Positions 1 through 41,154 of a DNA stretch of 41,154 nucleotides are shown in pieces. Source of the DNA: a virus; IMG/VR virus record IMGVR_UViG_3300047409_000179, positions 1-41,154 of that record; one strand, 5' to 3'. The translations under genes were made by a program, and so were the position numbers. Position 1 is the stretch's first letter; the number at the start of each line of letters is the position of its first letter. The notes beneath the pieces were generated by a model. The model was not told the DNA's origin and did no database searches. It worked only from the letters and a program-made list of their open reading frames with translations.

Positions 1-127
1 GCCCATCCTTGCAACCCGCCCTGGAGCAGAGCCGGGTCGTCGTCGGACCCTCGCCGGCCTTACTGCTGCGCTGGACAAGAGCTCCCGTCGAGGTCTTCGG
101 CTGGTAGTCGAAGTCGCTCAGCGTCCG
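1..127. repeat. terminal direct repeat, left copy
   Basis: Identical base for base to the last 127 bases of the window. An exact 127-bp overlap at both ends is what de Bruijn assemblers leave when a contig closes on itself with k=127, so this is most likely an assembly overlap and not a biological terminal repeat. The unique genome is then 41,027 bp. Confidence 0.95.
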
Positions 128-166
128 CATCAGCAGAATCAACGACTCGAACTCGGCGAAGATCAC
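1..166 (-). CDS. zinc-finger protein, N-terminal part (gene crosses the contig join)
   Basis: This is the start of a 255-residue protein whose remainder lies at 40,426-41,154. The GTG start (164-166) overlaps the TGA of the upstream gene as GTGA, and a GAGAGG Shine-Dalgarno lies four bases upstream. The first 55 residues are encoded here, up to the contig edge. The frame continues past base 1 into the other end of the contig after removing the 127-bp duplicate. No function is recognised from this part alone. Confidence 0.85.
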   Translation of the reverse strand, partial: MIFAEFESLILLMRTLSDFDYQPKTSTGALVQRSSKAGEGPTTTRLCSRAGCKDG

Positions 167-462
167 GCGACCTCTCGCAAACGAGCCCGTTTTCGCTCCC
201 TGGCCAACTCCCTCATCAGCTTGCGCTTGAATTTCTCCGAAGGTGATCTGAAACCGCGCTTTTGACCACAGGAGCTGCACTGCCAGATAGGCCCGGTTGC
301 CGAGATCCAGTGCCGGCCACACTCGGTGCAGGTCCAGCCGTGACAGGTTGCCGCTGGGGAGTAGCCGCGGACGTCGAGGCGATGGCTCTTTGGGGAAGCG
401 GGCTGAGAGGAGACGATATTCATCTGGGCTTCTAGCCGAGGGCGGCGGGAGCGGATAGTCAC
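163..462 (-). CDS. small zinc-ribbon protein
   Basis: A 99-residue protein with two CxxC knuckles (CTECG and CSSCG, about residues 45-73), as in a zinc ribbon, followed by a strongly basic C-terminal tail rich in Arg and Lys. This suggests nucleic-acid binding. The GTG start overlaps the TGA of the preceding gene (GTGA); an internal ATG at residue 14 is an alternative start. It sits in the early operon among other small zinc proteins. The family is not recognised, and DNA or RNA binding is inferred only from the zinc ribbon and charge. Confidence 0.75.
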   Translation of the reverse strand: MTIRSRRPRLEAQMNIVSSQPASPKSHRLDVRGYSPAATCHGWTCTECGRHWISATGPIWQCSSCGQKRGFRSPSEKFKRKLMRELARERKRARLREVA

Positions 463-647
463 TTAGCGTTCCCCTCGTTCATCTGCTCCAGAGCGCGGCG
501 AAGCCAATCGACCGCTTCGATGAGCAAGGGAATCGCAGCTACTCCCTGGCCGAGTCCGTAGGTCTTGTCGAGTGCCTTCCGAGCCGCGGCGACGCACTCT
601 CTTGGGGGAACCCGATTCCGCGCAGCTTCGGAAGGAAGCCAGGGCAT
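459..647 (-). CDS. hypothetical small early protein
   Basis: A 62-residue protein beginning MPWLPSEAARN. The ATG overlaps the TGA of the upstream C2H2 gene (ATGA at 644-647). An in-frame extension to 731 would run antiparallel to no sense and overlap the real upstream gene, so the short start was chosen. The C-terminal half is helical and amphipathic (IEAVDWLRRALEQMN). No known family is recognised; context suggests only an early accessory role. Confidence 0.65.
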   Translation of the reverse strand: MPWLPSEAARNRVPPRECVAAARKALDKTYGLGQGVAAIPLLIEAVDWLRRALEQMNEGNAK

Positions 648-868
648 CACGCTGCTCGAACTCCGTGGACGTTCTCGAGGTGTTCGGTGATGGTGGTAGT
701 ACCAGGCGGTTTCAGTCCGCACCGAGGGCACTGGTCTCCGGACTGCGGCTTGTCGTCGGGTAGCGCAGCTAGGCCACGCTGCAGATCCGCCAGCCGAGTT
801 TTGATGCCGGTTAGGTCCTTCTGCAGTTCCTTAGCGATGTTCTCCAAATCTGAGCGCGAATACGCCAT
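647..868 (-). CDS. C2H2 zinc-finger protein
   Basis: A 73-residue protein. Its N-terminal half is a short helix with heptad spacing (ENIAKELQKDLTGIKTRLADL). The C-terminus has CPRCG followed by HLENVH, giving C-x2-C-x12-H-x4-H, a classical C2H2 finger. The ATG overlaps the upstream TGA (ATGA). A coiled coil plus one finger suggests a small dimeric DNA-binding protein. Its role in the phage cycle is unknown. Confidence 0.75.
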   Translation of the reverse strand: MAYSRSDLENIAKELQKDLTGIKTRLADLQRGLAALPDDKPQSGDQCPRCGLKPPGTTTITEHLENVHGVRAA

Positions 869-1353
869 CAGTGTGACCGCAGTTCTGGAGCTACAAACGG
901 TGTGCTGTCCGCGACGTAGCTAGCTTCGGCTTGAACAGCAAACCGCTCTTCATTCTCAGAAGAACTTGAACCCGAACCCAGACTACGAGTACGAACACGA
1001 TCCCGAGGGGGTGCCGGTTTTGGTGACGGTTCTTGTGACGCTTTTGGTGACGCTTGTCGTGCCCTCCATCGGCGCGTTCGCTCAGCGCTTGTCGCGTCCT
1101 TTGGCACGTACTCTGACCAGTCGTGTACCTCGTGGCATCCATTGACGCGATCCAGTAGTCCAAGCTCAGCGAAGCGTTGGATCCGCTTCGGTGTGAGGCC
1201 GGCGATCTCGCGACGTGTCTTGGCGTCGACGGTTGGATCCTCGATCTCCGCGCAGTGACAGAGCAAGCGCACCCAGGTTCGGAACTCGGCATCACTCAGC
1301 TCTACGATCTTGCGATTGCGCGGGAAGCGATCCTCGAGGCGGACCCAGCTCAA
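868..1353 (-). CDS. phage replication-initiator-like protein (replisome organizer N-terminal type)
   Basis: A 161-residue protein. The first 80 residues match the winged-helix N-terminal region typical of phage replisome organizers: MSWVRLEDRFPRNRKIVEL, then a helix with FRTWVRLLCHCAE. These proteins bind the origin and recruit helicase. The tail after residue 90 is low-complexity (Pro, Lys and Ser), so the protein is shorter than usual initiators and lacks the usual C-terminal helicase-loading part. The TTG start overlaps the upstream TGA and has a GGGGAG site five bases away. It is the only replication-like gene visible in the genome. Confidence 0.6.
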   Translation of the reverse strand: MSWVRLEDRFPRNRKIVELSDAEFRTWVRLLCHCAEIEDPTVDAKTRREIAGLTPKRIQRFAELGLLDRVNGCHEVHDWSEYVPKDATSAERTRRWRARQASPKASQEPSPKPAPPRDRVRTRSLGSGSSSSENEERFAVQAEASYVADSTPFVAPELRSH

Positions 1354-1610
1354 TCGGGCTCCCCGGCTGAATCGGGGGTGTGGAGGGCGGCGAGGGCTTC
1401 ACGCAATCTGCAAGAGAGGCAGTCTCCGGCGACGATTAGGTGCCGCTTTGAATGACCACCGTGGGCGTCGTCGTTGTTTTCAATCGCTTGCGCCGCCTCC
1501 ACCACCGCGAGCAGCGCCCGCAGATCCATGTTGTCAATGAGCGTGTGCGTACCGGATCGAGATAGGACGGTCAACTGCTCCACCACGCTCCCTGCTTCGG
1601 GGCTACCCAC
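1350..1610 (-). CDS. hypothetical early protein with C-terminal CxxC
   Basis: An 86-residue protein with a helix LRALLAVVEAAQAIEN and a C-terminal DCLSCRLREAL motif, a pattern common in actinophage early genes of unknown function. The GTG start lies in a repeated junction sequence that also starts the gene at 1,957, and both proteins begin MGSPEA. An internal GTG at 1,583 has a better Shine-Dalgarno (AGGGAG, five bases) and could be the main start. Confidence 0.65.
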   Translation of the reverse strand: MGSPEAGSVVEQLTVLSRSGTHTLIDNMDLRALLAVVEAAQAIENNDDAHGGHSKRHLIVAGDCLSCRLREALAALHTPDSAGEPD

Positions 1611-1615
1611 GGGCC
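1594..1615 (-). repeat. gene-junction repeat B, copy 1
   Basis: A 22-base sequence identical to 1,941-1,962. On the minus strand it encodes the last codons of one gene (Arg-Gly-stop TAG) and overlaps a GTG start giving MGSPEA in the next. Confidence 0.85.
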
Positions 1616-1806
1616 GAGAAGAACCTGTCCACGAGTCGCTGAAGCCAAGGCCAGTGACGCGGTGCCTTCATCGGAGTGGCTTCGACCCAGCCGCGTTCAG
1701 GGTCGAACTTTTGATTGCGCGCGAGCTGTGCTTTTGCCGCTTCGCTGTTCCCAGCGCGAATATCGGCACGCAGTAACGCGCGCTCAAAGTTAGGGTCACG
1801 TTCCAT
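1603..1806 (-). CDS. hypothetical early protein
   Basis: A 67-residue protein starting MERDPNFERALLRADIRAG. The ATG at 1,804-1,806 was chosen because AGAGGAGG lies four bases upstream; a longer TTG start at 1,854 would overlap the preceding gene fully. It has a basic, helical middle and a Trp-rich end (HWPWLQRLVDRFF). No family is recognised. The start overlaps the end of the upstream gene by 11 bases. Confidence 0.65.
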   Translation of the reverse strand: MERDPNFERALLRADIRAGNSEAAKAQLARNQKFDPERGWVEATPMKAPRHWPWLQRLVDRFFSARG

Positions 1807-1957
1807 CGTCCTCCTCTGCTCGTTCGCTGTTGGCCCACAACTCGGCATAGACAAGATCCGCGCTCCCGCCGCCCTCGCAGCGTCTCAACGCGCTCAGTAG
1901 AAGCTCACCGCTGATCGCGTGCCAGCCGAGATCCGGGGCGGCTTCGGGGCTACCCAC
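1796..1957 (-). CDS. conserved-looking small phage protein (53 aa)
   Basis: A 53-residue gene beginning MGSPEAAPDLGWHAISG and continuing with LLLSALRRCEGG and LVYAELWANSE. The pattern WHAIxGELLLxALRR followed by VYAElxANS resembles small early proteins in many actinophages. The GTG overlaps the TAG of the upstream gene inside junction repeat B. It is encoded between two other genes in a different frame and would be missed by length cut-offs of 60 residues. Function unknown. Confidence 0.7.
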   Translation of the reverse strand: MGSPEAAPDLGWHAISGELLLSALRRCEGGGSADLVYAELWANSERAEEDDGT

Positions 1958-1962
1958 GGGCC
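1941..1962 (-). repeat. gene-junction repeat B, copy 2
   Basis: Exact 22-base repeat of 1,594-1,615. Here too it joins a gene ending in Arg-Gly-TAG to one starting GTG with MGSPEA. Confidence 0.85.
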
Positions 1963-2171
1963 TGCACCCTCTCTTGACGAGCCACGCCCTGCTGGAAGCC
2001 GTCTTGGACTCCTCGCACGTACGCCTTCCGAACAGCCTCCTCGTACGCAGCCACGAACGGCATTCGGAACGCCCTCAGGTCGCGGTCAACTTCGCGATCC
2101 AGCATCGAGAACAGGTCGGTGGTGCGTTCGTCCATGACAACGCTGTAGATCGTCGGGCCTGCACCACTCAC
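1950..2171 (-). CDS. hypothetical early protein
   Basis: A 73-residue protein from a GTG (2,169-2,171) that overlaps the upstream TGA as GTGA. It contains helical segments LDREVDRDLRAF and YEEAVRKAYVRGVQDGFQQG, the latter a pattern seen in small phage proteins of unknown role. The longer in-frame start at 2,216 would overlap the upstream gene. Ends in Arg-Gly-TAG within junction repeat B. Confidence 0.65.
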   Translation of the reverse strand: MSGAGPTIYSVVMDERTTDLFSMLDREVDRDLRAFRMPFVAAYEEAVRKAYVRGVQDGFQQGVARQERVQARG

Positions 2172-2449
2172 GCCTCCTCCTCCCGCCCCCGGACTTCGCG
2201 CTTCCAGCACGTCCACCAGCCCGCGATAAACCCTTCGTATTCGCGGCTCGTGCCATCGGCCCAGCCGAGTTCCTCCGCCGCCTCTGATGCTCGCAGTTGA
2301 AGCTCTGCTCCATGCGCCGTGTCTTCCCGCCCCTCAGCGCCCAGGGCAAACCGCTGACATTCCACATGATGATGGGTGGCTCTTTCGTCGGAGTCACAAC
2401 AGGTTCGAGGTCGCCGGTTCGGGCGGTCTGCTTCGGGGCTAGTCGGCAT
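2168..2449 (-). CDS. hypothetical early protein
   Basis: A 93-residue protein beginning MPTSPEAD, its ATG overlapping the upstream TAG inside a variant of junction repeat B. A Cys pair near residues 17-18 and HHHVEC suggest possible metal binding. The C-terminal half has AAEELGWADGTSREYEGFI and acidic EEEA. A competing frame (2,086-2,397) is rejected because it breaks the overlap chain and is Arg-rich. Function unknown. Confidence 0.55.
   Translation of the reverse strand: MPTSPEADRPNRRPRTCCDSDERATHHHVECQRFALGAEGREDTAHGAELQLRASEAAEELGWADGTSREYEGFIAGWWTCWKREVRGREEEA
2430..2449 (-). repeat. gene-junction repeat B, degenerate copy 3
   Basis: Shares the core TAGCCCCGAAGC (minus strand) with copies 1 and 2 and again overlaps a stop TAG and a downstream start, giving an N-terminus with SPEA. 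The start codon is ATG instead of GTG. Confidence 0.7.
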
Positions 2450-2591
2450 CGGCCACCCGACTCAGTTTCTTGGCGTGCCGCCGGATCATCACTTCGATCT
2501 CGTCCTGGGCCTTCACGAGCCGCAGTTCGCGGTTGTGGAGACGCCTCTGCTTGTTGACCAGCAACTGAATCCAGAGGCTTCTAAGGCTCAC
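2439..2591 (-). CDS. small basic helical protein
   Basis: A 50-residue protein starting MSLRSLWIQLLVNKQRR from a GTG that overlaps the TGA of the HNH gene (GTGA). It is one continuous basic amphipathic helix (LRLVKAQDEIEVMIRRHAKK). The upstream extension to 2,708 overlaps the HNH gene and is not used. No family recognised. Confidence 0.6.
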   Translation of the reverse strand: MSLRSLWIQLLVNKQRRLHNRELRLVKAQDEIEVMIRRHAKKLSRVADAD

Positions 2592-3055
2592 GCCTCCTCC
2601 TCGCTCTGCTCGGGTAGGGCTCCCTCTTGTGGGTGGAGGGCTGCGCGCCGAGCCGCTCGAGCAGCTCGTTTGCGTGCCCTGTAACGCTGGTTCGACTTCT
2701 CCTGACACGGGCGGCAGATGCGATCTCCCTGCGCCTTACGACGTTCAAGCGGATGCCCGCAGTTACGGCAGTGGGTCTTGCGCCGGTTGTGCAGATCACC
2801 CCGAGTCGTGTTCTCCGCGTTCGTCACGGGCTCCATGTGCTCGGGGTTGACGCAGTTCTTGACCCGGCAAAGGTGGTCGATCTGCAAGCCGTCTGGAATC
2901 GGACCGACCAGGGACTCGTAGGCGAAACGGTGCGCGTAGACCATGCGACCCTCGTTCCAAAAGGTGCCGTAGCCCTTGCCGGTCGTCGCGCCGACCCAGA
3001 GCCAGCAGGATTCGGTCTTCTCTACCTTCGGCCAGAAGCGATCAGTCGCCAGCAC
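2588..3055 (-). CDS. HNH homing-type endonuclease with zinc-ribbon tail
   Basis: A 155-residue protein with the HNH_3 pattern: SCWLWVGATTGKGYGTF, then YAHRFAYE, DHLCRVKNCVNPEHMEPV and ENTTR. The H-N-H residues lie in the beta-beta-alpha metal fold. A C-terminal zinc ribbon (HCRNCG and CRPCQ) and an Arg-rich tail follow. Start chosen at GTG 3,053-3,055 with GAGG six bases upstream; the frame is open further but overlaps the coiled-coil gene. Paralogous in the core domain to the HNH protein at 7,929-8,447. Probably a free-standing mobile endonuclease that nicks or cuts DNA. Confidence 0.85.
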   Translation of the reverse strand: MLATDRFWPKVEKTESCWLWVGATTGKGYGTFWNEGRMVYAHRFAYESLVGPIPDGLQIDHLCRVKNCVNPEHMEPVTNAENTTRGDLHNRRKTHCRNCGHPLERRKAQGDRICRPCQEKSNQRYRARKRAARAARRAALHPQEGALPEQSEEEA

Positions 3056-3311
3056 GAAGTTCCTCAAGCTCGCGTTGCAGTCGATCCCTCTCGGCCTTCG
3101 CTTCCTTGAGCGCGTTCGTCCAGTTGCGGCTTGACCAGTTGAGCGAATCGAACTGCCGCTGAATCTCGTCCCTCTCGGCCTCGACCTGTTCGAGTTGGCG
3201 GGCAAGCTTGTCGCGCTGTTCGCAAGCCAGCACGTAGGCGCTCGCAAGAGCATCCGGCGTATCGAAGAACGCGATGGCCTCCTCGACAACCTGCGAGCGG
3301 TCAGCGCCCAT
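3042..3311 (-). CDS. coiled-coil protein, paralogue of the gene at 3,779
   Basis: An 89-residue protein starting MGADRSQVVEEAIAFF. Residues 30-89 form a coiled coil (KLARQLEQVEAERDEIQRQF and AKAERDRLQRELEEL). It shares the QVVEEA start and the QLRRQLEQV-ERDE block with the gene at 3,779-4,183, also at DNA level (17 identical bases over the N-terminal block). The ATG overlaps the TGA of the upstream membrane protein. Function unknown; it may oligomerise. Confidence 0.75.
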   Translation of the reverse strand: MGADRSQVVEEAIAFFDTPDALASAYVLACEQRDKLARQLEQVEAERDEIQRQFDSLNWSSRNWTNALKEAKAERDRLQRELEELRAGD

Positions 3312-3403
3312 CAGCGAGCCTTCCAGAGACAGAACGCGACGAACACGAGCACGACTAGGGCGATGATGCCGTCAACCAGCAGCACGAGATTCTCCTCAGC
3401 CAT
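3311..3403 (-). CDS. micro membrane protein (30 aa)
   Basis: Thirty residues: MAEENLVLLVDG followed by one transmembrane helix (IIALVVLVFVAFCLW) and a basic end. The ATG follows GAGGAGCCGAGCG in junction repeat A. A longer frame to 3,505 lacks a ribosome site and overlaps the upstream gene. One of several single-helix micro-proteins in the genome. Confidence 0.65.
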   Translation of the reverse strand: MAEENLVLLVDGIIALVVLVFVAFCLWKAR

Positions 3404-3566
3404 CGCTCGGCTCCTCGGTGGGCCACTGAACGGCTCGACGGCCATCGTGAGCAATGTGCGGCCCGTCGTGACCACGGCGCAGTTCGCAGTGGAAGGCTCG
3501 GCCATGCGGCGCGCGGTTCCAGACGAACGTACTGGCCGGGCACGGCTTCCGGAACCATCTACGCAT
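3396..3566 (-). CDS. small His/Cys protein, possible metal binder
   Basis: A 56-residue protein from MRRWFRKPCP. The core has HCELRRGHDGPHIAHDG, a pattern C-x5-H-x2-P-H common in small actinophage proteins and probably metal-binding. It ends TEEPSDG, encoded by junction repeat A. The ATG (3,564-3,566) is preceded by another copy of the same repeat. Role unknown. Confidence 0.7.
   Translation of the reverse strand: MRRWFRKPCPASTFVWNRAPHGRAFHCELRRGHDGPHIAHDGRRAVQWPTEEPSDG
3401..3418 (-). repeat. gene-junction repeat A, copy 1
   Basis: Minus-strand CCGAGGAGCCGAGCGATG. It encodes the C-terminal EEPSD of one gene and supplies the GAGGAG ribosome site and ATG of the next. Also at 3,564, 4,181 and 4,362. 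Confidence 0.85.
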
Positions 3567-3777
3567 CGCTCGGCTCCTCGGGCTGGGCGGGTTCACGCTC
3601 GGCGCGCCAAAGCGCGAGCAGGCCCTTCGCCGCTTTTGCCATCGTCTCTAGCTCGTAGGCGGGATCAGTCCACTGCTTCGGATCTTCGATGGCAGCGGCG
3701 ATGAACTCCTCCAGGTCGGAGGGCTCGAAGCCGATTTCATCGCAGAGCAGATGTGTTTCTTGTCCTGTCAGCGGCAC
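3559..3777 (-). CDS. hypothetical acidic early protein
   Basis: A 72-residue acidic protein (MPLTGQETHLLCDEIGFEPS) with a helix ELETMAKAAKGLLALWRAER and the C-terminal tag AQPEEPSDA. GTG start, with AAGGAG seven bases upstream inside the end of the preceding gene. No family recognised. Confidence 0.65.
   Translation of the reverse strand: MPLTGQETHLLCDEIGFEPSDLEEFIAAAIEDPKQWTDPAYELETMAKAAKGLLALWRAEREPAQPEEPSDA
3564..3581 (-). repeat. gene-junction repeat A, copy 2
   Basis: Same 18-base sequence as copy 1. Together with the copy at 4,181 the identity extends to 27 bases, encoding AQPEEPSD at the end of the upstream gene. Confidence 0.85.
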
Positions 3778-3778
3778 T

Positions 3779-4183
3779 TCACACGCTCCTTTGGGTTCGC
3801 CATTCCTCGAACGCTTCGCTTAGACCGCGAGCGGAAATGAAGTCGTAGGCCACCTCGCGCTCCTCAGCGGGATCTACTAACGCCTCTCCCTGCTGGGCGG
3901 GTTCCGTGGCGGGGAGGGCGGCGTCGAGCAGCGCGTCGAGGTTGCGGTGAGAGTTCTCTCGCGACTGCTGATCTTCGCCGGGATGCGTCTCAAGGCCGAG
4001 CGACCAGCGCAGTAAGTGATGCCGAGTCGCCTCCTCGTCCCTCTCCCCCTTGACCTGTTCGAGTTGGCGGCGCAGTTGAGCGATTAGCTCCTGGTCTTCC
4101 TGAAACCGGGTCTTGCTCATGCCACGCTCCTCGCACTCTTGATTGGCCCATGCCTCCTCGACAACCTGGGGGCGGTTAGTCAT
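3779..4183 (-). CDS. coiled-coil protein, paralogue of the gene at 3,042
   Basis: A 134-residue protein. The N-terminus MTNRPQVVEEAWANQECEER and the block LIAQLRRQLEQVKGERDE match the shorter neighbour at 3,042-3,311, but the C-terminal halves differ. ATG follows junction repeat A (GAGGAGCCGAGCG). It appears to be a duplicated N-terminal module joined to a different tail. Coiled coil around residues 28-55; no enzymatic motif. Confidence 0.75.
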   Translation of the reverse strand: MTNRPQVVEEAWANQECEERGMSKTRFQEDQELIAQLRRQLEQVKGERDEEATRHHLLRWSLGLETHPGEDQQSRENSHRNLDALLDAALPATEPAQQGEALVDPAEEREVAYDFISARGLSEAFEEWRTQRSV

Positions 4184-4364
4184 CGCTCGGCTCCTCGGGC
4201 TGGGCGGTCTGTAGCGAGATCGTCACCGTCAGGACGACGTTCGGATCGTGCTTGACGTGCGCCATGTAGACCTGGCAGAGACGCGCCGATGCTTCCTTCC
4301 ACGCACCGAGAATGCCCCGCCGCTTGCGGCAGTCCACTGAGATCACCTGCGATTCGAGATTCAC
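4176..4364 (-). CDS. hypothetical small early protein
   Basis: A 62-residue protein starting MNLESQVISVDCRKRRG and ending QTAQPEEPSDD. The GTG (4,362-4,364) overlaps the upstream TGA and follows GAGGAG of junction repeat A. A longer start at 4,472 and a competing frame at 4,180-4,419 are rejected as Arg-rich overlaps. The middle is a helix plus strands (VVLTVTISLQT). Function unknown. Confidence 0.6.
   Translation of the reverse strand: MNLESQVISVDCRKRRGILGAWKEASARLCQVYMAHVKHDPNVVLTVTISLQTAQPEEPSDD
4181..4198 (-). repeat. gene-junction repeat A, copy 3
   Basis: Third identical 18-base junction, the ribosome site of the gene at 4,183 and the EEPSDD terminus of the gene above it. Confidence 0.85.
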
Positions 4365-4774
4365 TCGCTCGGCTCCTCGGTGGGGTAGGCGACGAGAAGA
4401 TTGAGCCACGCGAGAACATCGGTCGCAGTCAGCAGCATCAGAGAACGGTTCGGCTCGGGTACTTCCTCCCACGACACGGCGCTCTCGTCACGCGTCTTGT
4501 AGCCCACAGTGCCGGCGTTGCGCTCGTAGCTGTGGTGGAAGAAGCGTGCAAGTTCTTCCGCACTCGGAAGCGCCCGCTCCTGCGCGGCTTGGAGAGCGTC
4601 TTCAAGCCGGGAGATCTCGTCCATAGCATCCTGGATCACGTCGCTCGCGTCCTTCCGATTCTCGTAGAACAGTGACGCGGATACGGCGTCCAGGTCTTTC
4701 GTCAGCGCATTGGGTCTCAACTCAATCCCTTCGTCGGTGACGTGCTCGGGGCCGTGGGTGCCGTCGGGGTTCAC
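4361..4774 (-). CDS. conserved phage protein with helical domain
   Basis: A 137-residue protein starting MNPDGTHGPEHVTDEG. Residues 70-130 hold a motif frequent in phage early proteins: LARFFHHSYERNAG followed by WEEVPEPNRSLM and TATDVLAWL. A coiled segment lies before it. GTG overlaps the upstream TGA. Its first codons repeat those of the upstream zinc protein (NPDGT). Ends TEEPSE in junction repeat A. Function unknown. Confidence 0.7.
   Translation of the reverse strand: MNPDGTHGPEHVTDEGIELRPNALTKDLDAVSASLFYENRKDASDVIQDAMDEISRLEDALQAAQERALPSAEELARFFHHSYERNAGTVGYKTRDESAVSWEEVPEPNRSLMLLTATDVLAWLNLLVAYPTEEPSE
4362..4380 (-). repeat. gene-junction repeat A, variant copy 4
   Basis: Differs from the other copies only at the start codon: one extra base gives GAGTGA so that the next gene begins at GTG. 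Encodes the C-terminal TEEPSE. Confidence 0.75.
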
Positions 4775-4971
4775 CAGATCCTCTGATCTCGCCGCTTGCC
4801 AGTTCCACCGCAGGCGTGGCAGTTATGCAGTGTCTCGGGGCATGTCAACAGCGGGTCAGCCCCGTCGTCACAAGTTCCTTCGCCACCGCAGTGAGTGCAT
4901 TCGAGCTCGTAGCCGAAGTCGTCCACGTACAGGTCGTCCTCCTGGGTGCCGTCGGGGTTGCGCTCGGTCAC
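4771..4971 (-). CDS. DnaJ-type zinc-finger protein
   Basis: A 66-residue protein with two Cys clusters, ELECTHCGGEGTCDDG and CHACGGTGKR, the CxxCxGxG spacing of the DnaJ zinc domain, plus C44. Similar small proteins are common in actinophages. GTG overlaps the upstream TGA. N-terminus MTERNPDGTQ shares the NPDGT block with the downstream gene. It may bind unfolded protein or nucleic acid. Confidence 0.75.
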   Translation of the reverse strand: MTERNPDGTQEDDLYVDDFGYELECTHCGGEGTCDDGADPLLTCPETLHNCHACGGTGKRRDQRIW

Positions 4972-5582
4972 GCTGCTGCCTTGGCCTCAGTGGCTCGTGC
5001 GATCGACAAGAGCTCATCCCGGAAGGCCGGCGGGGTCTTGTCGAGCAGGGCGGCACTCAGCCGAGGGCGATCCTTATTAGGCGCGCCTTTGTAGAGATAG
5101 CTGCCCCATTTAAACTCGCCACCTTCCGAGTCGATGCGTCGGCCCCAGCGCAGCTTTGGGAGAACCTCGACGCCGGAGGCGTAGAGCCATGTCGCCTTCC
5201 GCATCGGCAAGCCATAGCGCCCCTGCTCGACGTAGCAGGACGCATCACCATCGAGCAAGCTCACCGTCCAGCCAACTGTTGAGCGGGGCTTGACGAGATC
5301 GAAGGCGTCCCAAGCGAGCGAGTCAGCAGGATGCTCGAGGACGCCGCCCCACATCCTGACTGCTCGCAGCGCTGCCTCGAAGCAGCCACCGTCATCGCCG
5401 ACGCGGTAGCCGTGCAGTTGCTCAACTTGCTTGGCGAACCGACACCAGCGCTGACAGGGCGGATGCGCCACCACAGGCCACGGGCCGTCGTAGAGACGTG
5501 CGTCCCGTTCCTCGTCCCAGGGGTCGACGTCATCGAGCCCGTAGTAGATGCCGTTCGTCTCTACGTAGAGGGCGGCGATCAC
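4968..5582 (-). CDS. C5-cytosine-methyltransferase-like phage protein
   Basis: A 204-residue protein. WPVVAHPPCQRWCRF resembles motif IV (PCQ) of C5 DNA methyltransferases with the catalytic Cys. GVLEHPADSLAW resembles the EN motif VI region, and GRYGLPMRKATWLYASG the later strands. The N-terminal SAM-binding FxGxG motif is not evident, so activity is uncertain. Start GTG overlaps the TGA of the upstream gene (GTGA); extension to 5,708 would overlap it. It sits next to an MT-A70 methyltransferase two genes up, consistent with DNA modification against host restriction. Confidence 0.6.
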   Translation of the reverse strand: MIAALYVETNGIYYGLDDVDPWDEERDARLYDGPWPVVAHPPCQRWCRFAKQVEQLHGYRVGDDGGCFEAALRAVRMWGGVLEHPADSLAWDAFDLVKPRSTVGWTVSLLDGDASCYVEQGRYGLPMRKATWLYASGVEVLPKLRWGRRIDSEGGEFKWGSYLYKGAPNKDRPRLSAALLDKTPPAFRDELLSIARATEAKAAA

Positions 5583-6049
5583 AGCCCGCACAATCCCCGT
5601 GTGCCCCAGGGCGAGAAGCCTCGAGCCCCGTAGCCGTGGTATCCGTGGTAGGCCCGGTACGCCGCCACCATCTGCGCCCATACCTCCCAGTGGCCGGCCG
5701 AACCCCATAGGCCCATGTATTCGCGGCCGTAGGTCGACTGGAAGCCGTCATCGAACTGCAAGCCTCCGTGGTACCCGTTCCCAGTTTCGCTCGTCCATGC
5801 ACCTTCGTGCGAGTGCAGGCACATGAACGGGTGGTACACCCCGGCCAGGTGGAGGCCGCGCCAGACACGCCGTTGGGCGCGCTTTGCCACTTCAGCACGA
5901 GAGCCACGAGTACCTGGCCGGGGATTTCGCTCGAGCCAGACCAACACGGCCGAGCCACGTTCGGTCATACGAATCGGTGAGCGTGCAGCGTCAGCTCGGG
6001 CTATCCAGAGAGCCCAGCCGATAGTCATCACGAGGGCGAGCGTCAACAA
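5579..6049 (-). CDS. secreted Rpf/lysozyme-like muralytic protein
   Basis: A 156-residue protein with an N-terminal hydrophobic segment (residues 2-20, signal peptide or anchor). Residues 75-156 match the transglycosylase fold of resuscitation-promoting factors: CLHSHEGAW with Glu82 as likely catalytic acid, TGNGYHGGLQFDDGFQ, and Cys77 and Cys154 able to form a disulfide. It likely cleaves peptidoglycan outside the membrane. TTG start at 6,049; an ATG at 6,028 is an alternative. Unusual in an early operon and far from the amidase endolysin. Confidence 0.75.
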   Translation of the reverse strand: MLTLALVMTIGWALWIARADAARSPIRMTERGSAVLVWLERNPRPGTRGSRAEVAKRAQRRVWRGLHLAGVYHPFMCLHSHEGAWTSETGNGYHGGLQFDDGFQSTYGREYMGLWGSAGHWEVWAQMVAAYRAYHGYHGYGARGFSPWGTRGLCGL

Positions 6050-6051
6050 CT

Positions 6052-6657
6052 TCAGGATTCCGTTCCTGTCGCCGCTTGCAGGTCGACGTGCTGTAGTGCT
6101 TCGTTACCCCACGTATCCCAGCCCAGCCGTTGGCGGCGGGCGAACATCTCGAGGCGGGGTGCGGGGGAAATCGCCTCGGCGAGATCCATAAAGGCGTCCG
6201 GCTTCTGCGAGTGGTAGCCCCGGCCCTGGCGCGGCCAGTTGAACCACACTGAGTCCACGCGGGAGAGGTTCTTGAGCGAGCCGCGACGAGCCGTGAGGAC
6301 GTATTCGCAGGTAGGCGCGAACGCACCGCCCAGGTTGATCCCCATCGGAGTCTTCGCCCAGACGAGCGTCTGCCCGTACCGGAAGCCCCAGGCGTCGAGC
6401 ACGTCGAACGCAGTCCGCAGATACTTGTTCGTCGTCCAGAGGTAGAGATGACAACCGCCTCTCTCGGCCATCTCGCCGACCGGCAACGCCTTGATCTCGT
6501 CCAGCGTCATCGCCGGATACGGGAGCGGCTTGCGCGTCTTGAGTTGCACCTCGACGCCGTCGCGTACCGCCATGCGCTCTCCGTCACCACCAGGCAGCCG
6601 GCCCCATCCCTCGGGGTAGGGCCACGGCGGATCAGCAACGATCGTCCGGTACCTCAC
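6052..6657 (-). CDS. MT-A70 family adenine methyltransferase
   Basis: A 201-residue protein with the DPPW catalytic motif at residues 9-12 (TIVADPPWPYP). CHLYLWTTNKYL and GFRYGQTLVWAKT follow, and HSQKPDAFMDLAE contains the conserved KP of MT-A70 enzymes. It transfers a methyl group from SAM to N6 of adenine, in phage usually in DNA. No cognate restriction enzyme is adjacent, so it looks like an orphan enzyme for antirestriction or regulation. GTG overlaps the upstream TGA. Confidence 0.9.
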   Translation of the reverse strand: MRYRTIVADPPWPYPEGWGRLPGGDGERMAVRDGVEVQLKTRKPLPYPAMTLDEIKALPVGEMAERGGCHLYLWTTNKYLRTAFDVLDAWGFRYGQTLVWAKTPMGINLGGAFAPTCEYVLTARRGSLKNLSRVDSVWFNWPRQGRGYHSQKPDAFMDLAEAISPAPRLEMFARRQRLGWDTWGNEALQHVDLQAATGTES

Positions 6658-6995
6658 TGCTCCCCAGCCTCCGGGTGGTGCTCGGCAAGGGGCTCTACAG
6701 CCGCCAGCGCGCCGTCTCGATAGCCCTGCCAGTAGGTGTAGCCCTCACCGGTAGCGGTCTTCATGTTTCTCTCGGCTAGACCGTGAAGGTCAAAACCGCG
6801 CCTGCCGATTTCCCGCTCCCGTTCCTCCGCAGCCTCGGCGCGGGCGAGTAGGGCGAGGATGACCGTGGCCGCGAGCTTATCGGCGTCTTGGTCGCACCAT
6901 GCGATCTCGCCGTTCGATGCGAGCACGTCATACGCGATCTGCTTCGCCTCCTCGAAGTCCACGCCCTGGCGGGGTTCGGTCATGGGGTCGGTCAC
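6654..6995 (-). CDS. hypothetical early protein
   Basis: A 113-residue protein from a GTG (6,993-6,995) overlapping the TGA of the 37-residue zinc gene. Two parts: a helical region FEEAKQIAYDVLASNG and LAATVILALLARAEAAEERE, then GEGYTYWQGYRDGALAAVEPL. The last motif occurs in many phage small proteins. No function known. Confidence 0.65.
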   Translation of the reverse strand: MTDPMTEPRQGVDFEEAKQIAYDVLASNGEIAWCDQDADKLAATVILALLARAEAAEEREREIGRRGFDLHGLAERNMKTATGEGYTYWQGYRDGALAAVEPLAEHHPEAGEQ

Positions 6996-7105
6996 TTCTC
7001 CACCTGGGCCTTGCAGATAGCGCAACACGGAACCCGCTTGCCGAGCACCTCTCTGATCCGTTGCCTCGGCAGCGCGCAGACAACGCAGTTGCCCTTCTTC
7101 GCCAT
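6992..7105 (-). CDS. micro zinc protein (37 aa)
   Basis: A 37-residue protein with CVVC near the N-terminus and CCAIC near the C-terminus, a two-knuckle zinc-binding arrangement, separated by a basic helix (RQRIREVLGKR). ATG overlaps the upstream TGA and its own TGA overlaps the next GTG, so it fits the translational chain precisely. The main start lies within another longer, unused frame. Confidence 0.7.
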   Translation of the reverse strand: MAKKGNCVVCALPRQRIREVLGKRVPCCAICKAQVEK

Positions 7106-7293
7106 CACTTGATCCGGTAGCAAACGACGTGTCGAGGAATGAAGTGGATGGTCTTGGCGTCGGCATCACCCGGAGGCACGGAGCGGGTGTCGTCGCCGGC
7201 CATCGGCTCGAAGCTCTCGAAGTCGGGCAGCTCCGGCACCGTGACCTCGGAGCCGTCCGAGAGCGTCAGCAGGTAGTAGGTGTATTCGCTCAT
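7105..7293 (-). CDS. hypothetical small early protein
   Basis: A 62-residue protein starting MSEYTYYLLTLSDGSEV, with strands and an acidic middle, ending HFIPRHVVCYRIK. Looks like a small beta-barrel or Sm-like fold but this is a guess. ATG preceded by AAGGAG seven bases upstream and overlapping the previous TGA. The longer frame to 7,401 is not used. Confidence 0.65.
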   Translation of the reverse strand: MSEYTYYLLTLSDGSEVTVPELPDFESFEPMAGDDTRSVPPGDADAKTIHFIPRHVVCYRIK

Positions 7294-7496
7294 GCGGGGT
7301 CTCCTTTGGTGGCCTCGGCTGTGGCCGAGTCCTGTGTCTCGGACTCCGGAAGTCTGGGGAGCGTCCAACCGCCGCAGCGAAGCTCGCGGGCTACAAGCCA
7401 TTCGAGCGTCCGCATCCGGGCCGAGTGGTCGAGCGGGGCCATCGCGCGGTCGAAAGCGCGGATGGACTTGATCTCGGGATCAAGTGCTGTGGTCAT
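7290..7496 (-). CDS. conserved small phage protein
   Basis: A 68-residue protein. DPEIKSIRAFDRAMAPLDH followed by ARMRTLEWLVAREL is a pattern found in many phage and host regulatory small proteins, with a helical bundle. ATG overlaps the upstream TGA; its TGA overlaps the next ATG. Function unknown. Confidence 0.65.
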   Translation of the reverse strand: MTTALDPEIKSIRAFDRAMAPLDHSARMRTLEWLVARELRCGGWTLPRLPESETQDSATAEATKGDPA

Positions 7497-7936
7497 CCCG
7501 TACTCCTTTCGTAGAGCTTGTCGGCCTCGATCCGCTTGACGAACTCCCGGCAGCGCTCAGGAATCAGTGCGTCGGGAACCCGCAGTGCGTAAGAGTCATG
7601 GAGCTGGTGATGGGCCCTGCAAAGCGTGAAAGCGCTGGCTGGCGAATAGACCACGTCTGCGCCGTAGCCCCGCTTTCGGAGCGTGTGCTTGCGAAGAATG
7701 TGGGCAGCTTCCAGGGGGCCATCACAGCCGGCGTTCCGGCGTTCCGGTGGACGCGCCGGGATGACCGTCTTTCCTGTCGACGGGTCTTCCATTGCCGGCG
7801 AGGAGAAAGGTGTGCCGCGGCTCATCACGCACTGATGACCATCTGCATCGAGCACGGCCAGCTTGAAGGTCAGCCGTTGCTCGGGTGTGCCGAGGGCGCG
7901 GCGCCAGGGCTTGCGACGAAGCGGAGTCCTACGCAT
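7493..7936 (-). CDS. HNH endonuclease-like protein
   Basis: A 147-residue protein with basic N-terminus MRRTPLRRKPWRRAL and a Cys at HQCVMSRG. The HNH-like core is LEAAHILRKHTLRKR followed by SAFTLCRAHHQLHDS. This resembles phage HNH proteins that process DNA, recombination-type (NinG-like) more than homing-type, because it lacks NUMOD or AP2 modules. ATG overlaps the upstream TAG. Confidence 0.7.
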   Translation of the reverse strand: MRRTPLRRKPWRRALGTPEQRLTFKLAVLDADGHQCVMSRGTPFSSPAMEDPSTGKTVIPARPPERRNAGCDGPLEAAHILRKHTLRKRGYGADVVYSPASAFTLCRAHHQLHDSYALRVPDALIPERCREFVKRIEADKLYERSTG

Positions 7937-8447
7937 CGACCCAACTCCTGCCCGCCCGGATGTGCGAGATGTTTGACGGATCTACGCCAAGTAGTTCGGC
8001 CAGCTGGGAGTTGCCGAGAGGCGATCGCCTGACGAAGGCGACCTCGGCCTGCGAAAGCTTCGTGGCCCGACTCCGGCGCTTGTTCTCAGTTGGAGTGACT
8101 GGCTCAAGATGATCCGGGTTGACGCAGCTCGGATTTCTACAGAGATGATCGAACTCGAGACCTTCGGGTGTCGGACCATGCCTCAGCTCATAGAAGTAGC
8201 GATGAGCCGCCTGGGTTCGACCACCGCGCGTGATACGTCCATAGCCGGCGCGGTCCCGCTTGAGCTTCCAAATCCAACATCCGTTTGCGTCTACCTCGTA
8301 GCCAGTTGCGGGGGCAGGAGACTTTCTGTGGTTGTGCCCCTTGAGATATGGGACAGGCTCACCCGTTATGTATTCGCGAGTCGAATCATTGCGCGCAGCA
8401 ATCGTCGTAGGACTTCCGCAACCGCACTGACAGAGACCGCGCTTCAC
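7929..8447 (-). CDS. HNH homing endonuclease with C-terminal HTH
   Basis: A 172-residue protein. N-terminal CQCGCG zinc motif. The HNH_3 core has GCWIWKLKRDRAGYGRI, AAHRYFYELRHG, DHLCRNPSCVNPDHLEPV and ENKRR. After residue 130 LSQAEVAFVRRSPLGNSQL and ELLGVDPSNISHIRAGRSW make a helix-turn-helix that probably gives DNA specificity. GTG overlaps the upstream TGA. Paralogous to 2,588-3,055. Confidence 0.85.
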   Translation of the reverse strand: MKRGLCQCGCGSPTTIAARNDSTREYITGEPVPYLKGHNHRKSPAPATGYEVDANGCWIWKLKRDRAGYGRITRGGRTQAAHRYFYELRHGPTPEGLEFDHLCRNPSCVNPDHLEPVTPTENKRRSRATKLSQAEVAFVRRSPLGNSQLAELLGVDPSNISHIRAGRSWVDA

Positions 8448-8641
8448 GCTGCGGCCCTCGGCTCGGGTTCGTTACCTGCCCCCGCCACCTCACTGCTGAG
8501 GCTCGCCAAAGTCCCGAGGGCCGCAGCTACTTGTTCACGCGCGCGCGCGAAACTGTGTTGCCAAATCTGAGTACCGTGGCAAACACCAGTTCGATTCTGG
8601 TCGGCGCCTTGAATCCCAAGGACTCCCTGCAAATCGGCCAC
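8444..8641 (-). CDS. hypothetical small protein overlapping the putative attP
   Basis: A 65-residue frame starting MADLQGVLGIQGADQNRTG with a helical alanine-rich C-terminus (AREQVAAALGTLASLSSEV). GTG overlaps the upstream TAG (TAGTG) and its TGA overlaps the next GTG, arguing that it is translated. The plus strand of its N-terminal half carries a tRNA-like T-arm and acceptor strand. Phage integration at this site would therefore split the gene. The short length and this overlap leave doubt. Confidence 0.45.
   Translation of the reverse strand: MADLQGVLGIQGADQNRTGVCHGTQIWQHSFARAREQVAAALGTLASLSSEVAGAGNEPEPRAAA
8558..8610 (+). other. attP: putative attP core: tRNA-gene 3' end
   Basis: Bases 8,585-8,601 form a perfect T-arm: five-pair stem ACCAG/CTGGT with loop TTCGATT, fitting the invariant GTTCRANNC pattern. 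CGGCGCC (8,602-8,608) follows as a possible acceptor 3' strand. No matching GGCGCCG 5' acceptor strand is present upstream, so this is a 3' fragment and not a full tRNA. An inverted repeat TTGCCA/TGGCAA (8,558-8,563 and 8,577-8,582) precedes it. Tyrosine-integrase phages commonly integrate into tRNA 3' ends and carry such a copy near int, which ends 230 bp away. Confidence 0.6.
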
Positions 8642-8841
8642 TATTGGAAATCCTTGGCTCCGGTGTGTTTCCGTAGCCACTGGAAGCGCGGGCGTTCCAC
8701 TATGTAGCCACCCGGAATGCCAATGAGCCAATCGTTTCTGCGAAGTGTTGGCGGTGGCACGTAGCGCCATTCCGGGAACTCGCCTTCCACGCGGCCCCGC
8801 GCGACGATTCTGGTCGTCAGGATCTTGCGAACCGACCTCAC
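8641..8841 (-). CDS. hypothetical small protein downstream of integrase
   Basis: A 66-residue basic protein (MRSVRKILTTRIVARGR) with FPEWRYVPPPTLRRNDWLIG and IPGGYIVERPRFQWL, beta-rich. GTG overlaps the integrase TGA, so it is cotranslated with int. It could be an excisionase-like or accessory factor by position, but no HTH is visible. Family unknown. Confidence 0.6.
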   Translation of the reverse strand: MRSVRKILTTRIVARGRVEGEFPEWRYVPPPTLRRNDWLIGIPGGYIVERPRFQWLRKHTGAKDFQ

Positions 8842-9758
8842 AGCTGCCCCTCAATCAGCGCCAGATCAGCAACCAGGTCGCGCGTGTCTAGATGCCCGTA
8901 GAGGTCGTAGGTGATCGCCAAAGACGAGTGGCCCATCGCCGTCGAGAGGGTCGTAATTCGTCCACCCCGGCGCAGCCAGCGAGTAGCGAAGGTGTGGCGC
9001 GTCGTGTGCGGGTTGCGGTAGCGGACGCCCGATGCCTTGATGCAGCGCCTCCACCACGTATCGAAGGAGGTGTCGTTGGCCGGCTTCTCACGCGCGATCT
9101 TTGAGCCACCTCCGGGACGTGTGTACCAGAGGAAGTCGCTCGGCCTCAGACCGTCGAGGACGGCGAGCTCGTTCACCCGTTGAGAGACGGCGAGCGTGGC
9201 CGGGATGACGCGATCCTTGCCGCCCTTGCCTTTCAAGACCACGACCTCACCTGGTGCGGGATTGGCCCGAAGGTGCAACAAGCGGAAGTTGCGCGCCTCG
9301 GCCTTGCGTAGCCCAGAGTCGAAGAGCAGCTGCATCAGCGCTCCATCGCGGATCGGCAGATCCTCGAGAATGGAGATCTCCTCGTCCGTGAAGACGTCGA
9401 TCACCTTCTGCTTGGCCTGCGCCATCTCCGGAAGCACGTCGGTCGGGTTGACCGTGACGCGACGGGTCCTGAGCGCCCACTTGTAGAACGACTTCCAGGC
9501 AGCGCAGCGATAACGTCGTTCCCCGTCCTTGAAAGCAGCGGCGACGTGCAGCATCTCTGAGTCACCGAACTCCTCGAGCCCGTGGTTCGGGAACATCAGA
9601 CAACCCCGTGCGAGGTCCCGCTCATATTGCTCGAGCGTTCGCGCCGCAGCCCCACCCATCTTCTTCCAGGCCAGGAAGTCGACCACGTCGCGTCCCAGCC
9701 TGGTGGACTGGTACGTCTTGTCTAGCAGGGGGTCGTACTCTACGCGCAGCGCGCTCAT
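8838..9758 (-). CDS. int: tyrosine site-specific integrase
   Basis: A 306-residue protein with a SAM-like N-terminal core-binding domain (about residues 18-105) and a catalytic domain with the full set of residues: Arg151 in DSGLRKAEAR, Lys around 179-181, His251-x-x-Arg254 in HTTRHTFATR, His277 in AMGHSS and the nucleophile Tyr287 in YDLYGHL. There is no N-terminal arm-binding domain of the lambda type, so it is closer in size to XerC/D-like phage integrases. ATG overlaps the upstream TGA (ATGA). It mediates integration at attP/attB and marks the phage as temperate. Confidence 0.95.
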   Translation of the reverse strand: MSALRVEYDPLLDKTYQSTRLGRDVVDFLAWKKMGGAAARTLEQYERDLARGCLMFPNHGLEEFGDSEMLHVAAAFKDGERRYRCAAWKSFYKWALRTRRVTVNPTDVLPEMAQAKQKVIDVFTDEEISILEDLPIRDGALMQLLFDSGLRKAEARNFRLLHLRANPAPGEVVVLKGKGGKDRVIPATLAVSQRVNELAVLDGLRPSDFLWYTRPGGGSKIAREKPANDTSFDTWWRRCIKASGVRYRNPHTTRHTFATRWLRRGGRITTLSTAMGHSSLAITYDLYGHLDTRDLVADLALIEGQL

Positions 9759-9931
9759 CGTTTCAGCGCCTCCCGATCAGACTCGCGCTGGGTGATGTTG
9801 CGGCTGCATCGAGCGGTGTCGCGGCAAACGTACGCAGACGAGTCGCGCCTTCCAACAGCCACGTAGCGCTCCATCTTCTTCGGTGCGTAGTGATAGCCGC
9901 AACGGATGCACTTGTAGAGACGAGCGCTCAC
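9755..9931 (-). CDS. small zinc-binding protein (58 aa)
   Basis: Fifty-eight residues with CIRCGYHYAPKKME and YVCRDTARCSRN, four cysteines in two pairs as in a zinc ribbon. GTG overlaps the upstream micro-protein TGA and the TGA overlaps the integrase ATG. Tight coupling directly upstream of int suggests a DNA-binding role in recombination or regulation, but this is inference. Confidence 0.7.
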   Translation of the reverse strand: MSARLYKCIRCGYHYAPKKMERYVAVGRRDSSAYVCRDTARCSRNITQRESDREALKR

Positions 9932-9987
9932 CGCGCGACCACCGCCACGACCACGACTACACAGAGGATCCAGTAAGCGAGGCTCAC
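9928..9987 (-). CDS. micro membrane protein (19 aa)
   Basis: A 19-codon frame MSLAYWILCVVVVVAVVAR that is a single transmembrane helix. Its GTG overlaps the upstream TGA and its TGA overlaps the downstream GTG, filling exactly the gap between two genes. This fit supports translation despite the very small size. Confidence 0.5.
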   Translation of the reverse strand: MSLAYWILCVVVVVAVVAR

Positions 9988-10214
9988 GCCGGCACTTCCT
10001 CGGGCACGTCGATCTCAGCAGCTGCGGTTCGCAATCCCTCCGAGACCCCTTCCAGCCACGCTGTTTCGGTGGTGTCTGCGGAGTCGAGGGCGCTCATGCC
10101 GTATTCGTCTGCGAGCTTCTGAAGTCTCTCAGCAGTGACGCGGCGGTATTCCCGTACCGAGTTCGCCTCGAAGCGCTGGAGCGCGGTCGCGGTGCTGAAG
10201 TAGTCGTGACTCAC
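9984..10214 (-). CDS. hypothetical small early protein
   Basis: A 76-residue protein: MSHDYFSTATALQRFEANS then VREYRRVTAERLQKLADEYG, an amphipathic helix, and an acidic tail. GTG (10,212-10,214) overlaps the upstream TGA. The longer start to 10,322 overlaps the preceding gene. No family recognised. Confidence 0.6.
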   Translation of the reverse strand: MSHDYFSTATALQRFEANSVREYRRVTAERLQKLADEYGMSALDSADTTETAWLEGVSEGLRTAAAEIDVPEEVPA

Positions 10215-10414
10215 GCGGGATCCTCGCGCTTCATCACGAGATCCCAGCCCTCGTCGTAGTCGTGCTTCTCGAAGCGAAACCGGCATGGCGGCGACCAGCC
10301 ATCCCCTTGGGGCACCGCCCAATGCGAATCATCACTGAGGAACAGATCCGATACTTCAAACGTGATCGAGCGCGGATGCGTACTACCGACGCTCGTGGCG
10401 AGCTTCTCACTCAC
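10211..10414 (-). CDS. hypothetical small early protein
   Basis: A 67-residue protein starting MSEKLATSVGSTHPRS with beta-strand pattern (ITFEVSDLFLSDD) and an aromatic end with DYDEGWDLVMKRE. The GTG at 10,412-10,414 has GGGAG five bases upstream and overlaps the previous TGA; the GTG at 10,426 is an alternative. Function unknown. Confidence 0.6.
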   Translation of the reverse strand: MSEKLATSVGSTHPRSITFEVSDLFLSDDSHWAVPQGDGWSPPCRFRFEKHDYDEGWDLVMKREDPA

Positions 10415-10578
10415 TTGGACTCCCACGGGTCATAGACCGACAGCCTCGGAGCCTTCTTGTCGTGGACCGGGCAGGGCTTCGGGTTAGGGCAGGGGATGAA
10501 GCGGTCGGAGACGTAGCCGCAGAGATCACGCCGGATCGGTTGGCGCCAGTCCTGGTTGCTTGTCCAGGGCACGAGCAT
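10411..10578 (-). CDS. small Cys/His protein (55 aa)
   Basis: Fifty-five residues: MLVPWTSNQDWRQPIRRD then LCGYVSDRF and CPNPKPCPVHD, giving three cysteines and a histidine for a likely zinc site. The ATG follows immediately after the TAG of the OB-fold gene and the TGA overlaps the next GTG. Too short for many gene finders. Confidence 0.65.
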   Translation of the reverse strand: MLVPWTSNQDWRQPIRRDLCGYVSDRFIPCPNPKPCPVHDKKAPRLSVYDPWESK

Positions 10579-11064
10579 CTAGAAGGGCGGCTCTCCGAGG
10601 TATTCGCCCCGCCGCGCCAGCTGCACGTAAACGTGACTCTCCATCGCGTCGTAGACCGAGCGCACGAAGTCCTGGGTGATCTCCACCCCTGGGTTCCGAT
10701 GAACGAGGAAGGCGTTGGTCAGTTGCGCGGCGACGTGGGCGGCGGTGCTTGCCCCGATGCGCCGGGCTTCGATGGCCGGCTTCTGGCCGGTGACGTACTC
10801 CCCGGTTCCGAGGGCCGGCGTGTCGCCGTTGGCCGAAGCCTCTTTGACGCCGAGCAGTTTTCGCCCCTTGTCGGTCTGCTCGTACTCCACCTCGGCGCGC
10901 TTACCGGCGAACGGCAGGGCGGCATCGAAGACGGACTTCGAGAAGGTGGCAAACCGCTCCCCGTTGCCGTCGACCAGGTCGTAGCGCGTCCACTGGCCCT
11001 TTGCGCTGGTTCCTGTCGCGCCCTGCTTGACCTCGGCTACCTGCACGACGGCGGTCTCAGCCAT
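10579..11064 (-). CDS. OB-fold protein, possible single-stranded DNA-binding
   Basis: A 161-residue protein. Residues 5-75 have the strand pattern of an OB fold: VAEVKQGATGTSAKGQWTRY, DGNGERFATFSKSVF and KRAEVEYEQTDKGRKLLGV. This pattern is common in phage single-strand binding or single-strand annealing accessory proteins. The C-terminal half (AAHVAAQLTNAFL and DFVRSVYDAMESHVYVQL) is helical. The ATG overlaps the TGA of the upstream membrane protein. It may support replication or recombination; there is no acidic SSB tail. Confidence 0.6.
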   Translation of the reverse strand: MAETAVVQVAEVKQGATGTSAKGQWTRYDLVDGNGERFATFSKSVFDAALPFAGKRAEVEYEQTDKGRKLLGVKEASANGDTPALGTGEYVTGQKPAIEARRIGASTAAHVAAQLTNAFLVHRNPGVEITQDFVRSVYDAMESHVYVQLARRGEYLGEPPF

Positions 11065-11152
11065 TGACGACCCAGTTCCAGACCAGGATCAGCGCGGCAA
11101 AGACCCACACCGAGAAGCAGAGCAGGGCGAAGTCGATCAGGAAGCGCTTCAC
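11057..11152 (-). CDS. micro membrane protein (31 aa)
   Basis: MKRFLIDFALLCFSVWVFAA followed by more hydrophobic residues: one transmembrane helix with a basic N-terminus. GTG overlaps the upstream TGA; the end overlaps the ATG of the OB-fold gene. A longer start at 11,317 is not used because it overlaps another coupled gene. Confidence 0.6.
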   Translation of the reverse strand: MKRFLIDFALLCFSVWVFAALILVWNWVVNG

Positions 11153-11271
11153 GCCTTCCCCTTCCGCTTCGCCGAGACCACAACCGCAGTGATCGCAGCC
11201 GCGTGCTTGAAGACGTCGATGGTCGAGAAGGGAGAGCAGGCGGCGAGGATGCGGGTGGAGGAACTGGTCAC
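11149..11271 (-). CDS. hypothetical micro protein (40 aa)
   Basis: Forty residues (MTSSSTRILAACSPFSTIDV, then an alanine/valine-rich hydrophobic helix and the basic end KRKGKA). Both ends overlap neighbours by GTGA. It may be membrane-associated. No family. Confidence 0.5.
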   Translation of the reverse strand: MTSSSTRILAACSPFSTIDVFKHAAAITAVVVSAKRKGKA

Positions 11272-11552
11272 GACTTGGCCTCGTACTGGGGGAAACGGCC
11301 ATCGTCGAACGCAGCAACGAAACGCCCTACCGAACGAGGAACAGGCTCAGTACTGATGTCGTGCTCTTCCTTGTACTCAAACTCTTCGTGTCCGACCCAG
11401 AACCCGACCGCTTTACCGCAGGGGCATGAGTAGCCGTCACCTCGCCTCCCCTTCGGCAATCTCGTCAGCGACTTCTTCCCTTGCTCCGCACGCTTGCGGT
11501 TACACCACGCCAACGTCTGGGCCACGTACTGAGGCTCGGCCTTTACGACCAT
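11268..11552 (-). CDS. conserved small phage protein with CPCG motif
   Basis: A 94-residue protein: YVAQTLAWCNRKRAEQGKK then LTRLPKGRRGDGYSCPCG, seen in many actinophage early regions. The CPCG suggests metal binding. Overlaps both neighbours. Function unknown, but the conserved motif supports a real gene. Confidence 0.7.
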   Translation of the reverse strand: MVVKAEPQYVAQTLAWCNRKRAEQGKKSLTRLPKGRRGDGYSCPCGKAVGFWVGHEEFEYKEEHDISTEPVPRSVGRFVAAFDDGRFPQYEAKS

Positions 11553-11914
11553 GCTGGACTCCGCGGATAGGTGAACAGCGGTTCCTGCTCGCTTTCCTCT
11601 TCAGCGCCGCCCCGCCCGACGTGTGCGTGGTCGTGCTTGCCGTCGTGTGTGTCCTCATCGATGGGGAGAGGGACTACGTCGGATAGAGGCGGCGCTGAAG
11701 AGGAAGCTACGAGCTTGTAAGTCCAGACCGAGCGGCCGGCGACCTTGCCGCCGAACGAGCACTCGATGTTGTGACCGCGTCGGCGCAGATCCGAGGCACG
11801 GCTATGAGGGGTGATGCCGCAGCCGCGCTGGCGGACGCTCGCGTAGATGATGTCCATGGTCGACCAGGACTTGCCGTCGCTGAGGACCTCGAGCATGAAG
11901 TCGCTGTCGTTCAC
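11543..11914 (-). CDS. winged-helix DNA-binding-like protein
   Basis: A 123-residue protein. Residues 5-68 look like a winged helix: MLEVLSDGKSWSTMDIIYAS, RASDLRRRGHNIECSFGG and GRSVWTYKLV, which is usual for phage antirepressor or accessory regulators. The C-terminus is acidic and His-rich. The GTG overlaps the upstream TGA and the end overlaps the next ATG by 10 bases. Confidence 0.6.
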   Translation of the reverse strand: MNDSDFMLEVLSDGKSWSTMDIIYASVRQRGCGITPHSRASDLRRRGHNIECSFGGKVAGRSVWTYKLVASSSAPPLSDVVPLPIDEDTHDGKHDHAHVGRGGAEEESEQEPLFTYPRSPAWS

Positions 11915-12084
11915 ACGATCACCCGCACCGCTTCATAGAGGCCCAGGCAACCCCAGACGACTACGTTGAGCCAGAGCAGGAGAATCACCAGAAGCGTCAT
12001 CCAGATCGAGAGCGAGTAGTTCGCGGTCTCGCCGTCAGCAGTTTTGCGCGTGACGTAGATGGGCGCTGATGTTCGGAGGCTCAC
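11911..12084 (-). CDS. small membrane protein (57 aa)
   Basis: Fifty-seven residues: a polar N-terminal part (MSLRTSAPIYVTRKTADGE) and one or two hydrophobic helices (WMTLLVILLLWLNVVVWGCL). GTG overlaps the TGA of the Cro-like gene. Second gene of the early operon; such positions in temperate phages often hold immunity or exclusion proteins, but nothing here proves it. Confidence 0.6.
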   Translation of the reverse strand: MSLRTSAPIYVTRKTADGETANYSLSIWMTLLVILLLWLNVVVWGCLGLYEAVRVIV

Positions 12085-12305
12085 GCGACCTTCCCGTTCA
12101 GGCTCGCCGGGTCGACCTTGTAGAGCGCGGCCAACTGCTCGAGCCAGGCGTCGCGGTTCTCGTCACGCCGCGAGGGGATTCCGTTCTTCTCCCAACGGTG
12201 CAGCGTGCGCCAGCTCATCGGCGGATTCAGGCGTGCGGAAACCTCCTCGAGCCGAAGCCCGAGGCGGTCACGATGCTGGCGTAGCGAGAGTTCTTTGACG
12301 GCCAC
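12081..12305 (-). CDS. XRE-family Cro-like regulator
   Basis: A 74-residue helix-turn-helix protein: LSLRQHRDRLGLRLEEVSAR, then MSWRTLHRWEKNGIPS as recognition region and WLEQLAALYKVDPASLNG as helix 4/5. It is the first gene of the early operon and is divergent from the larger repressor candidate, as Cro is in lambda. GTG at 12,303-12,305 was chosen since it lies seven bases after a TAATGT -10 box, giving a leaderless mRNA; a GTG at 12,329 would extend it through an operator. Confidence 0.8.
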   Translation of the reverse strand: MAVKELSLRQHRDRLGLRLEEVSARLNPPMSWRTLHRWEKNGIPSRRDENRDAWLEQLAALYKVDPASLNGKVA

Positions 12306-12306
12306 G

Positions 12307-12315
12307 TGTCTGACA
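12307..12315. promoter_or_regulatory. operator O1 (TGTCTGACA)
   Basis: Perfect palindrome TGTC-N-GACA overlapping the -10 box of the minus-strand early promoter. Confidence 0.7.
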
Positions 12316-12341
12316 TTAGCAACACTCACGTGTCAGATCAA
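12313..12341 (-). promoter_or_regulatory. early (Cro-side) promoter
   Basis: On the minus strand TTGATC (12,336-12,341) and TAATGT (12,313-12,318) are separated by 17 bases. Transcription would start close to the GTG at 12,305, so the mRNA is probably leaderless. Operators O1 and O2 cover the -10 and -35 boxes. Confidence 0.6.
12331..12339. promoter_or_regulatory. operator O2 (TGTCAGATC)
   Basis: One conserved half-site plus a degenerate half of the TGTCNGACA motif, overlapping the -35 of the minus-strand promoter. Confidence 0.5.
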
Positions 12342-12343
12342 GG

Positions 12344-12352
12344 TGTCAGACG
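12344..12352. promoter_or_regulatory. operator O3 (TGTCAGACG)
   Basis: One mismatch from the palindrome TGTCNGACA. Lies between the two divergent promoters. Confidence 0.6.
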
Positions 12353-12359
12353 ATATCCC

Positions 12360-12388
12360 TTGCGATAAATGTCAGACAGGTGTACCAT
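12360..12388 (+). promoter_or_regulatory. repressor (plus-strand) promoter
   Basis: TTGCGA (12,360-12,365), 17-base spacer, TACCAT (12,383-12,388). The GTG at 12,398 is nine bases beyond, again giving a leaderless or nearly leaderless message. Operator O4 sits in the spacer, allowing autoregulation. Confidence 0.6.
12370..12378. promoter_or_regulatory. operator O4 (TGTCAGACA)
   Basis: Perfect palindrome, reverse complement of O1, inside the spacer of the plus-strand promoter. Confidence 0.7.
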
Positions 12389-12397
12389 CGGCGCACT

Positions 12398-12811
12398 GTG
12401 GCTCGCGAAGGCGATTACGTTGTGGTTGGTTCAGAGAAGATGCGCCAGGCCCGGAAGCGCCTTGGCAACATGAGCTACGAAGAAGTCGCCGTCAGGATGC
12501 GGCGCAACGGCTACAAGCTCTCGGGCCAGACCTACGGGCGCTGGGAGAAGGCCGGTCAGGCTAAGCGAGAAGGACTCTCAGCGCTCGCCGCCGTGCTCGG
12601 CCTCGACGTCGGTCAGATCCTCGCCGACCAGCCTAGTCGAGTCCCGTGGCAACGAGTTGAAGACGTGCTGCTCGAGATTCAGGAGACTCAGAAAGTCCTA
12701 GTGAGTCTTCTAGCCGAGCAACGGTCTGTCGTAGGCGAGCTAACACAGATCGCTGTTCAACTAGACCGCGTTGGAGCTGCAATCGCTCGACGCGAAGCTG
12801 CCAGCTCGTAA
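12398..12811 (+). CDS. immunity repressor candidate (HTH plus coiled coil)
   Basis: A 137-residue protein, the only plus-strand gene in the early half. Residues 15-75 form an XRE-like helix-turn-helix (MRQARKRLGNMSYEEVAVRM and LSGQTYGRWEKAGQA), followed by SALAAVLGLDVGQIL. The C-terminal 55 residues are a coiled coil (VLLEIQETQKVLVSLLAEQ) that could mediate dimerisation. There is no LexA-type peptidase domain, so induction by self-cleavage is unlikely. Divergent from the Cro-like gene across four operators. An upstream GTG at 12,380 overlaps the -10 box and is not preferred. Confidence 0.75.
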   Translation: MAREGDYVVVGSEKMRQARKRLGNMSYEEVAVRMRRNGYKLSGQTYGRWEKAGQAKREGLSALAAVLGLDVGQILADQPSRVPWQRVEDVLLEIQETQKVLVSLLAEQRSVVGELTQIAVQLDRVGAAIARREAASS

Positions 12812-12943
12812 GTTCGAGCGCAGCCAGGATCTCCCCTGGGTCGTTCACATCGGTGTCCGCCACTACCGCCGCCTTTCCCCTCGCCGTCGTTGACTTAGGG
12901 ACGCCAGGCTCTCCTGTAGTAGATGATCCTAGACAGCGAGACA

Positions 12944-12967
12944 CGCGTTCTCCTAATTGGAAACGCG
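12944..12967. terminator. possible terminator hairpin between convergent units
   Basis: CGCGTT and AACGCG pair around an inner TCC/GGA stem and a TAATT loop, with one bulged C. It lies in the 200-bp gap between the repressor gene and the end of the late operon. No clear U-run follows on either strand, so this is weak. A second small hairpin, TGCGAG/CTCGCA, lies at 12,985-13,003. The gap otherwise shows nothing. Confidence 0.35.
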
Positions 12968-13011
12968 CAGAAGTTCCCGCTCTTTGCGAGATTGTCCCTC
13001 GCAACGCGAGG

Positions 13012-13098
13012 CTAGTGCGAGGCTGCGGCGATGACCAGCGTGCCGGCGAAGGGCAGCGCAGCCACAACGGCGAGTGCCAAGAGAGCGTAGAGACGCAT
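13012..13098 (-). CDS. micro membrane protein at end of lysis cassette (28 aa)
   Basis: Twenty-eight residues: MRLYALLALAVVAALPFAGT and a hydrophobic end, one transmembrane helix or signal anchor. An excellent ribosome site AAGGAGGTGA lies just upstream of the ATG. Last gene of the late operon. It may be a lysis accessory or antiholin, by position only. Confidence 0.6.
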   Translation of the reverse strand: MRLYALLALAVVAALPFAGTLVIAAASH

Positions 13099-13111
13099 CA
13101 CGTCACCTCCT

Positions 13112-13282
13112 TCACTTGTTTGAGTCGGCGCGACCGGCGAGAGCACCGATCAGCGCGACGAAACCGATCCCCATCAGCCGCTCATCGACTGGCTTGCCCA
13201 CGATCACGATGATCGTGTAGCTGGCGATCACGATCAGCAGCGCGAGGAAGAGCAGGAAGGCGTGGTCTTCAAAGAGCTTCAT
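13112..13282 (-). CDS. holin-like membrane protein (56 aa)
   Basis: A 56-residue protein with two hydrophobic helices (about residues 8-28 and 37-49) separated by a short polar turn (KPVDERLMG), with charged ends. The size and topology fit a small two-helix phage holin. The ATG is preceded by AGGTGA. It follows the coiled-coil membrane protein and precedes another micro membrane protein, downstream of the amidase. Holins form membrane lesions that trigger lysis; assignment is by topology and context. Confidence 0.6.
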   Translation of the reverse strand: MKLFEDHAFLLFLALLIVIASYTIIVIVGKPVDERLMGIGFVALIGALAGRADSNK

Positions 13283-13286
13283 GGGT

Positions 13287-13805
13287 TCACCTCGTGAGGA
13301 TGGTGATGGTGACGGCGACGATGGTTAGGATGGTGGCGATGCCGCCGACCGTGGAGAGCAACATGCCGGCGGTGATCGCTCGCGTACCGCGCTGAGCGTT
13401 GACGTACTCGGTCAGCGGTTTGAGCCCCTCCTCGATCCTCTGGGTCAGGAAGGCGAGGTCGTCCTTGGTCGCGTAGAGCAGCCGCTCGCGGTTGATCTGC
13501 TCGCGGAGCTCGTTGCCCTTCTCGTCGCGGTACTTCTGGTTCTCGGCAACGAGAATGCGTGCGGCCTCGTCGGCCTTCTCCTTGATCGCCAGCGCCTTCT
13601 CGCGCTCGATCCCGACCTCGGCGTAGCGGCGGTCACGCTCCTCTTGGAAGCGGTGGTCGGCTACTCGCAGCTCGGCGGTGCGCCGGTCGAGTGCCTCGAC
13701 CACTACGGCGACAAAGCCGCGGAGGTCTACATCGGTCCCGGTCGAAGAACCTGCCGCTGGGTCAGTAGTACGAGAAGCGCCGCCCCCTTCTTCCTGCTTG
13801 CTCAT
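13287..13805 (-). CDS. coiled-coil protein with C-terminal transmembrane segment (lysis-associated)
   Basis: A 172-residue protein. Residues 28-120 are a long coiled coil (RFQEERDRRYAEVGIEREKA and LREQINRERLLYATKDDLAF). Residues 138-170 are hydrophobic (AITAGMLLSTVGGIATILTI). Such proteins lie beside holins in many actinophages and are often annotated as holin or membrane protein. ATG has AAGGAG six bases upstream. It is separated from the amidase by a plus-strand homing endonuclease gene. Confidence 0.65.
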   Translation of the reverse strand: MSKQEEGGGASRTTDPAAGSSTGTDVDLRGFVAVVVEALDRRTAELRVADHRFQEERDRRYAEVGIEREKALAIKEKADEAARILVAENQKYRDEKGNELREQINRERLLYATKDDLAFLTQRIEEGLKPLTEYVNAQRGTRAITAGMLLSTVGGIATILTIVAVTITILTR

Positions 13806-13818
13806 CTGTCGCTCCTTG

Positions 13819-13824
13819 TAAAAT
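13819..13824 (+). promoter_or_regulatory. -10 box for the plus-strand homing endonuclease
   Basis: An extended -10, TGTAAAAT, seven bases before the GTG start of the following gene, so its mRNA is probably leaderless. The -35 region is poor (TTGCTC with a 15-base spacer). Confidence 0.45.
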
Positions 13825-13831
13825 CAGAGTC

Positions 13832-14218
13832 GTGCCCAAGGGCGTCTACGAACGAAAGCCGATGCCCGAAGAGACGCGGGCGAAGATCAGCGCAGCGCTG
13901 ACCGGGATCACAAGGTCTCCGGAAACACGCGCGAAGATGAGCGCGGCCAAGATGGGTCACGCGCCGAGCATCACTCAATGGAAGGGCGAGAACATTCGCT
14001 ACGGAGCCGCGCACTACAGAGCCGACCAGGTTCTCCCGCTTGAGTGTGCCCATACCGACGCGTCGTGCAAAGGGAAGCTCGACATCGCTCTTCGGCATGA
14101 CGCCCCTACCGATCTTCTCCGCTACGACGACCTTGCAGGACTTGTGTTCTTCGTCGGGGATTCGACGCAGGGCTACATGCGTCTGTGCCGCTCGCATCAT
14201 CGGCGCTACGACGCCTAG
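13832..14218 (+). CDS. NUMOD3/HNH homing endonuclease
   Basis: A 128-residue protein. Two NUMOD3-type repeats at the N-terminus (KPMPEETRAKISAALTG and SPETRAKMSAAKMGH) are DNA-binding modules of homing enzymes. The rest is an HNH-like domain: ECAHTDASCKGKLDIALRHD and YMRLCRSHHRRYD. It lies on the opposite strand, wedged between the amidase gene and the holin-like genes, so it looks like a later insertion. It cuts DNA lacking the insertion and spreads itself. Confidence 0.85.
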   Translation: MPKGVYERKPMPEETRAKISAALTGITRSPETRAKMSAAKMGHAPSITQWKGENIRYGAAHYRADQVLPLECAHTDASCKGKLDIALRHDAPTDLLRYDDLAGLVFFVGDSTQGYMRLCRSHHRRYDA

Positions 14219-14223
14219 CCGAC

Positions 14224-14961
14224 TCACCCCGTCTCGACCCAATGCCATTCGACATTCCGAACGCCTTTCTTGACGAGGTCGCCCTGCTTGAGCGCCCAGA
14301 CCCGAGCGGACTTGACCTTCTCGGCCGGCCCTTCGTGGCCGTCGTAGAACGTCTTGGTCACCATCCAGTAGCCGCTGGTCTTGGGTTTCGGCGCGGGCTT
14401 CGGCTTGGGTGGCTTCAGCGCGTCGGCGACGTCAAGCCGGAAGGATGGAAGCGACACGTAGAGCGAGCCCGGGCAGGACGTGGCGAAGAAGTCGCGATGG
14501 CCGAAGATGTGAGTGGCGGGGATCGAGCACTGCTTGCAGATCCAGGCGAATAACCAAACACTCGCGTCGTGCTGGATCGGCGTCAGCGGTTCCGGGTCAA
14601 CCTGTTCGTGCTCGATCCCAGGCTGTTCGTTCTGGCCGGGGCAGTGAGCAGAGACGACCATCTTCCCAGCCTTGATCGCAGCCAAGGAACCGTGACGCCC
14701 CTCGAAGATGTAGCCGTTGCGAGTGACGAGGAAGTTGTGCCCGGAGTCCGACCAGCCATTGTGACCCATGTGGTAGTTCTGGACCGAGCGTGCGTAGGCG
14801 ACGGCTTCCTCGTAGCTCTCTCCGTTTGCAAACCCGAGCGCGTGGCCGGCGGTGTGGTGGTAGATCGCGCGTGAGGGCTTCCCGGCTCCTTGGATTGCGT
14901 GCTTAGGTGGCCTGGCTCCCCACTCTGCGCAGGGGATGACTCGGAACGGCTTGGGGTTCAT
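14224..14961 (-). CDS. endolysin, N-acetylmuramoyl-L-alanine amidase
   Basis: A 245-residue protein of the Amidase_2/PGRP fold. Zinc ligands are His35 or His36 (YHHTAGHA), His155 (IFGHRDFF) and Cys163 (SCPG). HNFLVTRNGYIFEGRHG is the conserved core strand. A Pro/Lys linker (about 183-194) leads to a 50-residue C-terminal part, probably a cell-wall-binding segment. It cleaves the amide bond between muramic acid and the stem peptide to lyse the host. There is no signal peptide, so it needs a holin. The ATG overlaps the TGA of the micro-protein before it (ATGA). Confidence 0.92.
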   Translation of the reverse strand: MNPKPFRVIPCAEWGARPPKHAIQGAGKPSRAIYHHTAGHALGFANGESYEEAVAYARSVQNYHMGHNGWSDSGHNFLVTRNGYIFEGRHGSLAAIKAGKMVVSAHCPGQNEQPGIEHEQVDPEPLTPIQHDASVWLFAWICKQCSIPATHIFGHRDFFATSCPGSLYVSLPSFRLDVADALKPPKPKPAPKPKTSGYWMVTKTFYDGHEGPAEKVKSARVWALKQGDLVKKGVRNVEWHWVETG

Positions 14962-15038
14962 CGCCGGCTGAAGATGAACAGGATCAAGGCGATGAGCGCC
15001 AAGACCAGGACGATGGTGATGAGCGTGTTGTGACTCAC
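14958..15038 (-). CDS. micro membrane protein (26 aa) before the endolysin
   Basis: MSHNTLITIVLVLALIALIL and FIFSRR: a single transmembrane helix with a basic C-terminus. The AAGGAGG ribosome site lies four bases before the GTG, and the TGA overlaps the endolysin ATG, so it is coupled to it. It may be a small holin, antiholin or spanin-like factor. Confidence 0.65.
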   Translation of the reverse strand: MSHNTLITIVLVLALIALILFIFSRR

Positions 15039-15052
15039 GGTGCCTCCTTAGG

Positions 15053-16615
15053 TCAGCCGCCGACGAGCGCGGCGTATCTCGCGAGGACGGTCTCGAACTT
15101 CTGGCGCTGGTCGTCGATCGCGATCTCAATGGTTTTCTCGTCATGGTTGTAGGTCGCACCGGCGATGCGCCCGTCACGACCTTGGGCTCCGGTGTCCGGG
15201 TCGATCCGGTTCGTGAGCCGGATCTTCTCGCCGGCGTAGATCAGGAACTCATGCGGCGGGATCGTCGAGCCGTTCAGCGTGCGCCGCGCTCCGTTGCCGA
15301 TCACCTTCAGCGTCCCTGCGAACGGTGCGCTGCGGTGCTCGGTCAACCAGAGGTCGGCAATTCGGTCGGCCACCGCTTGCGTCACCGCTGAGCTGACCTC
15401 AAGCCGGGCTGCGCGGTGGAAGCTGCGGCGGTCGACCAGCGTCCCGATCTGCGTGCGCCTCGAGACCAGCCGCGCACCGTCGGGACCCGTCGCGTCGACG
15501 ACCGCCGTGTCGTAGATCGGCTCGCCCGAGATCGTCGCGTCGCTGAACTCGGAGCCCGACCAGTCGCCCACCTCTGCGATCGGGGCGGTCGGCTTCGGAT
15601 CGTAGACCGCGCTTCGCAGGTCAGCGCCGCCGATCTTGAGGCGATAGTTCTCGAGCGTGTTCACCGCCTCCATGACCGCGCGCGGGGTGATGTAGCCGCC
15701 GGTGAGGTACTCGGGCAGTGAGAACGTGCCGGCTGCGATCGAATGGCCGGTCGCGTTGAGGAGCGGAGCCTTCGCTGCGAGCACGTCGCGGATCACCGTG
15801 TCGGCCTTCAGGATCGAGGCGTTGCCGGACTCGTAGGCGGTATCGCGAAAGACCTGGAGCGTCTTGATCTTCAGATAGACATCGGCGCCGAGCGTCGCGC
15901 CACCGGCGACGTTGAGAAAGATGTGAACGTAACGGCGAGCTGTGCCGAAGGTTCCGCTTGTCGTTCCCGAGGCCCCGCTGTTCATCGCGAAGGAGAAGCC
16001 AGCGCTGAAGGTCGCGTTGCCCGAGTCCTCAGCGTCGGTCGCCCGGCAGAGGCAGGTGGCTCCGGCAGCGTTGTTGCTCGACTCCCAGGTCATCACGACA
16101 CGCTTAGCGGTCGAGTCCGGGCCGAGGTCTAACGTGATGCCGACGTTGCCGCCGGCCGGGACTACAGCACCGTTCGGCCAGCCGATCGTTGCCACTCCGT
16201 TGTCGATCGCGACGGCCCCGCCGACATGAAAGGTGGCGAGATTCTCGGTCAGGAACGAGCGCGCATCACGGTAGTCGCTCAGACGCGTGTGGACGTAGGC
16301 ACGGTCGAAGAGGTCATCGTCCAGGTGGTACTGCCAGCCGCGGCAGCCGACCGCATAGGCGTTGTCAGCGCTCGGCCGTTGCCAGACGAATCCCGACCAG
16401 CAGAGGACGCCGGCGATCTCGAGCTCGATCGGTGTGTACGGCAGGAGGTCGGGCCGGCGCGCACCCGACTCGGCGCGCAGCGTGAAGTTCAGCGCATCGG
16501 GGCCCCAGCCGTTCGCGCTCGCGACGATGTTCTCGGCCACGAGGCCGCGCAGCCGATCTGACCCGAGCGTCTCCCAGGGGCCGCCGAGCGGCTGGAGGCG
16601 AATCGTCTCGTCCAC
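15053..16615 (-). CDS. minor tail protein
   Basis: A 520-residue protein directly downstream of the large tail-tip protein, with a plus-strand moron in between. The N-terminus (RLQPLGGPWETLGSDRLRGL and LRAESGARRPDLLPYTPIEL) and a long beta-rich C-terminal half resemble siphovirus minor tail proteins of actinophages. Residues 155-270 look like a carbohydrate-binding jelly roll (VVMTWESSNNAAGATCLC and YVHIFLNVAGG). Probably part of the tail tip that contacts the host surface. Confidence 0.8.
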   Translation of the reverse strand: MDETIRLQPLGGPWETLGSDRLRGLVAENIVASANGWGPDALNFTLRAESGARRPDLLPYTPIELEIAGVLCWSGFVWQRPSADNAYAVGCRGWQYHLDDDLFDRAYVHTRLSDYRDARSFLTENLATFHVGGAVAIDNGVATIGWPNGAVVPAGGNVGITLDLGPDSTAKRVVMTWESSNNAAGATCLCRATDAEDSGNATFSAGFSFAMNSGASGTTSGTFGTARRYVHIFLNVAGGATLGADVYLKIKTLQVFRDTAYESGNASILKADTVIRDVLAAKAPLLNATGHSIAAGTFSLPEYLTGGYITPRAVMEAVNTLENYRLKIGGADLRSAVYDPKPTAPIAEVGDWSGSEFSDATISGEPIYDTAVVDATGPDGARLVSRRTQIGTLVDRRSFHRAARLEVSSAVTQAVADRIADLWLTEHRSAPFAGTLKVIGNGARRTLNGSTIPPHEFLIYAGEKIRLTNRIDPDTGAQGRDGRIAGATYNHDEKTIEIAIDDQRQKFETVLARYAALVGG

Positions 16616-16617
16616 TC

Positions 16618-16657
16618 GTTACCCCCTTGACAATGTAACCTCGGGATGCTAAGTTAC
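16618..16657. promoter_or_regulatory. operator-like GTTAC/GTAAC array at the moron promoter
   Basis: GTTAC (16,618-16,622), GTAAC (16,635-16,639) and GTTAC (16,653-16,657) alternate with 12-13 bases between them, forming two overlapping inverted repeats over the -35, spacer and -10. This looks like a repressor site, possibly for the ribbon-helix-helix protein just downstream. Confidence 0.5.
16627..16655 (+). promoter_or_regulatory. promoter of the plus-strand moron
   Basis: A consensus -35 TTGACA (16,627-16,632), 17-base spacer and TAAGTT (16,650-16,655). It reads into the three genes at 16,691-17,339 against the direction of the tail operon, which allows expression in the prophage. Confidence 0.65.
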
Positions 16658-16690
16658 CTGTATGAGAAGAACACACAGAGGAGGAGCGGA

Positions 16691-16852
16691 ATGACCGAGT
16701 ACCTCAGCGAAGAAGTGGTCTACGGCGGACTCGTAGTGACCCGCGCCGCGATGATCGCTGACTTGCAGCACATGGCTTCTGCGATGACGAAGGATCCCGT
16801 CCGCCAGCAGGCGCTGGTTAGCCGATACCTACAGGGCTTCGAGTCACGATGA
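16691..16852 (+). CDS. moron gene 1, hypothetical small protein
   Basis: A 53-residue protein starting MTEYLSEEVVYGGLVVTRAA with a helical end (IADLQHMASAMTKDPVRQQA). The ATG at 16,691 has GGAGGAG just upstream; the frame extends to 16,646 without a ribosome site. The TGA overlaps the next ATG. First gene of a plus-strand unit inside the tail operon. Confidence 0.7.
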   Translation: MTEYLSEEVVYGGLVVTRAAMIADLQHMASAMTKDPVRQQALVSRYLQGFESR

Positions 16853-16974
16853 GCAAGCTCATCCGCATCGACCAAGAGGTCTACGACGCACTAGCCAAAC
16901 AGGCCCAGGCTTTCGAGACCCCCAACAAGACACTGCGCCGACTGCTCAAACTCAAACCGAAGGAGAAGAAATGA
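16849..16974 (+). CDS. moron gene 2, ribbon-helix-helix-like protein (41 aa)
   Basis: Forty-one residues: MSKLIRIDQEVYDALAKQA then FETPNKTLRRLLKL. This is the classic pattern of the SeqA-like or antitoxin-type ribbon-helix-helix N-terminus (IRID-EVY-L and TPN-LRRLL). It may dimerise and bind the GTAAC repeats 200 bp upstream. Overlaps both neighbours by ATGA. Too short for most default gene finders. Confidence 0.75.
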   Translation: MSKLIRIDQEVYDALAKQAQAFETPNKTLRRLLKLKPKEKK

Positions 16975-17339
16975 TCCGCTTCGCCACCATCGTCATCGCC
17001 CTGTTCGCCATCGCCAGCCCCGCGCTCGCGAGCCTTCCGCAGCATCCTGGCCAGCACCAGCGTCACGTCGAGGTCCTGCGCGCCGAGGTCGGGTCGACTC
17101 CGGTCACGCTGACGACCAAGAGAACGATCCCCGCCAGCGCCCGCCTGGTCTGTTACGTGCGTTTCAACGGCCATCTCGCCCAAGCGATCTGGCAGGACTC
17201 ACCGAATCAACTCGAATATGCATGGCGCGGTGTGATCGCCATCGTCACGTCCCACAAGAAGGCTGGCCCCGGCATCGTTCGAGTCGCGAGCGCCCGCCCA
17301 GAACTCGTCAGAGTCAAGATCACCTACGCTTGGCGCTAG
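16971..17339 (+). CDS. moron gene 3, secreted protein
   Basis: A 122-residue protein with a clear Sec signal peptide: MIRFATIVIALFAIASPALA, likely cleaved after ALA at residue 20. The mature part of about 100 residues is beta-rich and basic (VTLTTKRTIPASARLVCYV and GIVRVASARPELVRVKITY). An exported product from a prophage promoter suggests a lysogenic-conversion or superinfection-exclusion role; this is inference. No family recognised. Confidence 0.7.
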   Translation: MIRFATIVIALFAIASPALASLPQHPGQHQRHVEVLRAEVGSTPVTLTTKRTIPASARLVCYVRFNGHLAQAIWQDSPNQLEYAWRGVIAIVTSHKKAGPGIVRVASARPELVRVKITYAWR

Positions 17340-17383
17340 GGGGGAAAAGAGTTTAGGCTCCGGAAGGCCCGTCGCTTTGGACT

Positions 17384-17413
17384 GACCCGTCCTTTCGCGG
17401 CGGGTCTTTCCTT
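17384..17413 (+). terminator. rho-independent terminator of the moron
   Basis: GACCCG (17,384-17,389) pairs with CGGGTC (17,401-17,406) and is followed by TTTCCTT. It lies 45 bp after the stop of the secreted-protein gene and just before the tail gene end on the other strand. Confidence 0.7.
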
Positions 17414-19907
17414 ACCTACCTAGTCGCCAGCGCGGCGTCACTGCCAGGTGGAGCGTCGCCGAGTGCGCGAGCTGCTCCGTTGTCGTGCCGAGGGTCGGAT
17501 CATCCGGCACCATCGATGAGAGCTTGCAGATGAGGTCGTTGTTCCCCGGCAGCATCTCTAGTAGCGAGCCGCCGAGACCAGGCGCCAAGACTTCGGCCGT
17601 CCCTGCGGCCGGTTCCTTCAGCCTGCCACTCAAGTCCGACCTGATTCGACGAGTAATCTCTGAGGTCGTTGGAGCGAAGGCGGGGAAGTTCGCGTCATTG
17701 GCCCGGCCGCTCGGCGACAGAGCGCGCCAGTTCGACGGCACGAGCATAAGGTAATCGAGTCCCGCCGTTGTGTCGTTCGCGGACCAGATGACTTGGAGAA
17801 AGACTCGGCCGGCGTCGGTAGGAAGGCGCAACGTCCCAAGTCGAACCAGACGGAACACGGTGCCGCTGCTCGGCGAAGTCAACAGCTTCCCGACCGATCC
17901 CCACTCCTCTGAGTAGACGGCCGGGAGAGTGGTGGTGGCCGTGACTGGAAGGGCGGACACGATTGCCGTCACCGGCGTCGTGGTCAGTCTCACTCGTCCC
18001 CAGACCTCGACCGCGATCTCGTTCTGCGTGTAGTCGTCCGGAGTCAGCAGCGCCGGATCAACGAGATGGAGAACGCTGACCCCCGTTGGGACTCCGACCA
18101 CAAGGAAGCCGGAACGAGAGCTGGCATCCGACGTCAGCGTCCCGGCAGAGATGACACCGTTCTCGGCCTCCAGAACCCCGAGCGGCGGAAAACCGCCGCG
18201 GCCCTCGCTTTGGTTCGTGCTCGTCGGGGCGGTCGTGCCTTCGTAGACCATCACGCCGTCGATCTCGAAGGTCGTGCCGGTTGCGGCAGCGATGTTGACA
18301 GCCACGTGGGCATCGTCGTAGTCGACCAAGGGCACCCACGTGATCGTGATTCGCTGCCAAGTCGTGGAGAGAGCCGTGTTACCGCTCGTCGCCTTGTCAT
18401 TCGCGGCGGCGTTGCCTAGCCGGATGTAGGTGTTGGTCACACCGGCAGCGGAGTGAATCCAAGCTTCGGCCGTGTAGGTGATGCCCTTCTTGAAGCGACG
18501 GAAGATGCGGAAACTGGCACCGCGGTCAACGCTCGCAGGAGCGACAACCTGGCCGGATGCGACTCCGTACTTCCCAGCGCTCGTGATGCGAGCGATCGAG
18601 GTCGCCGCGCCGCTGTTCAGGTTCGTCACAGAAGCGACCGACCAGTTACTCGTGCTGATGTAACTGTTCTCGAAATCGCCGTTCCAGCACTGGTTGAAGG
18701 CGCCCGTCCTTTGCCACCAGCCGAGCATCCCCCAGATCGGGGACGCAGCTCCACCGGAAGGCGTCACGAACGCCTCGAACAGCGCCGGGGCATCGCCTGG
18801 AATCAGACCGGCGGGCGCGACCGGATCCACGGTGGTGACGTTCCGGTACGTGTACGGGTCGACATCGAAATCGTCGATCATGGCAGCCGACTGTTGCGGC
18901 AGCCAGACAATCCCGGTCTTGCCTGCGACAGTGGGGCCAAAGGCCGTTTGTTCCGCGCCAGTTGCGAGCGTGTAGTTGTTCGTCGTCGTCGGCGCGACCA
19001 TCGGCGAAGGCGCAGCCGCGAAGAACTCGGCGAAGACGTTGGCGCCCTCGATCCGGCCGCGCACCCAGAACGCCACACCGTTGACTACACGAGCTCCGAG
19101 GTTCGTGGTCGCGAGGTTCGTGGTCGCTCCTGCAACTACCTTGTCGATCCGCAGGCGCGAGTTGGCGCCGTTGTCATCGACGTAGACCCGCAGGTAGTTC
19201 AGAGCGTCGACGCGCTTCAGCACGACGCCGGCGAGGAAGCTCGTGATCGTCGAGCCGGGCGTCGCCTTGATCGTGACCTGGACGTCGCCATAGTCGTAGC
19301 CCCGGTCGGTGTGGATCAGGCGCTTCTCAGTGGTCGGGTTCGCGGTGACCGTCAGAGCTCCGCCAGTAACGGCTACATCAGATCCCGAGCCGGTGTCGAA
19401 GGTGTAATTCGTCTCGGTGTCGGTCGAGAAGTCGTCGAAGATGTCAAGCGACTCGCCCTCCATATAGGGAGGAGTAACTACTCCGAGCGTGACGGTCAGA
19501 CGCTGGTTGAATTCCCAGAGCCGATCAAAGCCGGCGATCGCGATGCCCGAGTCGAGCACGCGCATCTTCATCCGGTAGGTCGCGCCCTCGGCTCGCCAAG
19601 TCACGGTCCCGCCGAAGCGGCGAAGCTCCTCCTCGAGCGACCAGAGCACCGACAGCTTCGCGTGCAGATCGTCCTTCGAGCTACCGGTGACTGCAAGAGT
19701 CCACGACGAGAGACGGTTCTGAGCCTCGGCTCCCGCGAGCACGCCGCCCTGAGTTCCCCTTTGACCGGAGTAGGTTTTCTCGTAGGTCGCATTACCGAGG
19801 TCGAGCGCCATCAGCTCGTAGCCCGTCGTCGACGGCTCGGCGTTCAGCAGCGTGACCGTCGAGGCATTCGGTTTGTTAGTGAGAACTTGCAAGAGCTTCT
19901 GCGCCAT
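17412..19907 (-). CDS. large distal tail protein with carbohydrate-binding domains
   Basis: An 831-residue protein immediately after the tape measure. Residues 1-145 resemble the distal tail (Dit) N-terminal ring domain (LEEELRRFGGTVTWRAEG and FNQRLTVTLGVV). Residues 155-350 form a LamG-like beta sandwich (IFDDFSTDTETNYTF and GVVLKRVDALNYLRVYV). Residues 405-560 resemble a CBM_4_9-like jelly roll (FKKGITYTAEAWIHSA and TTWQRITITWVPL). It probably connects the tail tube to the tip and binds host wall glycans. Confidence 0.8.
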   Translation of the reverse strand: MAQKLLQVLTNKPNASTVTLLNAEPSTTGYELMALDLGNATYEKTYSGQRGTQGGVLAGAEAQNRLSSWTLAVTGSSKDDLHAKLSVLWSLEEELRRFGGTVTWRAEGATYRMKMRVLDSGIAIAGFDRLWEFNQRLTVTLGVVTPPYMEGESLDIFDDFSTDTETNYTFDTGSGSDVAVTGGALTVTANPTTEKRLIHTDRGYDYGDVQVTIKATPGSTITSFLAGVVLKRVDALNYLRVYVDDNGANSRLRIDKVVAGATTNLATTNLGARVVNGVAFWVRGRIEGANVFAEFFAAAPSPMVAPTTTNNYTLATGAEQTAFGPTVAGKTGIVWLPQQSAAMIDDFDVDPYTYRNVTTVDPVAPAGLIPGDAPALFEAFVTPSGGAASPIWGMLGWWQRTGAFNQCWNGDFENSYISTSNWSVASVTNLNSGAATSIARITSAGKYGVASGQVVAPASVDRGASFRIFRRFKKGITYTAEAWIHSAAGVTNTYIRLGNAAANDKATSGNTALSTTWQRITITWVPLVDYDDAHVAVNIAAATGTTFEIDGVMVYEGTTAPTSTNQSEGRGGFPPLGVLEAENGVISAGTLTSDASSRSGFLVVGVPTGVSVLHLVDPALLTPDDYTQNEIAVEVWGRVRLTTTPVTAIVSALPVTATTTLPAVYSEEWGSVGKLLTSPSSGTVFRLVRLGTLRLPTDAGRVFLQVIWSANDTTAGLDYLMLVPSNWRALSPSGRANDANFPAFAPTTSEITRRIRSDLSGRLKEPAAGTAEVLAPGLGGSLLEMLPGNNDLICKLSSMVPDDPTLGTTTEQLAHSATLHLAVTPRWRLGR

Positions 19908-22900
19908 CAGTAGCCCGTCTTCTCGACACTGGTTCCGACGTAGGGCTGCATCCCGGCGCCGTTCGCGATCGCCGCAGTCGCCTTTAGGAGTGCATCAGCA
20001 TCGGGAATCAGGAAGCCGAAGTTGAAGGTCGGGCTACCGGACCCGCCGGGCGTGTTGCTGGCGAAGACACCGGTCGCGACAAAGGCATTCGCGAGGCGTG
20101 CCGATTCCTCAGAGGCCGCCGCGCGCGCGTTCGCCTGATCGAGCTGGGCCTGTAGGTCGGGTGAGACATCAGGCGTCTCCCCTGCTAACTCCGCAACGTC
20201 GTCGGCATCGCTGAGACCGTTCAGTTCGTCGATGATCCCGGTCAGGGCGTCGATCACAGCGGAGCGCTGCGTCTGATTCAACTTCTTCTTCAGCTGGCCC
20301 TCAAGCCAGACCTTCGCTCGCGTTAGTTTGGCGCGCAGCGTCGCCCGCGCGTCTATTCGCTGTTGAGGCGTGCGCGCCTTCGCGAACGCGAGCCGTGCCT
20401 GCGAGATCTGCAGCACGATCGAGGAGGGGAGCTGCGAGTAGTCCGTCTCCTTGACCCGCTGGCGCTTGTTTTGTCGCGTGTGCAGCGAGGAGAGCCGGTT
20501 CTGGACCCGTACCTTGCGTACCTTCAAGCTCGAGCGCTCGCTCGAAGTGAGATCCTTACGGCCGAGTTCCTTGTTGATCCAGCCGAGCTCGCTGCCGTAG
20601 GCCGAAATGTCGTCGGAGAGTCCATACGTCCCGGCCGCTCGCGCTTCTGCGAGGCGGATGGGCTGCGGAAGACGCGGCGGGATGTGCTTCGGCTTCTTCT
20701 TGCCGACCCTGCCACCGGCCGCGTAGCCCGAAACCGAGAAATGATTGAAGTCTCCGGGGACCAGGTTGAAGAGCTGACTCCCGCCCGGAGCGCGACCCAT
20801 CAGCACATCAAAGGTACTGGCGTCAGAGACGTCCACCGCCTGTCCACTCTCGTGGCTTGATGTTCCGGGCCGGGCGGCGATGTTCCCGCCGGCGAGGTAG
20901 TTAGCGTAAAGAGCCGCCTGCTCGGCGTATGTGCGAAAGCCGCTGATGACGGAGCCGCCCCAGCCATGTCCGCGGGCATAGGAGAGCGCCCGCGTAACCT
21001 GCGGGACGAGACCGTGCGTGCTGACCGCGCCACCGCCTGACGGCCCCCGATAGAGACGGTCGTATTCGATCGTCCTCGTATCGAAGCCCGCCCTCCCGCC
21101 ACCAGCAAAGTGACGCGGCTGCGCACCCTGTAGCCAGTTCAAGACGCCGGGGAAGGTCATCGTCTCGAGCATCCGCTCACCGCCGCCGGTAACGACGAAC
21201 TCACCCGGTGAGAGCATCGCCGGAACCGAGTCGGCATTCGTGCGTGCGCCGCCGATGCGACCTCCGGCAGCGTGACCGCCACCCTGGAACGCTCCACCAC
21301 GAGGCGAGTTTCCAGGCGTGAACATCATCGTCTTGACGATGAAGCGGATCGTCGTGTCGGACGGGATCCGACCCAACGAGTCGGCGAGCGCAGCGACCGC
21401 CCGCTGAGCCGCTGCGATGAGAGGCTGCGCCTTCTCGTTCGCCTTCGCGGCCTTGCGAATAGACTGGGCGAACTCGTCCGCGTTCTCACTGGCGTTATGC
21501 CAGGAGCGTCCGAAGGTGATCGCGTTCATCACCATGCTGTGGCCGGCGCCGCGCTGCTTCGCAGCAGCGTCGAGGATGTCGCCCGTGGTGTCCCTAGCGG
21601 TTTGGGCCGCTTCCCTGTTGGCCTTCTTCGCCCGATCGGTTGCCGTGACGAGATCGAGGTCGGCCTGCTTCTGGTCGTGCTTGGCCTGCTGGAGGTTGTG
21701 CAGCGCCGCGATTGCCTCTTGACTATGCGCGCCGTACTGACGCACGGCTTCGTTGTAGGCCTTCTGCGAGCTCGCGACGTTGTCGAGCGCGTGCTTCTGC
21801 TCGAGCTGTGCCTGCGTGACGTCGAGGTTGGCCTGCTTGAGGTTGACCTCTGCATCGTGAAGGCTATTCGCCGCGTTTTTTACATGGTCATAGGCGTCGG
21901 AGAGGTCGTCGGAGGCACGGCGGTTGTGCAGGAACGCCGCCGCGAGACCACCGATGATGACCGTCAGCCCGAGGAAAGCCAACGCGACCGGCCCGCTGCC
22001 GACTCCGAGCGCCGCCATCGCGAGCATCGCTGCTCGCAGCTTAGCGATGGCCTGCAGCGCACCAGCTGCACCCACGATCCCGATCACGAGCCCGCTGAAG
22101 ATGTCGGGGCCGAGCTTTGCCCGAATATCTCCGAGCGCACCGACGAAGCCCCTGACGACGCTGATCGCGCTCTCTACCGGCGCGCGCAGCTCGTTGAAGA
22201 CCGCCTTGAAGTCGATCCCGCGGGCGAACTTCTCCACGGCGGGAAGCCCCACCCCAATCGCCCAGCTCGAAAACCTGTTGAGGGTCGGAAGCAGCTTGGT
22301 AACCATCTCGGCGCCGAGGTTCTTCAGCGTCTCGCGCAGGATGTTCAGCTTGCCCGCCAGGGTTCCCCCGGCCGCCGCCGCGCTCCCACCGAACTCGGAG
22401 GTCAGCTCCTTGAGGATGATCTTCTGCGCCTCCATCGCGTGACCACCGTCGACGAGCGCCTTGATCTGCTTCTTCTGCGACTCGGTGAACTGCACGCCGA
22501 CGCGGCCGAGAGCGGTGATCCCCTTGATCGGATCGTTCAGCGCCTTGCCGACGCGGATCGCCGTCCTGCTCAGGCTCTCCTGGGTCGACGCGCCGTGGGT
22601 CATGGCGACGTCCATGTCGGTGACGGCGCGGGTCGCCTGGTCGAAGATCTTGTTGCTCTTGCCGGCCTCGTTGCGGATGTTCTTGAAGGTCAGCAGCATG
22701 TTCTCGCCGCTCTTGATCGCCTCGTCATCGATGCCCGACTTCTTCAGGATCGCGCTGCCGAGCGCGTTGACGTGCTTGGCCGTGACGTTCGCGATCCCGC
22801 CCGTGGACTTCAGGACGGCGTTCGTCTGAGCTGTGACCTTCTGCGCGTCGGCGAACTCTTTGATCGAAGCCCGCGCCGCAAAGGCAACTCCGACAAGGCC

Positions 22901-23059
22901 AGCCCCGACGCCCGCGCCGATGGCGATTGCCGATGCCTTGCCGACCGCCTTCAGGCCTCGTTCGAGCTTCCCTCCCTCTTTCGATGCGCGACCGAACGCC
23001 CGCTCCAAGTTGCGGGTATCGCCGACGATCTCCACCTGCACCTTGCGGGCCACGATCAC
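19907..23059 (-). CDS. tape measure protein with M15-like peptidase domain
   Basis: A 1,050-residue protein. Residues 1-350 have the phage tape-measure N-terminal domain (LERAFGRASKEGGKLERGLK, LTFKNIRNEAGKS and VGKALNDPIKGITALG) with hydrophobic helices, then a long coiled coil (about 385-500). Around residues 690-785 there is a VanY/peptidase M15-like domain: ISGFRTYAEQAALYANYLAG, then SSHESGQAVDVSD and PGDFNHFSVSGY, with the His and Asp zinc ligands. It sets tail length and may cut peptidoglycan crosslinks at entry. Start GTG at 23,059 or 23,053, with AAGGAGG upstream. Confidence 0.88.
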   Translation of the reverse strand: MIVARKVQVEIVGDTRNLERAFGRASKEGGKLERGLKAVGKASAIAIGAGVGAGLVGVAFAARASIKEFADAQKVTAQTNAVLKSTGGIANVTAKHVNALGSAILKKSGIDDEAIKSGENMLLTFKNIRNEAGKSNKIFDQATRAVTDMDVAMTHGASTQESLSRTAIRVGKALNDPIKGITALGRVGVQFTESQKKQIKALVDGGHAMEAQKIILKELTSEFGGSAAAAGGTLAGKLNILRETLKNLGAEMVTKLLPTLNRFSSWAIGVGLPAVEKFARGIDFKAVFNELRAPVESAISVVRGFVGALGDIRAKLGPDIFSGLVIGIVGAAGALQAIAKLRAAMLAMAALGVGSGPVALAFLGLTVIIGGLAAAFLHNRRASDDLSDAYDHVKNAANSLHDAEVNLKQANLDVTQAQLEQKHALDNVASSQKAYNEAVRQYGAHSQEAIAALHNLQQAKHDQKQADLDLVTATDRAKKANREAAQTARDTTGDILDAAAKQRGAGHSMVMNAITFGRSWHNASENADEFAQSIRKAAKANEKAQPLIAAAQRAVAALADSLGRIPSDTTIRFIVKTMMFTPGNSPRGGAFQGGGHAAGGRIGGARTNADSVPAMLSPGEFVVTGGGERMLETMTFPGVLNWLQGAQPRHFAGGGRAGFDTRTIEYDRLYRGPSGGGAVSTHGLVPQVTRALSYARGHGWGGSVISGFRTYAEQAALYANYLAGGNIAARPGTSSHESGQAVDVSDASTFDVLMGRAPGGSQLFNLVPGDFNHFSVSGYAAGGRVGKKKPKHIPPRLPQPIRLAEARAAGTYGLSDDISAYGSELGWINKELGRKDLTSSERSSLKVRKVRVQNRLSSLHTRQNKRQRVKETDYSQLPSSIVLQISQARLAFAKARTPQQRIDARATLRAKLTRAKVWLEGQLKKKLNQTQRSAVIDALTGIIDELNGLSDADDVAELAGETPDVSPDLQAQLDQANARAAASEESARLANAFVATGVFASNTPGGSGSPTFNFGFLIPDADALLKATAAIANGAGMQPYVGTSVEKTGY

Positions 23060-23585
23060 TCACCTCCTTCCAAGTGCCGCAGGCCGGCCATCAACTCGGC
23101 AGGCGTCAGGCGCTTCAGATCCCACGGCTGCCAACCGAACCGCTCAGCCATGTCCGGCCCCCACCACTCGCGGGGGTCGTCGATTCCTAGCTGGGGGCCT
23201 CGCTCGGCTCGGGCTCGGGCGTCTCGGCGTCTTCGTCCGGCGCGGATGCCTCGTTCCCGTTCGCTGAGGTAGGAGGGTCGGCATCGCGCTCTGCCGCTTC
23301 CTTCATCGCCGCGTCGAGTTGCTCGACGAGCTCGAACAACACGCTGGCGTTGATCGCTTTCTCGGGAAACTCCTTTTCGGCTCGCGTATAGGAGATACGG
23401 AGAACCGCCCGCCACGCTTTCGGGTCGGCAACCATTAGCCGATCGGCGATCTCAAGCGGAGCCATGCCTTCGGTGAGTGCCATGCCTACATCGGCCTCGT
23501 CGAAGGTCCACTCCAGCACCGGAACGATCCGGATGCGCTCACCCGCCAGCTTCACATAGACGCCGGCGGCCTCGTTCTCAGACAT
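23056..23585 (-). CDS. tail assembly chaperone, -1 frameshift product (gpGT-like)
   Basis: The 132-residue upstream frame ends at 23,187, but an overlapping frame (the last 44 codons, 23,056-23,190) has the typical second-chaperone sequence IDDPREWWGPDMAERFG and LTPAELMAGLRHLEGGE and no start of its own. The two frames differ by -1. A run of five C residues in GAG GCC CCC AGC on the minus strand (23,193-23,197) lets the Pro tRNA slip back. Phage lambda makes gpG and gpGT in this way. The fusion binds the tape measure during tail assembly. Confidence 0.75.
23187..23585 (-). CDS. tail assembly chaperone, unshifted product (gpG-like)
   Basis: A 132-residue protein directly before the tape measure. 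N-terminal half has YVKLAGERIRIVPVLEWTFD and MAPLEIADRLMVADPKAWRA typical of siphovirus tail chaperones; the C-terminus is acidic with Pro/Glu repeats. The ATG has GAAGGGAG upstream. It ends at TAG just past a C-run where a share of ribosomes is expected to shift -1. Confidence 0.8.
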   Translation of the reverse strand: MSENEAAGVYVKLAGERIRIVPVLEWTFDEADVGMALTEGMAPLEIADRLMVADPKAWRAVLRISYTRAEKEFPEKAINASVLFELVEQLDAAMKEAAERDADPPTSANGNEASAPDEDAETPEPEPSEAPS

Positions 23586-23654
23586 CGTGCTCCCTTCGGG
23601 GCTTACGTGCGTGAACGCACCGCACGCTCGAAAGCGGCGGCGCGAGGGAATAGG

Positions 23655-24020
23655 TCAGAGGTCAAGCGAATCGAGCAGGTGGTCGAGCGCCTTTTCGACC
23701 GCACGCTCGACCAGTTCCGCGTTCTCTTCGAGCGCAGGGATGAATGCTTCTCGCATCTGAAGCGCGCCGAAGTCGGACCGCAGCCCCGTCACCTTCCGAG
23801 CTCGCTGGGTCACAAAGACGCTGCGACCACTCGCCCGGATCCCGATTGTGTCCGGCTTCGAGCCTCTCCAGCGGCCTTCCTTTTGCTGAGCAGCGGCAAC
23901 AACTGGAACCGCCGCCAGCTTCATCCCACCGAGAACGCTCTTGGCCGCCTCGCGGTTGACCTTGCCGAGATCCCGCCGAAGCTCGGACAGACCGCGGATG
24001 CGGACCGTACCCGTAGCCAT
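23655..24020 (-). CDS. HK97 gp10-like tail completion protein
   Basis: A 121-residue protein: VRIRGLSELRRDLGKVNREA near the start and AFIPALEENAELVERAVEKA near the end, the pattern of HK97 gp10-type proteins found between head connectors and the tail tube. It helps join head and tail. ATG overlaps the upstream TAA (TAATG). Confidence 0.75.
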   Translation of the reverse strand: MATGTVRIRGLSELRRDLGKVNREAAKSVLGGMKLAAVPVVAAAQQKEGRWRGSKPDTIGIRASGRSVFVTQRARKVTGLRSDFGALQMREAFIPALEENAELVERAVEKALDHLLDSLDL

Positions 24021-24439
24021 TAGGCCGTCGGGTAAGTCAATCCAGCCTGGGCAGCATTTACGAACTCGGCCGTGATCTTCGAGGCCTCGCCGATACCACC
24101 TGCGAGCATGTTGTAGTTCGTGAGCAGGGCGGACATCAGCGCCGCCGGGTTCGTGGCCGAACGCGCCGCGCTGGTCGCTCGCACCTCGATCGTAACCGGG
24201 GTGTTCGAGCCGATCAGCGGCTGCAGGGTCGCGTGCGTCTTGCCCGCCGCGAAGTCCTGGAACATCTCGATCGAGATCGAGGCGTCGCCGAGTCCCTTCG
24301 TGATCGCCTTCGACGTGGCACCGAACGCGGTGATGTCGACCGAGTCGCGAGTGTCGGTGACCGTGACGCTGTCGGCGTGATCGGAGAGCGTGACGCCGTT
24401 GATGATGACTGTGGCGTCGGTGAGTGTGAAGATCGCCAT
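24020..24439 (-). CDS. major tail tube protein
   Basis: A 139-residue protein, beta-rich: FTLTDATVIINGVTLSDHAD, VDITAFGATSKAITKGLGDA and SISIEMFQDFAAGKTHATLQ. These fit the tail-tube beta-barrel family of siphoviruses. It polymerises as hexameric rings around the tape measure. The location between tail completion protein and chaperone agrees with this. Confidence 0.85.
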   Translation of the reverse strand: MAIFTLTDATVIINGVTLSDHADSVTVTDTRDSVDITAFGATSKAITKGLGDASISIEMFQDFAAGKTHATLQPLIGSNTPVTIEVRATSAARSATNPAALMSALLTNYNMLAGGIGEASKITAEFVNAAQAGLTYPTA

Positions 24440-24745
24440 CTAGCCTTTCGCCTCCTTCTTCTTTCTGGCGGGCTTCTCGACCCGCTCGATGTGCCCGCCC
24501 TCGATCAGGAGGGCTTCCTGTCCGAGTGGTAGTGCGCGCTCGAACTCCTCGCCCGGAGGCGTCTCGTAGACGTCGCTTCCCCCGATCACCTTGTAGCGCT
24601 GAGGAACGATCTCGAGGAGACCGTTTGCGAGGTTCGCCGTCTCCTCGTCTTCGGTGAAGGCGGACTCGAACTCCTGGCCTTGTTCGTAGCTCCCGCCTTC
24701 TCTCGGCTGAACCAGGAGCGGCAGCAAAACCTTGTAGCGGTTCAC
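24440..24745 (-). CDS. hypothetical structural-region protein
   Basis: A 101-residue protein beginning MNRYKVLLPLLVQPREGGSY from a GTG overlapping the upstream TGA. It has an acidic centre and a Lys-rich end (ARKKKEAKG). Similar small proteins with KVLLPLxV occur near connectors in phages, with no assigned role. The longer start at 24,865 overlaps the preceding gene. Confidence 0.65.
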   Translation of the reverse strand: MNRYKVLLPLLVQPREGGSYEQGQEFESAFTEDEETANLANGLLEIVPQRYKVIGGSDVYETPPGEEFERALPLGQEALLIEGGHIERVEKPARKKKEAKG

Positions 24746-25011
24746 GCCGGAATCGCCTCCTTTTGGTTTTCGTAGATCAGGCTTCCGTCTTGCTCCATGA
24801 CCTGTACGCCAAGAAGCACCACCTCGATCTTGCGTGCCTCTCCGACCTTGCTGATCTCGCGCCATTCCGTCACGCAGCCGGACAGGTCGACCTCCGTACC
24901 GTCAGGGGCGACCGCGATCAGGTGGTCATCGAAAACGAGCTGGACACGGCCCGGCTGTATCGCGGGCTTCTCGATCCTGAGATGCACCCTCGGCTTGTCT
25001 AGCGGACTCAT
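24742..25011 (-). CDS. hypothetical structural-region protein
   Basis: An 89-residue beta-rich protein (VHLRIEKPAIQPGRVQLVFD and ARKIEVVLLGVQVMEQDG). ATG overlaps the TGA upstream. Likely a minor structural protein by position; the family is not recognised. Confidence 0.65.
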   Translation of the reverse strand: MSPLDKPRVHLRIEKPAIQPGRVQLVFDDHLIAVAPDGTEVDLSGCVTEWREISKVGEARKIEVVLLGVQVMEQDGSLIYENQKEAIPA

Positions 25012-25346
25012 GGCTGCTGGAGCTTGAAAATGCCGGAGGTGACCGAAGTCGTAAAGCTGTGCGTGACCGTCGCGAGCCCAGTCGTGGGGTCAGCAAAGAA
25101 GTTGGCCGGCAACGGACCGATCATCCGCTCTTGGGCGTTCGTCACCGAGACCGAGTTGTCCGAGATCACGAGGCCTGGCGGATCTCCCGCGAGCACGGCG
25201 ATCACGCAGACGTCGGGAGAGCCGCCGGCGTTCTTGACGTGAATGAAGGTCTGGGCGTCGGGCACGAACGTGTCGCTGCCGGTCACAGCCGTATAGGCAG
25301 GCGTAACCCCCGTGCGCACGATCGACTGGGTCGCGAGTAGAGTCAT
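25008..25346 (-). CDS. capsid decoration or head-fibre-like protein
   Basis: A 112-residue protein: SIVRTGVTPAYTAVTGSDTF and QTFIHVKNAGGSPDVCVIAV, then AQERMIGPLPANFFADPTTG. This pattern is widely seen in small phage head proteins of unknown fold. Strongly beta and without charged clusters, suitable for decoration of the shell. ATG has AGGAGG upstream. Confidence 0.6.
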   Translation of the reverse strand: MTLLATQSIVRTGVTPAYTAVTGSDTFVPDAQTFIHVKNAGGSPDVCVIAVLAGDPPGLVISDNSVSVTNAQERMIGPLPANFFADPTTGLATVTHSFTTSVTSGIFKLQQP

Positions 25347-25361
25347 TCGTTCCTCCTTAGA

Positions 25362-25775
25362 TCAGGTTCCTGAGCCGCGCACTTCAACCCGCCATTCGCA
25401 GACGAGCACGGGCGCCTGTCCTTCCTGCACAACACTCCGGTAGCCGGTGGCACTCGCTACGACCAGATCGCTACAGGCCCCGCCAAGCGTCCTGTCGGAC
25501 TCGACCGCGTGCTTGACCGACTGCGGGCCGGAGCCGGAGAGGTAGGCGTCGAGTTGGTCCTGGGCCGCTTCCGAGGAGACGGTTCCGACCAGCACCTGCA
25601 CGGTCAAGACCTGGAAGTCCTGCCCTCGCCCGAAGGTCTGATCGAAGTCGGTCTCGGCCGGAAAGACGTGAGCCGCAGGAGGGGTCGGGTTCACCAGCAT
25701 CCTCGGGCTCACTTGCGTTCCGAGCATCGTGCTCAGATTGGCCGCGAGAGCCTGCCGAACGGCGGTGATGTCCAT
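25362..25775 (-). CDS. tail terminator-like protein
   Basis: A 137-residue protein (MDITAVRQALAANLSTML, then FQVLTVQVLVGTVSSEAAQD and AQDQLDAYLSGSG, ending VLVCEWRVEVRGSGT). The alpha/beta arrangement matches the tail terminator family that caps the tail tube and connects it to the head. It is next to the head-tail connector gene. Confidence 0.7.
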   Translation of the reverse strand: MDITAVRQALAANLSTMLGTQVSPRMLVNPTPPAAHVFPAETDFDQTFGRGQDFQVLTVQVLVGTVSSEAAQDQLDAYLSGSGPQSVKHAVESDRTLGGACSDLVVASATGYRSVVQEGQAPVLVCEWRVEVRGSGT

Positions 25776-25779
25776 CTAG

Positions 25780-26718
25780 CTAGGCGAGGACCGGGGTCTT
25801 GGCGTACGCCTCGGCCAGGAAGCGGTACTCCGGGTCATTCGCGAGTTGCGAGGCCTTCACAGAAGCCCCGTCCAAACCGAAGGCGACGATCCCAAAGGGA
25901 GCCTCGCGGGTTCGCTTGACCAGCCGCGCGGCCACCAGTGTCGTCAGCTGCTTGATCGCATCCGGCGCTGCGGCCCAACCGAACTTGCCGGTCAGCTTGA
26001 GCGAGCGCGGGTAAGGCGAGAAGTTGAAGCCCGAACGGGGGAGTCGGCGGATCGTGTCGAACGGCAATCCGTCTGCGACCGCGTTCAGCGGTTCGAGCAC
26101 GAAGTCGGTGTTCTGCACCCAGGTCTGCTCGAAGGTGCCGTCACCGTCGTAGTCACCCGCGAGCGAAGTGAAGGTGATTAGGTCGTCGATCTCGACGCTG
26201 CAACCGTAGGGCGAGTAGTAGCGCACCTGGTTGACGTCGATGTCCGGGTAGAAGCGCCGGCCGAGCGCACTGTCGATTCCTCGCGAAGCCGCAACGAGGG
26301 CGGTCTGGATGTCCCCGTCGGCGTAGGTCTGCCCCGACAGATTGGCCGTCAGTTTGAACGTCTCGAGTTCGACGTAGGCGTTCGTCCCTGGCCCATGCGC
26401 GCGAACCTCGATGACCGCCTCGCCCAGCGTCTCGACCTTGCCACCGCTCGTGTCTTCCCACCAGACGAGCGCGCGCTGAGGATCGTGCAAGATCCCGTTG
26501 GTGGCGATGTCGGCGGCTGACCAGTCGTAGCGGACGACTCCCGTTGCGTCCGGTGTGTTCGAGATCGGCTGATCGACAAGCAGTGGCGTTGAGTTCACCT
26601 CACGCGCCTTGAAGCGAACGGTGTGCCCCGTCAGGTTGACCGGGACGCCGTCGATCGTGATCGTGTCGGTGATGCTCGGCTGCCGATCGCCGACGTACCA
26701 GATCTGCGTCTCGATCAC
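25780..26718 (-). CDS. head-tail connector fused to an N-terminal Ig-like (BppU-type) domain
   Basis: A 312-residue protein. Residues 1-108 form a beta sandwich like the BppU N-terminal domain (IDGVPVNLTGHTVRFKARE and RALVWWEDTSGGKVETLGEA). Residues 115-312 match gp6-type head-tail connectors: YVELETFKLTANLSGQTYAD, IQTALVAASRGIDSALGRRF and ALGRRFYP. The connector ring bridges portal and tail. A fused Ig-like domain would project from the neck. GTG overlaps the upstream TGA. Confidence 0.75.
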   Translation of the reverse strand: MIETQIWYVGDRQPSITDTITIDGVPVNLTGHTVRFKAREVNSTPLLVDQPISNTPDATGVVRYDWSAADIATNGILHDPQRALVWWEDTSGGKVETLGEAVIEVRAHGPGTNAYVELETFKLTANLSGQTYADGDIQTALVAASRGIDSALGRRFYPDIDVNQVRYYSPYGCSVEIDDLITFTSLAGDYDGDGTFEQTWVQNTDFVLEPLNAVADGLPFDTIRRLPRSGFNFSPYPRSLKLTGKFGWAAAPDAIKQLTTLVAARLVKRTREAPFGIVAFGLDGASVKASQLANDPEYRFLAEAYAKTPVLA

Positions 26719-28355
26719 GCGCGCACCTTCCTCGGTCGCGGACTATCGAACTCGGTCGCCGTGGGGTTTCCCGGATCGACGCCACCGCTAGGACTTCCCT
26801 GGTCGTAGAGCGCAGCTCCGGGAGTACCCGGGTCCATCCCACCCAAAGGGCTCGGCTGATCGAAGAAGGCCGTGACGAACACCTGCTGCGGATCGGTCAG
26901 CTGCCCACCAGCGATCGCCCCGCCTGGAGAGAGTGGAACCAGTGCAAGCGTGATCGCCCTGCCCGCGGCGGTGGCCCCGCTGATGACGAGCGCACTCTGG
27001 ACGCTTGGAGAAGTTCCCTGCGCGAGCGCTCCACCTGGAACCGCTGCGACTCGAACCGTGGCAGTCGTCCCCTGCGCCAGCGCGCCGCCCTGTACGACCG
27101 CGACCTTCGGCACAGGCGCAAGTCCTTGTGCCAGCGCGCCACCGGGAGGCGGCATCTCACTCGTTCCGCCGGCAAGTGGATCGGTGAGCTGGCCCCCTGC
27201 AGTTGCCCCGCCGCGTCCAACGTCCACACGAGCGGCAGGGCCAAACCCCTGCGCTAGAGCTCCACCCTGCGCCACCGCAGTCGCGGGCGTCGGAGCGTTT
27301 CCTTGTGCTGTGGCCCCGCCTTGCGGAACTGCGACCCGGATTGTGGTGGTCGTACCCTGTGCGGTGGCGCCGCCTTGCGGAACCGGGGCTTGCGCGATTG
27401 GAGTGAACCCCTGCGCCGCGGCGCCGCCCTGCGCGACCGTCGTCGTAACTGTTGGAGCGTTTCCGGATGCGGCTGCGCCGCCTTGAGCCACCGCGACACT
27501 CGGCGCTGGAGCATTCCCCGCAGCCAGAGCGCCGCCCTGCGGTGTCGTAACCTGAACGACAGGGCCGAACCCGGCGGCTAACGCCCCACCCTGCGGGCAG
27601 TTCTCGGTGACAGCAGCTACCCCGAAGTCCGGAGCCAACTGCGGGAAGCCCAACCGCGGTCGTCCCGGCTTTGCGAACCTCCGCAGCGCCAGCAGCATCG
27701 GCCGGAAAACTGGAGCCGACCCTACTGCGGCCGCCGTCGCCAACTGCTTGACGATCGCGGCGATGTGCGAGTTCGCGGTAGAGGTGGTCCACGACCAGGG
27801 CATCACGCCGCTGGTGGTGTTGCTCGATCCTCGGAACTCGTTGCCGCCATCAGCCGTGACGGCGTAGTCGCCGACGTTCGCTCCGGTGACGACGGGAGTG
27901 TGGCCCGTCGAGTCGAGCGAGAGGATGTCCACCGTCCAGTCGCCCGAGGCGAACCCGGAGGGTGTGACCGAGTTGGTCGTCCCGCTATCGGCGTGAGCCT
28001 TGCCGGCGGTCGAGAGTGGCGTGACCTGATCGACGCCATCGAAGACGTAGATCGCTATGCCCTTACCGCCGCTCGAGCCTGTGAAGTTGCCGACGACGTT
28101 GGCAGTCGAGGTGGCGGGCGCGATCAGATACCAGATCTGCGTTCGCCCGAACGAGGTCGCCTGGTCGTCGTCGAGCTTTGTGAGGCCCACGCCGCCGAAG
28201 GTGCAGGACGTGAGGCCCTCTGCTACGACCTCGCAGGAGAACATGACGACCAGCAGACGATTGGCGCCTGCGCCGACCGTGACCGACTGAGTGATCGAGC
28301 TTAGGCCGGGGCCTGCGAAGACAACCGGAAAGCCGCCCTCAAGGGTGACGGCCAT
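26715..28355 (-). CDS. structural protein with QGGA tandem repeats
   Basis: A 546-residue protein. Residues 1-210 are a jelly-roll-like domain (ITQSVTVGAGANRLLVVMFS and ASGDWTVDILSLDSTGHTPV) seen in actinobacterial and phage surface proteins. Residues 250-490 contain about 13 repeats of 17-18 residues with consensus QGGAxAQGxxPxxxVAV, for example PQGGATAQGTTTTIRVAV. The last 60 residues have two copies of a YDQGSPSGGVDPGNPTA-like unit. Likely a fibre or adhesin-like structural protein; the repeat may form a glycine-rich solenoid. ATG overlaps no neighbour; TAA lies one base before it upstream. Confidence 0.75.
   Translation of the reverse strand: MAVTLEGGFPVVFAGPGLSSITQSVTVGAGANRLLVVMFSCEVVAEGLTSCTFGGVGLTKLDDDQATSFGRTQIWYLIAPATSTANVVGNFTGSSGGKGIAIYVFDGVDQVTPLSTAGKAHADSGTTNSVTPSGFASGDWTVDILSLDSTGHTPVVTGANVGDYAVTADGGNEFRGSSNTTSGVMPWSWTTSTANSHIAAIVKQLATAAAVGSAPVFRPMLLALRRFAKPGRPRLGFPQLAPDFGVAAVTENCPQGGALAAGFGPVVQVTTPQGGALAAGNAPAPSVAVAQGGAAASGNAPTVTTTVAQGGAAAQGFTPIAQAPVPQGGATAQGTTTTIRVAVPQGGATAQGNAPTPATAVAQGGALAQGFGPAARVDVGRGGATAGGQLTDPLAGGTSEMPPPGGALAQGLAPVPKVAVVQGGALAQGTTATVRVAAVPGGALAQGTSPSVQSALVISGATAAGRAITLALVPLSPGGAIAGGQLTDPQQVFVTAFFDQPSPLGGMDPGTPGAALYDQGSPSGGVDPGNPTATEFDSPRPRKVRA
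26880..27610 (-). repeat. tandem coding repeat array (QGGA units)
   Basis: About 13 imperfect 51-54-base units encoding QGGAxAQG followed by about nine variable residues. The DNA copies differ at many positions while keeping the protein pattern, so the array is old or under selection rather than newly expanded. Confidence 0.8.
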
Positions 28356-29528
28356 TTAGCAGCCTTGCTGCCAGGTGCTTGGCACGCTCCCTGTGTTGCC
28401 GCAGAAGATCGAGTTCGTGACGGGGCGCGGGGGATCAAAGCCGGTCACGGACAGGTCAAAGCGGTTGTTACGGAGAGCCCAGCCGGTGATCGAGCCCTTG
28501 GCGACGTTCGTGCCGTTGTTCGAGGTCCCGACGTCGCCGACGTGGACCGACTCGTACATGATCCCGCCGCCGAGCGAGTAGGTGACGCCGAACTGGTTGC
28601 CCTCGAGCGTGACGTTGCCATAGGCGGGCGGAAGCGGACTCCACCAAGAGCCGTAGGTAAAGAGCACGTCGAAGACCGCGCAGTTGGTGAAGGTCGAGTT
28701 GCGGATCGTCATGAAGGGCACGACGATCGCGTAGAGACACTCGAGGTGTACCCCGTCCGTCTTGATGACCGCGTCGTGGAAGCGCACGTTGTCGAAGACA
28801 AGGTGGTCGCCGTCGACAAGCGCGGCCTTCTCGTCGGCCACGTTGCCGATGCTCATGTTCAGCCACTTGTCACGGTTTCCGCCACCGTTCTCGACGCAGG
28901 CACCGCTCGACTTGACCCCGCCGCAGTCCACGTTGAGGCTGTCGAAGGTGAGGTCGGGCGAGCCGGAGTGAATCCCGCGCACGACGTTGCCCGTGACGCC
29001 CTTAAAGGTGAGCACCTTCGTTCCCGAGCCCTGACTCGACTGGTAGCCGCCGGCGAAGTTCTGCGAGGAGGAGAGCGTGCCGCTGACGCCGACCACGTCG
29101 CCCGACTGCGCGGCAGTGTAGGCCGCGGCGAAGCTCGCGCAGGAGACGCCTGCCGTGAGGATCACCGGAGTCGCGGAGCGCGAGCAGCCGCCAGCGCCAG
29201 GCGAGACCCAGAGATTCGCCGTGCCGGTCGGTGGAGGCGGCGGCGGCGGGGGAGGAGGAGGCGGCGGGGCCGTAGTCGTTCCGACCGTGGTCGTGACCGT
29301 GACCGTCTGCGTGACGGTGTCATGGACGGTCGTCGTCGGCCCCGTGACGGTCTGATCGGTGGCGGTGACGCATTCGCCGGGGATCTCGCCTAGCGGGTTG
29401 CCGTTGTCCGCGATCGTGTGGGTCGGCGTGCAGGCGACGTGCTCGCCGGGAGAAAGCGCCAAGGTGGCAGCTGCGAAGCCTCCCGCTCCGAGCAGACCGA
29501 GCGCGGAGACTGCTAGCCAGCGACGCAT
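28356..29528 (-). CDS. secreted parallel beta-helix protein with polyproline linker
   Basis: A 390-residue protein. Signal peptide in MRRWLAVSALGLLGAGGFAA. Residues 55-90 are Thr/Val-rich (TVTQTVTVTTTVGTTT), then 13 consecutive prolines. Residues 105-390 form a pectate-lyase-like right-handed beta-helix (LTFKGVTGNVVRGIHSG, LVFDNVRFHDAVIKTDGVHL and VTLEGNQFGVTY). The domain order resembles secreted proteins of soil Actinobacteria, so transfer from a host is likely. Why a secreted protein sits among head genes is unclear; it may degrade capsule, or the N-terminus may be a virion tether. Confidence 0.8.
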   Translation of the reverse strand: MRRWLAVSALGLLGAGGFAAATLALSPGEHVACTPTHTIADNGNPLGEIPGECVTATDQTVTGPTTTVHDTVTQTVTVTTTVGTTTAPPPPPPPPPPPPPTGTANLWVSPGAGGCSRSATPVILTAGVSCASFAAAYTAAQSGDVVGVSGTLSSSQNFAGGYQSSQGSGTKVLTFKGVTGNVVRGIHSGSPDLTFDSLNVDCGGVKSSGACVENGGGNRDKWLNMSIGNVADEKAALVDGDHLVFDNVRFHDAVIKTDGVHLECLYAIVVPFMTIRNSTFTNCAVFDVLFTYGSWWSPLPPAYGNVTLEGNQFGVTYSLGGGIMYESVHVGDVGTSNNGTNVAKGSITGWALRNNRFDLSVTGFDPPRPVTNSIFCGNTGSVPSTWQQGC

Positions 29529-30133
29529 CAGGTCATCGAGTTGACGGCGAGGTCCTGAACGACAATCGTCTCTGCCGTCGACCCGGAGCGCTTGGCGTCG
29601 ATGTGGATCGTGCCGGCCAGGGTGCCGTCGATGTTGACCGCGGCTGCTGCGGAGGCCGGGATCATCATCGGGTTGCCGGGTGACGTGATGAGCGCGCTCG
29701 TTCCGTCAGCCGTGAAGTACCCATAGGCAAAGAGCGGCGTGGCCGTTGGCACGAAGGTCGTCGCGTCTCCGCGCGCCTCGATGTAGACGTGCATCCAGGC
29801 AGAGATATTGGTCTTGGAAAGGGTCCAAGCCGTCGCCGCCGAGGTGGCGAGGATCGTCCCGCCTGCATCCGTCGGCGCAGCGCCCGTCTGATGCCTGATC
29901 TCGATGGTGAAGTTGCCGGGCGTAGCGGCAGTGGTGCATTTCAGCAGCGCGACGATGTGCCAGCGCCGTCCGGGCTTGAGCCAGTAGCCAGCCGGGAAGG
30001 CCAGGTTGGTCGCCGGCACGCGCAGGATCGGAACCATGCTGATCGAGGTCGTGAGCGGCGAGACGGAGGCGAAGTCGGCCGACTGGAAATATGGATCGCG
30101 AGTCTCGTGATAGTTCTGAGTCTCGCCGGCCAC
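29528..30133 (-). CDS. structural protein, possible fibre or decoration
   Basis: A 201-residue beta-rich protein: FPAGYWLKPGRRWHIVALLK, FTIEIRHQTGAAPTDAGGTI and AWMHVYIEARGDATTFVPT. The overall pattern is that of actinophage head fibres or decoration proteins. ATG overlaps the stop of the previous gene. No enzymatic motif. Confidence 0.6.
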   Translation of the reverse strand: MAGETQNYHETRDPYFQSADFASVSPLTTSISMVPILRVPATNLAFPAGYWLKPGRRWHIVALLKCTTAATPGNFTIEIRHQTGAAPTDAGGTILATSAATAWTLSKTNISAWMHVYIEARGDATTFVPTATPLFAYGYFTADGTSALITSPGNPMMIPASAAAAVNIDGTLAGTIHIDAKRSGSTAETIVVQDLAVNSMT

Positions 30134-30387
30134 TAGAGCTTCAGCTCCTGGATCTGCACTGCGACGCCGAGCTCTTCCAGCCGGGCCTTGTAGAAGTCGA
30201 CCAGCAGCTCACCGGACAACGGGGGTGCGACACCGCCCTCGTGCAGCGTGACGACGCTGTTTTCCGACTCGCCCTTCTTCAGCTTCAGCTTCGAGCGCGC
30301 CTGATCCTCATCGACGGCGTGGGTATCGAACACGCGAGCGTGCTCGGCTCCCTTGGCCTTGTCGATGTAGAAGCGGTAGAGAGGCAT
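30133..30387 (-). CDS. hypothetical structural-region protein
   Basis: An 84-residue protein, MPLYRFYIDKAKGAEHARVF, alpha/beta, with a Lys-rich middle. The ATG overlaps the upstream TGA (ATGA); a longer start at 30,564 would overlap the previous gene. No family recognised. Confidence 0.65.
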   Translation of the reverse strand: MPLYRFYIDKAKGAEHARVFDTHAVDEDQARSKLKLKKGESENSVVTLHEGGVAPPLSGELLVDFYKARLEELGVAVQIQELKL

Positions 30388-30836
30388 CAGGTCGCATCCA
30401 GGTAGAGCAGGCCGGCTGGATCGATCGTGAGCGTGTAGGCGGTCGAGACGGTCTGGTTGGAATCCCAGGTGAGTAACGCAAACAGCTTGCGCGTCGCGTC
30501 CGTGCCGCTCGTACGTTCGTAGAGGACGCCGTAGCGCCACGTCTTTGCAGCCGTAAATGTCCAAGTTGGGTCCCCGATGTCGAGCCGCACCTGATCCGAG
30601 GCCGCGTCGTAGCTGAAGGTGGCGCCCGTGACGTCAAAGCCATTGGTCACATAGCCGTTGCCGTTGGCGAGCTCGTTCGCGACCGGGGTGCTCCAGAACT
30701 CGTCCGTGTCGAGGTTCGGCGTGTAGGTGGCCGTCACTAGACCCAGGAAGAGATCGGCGACCTCGAGATCTGAGTTCGTGTCGTTCTTCATGCAGTGCTG
30801 CAGGCCGAGGCCATACCAATTCACGACGATCGCCAT
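30387..30836 (-). CDS. virion structural protein, small beta-sandwich
   Basis: A 149-residue protein: VVNWYGLGLQHCMKNDTNSD, WSTPVANELANGNGYVTNGF and DIGDPTWTFTAAKTWRYGV, a pattern found repeatedly in phage structural proteins near the capsid gene. Probably a minor capsid or decoration protein. ATG has AGGAGGAG upstream. Confidence 0.7.
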   Translation of the reverse strand: MAIVVNWYGLGLQHCMKNDTNSDLEVADLFLGLVTATYTPNLDTDEFWSTPVANELANGNGYVTNGFDVTGATFSYDAASDQVRLDIGDPTWTFTAAKTWRYGVLYERTSGTDATRKLFALLTWDSNQTVSTAYTLTIDPAGLLYLDAT

Positions 30837-30848
30837 GTGGCTCTCCTC

Positions 30849-31544
30849 CTAGACGAGTTCTGCGTCGGGCACGATGATGTTCTTCAACGGCACGACGGTC
30901 TGCGGGTCGAGGATCAGGTTCGGCTGCCAACCGCCGTCGCGGTGCTCGGGCCAGATGGTGTGCGGCGCGATATGGCCCATCTGCACGTCCACGTCGCAGT
31001 AGATCGAAAAGCCAGCCTCGCGCACCTTGCGGCAGAAGGCGAAGTCCTCGTTCAAGCCTTTCCCATCCGTTGAGAACCAGGGCTCCTCGATCGCATCAAG
31101 CACGTGCCGACGGATCAGCATCCCCGCCGAACCCGCCGCGTAAATCTCGTGTAAGCCCGTCTCAGGCAGCCAGGCAACTTCGTACTCGACATGACCCTGT
31201 TCATCAAGACCAACCTCGCGCGACATCACTACCGGCTTATACGGCGGGGTACGGGTGAAGACGAGCGGCACTACAACGTCGACGTCGTGCGCGAGTAGCC
31301 GTACCAGGATGTCCGGGTTGAAGACGTGGTCGTCGCCCATGATCCAGACCCACTCACCAATCATCCGCCGGCAGATCATGTTGCAGTTGCCAACGACGTC
31401 AGTCGTCTTGGTCTGGATAATCCGCACGTCGCCCGGCTTCTCGAGGATGAACATCGAGAGCTGAAAGTCCGAGTAGCGCGCGAGGTCGCTGCCAACGATG
31501 CCGATCGTGCCGCCGCCACGCTGACGCGGTCCGTTGTTGCTCAC
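30849..31544 (-). CDS. GT-A family glycosyltransferase-like protein
   Basis: A 231-residue protein. The GDDH at about residue 70 (EWVWIMGDDHVFNPDILVRL) is the metal-binding DxD-like motif; EDFAFCRKVREAGFSIYCD contains the acidic catalytic position usual in GT2 enzymes. It likely transfers a sugar to a virion protein or to DNA. Its partner gene upstream is a SAM-dependent methyltransferase. GTG overlaps the upstream TGA. Confidence 0.8.
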   Translation of the reverse strand: MSNNGPRQRGGGTIGIVGSDLARYSDFQLSMFILEKPGDVRIIQTKTTDVVGNCNMICRRMIGEWVWIMGDDHVFNPDILVRLLAHDVDVVVPLVFTRTPPYKPVVMSREVGLDEQGHVEYEVAWLPETGLHEIYAAGSAGMLIRRHVLDAIEEPWFSTDGKGLNEDFAFCRKVREAGFSIYCDVDVQMGHIAPHTIWPEHRDGGWQPNLILDPQTVVPLKNIIVPDAELV

Positions 31545-32146
31545 AGTTGCGCCCGACTGACCCAGGAATAGAATCGCCCGGACGACCAGCGCTCGTCTAC
31601 CCGGAAGCCGGAGTTGGCGAAGATCGCATCCACGCCTTCCCAGCCGACCTCGAGGATGTGCGTGCCCCTGTACCCCTTCCAGTCGGTAGGACCGCTACGA
31701 AGGGGCGCCTCGATCAGGCAAGCCTTCACCCGCAGCCGTTGGACTAGCGACTCAAGCTCCCTCGCCCGCAGATGCTCAATCGTGTGCGTAGCGACGAAAG
31801 CGTCGGCCTCATAGTCGTCTTCCCAGAACGGACGCTGAAGTACGACTAGCTCGTACCAGAACGCCGCGCAGGCCTGGGGCACTTCTACTAGGTCGTAGTT
31901 CGTCCATGATCTGAACGCTCCGAGCGAGTTCGCGAGTGCGTCGTCCCAACCGCCTAGCTCGACTACGGTCTTCGGCTGGTAGCGCGCGATGAACTTCCGC
32001 GCTTCCACGACGTCGAACGATCGTTGGTTGGGGAACATGCGGGCGACGTGCTCGTAGGCTTCCTGCTGATCCTCGAAGCTGAGCGAGTCGTACTCCTCGC
32101 GCCAGCGGTCGAAGTTGAAGTGGAACGTAGTCGCGAACGTGGTCAC
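31541..32146 (-). CDS. class I SAM-dependent methyltransferase-like protein
   Basis: A 201-residue protein with motif I VVELGGWDDALANSLGAF, then YEADAFVATHTIEHLRAREL corresponding to motif IV/post-I. These fold motifs fit class I methyltransferases. Together with the glycosyltransferase it may modify a structural glycan or protein. GTG overlaps the previous TGA. Confidence 0.75.
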   Translation of the reverse strand: MTTFATTFHFNFDRWREEYDSLSFEDQQEAYEHVARMFPNQRSFDVVEARKFIARYQPKTVVELGGWDDALANSLGAFRSWTNYDLVEVPQACAAFWYELVVLQRPFWEDDYEADAFVATHTIEHLRARELESLVQRLRVKACLIEAPLRSGPTDWKGYRGTHILEVGWEGVDAIFANSGFRVDERWSSGRFYSWVSRAQL

Positions 32147-32352
32147 GAGACGGCCCGCAGCGTGATCGCTTGACCTCCGTCACGCCTTAGTTGGTCCTGC
32201 TCGACGACGACGCGACCGCCGCAGCACGGGCAGGCGTCGTCCTTGATCGCGTCGAAGGCGTGGAAGCGCTCGATCATGTGCAGGGCGCCGATGATCTTCA
32301 CCTGCTCGCGTAGGAGCTTGTTCTCGGCCTCGAGCTGCGCGTAACTGCGCAA
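32143..32352 (-). CDS. small protein with coiled coil and zinc knuckle
   Basis: About 69 residues from a TTG (32,350-32,352): SYAQLEAENKLLREQVKIIG coil followed by CPCCGGRVVVEQDQL. The TTG has GAGG nine bases upstream. The alternative ATG at 32,391 would overlap the previous gene by 35 bases. Possibly a scaffolding or regulatory factor. Function unknown. Confidence 0.55.
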   Translation of the reverse strand: MRSYAQLEAENKLLREQVKIIGALHMIERFHAFDAIKDDACPCCGGRVVVEQDQLRRDGGQAITLRAVS

Positions 32353-32356
32353 CGCC

Positions 32357-32647
32357 CTAGACCTCGAGTAGGTCGGCTTCGTCCACCTCATCCAGCGGCA
32401 TGAAGGCGCCGGGGCAGGACTTCACGGCGGGGTGGTTCTTGTTCACCTTCTGGAAGGCCTTGAACGTGTAGGGCACGCCTTCGTCGCCCTCGTCGACCAT
32501 CACGTCGTGATCGTCGATCTCGACCCGGTCGCCTGTTCGGCGATCGGTCACGGTGAGCTTCCCGTACTCGATCGGCCGCGCTCCTACCACGACCGTGATT
32601 AGTTCACGTGCGACGACCAGGTTGCTCTTCGACTTCGTAGTAGCCAT
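32357..32647 (-). CDS. hypothetical protein next to the capsid gene
   Basis: A 96-residue protein (KSNLVVARELITVVVGARPI and GVPYTFKAFQKVNKNHPAVK, acidic end DEADLLEV). AAAAGGAG ribosome site. Located just after the capsid region; probably structural, family unknown. Confidence 0.65.
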   Translation of the reverse strand: MATTKSKSNLVVARELITVVVGARPIEYGKLTVTDRRTGDRVEIDDHDVMVDEGDEGVPYTFKAFQKVNKNHPAVKSCPGAFMPLDEVDEADLLEV

Positions 32648-32669
32648 GTCTCTCCTTTTCGGGGCTTTA

Positions 32670-32702
32670 GGGGGCCGGCCGCCCCGAAGGAAACCGGCCC
32701 CC
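32670..32702. other. stem-loop after the capsid-region genes
   Basis: GGGGGCCGG (32,670-32,678) pairs perfectly with CCGGCCCCC (32,694-32,702) around a 15-base loop. It lies between the stop of the 58-residue gene and the next ribosome site. There is no U-run, so it may be an attenuator or processing site more than a terminator. The downstream AAGCCCCGAAAAGGAG echoes the junction motif used elsewhere. Confidence 0.5.
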
Positions 32703-32717
32703 CATTACCGCCGGGAC

Positions 32718-32894
32718 TTAGCCCCAGCGATGCTTCCGCTTCTCGGCTTGGTACGCCTCGCCGTGCTCGTTCGCCTTTTCGACGTCGGCAGGCTTGACGT
32801 CCTCGCCGTCGAGGTTCCCGACCGCCGCCAGGGCTTTCCCTGAGGGGGTGTCGGGGTACTCGGCCTTCTTGGCCGCTTTCTTCTCGTCAGCCAT
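32718..32894 (-). CDS. small charged protein after the major capsid gene (58 aa)
   Basis: A 58-residue, Lys/Glu-rich protein: MADEKKAAKKAEYPDTPSGK and VKPADVEKANEHGEAYQAEK, ending HRWG. The ATG is three bases from the capsid stop. Such short charged proteins follow capsid genes in many phages and may be minor head proteins. No family name. Confidence 0.65.
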   Translation of the reverse strand: MADEKKAAKKAEYPDTPSGKALAAVGNLDGEDVKPADVEKANEHGEAYQAEKRKHRWG

Positions 32895-32897
32895 CGT

Positions 32898-34436
32898 CTA
32901 CGCCAGCTTCAGCGTTCGGAAGGCGTTGGCATCGAGCACCTTCGCGCCGACGCGCCAGTAGGCGAAGAGCCCACGCTGGCCTGTCGGAAGGTTGCCCTGA
33001 CCCGCACCGAAGATGTGCTGGATCACTTCGACGTTCATGCCGATCCGATCGACGATCTTGTAGTAGTTGAAGTCGCCGATCACCCCGATCAGCTGGCCGG
33101 TTGTGAACGTGCCCGACTGAGCCGTCGCCTCGTAGGCGGCGTGGCCGAGTAGATCGGCCCCCAGCCGTGCGTCCTGCATCGACGCTGCACTTGCCGCCGA
33201 GCGGAGCCGCAGGTTGTCGATCCACAGGCCCGCCCCGCCCGCCGTATCGAACTGGCGGATCTTGTCGGCGACCGAGTTGTTCAGCGTCCACGACGCCCTG
33301 TTCCTGAACCGCGGCCCGAGTGCGTTGCGGACACCGTAGACGTCCGCGAGGACCACCGAGTTCGTGTTCGATGCGGTGAACACCGTGGTCGCGCCGGTGA
33401 TGACGCCGAAGGGCTCGTTCGTACCAGAGCCGAGCGCCATCTTCGTTGCCTCGAGCACGTCCTTCGAGTCCGCGAACATCCCGGCCATCTCCGAGGCGAA
33501 GCCGCCCCAGTCCTGACCGATCTCGATCGAGAACGGAACGAACGCCCGGGCCATCTCAGTCGAGACGACCGGCTGCGCCAGGGTCGGGCTGGCGTCGGTA
33601 ACCGCCGCCGCCTCTGCCTGGAACGTCGCCGTGACGCCCGCCGAACTGACACCGCGCCACTCGTCAACGCTGATGTTGCTCACGTTGCCGATCGCGCGGT
33701 AGGGGTTGATCGCCCCGCTGCCCGTCTGGATGATCGTCGGGTCCAGCACGAACGGAACCGCGAAGCCGCCTGACGTAGTCGTCAGGGACATCGCGCGCTC
33801 GGCTGCCCTGGCACCGTTTATCGCAGCCTGCTCCTCGCGGGACAGCATCGGCGACTGGCCGGCGAGTCCGTAGGCCAGCGTCTTCGTCCAGGCCCGCTTG
33901 TAGGTCGGGGAATCAGTCGCCACCAGGTAGCGAGAGAGGCGTCCGTCCTCCGGCTCCATGCCGATAAGCCGTTCGACGTGGCCCTTCGCATCGACTGCCT
34001 CGGCCTGCGGATGCGGGATGACCGCGCTCTCGAGCGCCTTCTTCGCACGATCACGAAGCTCGTTCCCCTCGACGGACGGATCGTCGAACATCCGCCGCAC
34101 CGTAGAGAGGTCGTAGATGTCGCCTCCGGTCGGACTTCCGGGCCGGCGGGTCTGGAAGGTATCGGTCGAAGACTCGACCGCACCCTTGCCCACTGCGTCG
34201 CCGATCATGTCCTCGCGCAGTTGGAGCTCGTCCCTGTAGGCCTTGAGGCCGTCGTCGGGATCGTCGCGCTGTTCGTGGAGCTGGTTCCACTTCTCCTTGG
34301 CTTCCTTCGTAAACCGCTTGCCGGAGAACTCGGTGTTCAGCTCCGAGATCTGCGTCGTGATGTCTGAGATGGCCGAGTCCAGTTCCGCGATCGTCTGCGG
34401 TCTGTCGTCAGGCGTCTCTGCTTCTAGAGTTGCCAT
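32898..34436 (-). CDS. major capsid protein (HK97 fold)
   Basis: A 512-residue protein. The first 110 residues are a coiled coil (ELDSAISDITTQISELNTEF) like the delta domain that is removed on maturation. Residues 190-512 match the HK97 fold: TSGGFAVPFVLDPTII, MARAFVPFSIEIGQDWGGF, ALGSGTNEPFGVITGATT and WTLNNSVADKIRQFDTAGG. It follows the protease gene as in HK97. The N-terminal delta domain likely replaces a scaffold gene. Confidence 0.93.
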   Translation of the reverse strand: MATLEAETPDDRPQTIAELDSAISDITTQISELNTEFSGKRFTKEAKEKWNQLHEQRDDPDDGLKAYRDELQLREDMIGDAVGKGAVESSTDTFQTRRPGSPTGGDIYDLSTVRRMFDDPSVEGNELRDRAKKALESAVIPHPQAEAVDAKGHVERLIGMEPEDGRLSRYLVATDSPTYKRAWTKTLAYGLAGQSPMLSREEQAAINGARAAERAMSLTTTSGGFAVPFVLDPTIIQTGSGAINPYRAIGNVSNISVDEWRGVSSAGVTATFQAEAAAVTDASPTLAQPVVSTEMARAFVPFSIEIGQDWGGFASEMAGMFADSKDVLEATKMALGSGTNEPFGVITGATTVFTASNTNSVVLADVYGVRNALGPRFRNRASWTLNNSVADKIRQFDTAGGAGLWIDNLRLRSAASAASMQDARLGADLLGHAAYEATAQSGTFTTGQLIGVIGDFNYYKIVDRIGMNVEVIQHIFGAGQGNLPTGQRGLFAYWRVGAKVLDANAFRTLKLA

Positions 34437-36127
34437 CTTGGCTTCTCCTTCTCGAGGTAGTTGCGGGGCTGCCGGGTGCTGCGGCGCGGTTGAGCGGGGG
34501 TGGTGGCGTCGGAACGCTCCGGCGCCCGCTCCTCGAGTGCAGCGGCGCGGTCTACGGGGCTAGTGGGCTTCAGCTTCTCCAGCCGAGCGAGGGTCTCATC
34601 GAAGGTCCCGACACGATCAGCCATGCCGAGTTCGACTGCCTTCTCCGCCATGACCATGCGGCCCTGGCCGAAGTCCGCTTCCACCGTCTTGACAGGCACG
34701 CCGCGCCCCTTGGCGACGTCCTTGACGAAAGTGTTGTAAGTAGCGTCGACGGAGGCCTGCATCTCAGCCGTGGCCTCCTCCGAGAGTGCCTCGGTCGGCC
34801 AGCGCTCGGTCTTGTATTTGCCAGCCGAGACGAGCGTCGTCTTGACGCCGAGCTTCTCCTGCATCGCGCTGATGTCCTCGTGCATCGTGATGACGCCGAT
34901 CGAGCCGACCTCCCCGGAAGGGGTCACGACGATCTCGTCGGCCGCGCTGGCGATGTGGTAAGCAGCCGAGGCCATCCAGGTGTTCGCGACCGCGACGATC
35001 GGCTTGGTACCGCGCGCCTTCAAGATTTCGGTCGTCGTCTCCTGAACGAGCTCGGAGGAACCTCCGGGCGAGTCGACGTTTAGCAGGATCGCCGCGACAT
35101 CAGCCGAAGCGACGGCCTCGCGGAACTGACCCTGGAACTCCTGCAGCGACGTAGCGCCGCTGACCTCGCTGAACAAGTTGGCCTTCGGGATGATCGGCCC
35201 CTCAAGCGAGAGCACCGCGACTGACTCAGATACCTGGACATCGCTGGATTCGGCCCGCTCACGAGTGCCGATCCGCTCACGAATCTCCTCGGGTGTCGGC
35301 TTCTCGCCATGCTGACGCTCGGCGAGGATCTGCGCGATCACCTGCAAAGCAGCCGGGTGAATCTCCCAAATCGCGGCGGAGACGTACTCCACCGCTCGCG
35401 TGTGCTGGGTCGCCCGCTTGTATTCACGCAGGGTGGTCGTCCGCTCTTGCCCTACGAAATCGAGACCGGCGAGGCTGATCCCGCTTCGCTCGGCCAATGC
35501 TTTCAGTCGTTCGGGATCTTCGGCCAACTGAGCGAGGATCGTGTCGTCCGTCATCGACCGCAACGCGGCCGACGTGCCCTCGTAGTGCGAAAACGGCGTG
35601 GGGCCGAACTCGATCACCCTTGCTTCGAGAACACGTAGCTCGGCGAGCCCCGATGGGTTCGTAGCGGACTTGCCCGGTATCTGGCGATAATCCGGCCGCA
35701 CCAGGTCGTACTTCATGCTCGTGCCGTACTGATCGGCTTCCAGCCCTTCGATCAGCATCTGCGGCAGGCCATCGAACAGCTCGACCTCGTAATAGCCCGC
35801 CTCAGCGTCGGCGTGAAGGTCAGTGATCTTGCCGATCACCATCGTCTTCAGGAACTCTCGCCCGTGGTGCAGGATCGCCCGCATCCGGGCGCGACCGTCG
35901 GAGTAGGTCTTGTCCATCGAGCCCGGGATGAAGACCTCCATGAAGTGGCCCTCGATGATCGAATCGACCTCGATCCACTCGTTGAAAGGCACCATTACTC
36001 CGCTGAGGATTCGCTTCTTCGTGCCAGCGGCGCCATTGGCAGTCTTGATTCCAAGCTCAGCGACAGGCCCGCGGACGAGTCCGGAGCGTGGGCGCTCGAT
36101 CCGCTCTGCGGCTAGTGCGTTGCTCAT
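34424..36127 (-). CDS. dual-domain head protease: HK97 prohead protease (S78) fused to S49 SppA-type peptidase
   Basis: A 567-residue protein with two peptidase domains. Residues 36-185 match HK97-type S78 prohead protease (ILSGVMVPFNEWIEVDSIIE, ILHHGREF with His88, YGTSMKYD with Ser137, VIEFGPTPFS). A linker follows (190-295). Residues 300-510 match S49/SppA: LLNVDSPGG (oxyanion region), TWMASAAYHIASAADEI with likely nucleophile Ser387, and SAGKYKTERWP with general base Lys437. Phages normally use one or the other to cut scaffold or capsid N-termini. The ORF is uninterrupted, so the fusion is real. Confidence 0.85.
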   Translation of the reverse strand: MSNALAAERIERPRSGLVRGPVAELGIKTANGAAGTKKRILSGVMVPFNEWIEVDSIIEGHFMEVFIPGSMDKTYSDGRARMRAILHHGREFLKTMVIGKITDLHADAEAGYYEVELFDGLPQMLIEGLEADQYGTSMKYDLVRPDYRQIPGKSATNPSGLAELRVLEARVIEFGPTPFSHYEGTSAALRSMTDDTILAQLAEDPERLKALAERSGISLAGLDFVGQERTTTLREYKRATQHTRAVEYVSAAIWEIHPAALQVIAQILAERQHGEKPTPEEIRERIGTRERAESSDVQVSESVAVLSLEGPIIPKANLFSEVSGATSLQEFQGQFREAVASADVAAILLNVDSPGGSSELVQETTTEILKARGTKPIVAVANTWMASAAYHIASAADEIVVTPSGEVGSIGVITMHEDISAMQEKLGVKTTLVSAGKYKTERWPTEALSEEATAEMQASVDATYNTFVKDVAKGRGVPVKTVEADFGQGRMVMAEKAVELGMADRVGTFDETLARLEKLKPTSPVDRAAALEERAPERSDATTPAQPRRSTRQPRNYLEKEKPRWQL

Positions 36128-36139
36128 GGAGCCTCCTAG

Positions 36140-37546
36140 CTAGTTCGCGGCCTGGTCGACGGCCTGCTGGTTCTCGGCTGGCGTGCCGCCGCCGTTGTTC
36201 GCAGGCGGTGCCTGAACCTGGACAGGGGGTAGGCCGCTGTGCTTGAGAAGTGTCTCGTCGTCGTTCACAACTGCCGCAACAGCCGAATCAGGCTCGAAGC
36301 CCTCGCGTACATAGGTCGTGATCGTGACGGACCTGCTCTGCTGGATCGTGGCTGCGTCAGTGCGATCGGCCTGGAGCGCAGAGACGTGGCGATCGTCCAC
36401 CCACAACTCGGCATCAGTCGGGACCGCGATCAGCTTCTGCAGCGAGCCCGCCGCGTTTTCCCACAACCAGCGAATGGTCATGTCCGAGAAGCGCCGCATC
36501 GAGGCCTGGTAGTTGCCGGCGTTCAGAGAAGATCCTTGCAGACCCTCCGAGGAGCCGAGCACCACCGCAGGGACTCCGGCCGCCATCGCGATCCGCGTTT
36601 CTCCGGCACCCTGAGTGGCCTTCAGTTCGAGCTCGGCGAAGTTGTTTCCGACCACGGTTGCCTTGGTGCCGCCGCCGAGGTGAAGTCTGCGGTTCGAGGG
36701 TCCAAAGGCAGCGATTTGGGTCTCGATCGCCTCTCGCCAAGCCTTGAACGCTTCCTCGTCCTTGACCCACTGCGGGTCGTACTCGACGGTCATGTTCGGT
36801 GTGCCGCCGCTCTCCAAAAAGCTGAGCTTGTGCTCAGTCGCCGCCTTGTCGCCCAGTACGTCGAGGACTACCGAGACAACCCAGGAGATGCCACGAAACG
36901 CTGCCTCGGGGTCTGGAATCGGCGCGTAGTGAGCAACCAGCTCAGGGCGGTAGACGATCGGCTCGTAACCCGAATACATCCCGCCCGGCGTGTAGGCGTA
37001 ACCAACTACTTCAGTATCGGGATGCCAGGGCAGTGCGTCGGGAGTGATATCCGGATCGGGATTGCCGAGCGCGATGTTCGTCCAGTCCGGGCGCAAGCGC
37101 CTCAGACCGGCTCTACCGCGGTCGAGCGTGAAGGAGTTGCCGGCCAGCGAGACGTCCTGCTCCATCCGCGCCAAGAGGTTGGCGGTCTTGGCGCCGGGCC
37201 AGGGCACCTCGAGCTTCCTCAGCGTCTTGTTGCCGAACAGGTCGAGGGCCTGCCCGTTCCGTAGTCGACGAAACTGGAAGCGCCCCTGCGAAAAGAGCGA
37301 CATCCGCGCCAAGATGCAGGCGAACACGATCCCGTTTTGCTTGTAGGCGCCCTGGACGTAGCCGACGAAGTTGTTGGCGATCGGCTCCTGTGGCTTGCCT
37401 GGCAGCGTCTGGTCGATTCCGCCGTAGCCGTACTGGTGTCCGTTGAAGCTGAAGCTGTTGAGCTGGGCGATGTATTCGGAGATCGACAGCGAACGTTCAC
37501 GCCCCTCGGCCTTGAGCCACGAGCGCGGACGGGAAATCGTGAACAC
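36140..37546 (-). CDS. portal protein
   Basis: A 468-residue protein of the phage_portal (HK97) family: YVQGAYKQNGIVFACILARM, then a core with LDVLGDKAATEHKLSFLESG, IAMAAGVPAVVLGSSEGLQG and TIRWLWENAAGSLQKLI. It forms the dodecameric ring through which DNA passes. GTG chosen at 37,544-37,546 with GAGGAGGAG upstream; the frame is open to 37,645 but overlaps the terminase end. Confidence 0.9.
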   Translation of the reverse strand: MFTISRPRSWLKAEGRERSLSISEYIAQLNSFSFNGHQYGYGGIDQTLPGKPQEPIANNFVGYVQGAYKQNGIVFACILARMSLFSQGRFQFRRLRNGQALDLFGNKTLRKLEVPWPGAKTANLLARMEQDVSLAGNSFTLDRGRAGLRRLRPDWTNIALGNPDPDITPDALPWHPDTEVVGYAYTPGGMYSGYEPIVYRPELVAHYAPIPDPEAAFRGISWVVSVVLDVLGDKAATEHKLSFLESGGTPNMTVEYDPQWVKDEEAFKAWREAIETQIAAFGPSNRRLHLGGGTKATVVGNNFAELELKATQGAGETRIAMAAGVPAVVLGSSEGLQGSSLNAGNYQASMRRFSDMTIRWLWENAAGSLQKLIAVPTDAELWVDDRHVSALQADRTDAATIQQSRSVTITTYVREGFEPDSAVAAVVNDDETLLKHSGLPPVQVQAPPANNGGGTPAENQQAVDQAAN

Positions 37547-37556
37547 GCGCTCCTCC

Positions 37557-39017
37557 TCAGTTGACTCCGACCATCGGCGGCAACGAGCCCGGTGCCGGCG
37601 GGGCTTGCGCGACCGAGAGCGCCATCGCCAATGCCACAGCAGCATCGATCACGGCTGAAGCGCCGGAGCGCGACTTGGGCTTGACCAGCCGCCAGGACTC
37701 GCCGACTGGCTTCGCTGCTGCCGCCAACACATGCTGAGTCAGACCGGGATCGCCACTGTGGCGCAGTTTCCGCTCCCCGATCGTTTTCGATAGCCGTTCG
37801 GCCGCGAGCGCCATCGCCATCGGCTTCTGCGAGTAGGTCACGACCTCAGCGTCGAGCTCCCGCTCGATCTGCTGGGCTAGTTGTTCTCCACCAGCCTCCG
37901 GGTCGATCACGAAGGTCGGGTGCGGAAATCGCTCTGCGAGGTCCTCGATCAGCGCCCAGATCGTCTCAAAGTCGGTAGCGGAGCCGTCACGGGGCGGAAC
38001 GACAATCGAAACGGGGCCGACAACGAAGCTCTCTCCCTCTAGCCGAACGGCCACGACCCCGGTCGTGTCCCAGCGCCAGCCGAGGTCGACGCCGATTGTC
38101 ACCCCATCAGAGCCGTCGGGAATCTCGGCCTTCGCGTCCTCGCAGGCCTTCCACTCATCCGCTGAAAAGGCTCCTTGCTCGCCGAACATCCAGACTCCGC
38201 AGGCGAAACGCGCCCACTGCCACGGCTTCATTGAGGGAGACTCGCGGCGACGTCTCAACTCGGCGATCGTCTGCCAAGAAGCGGGGTTGGCGGTCTTTAC
38301 GACCTCGAGGTCATCGCGGTCTTGGTTCTCGTCCAACGCCCACTCGTGCATGGCGAAGTCGTCGGAGCGGACGTAGCGGTAAGCGCCCTCGCGCTGCATC
38401 CCCGGCAAGGCGTAGGCGGCGCTTCTCATTTGGCCCAGCGGAGTGTCCTGGTCGTCGCCGGCGGTTGAGATGGTCAGCATCCGACCCTGTCTTGGTCCGA
38501 GCCCGTCGCGGAAGACGCCGTAGAGCGCGCTCGACTTGTGCCGATGGAGCTCGTCCACGATCGCTAGTGACGGGATCACGCCGTCAGCCGTGTCTTCGTC
38601 GGAGGCCAGGATCCGAATCCGTCCTTCATCGACCGTCGAGTCGATCTGGCGCTGGCTCATGGTCATCAACCGCTTCAGTGATTCCGAACGGCGGATGAAC
38701 CCACGAGCCTGACGAAGCACGACCTGAGCCTGATCCCGCGAAGCCGCCGCGATCACGCACTCGGCATCGGGAGTGACGACCATGTGGTAGAGCGCGAGCG
38801 CCGCCATCAGCGTCGTCTTGCCGTTCTTCTTGCACAGCAGCACGAGCGTCTCGCGCACTCCGTCGAAGTAGTCGGCGAGGATTCTCAGCTCGAACGGCTC
38901 GAGGTCGAACGACTTGCCGTTGTCGAGCGTTAGTTCGGCGCAAAAGTTGGCGAAATCACGCAGTTCGCCGCTTAGCGAGCTCGTCGATCGCCGTAACAGG
39001 CTGCTCGCTTTCGCCAT
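37557..39017 (-). CDS. terminase large subunit
   Basis: A 486-residue protein. Walker A CKKNGKTT (62-69) and Walker B LAIVDELH (151-158) of the packaging ATPase, followed by a nuclease domain: IGVDLGWRWDTTGVVAV, FVIDPEAGGEQ and SAVIDAAVALAMAL, with conserved Asp residues. Family Terminase_1, typical of HK97-like siphophages. It cuts and packages DNA into the prohead. Confidence 0.93.
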   Translation of the reverse strand: MAKASSLLRRSTSSLSGELRDFANFCAELTLDNGKSFDLEPFELRILADYFDGVRETLVLLCKKNGKTTLMAALALYHMVVTPDAECVIAAASRDQAQVVLRQARGFIRRSESLKRLMTMSQRQIDSTVDEGRIRILASDEDTADGVIPSLAIVDELHRHKSSALYGVFRDGLGPRQGRMLTISTAGDDQDTPLGQMRSAAYALPGMQREGAYRYVRSDDFAMHEWALDENQDRDDLEVVKTANPASWQTIAELRRRRESPSMKPWQWARFACGVWMFGEQGAFSADEWKACEDAKAEIPDGSDGVTIGVDLGWRWDTTGVVAVRLEGESFVVGPVSIVVPPRDGSATDFETIWALIEDLAERFPHPTFVIDPEAGGEQLAQQIERELDAEVVTYSQKPMAMALAAERLSKTIGERKLRHSGDPGLTQHVLAAAAKPVGESWRLVKPKSRSGASAVIDAAVALAMALSVAQAPPAPGSLPPMVGVN

Positions 39018-39162
39018 CGCGTCGGATCTCCTCGAGTAGCAACCTCATCGCCGGCACGTGGCCCCGCCGTGCTTGCTCGCCGAGCAGGTTCAAAATCTCC
39101 TCGCGATCAGGCCGGGCCTTCAAGCCTTCGCGAGCTTCGGCGGTTGAAAGTTCTTTTTTCAC
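38956..39162 (-). CDS. probable small terminase subunit (short)
   Basis: A 68-residue helical protein: EEILNLLGEQARRGHVPAMR, then LLLEEIRRDG and ELAKRR. The pattern matches the core of small terminases near HNH genes in actinophages, but it is much shorter than usual. It overlaps the large subunit by 62 bases. The GTG overlaps the HNH TGA (GTGA). It likely recognises DNA for packaging. The short length leaves doubt. Confidence 0.6.
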   Translation of the reverse strand: MKKELSTAEAREGLKARPDREEILNLLGEQARRGHVPAMRLLLEEIRRDGESEQPVTAIDELAKRRTA

Positions 39163-39521
39163 TTTGGCGCGCGCCGTGGACTGGCGGGGTATTCACGCAC
39201 ATCTGCCGTTTTACGTCGCGAGGCCACCCCCCCCGTAGCCCTCGGAGCGTCCTCTACTCCGTGACAGTGCGAGCAGGCGCTAAGCGTATTCCCCGTCGTG
39301 GCGAGAGAATGGTTCCCACCGCAGGCCGGATCGAGATGAACGCTGGTCGCGTAGGACGTGCAACCCTCGTGGTTCAGCTTACAGCGGTAGCCGTCGATGG
39401 TGAGTCGTGCCCTTCGGGTCTGCTGCCAGTGCTGGGTCGAGTAACCCTTGTCGATGGTGTGCTCGGGGCAGCGGGTCCCGTGAGTCGGTCGGCCACAGCT
39501 AAGACAGGCGCGCATCCTCAC
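39159..39521 (-). CDS. HNH endonuclease beside terminase
   Basis: A 120-residue protein: CLSCGRPTHGTRCPEH zinc knuckle at the start, YRCKLNHEGCTSYATSVHLD and CSHCHGVED. In several HK97-like and actinophages an HNH enzyme lies just before the terminase genes and is needed for cos cleavage. GTG overlaps the upstream TGA. Confidence 0.85.
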   Translation of the reverse strand: MRMRACLSCGRPTHGTRCPEHTIDKGYSTQHWQQTRRARLTIDGYRCKLNHEGCTSYATSVHLDPACGGNHSLATTGNTLSACSHCHGVEDAPRATGGVASRRKTADVREYPASPRRAPK

Positions 39522-39817
39522 GAGCGGTGCCCGTTCTCGCAGACCGCGTCCAACGCCTCGTAACCACCAGGAGTCAGTCGCCTCCCGCTAGCTCCTTGAG
39601 CAGACCAGTACGAGGGAACAAACTCCACCACTTCACCGCAACGCCTACAGGTCGACGGTGGTACCGGATTAGGGCAATCCTCGGTTGTGTGAGTTCGCAA
39701 GCCATCGCAGTGCATGCAGTAGCTCACCTCAGACAGCTCCGCGTTCATAGCCTCCAGAAGTCCAGGCGACATCGAGACTGACGCCTCCTCCGGAGTTAGC
39801 TCTTTGATGAGCCTCAT
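39518..39817 (-). CDS. zinc-ribbon protein upstream of the packaging genes
   Basis: A 99-residue protein with CMHCDGLRTHTTEDCPNP and CRRCGEVVEFVPSYW, plus C near the end: a two-pair zinc fold. ATG (39,815-39,817) overlaps the upstream TGA. Function unknown; it may bind DNA near cos or the promoter region. Confidence 0.7.
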   Translation of the reverse strand: MRLIKELTPEEASVSMSPGLLEAMNAELSEVSYCMHCDGLRTHTTEDCPNPVPPSTCRRCGEVVEFVPSYWSAQGASGRRLTPGGYEALDAVCENGHRS

Positions 39818-40011
39818 GCCGCGATCCAAGCGATCAGCTCTCCAGGATCCTCGGCCAGCATCCGCAGCCGCAGTCGCTCCTGTGCGCTGTGCTCTTGCTT
39901 GGCTGCAGTTGAGGCGGCACGACGGCGCACTGAGACCGGGACGTCGGCTACTCGAACAGGCTTGATCCGCCGGGTGTCAGGCGGTAGGTAGCGGTCGACC
40001 AGAGACTGCAT
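39814..40011 (-). CDS. small basic protein at the head of the late operon
   Basis: A 65-residue protein from MQSLVDRYLPPDTRRIKPVR, Arg-rich, with a C-terminal helix (AQERLRLRMLAEDPGELIAW). The ATG has GGAGG six bases upstream; the longer frame to 40,272 crosses the gene-free gap. It is the first gene of the late operon. Perhaps a late regulator; no HTH evident. Confidence 0.6.
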   Translation of the reverse strand: MQSLVDRYLPPDTRRIKPVRVADVPVSVRRRAASTAAKQEHSAQERLRLRMLAEDPGELIAWIAA

Positions 40012-40135
40012 CGACGACCTCCAAAGGCGACACGCCCTGATCCAGGGCATAGCTATCGCAAGAGTAAGGGAGAGCCCTGGCCGATCAAGTCGGCCTCCGG
40101 GCACGGCGGACGTTAGGAGATGGGTCGGACGACAT
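40012..40135. promoter_or_regulatory. gene-free gap with hairpins, likely late promoter region
   Basis: The 124 bases between the early-operon end and the late operon have no gene. Two inverted repeats occur: GCCCTG/CAGGGC with a three-base loop (40,034-40,048) and GGCCGA/TCGGCC with a five-base loop (40,079-40,095). On the minus strand TTGATC is followed 16 bases later by TACTCT, a plausible but unproven promoter reading into the late genes. The region may also hold the packaging site. No tRNA or other RNA is seen. Confidence 0.45.
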
Positions 40136-40429
40136 TCAGGGCAGATCGTCGTAGACCGAGCCGACAGTCCACTCGTCTGCTTCAACCCACTTGCCCTCGC
40201 AGCGCAGTGATCGCGGCGACAAGTCAGCGTGGTGCGCCCAGCCTGGGCTAATCCACTTCGTCGGATACTCAACCCGCTGTTCGCCGACCTTGCTGGTGTC
40301 GACCTCGACTACGCCGGAGACCGGCACTAGCCGCTGCTGCAACCCACAGACTCGGCACCACCGTCGCCTTTGACTCGGTATGTACGACCAGCCGAACCAG
40401 TGAGGGCAGATGCGCTGGTACCACTTCAT
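40136..40429 (-). CDS. small Cys-containing protein (end of early operon)
   Basis: A 97-residue protein: ICPHWFGWSYIPSQRRRWCR and WCRVCG make a short zinc motif; the C-terminus has SLRCEGKWVEADEW. ATG overlaps the upstream TGA (ATGA). Last gene before the late promoter region. No function known. Confidence 0.65.
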   Translation of the reverse strand: MKWYQRICPHWFGWSYIPSQRRRWCRVCGLQQRLVPVSGVVEVDTSKVGEQRVEYPTKWISPGWAHHADLSPRSLRCEGKWVEADEWTVGSVYDDLP

Positions 40430-41154
40430 GCCGCCGCCTTCTCCGATTCCACTCGCTCCCGCCTTCGCTTCTCGAACTGCGCCGCCCAGCTCGGCACCCG
40501 GATCTCCTCGGGCATCCGGTGTCGGACGAAGCGTAGACCGAACCCCGTCTCGAGCGCCTCCTCGATCCGCAGATCGTCAACCTCGCGCTCGGCCAAGACG
40601 AAGGTGCCGACTACGAGCCGGTAGCGGGATCGCTGCTCGAGCCGCAACAGCGTAAGCGCCAAGGCGAGCTCATCATAGCTTCCTTCCTCTTGCCGGCGCA
40701 CCATGCAGGTGACGATCGGATCGCCGCCGCTCACCTCGAGCACCGCGCTCGTTCGCGGCGAAGTACGCCAGGGCCGGATCGGGTGTCGTGGTGCCGGCAC
40801 GAGCTTCGCACCCCAGCAGCGGCGGCAGGTGTTCGTCAGATCCTCACCGAGTCGCCACCAAACGCTCTTGCCTGATCCTCCGCACTCGTCACAGCGAACC
40901 ATGCGCTGAGTCTTGTCACCGCGTTGCTCTTCGGTTTCCACCCTGCTCTCGGTGTAGGCGTCGACGATCTCGACCCCGGTGCCTCGACATGACTCGCAGA
41001 ACCGCTCGATGCCGCGGACACGAATACGCCCATCCTTGCAACCCGCCCTGGAGCAGAGCCGGGTCGTCGTCGGACCCTCGCCGGCCTTACTGCTGCGCTG
41101 GACAAGAGCTCCCGTCGAGGTCTTCGGCTGGTAGTCGAAGTCGCTCAGCGTCCG
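40426..41154 (-). CDS. zinc-finger protein, C-terminal part (gene crosses the contig join)
   Basis: The C-terminal part of the 255-residue protein whose start is at base 166. Cys pairs CESC (about 66-69), CDECGGSG (101-104) and CRRCWGAK (123-126), plus Cys47 and Cys52, resemble a DnaJ-like zinc domain. The C-terminal half is helix/strand with RYRLVVGTFVLAEREV. The 127-bp contig duplication overlaps its N-terminal region. Function unknown; DNA or protein binding is likely. Confidence 0.8.
   Translation of the reverse strand, partial: RTLSDFDYQPKTSTGALVQRSSKAGEGPTTTRLCSRAGCKDGRIRVRGIERFCESCRGTGVEIVDAYTESRVETEEQRGDKTQRMVRCDECGGSGKSVWWRLGEDLTNTCRRCWGAKLVPAPRHPIRPWRTSPRTSAVLEVSGGDPIVTCMVRRQEEGSYDELALALTLLRLEQRSRYRLVVGTFVLAEREVDDLRIEEALETGFGLRFVRHRMPEEIRVPSWAAQFEKRRRERVESEKAAA
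41028..41154. repeat. terminal direct repeat, right copy
   Basis: Exact copy of bases 1-127. A single reading frame continues without a stop from 41,154 into base 128 of the left end, which supports joining the ends into a circle. Confidence 0.95.

What the first reader, a model, noticed from the sequence alone, without database searches (positions are those of the whole stretch)
1330..4975. Recurrent gene-junction sequences suggest a module-shuffling early operon
Three families of repeated sequence sit exactly at gene borders. Family A, minus-strand CCGAGGAGCCGAGCGATG (3,401; 3,564; 4,181; variant 4,362), encodes the C-terminal EEPSD of one gene and gives the ribosome site and start of the next. 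Family B (1,594; 1,941; core at 2,430) joins a stop TAG to a start whose protein begins GSPEA or TSPEA. Family C makes two neighbours begin with NPDGT (4,774 and 4,971). The bodies of the genes are unrelated. Known precedent: start-associated sequences of Cluster K mycobacteriophages. Here the tags also encode shared protein termini, so small genes may be swapped by recombination at standard borders.
Basis: partly seen in the sequence, partly recalled or inferred. Interest (0 to 1): 0.8.

Follow-up and report, generated by a model that had tools for sequence, protein, structure and literature searches.

The report
Border tags for phage gene swapping
In a soil phage, short identical DNA sequences sit at the joints between small genes, and two partly related phages carry the same joints around different genes, which indicates that the joints are where genes get swapped, gained and lost without breaking their neighbours.

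Summary
The repeats are real: 12 exact same-strand repeats of at least 14 bp in the 163-9758 region against 0.4 expected, nearly all at overlapping stop/start junctions, with no copy of families A or B elsewhere in the 41 kb. Two IMG/VR contigs from one metagenome show what they are. G2 (3300045303_000045) carries four of the same junction sequences in the same order (94-100% identical DNA), but different genes lie between them. G1 (3300045303_000377), unrelated to the window outside one tail gene, matches the window once inserts lying between 13-18 bp direct repeats of junction sequence are removed: 73/73 bp at one site, 147/151 bp over two others (188, 310 and 163 bp inserts). Forty-bp flanks of shared blocks are at chance identity. 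A phage found by homology (L018) has its own tag, five copies, giving five different proteins nearly the same C-terminus. Best explanation: short homologous border sequences, overlapping the end of one gene and the start of the next, at which small genes are gained, lost and replaced with reading frame and translational coupling kept. This is an array-scale variant of the boundary sequences proposed for lambdoid phages and seen once in mycobacteriophage Island3. Enzyme and direction of events are unknown.

The parts
3401..3418 (-). Family A tag: end of gene 3396-3566 (EEPSDG*) and start of gene 3311-3403 (ATG); right repeat of the 163-bp insert relative to G1
3564..3590 (-). Family A tag, 27-bp form: end of gene 3559-3777 (QPEEPSDA*) and start of gene 3396-3566
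4181..4207 (-). Family A tag, 27-bp form: end of gene 4176-4364 (QPEEPSDD*) and start of gene 3779-4183
4363..4384 (-). Family A variant: end of gene 4361-4774 (PTEEPSE*) and GTG start of gene 4176-4364; the block 4361-4400 is 34/40 identical to G1
1594..1615 (-). Family B tag: end of gene 1603-1806 (SARG*) and start of gene 1350-1610 (MGSPEA)
1936..1962 (-). Family B tag: end of gene 1950-2171 (QARG*) and start of gene 1796-1957 (MGSPEA); 26/27 identical to G2
2425..2459 (-). Family B core tag: end of gene 2439-2591 (RVADAD*) and start of gene 2168-2449 (MPTSPEA); 33/35 identical to G2, where it flanks two other genes
2587..2621 (-). Family D tag: end of HNH gene 2588-3055 (ALPEQSEEEA*) and GTG start of gene 2439-2591; 31/31 identical to G2 over 2591-2621
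2167..2182 (-). Family D tag, second copy: end of gene 2168-2449 (REEEA*) and start of gene 1950-2171
4943..4971 (-). Family C tag, left copy: start of gene 4771-4971 (MTERNPDGT); 29/29 identical to G1
4711..4771 (-). Family C tag, right copy and extension: start of gene 4361-4774 (MNPDGTHGPEHVTDEGIELRP); 61/61 identical to G1
4772..4959 (-). 188-bp segment, gene 4771-4971 body plus one 17-bp repeat, absent in G1; removing it restores a 73/73-bp match
3595..3904 (-). 310-bp segment, end of gene 3779-4183 plus most of gene 3559-3777, between 13-bp repeats GAACCCGCCCAGC; absent in G1
3419..3581 (-). 163-bp segment, gene 3396-3566 between 18-bp family A copies; absent in G1 (the right flank rests on 5 bases at the contig end)
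3894..4019 (-). 126-bp patch inside gene 3779-4183, 123/126 identical to G1, ending at the 13-bp repeat
1354..1611 (-). Gene 1350-1610, homologous over its whole length in G2 (85% DNA); the anchor beyond the last tag
2588..3055 (-). HNH endonuclease gene inside the tagged array
   Evidence: Pfam HNH_3
868..1353 (-). Replication-initiation-like gene downstream of the array
   Evidence: phrog_3926, 7e-15

Best explanation
The repeats are boundary sequences of a cassette-like array of small genes. Each tag (13-35 bp) overlaps the last codons of one gene, the stop/start overlap and often the Shine-Dalgarno sequence, and the first codons of the next gene. A tag shared by two co-infecting phages, or by two places in one genome, is a stretch of homology at which DNA can be exchanged. 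An exchange there replaces, adds or removes whole small genes while both reading frames and the short stop/start overlap stay intact. Shown: the tags, their position, different genes between the same ordered tags in G2, and gene-sized inserts between direct repeats relative to G1. Inferred: that recombination (annealing-type, RecA or short-repeat slippage) caused this. Not known: the enzyme, and whether each G1 difference is a gain in the window or a loss in G1.
For: Twelve repeats of at least 14 bp against 0.375 expected, almost all at starts; 8 coding-strand repeats at junctions against 0 on the other strand. Shared short blocks with G1/G2: 10 of 13 touch a start codon, 2.5 expected, none of the circular shifts larger than 60 nt reaches 10 and none of 20,000 random placements does. 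Main tag blocks are 94-100% identical (31/31, 33/35, 26/27, 29/29, 61/61) while 40-bp flanks are at 6-14/40. Same tag order, different genes, in G2. Removing the inserts restores 73/73 and 147/151 matches to G1. The tags are far more alike than most of the rest: G2 head proteins are 28-48% identical to the window's and G1 shares only one tail gene. Identical synonymous codons argue for copied DNA rather than convergent peptides (P 8e-6 for A, 3e-7 for C). Independent case: L018, found by protein homology, has a 35-bp tag in five copies, ending five different proteins (integrase included) in PDRSEQ or a one-residue variant. Relatives as a group: 10 junction repeats against 1.95 expected, maximum 7 in 1,000 simulations.
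Against: Only two relatives share the window's own tags, and both come from one metagenome. The 163-bp case rests on 5 bases at the G1 contig end. Some shared patches (126 bp in gene 3779-4183; 26 and 33 bp in coiled-coil stretches) do not start at a gene border. No phage annealase was recognised in the window proteins scanned, and 13-18 bp is short for RecA. The rate of exchange was not measured.
Confidence: 0.72

Rival explanations
1. Translation-start elements of the Cluster K SAS kind: the sequences are conserved because they set translation of early genes, perhaps bound by a factor, and recombination is incidental.
For: Families A and D and the L018 tag contain a Shine-Dalgarno core just upstream of the start; actinophage clusters K and EF have conserved start-associated motifs.
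Against: Family B and C identity lies at and after the start codon, and family B junctions have at most a weak Shine-Dalgarno. The families share no common motif. Identity extends into upstream codons, up to 27 bp. The SAS consensus is absent. Neighbouring genes with good Shine-Dalgarno sequences lack the tags. It does not explain the inserts between direct repeats.
Confidence: 0.13
2. Relics of tandem duplication: genes were duplicated, bodies diverged, ends stayed alike; G1 simply lost copies by slippage between direct repeats.
For: Genes 3042-3311 and 3779-4183 do share internal patches. Deletion between short direct repeats would give the G1 structures.
Against: Most bodies show no similarity at E 0.05 while the ends are identical DNA. 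Different genes in the same slots in G2 require replacement, not only loss. Five L018 proteins including the integrase share one C-terminus.
Confidence: 0.08
3. The shared protein ends are functional peptides (a tail or docking signal) kept by selection on the protein.
For: EEPSD and PDRSEQ are shared by several different proteins.
Against: In family A the last residue varies (D, A, G, E) and depends on the bases of the next gene's first codons. Synonymous codons are identical across copies. Family B and C tags encode N-termini instead.
Confidence: 0.04
4. Assembly artefact: contigs of different phages were joined at short repeats.
For: G1 ends, and G2 begins, within the tagged region.
Against: The window's ends overlap by exactly 127 bp, suggesting a circular assembly with k = 127, far longer than the tags. 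Four copies of family A lie inside one contig with intact reading frames. Joining at a tag would itself need the tag to exist in several gene contexts.
Confidence: 0.03

Closest known systems
Short conserved boundary sequences at module borders of phages (model cited in PMC3029335; its lambdoid origin, HK620 work, known to me from memory)
   Same: Short sequences at borders of non-homologous modules, proposed as sites of homologous exchange.
   Different: Here several families repeat within one genome, overlap both coding ends, and separate single small genes rather than large modules.
Mycobacteriophage Island3 genes 67/68 versus Brujita (PMC3029335)
   Same: A small extra gene whose C-terminal 18 residues repeat those of the upstream gene; the repeat (about 50-60 bp) marks the insertion or deletion.
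   Different: One event there; here an array of several tag families with insertions and replacements in two relatives, and shorter repeats.
Start-associated sequences (SAS/ESAS) of Cluster K and EF phages (PMC3203893, PMC7302621)
   Same: Conserved sequence at starts of non-structural genes of different families, containing a Shine-Dalgarno core in families A and D.
   Different: Different sequence, overlapping genes instead of intergenic gaps, several unrelated families in one genome, identity reaching into coding sequence.
Integron gene-cassette arrays
   Same: Gene-sized units separated by recurrent border sequences.
   Different: Tags have no unusual hairpin, vary between genomes, and no dedicated integrase was found; a resemblance in layout only.

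Membership tests
Boundary-sequence mosaicism (Island3/lambdoid type) | Short conserved sequence at the border of non-homologous genes in related phages | tested here: met
   Four ordered tags shared with G2 around different genes
Boundary-sequence mosaicism (Island3/lambdoid type) | Insertion or deletion bounded by direct repeats of the border sequence | tested here: met
   73/73 and 147/151 matches to G1 after removing inserts
Boundary-sequence mosaicism (Island3/lambdoid type) | Exchange made by a general recombination enzyme | not testable with these tools
   No experiment possible; no annealase recognised in the window proteins scanned
Cluster K SAS | Consensus GGGATAGGAGCCC with at most 2 mismatches | tested here: not met
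   0 matches in the window
Cluster K SAS | Located a few bases upstream of starts of non-structural genes | tested here: inconclusive
   Met for A and D, not for B and C, which lie at or after the start
Cluster K SAS | Genes mostly separated by more than 50 bp from the upstream gene | tested here: not met
   Tagged junctions overlap by 4, 8 or 11 bases
Integron cassette array | Border site folds into a strong imperfect hairpin (attC) | tested here: not met
   Tags fold no better than shuffles, z -0.64 to 1.07

The most novel reading that the evidence does not exclude
Small-gene arrays of many actinobacterial soil phages are organised as cassettes joined by genome-specific standard joints: a new gene takes on the local joint (C-terminal tail, ribosome site, start) when it enters, so that later homologous exchange always yields in-frame, coupled genes; the joints are maintained because they make the array evolvable.
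Probability: 0.25. Interest if true: 0.8.

Novelty: new variant of a known kind. Interest (0 to 1): 0.6.

Why it matters
Whether phage mosaicism arises by homologous exchange at short border sequences or by illegitimate joining is a long-standing question, and PMC3029335 notes that border sequences cannot be seen at most mosaic joints. Here they can be seen, repeated, with empty and filled versions, and the geometry explains how small genes change places without damaging neighbours. It makes the question directly testable in a laboratory phage.

Tried and rejected
Relatives by gene 3779 protein: none. Relatives by gene 1350 protein: only G2 in IMG/VR, none in genomes. The exact family A search also gave eight other contigs, where the 18-mer lies inside a gene or lacks the stop/start junction, taken as chance; most of the 68 family C hits likewise look like chance. 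A family B hit outside G2 (L107) shows no second tag in the stretch read. Thermoleophilia genomes: many weak DNA matches, mostly 25-70 bp, the best one at the HNH domain, taken as chance or gene homology, not tags. No cultured phage shares the tags (only HNH and gene 4968 matches) and no plasmid matches. My greedy gene caller failed its own positive control, and a complexity filter hid the window's tags; both runs were discarded and one search used. A whole-genome tblastx was too noisy to use and was replaced by tblastn. The same detector did not flag the published Island3 repeat, which is inexact and not at an overlapping junction, so it underestimates such cases.

Full report
What was checked. 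The window is a virus record whose ends overlap by 127 bp, so it is probably a complete circular genome of about 41,027 bp. The genes discussed here run on the minus strand. The tagged region lies between integrase (8838-9758) and a replication-initiation-like gene (868-1353, phrog_3926), with the terminase (37557-39017) beyond the contig ends; G2 shows the same order from early region to terminase.

The repeats. All three families exist at the stated places. Across 163-9758 there are 12 exact same-strand repeats of 14 bp or more, against a mean of 0.375 (maximum 2) in 40 dinucleotide shuffles; nearly all touch or adjoin a gene start, where only 13% of random 14-mers lie. The two exceptions (one 110 bases inside, one 15-18 bases inside) belong to the coiled-coil gene pair 3042-3311 and 3779-4183. 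Two further sequences were found: family D (GAGGAGGAGGCGTGAG, 2 copies) and GAACCCGCCCAGC (2 copies). With a mechanical rule for junctions (a start within -6 to +11 of another frame's stop), 8 repeats of at least 16 bp have both copies at junctions on the coding strand and none on the other strand.

The geometry. At tagged junctions the genes overlap by 4 (GTGA), 8 (for example ATGGCTGA or GTGGGTAG) or 11 bases. In family A the tag encodes EEPS(D) of the upstream gene, carries GAGGAG shortly before the start, and includes the start. The last residue of the upstream protein (D, A, G or E) is set by the bases of the next gene's first codons, so the shared protein ends look like a by-product of shared DNA. 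Synonymous codons are identical in all copies (P 8e-6 for family A over six copies under the genome's codon usage).

Relatives with the same tags. IMG/VR 3300045303_000377 (G1, L005) and 3300045303_000045 (G2, L110/L121) came from exact searches with families A and B. G2's early region carries, in order, the ALPEQSEEEA joint (31/31 bp), the RVADAD*/MPTSP joint (33/35), the ARG*/MGSPEA joint (26/27) and a second MGSPEA joint followed by a gene homologous to 1350-1610 (85% DNA). Between these joints lie genes without similarity to the window's genes, and fewer of them: one gene in slots where the window has two. Forty-base flanks of these joints are at 7-13/40, which is chance. G2 head proteins are only 28-48% identical to the window's, so joints at 94-100% DNA identity are not explained by ordinary descent alone; some tail genes, however, are 66-88% identical.

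Empty and filled sites. G1 shares with the window one tail gene (86% protein identity) and patches of the tagged region. At the family C joint G1 is continuous over 73 bases; the window is identical once 188 bases (the body of gene 4771-4971 and one 17-bp repeat) are taken out. Further on, taking out 310 bases between 13-bp repeats and 163 bases between 18-bp family A repeats gives 147/151 identity. The last site is weak because G1 ends five bases after the tag. Direction (gain in the window or loss in G1) cannot be told. Some exchanged patches begin inside genes: 126 bp in gene 3779-4183, and 26 and 33 bp in coiled-coil stretches. Of 13 short blocks shared with G1 or G2, 10 touch a start codon; 2.5 are expected, and no circular shift beyond 60 nt or random placement reaches 10. 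The blocks are not all independent, since family A copies match one another.

Is it wider? Relatives were then collected by protein homology to gene 4968-5591 (phrog_12600), not by tags. L018 has GCCGAGTCTCCTGATAGGAGCGAACAGTGAGCGGG in five copies (83-100% identical to the reference copy), each making the upstream protein, integrase included, end in PDRSEQ or a one-residue variant of it (PDRGEQ, PDRSEE) and starting the next gene. The homologous gene in the window has a different joint, so the joint goes with the genome rather than with the gene. Over 18 such loci, 10 repeats of at least 16 bp have both copies at junctions against 1.95 expected; L018 contributes 3 of the 10, and the unrelated loci show a weaker excess (6 against 1.04), so generality is suggested, not proven.

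Comparison with what is known. Pope et al. 2011 (PMC3029335) describe one case in Island3, where an extra gene carries the same 3' end as its upstream neighbour, and connect it with the boundary-sequence model. Start-associated sequences (PMC3203893, PMC7302621) share position and, in part, the Shine-Dalgarno core, but not sequence, gene spacing or the multiplicity of families. PMC2327257 shows that lambda Red recombines diverged DNA, with joints mostly in the longer identical blocks. The present array is therefore a richer form of a known idea.

Limits. Two tag-sharing relatives, one metagenome, short contig ends, no recombinase identified, no experiment. Host: only distant homologues (31-32%) of a tail-region gene in Solirubrobacter genomes, so the host is not established.

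Noticed in passing
window 1-127 and 41028-41154: The two ends of the window are identical over exactly 127 bp, as in a circular assembly with k = 127; the genome is probably complete at about 41,027 bp.
   Followed up: partly
window 28356-29528: A gene without a family match, next to tail genes, is 86-88% identical in protein to G1 and G2, although G1 otherwise shares only the tags; distant homologues (31-32%) occur in Solirubrobacter soli and S. taibaiensis.
   Followed up: partly
L018 1954-4482: The L018 tag holds a short inverted repeat CTCCTGATAGGAG that could pair the Shine-Dalgarno core with an upstream CTCCT; folding of the whole tag is no better than shuffles.
   Followed up: partly
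L018 about 2640-2720 and 3178; L019 about 9960; L022 10617, 10769, 12476: An element CGCCTAGCGGAT(TCGAA) recurs near gene ends in three phages and resembles the reverse complement of a tRNA T-arm and acceptor stem; an inverted copy occurs in L018.
   Followed up: no
window 2588-3055 and 7929-8447: Two HNH endonuclease genes are paralogues (51% over 69 aa), one of them inside the tagged array; a third HNH gene lies at 7493-7936.
   Followed up: no
L005 about 4995-5250: A run of WDAA/RDAA repeats in a G1 gene just upstream of the tagged region.
   Followed up: no
window 1011-1058: A 12-bp degenerate tandem repeat inside the replication-initiation-like gene 868-1353, in its proline/lysine-rich stretch.
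   Followed up: no
window 638-731 and G2 2021-2112: The C-terminal half of gene 647-868 matches the C-terminus of a different, larger gene in G2 (1644-2105), another sub-gene mosaic joint.
   Followed up: partly
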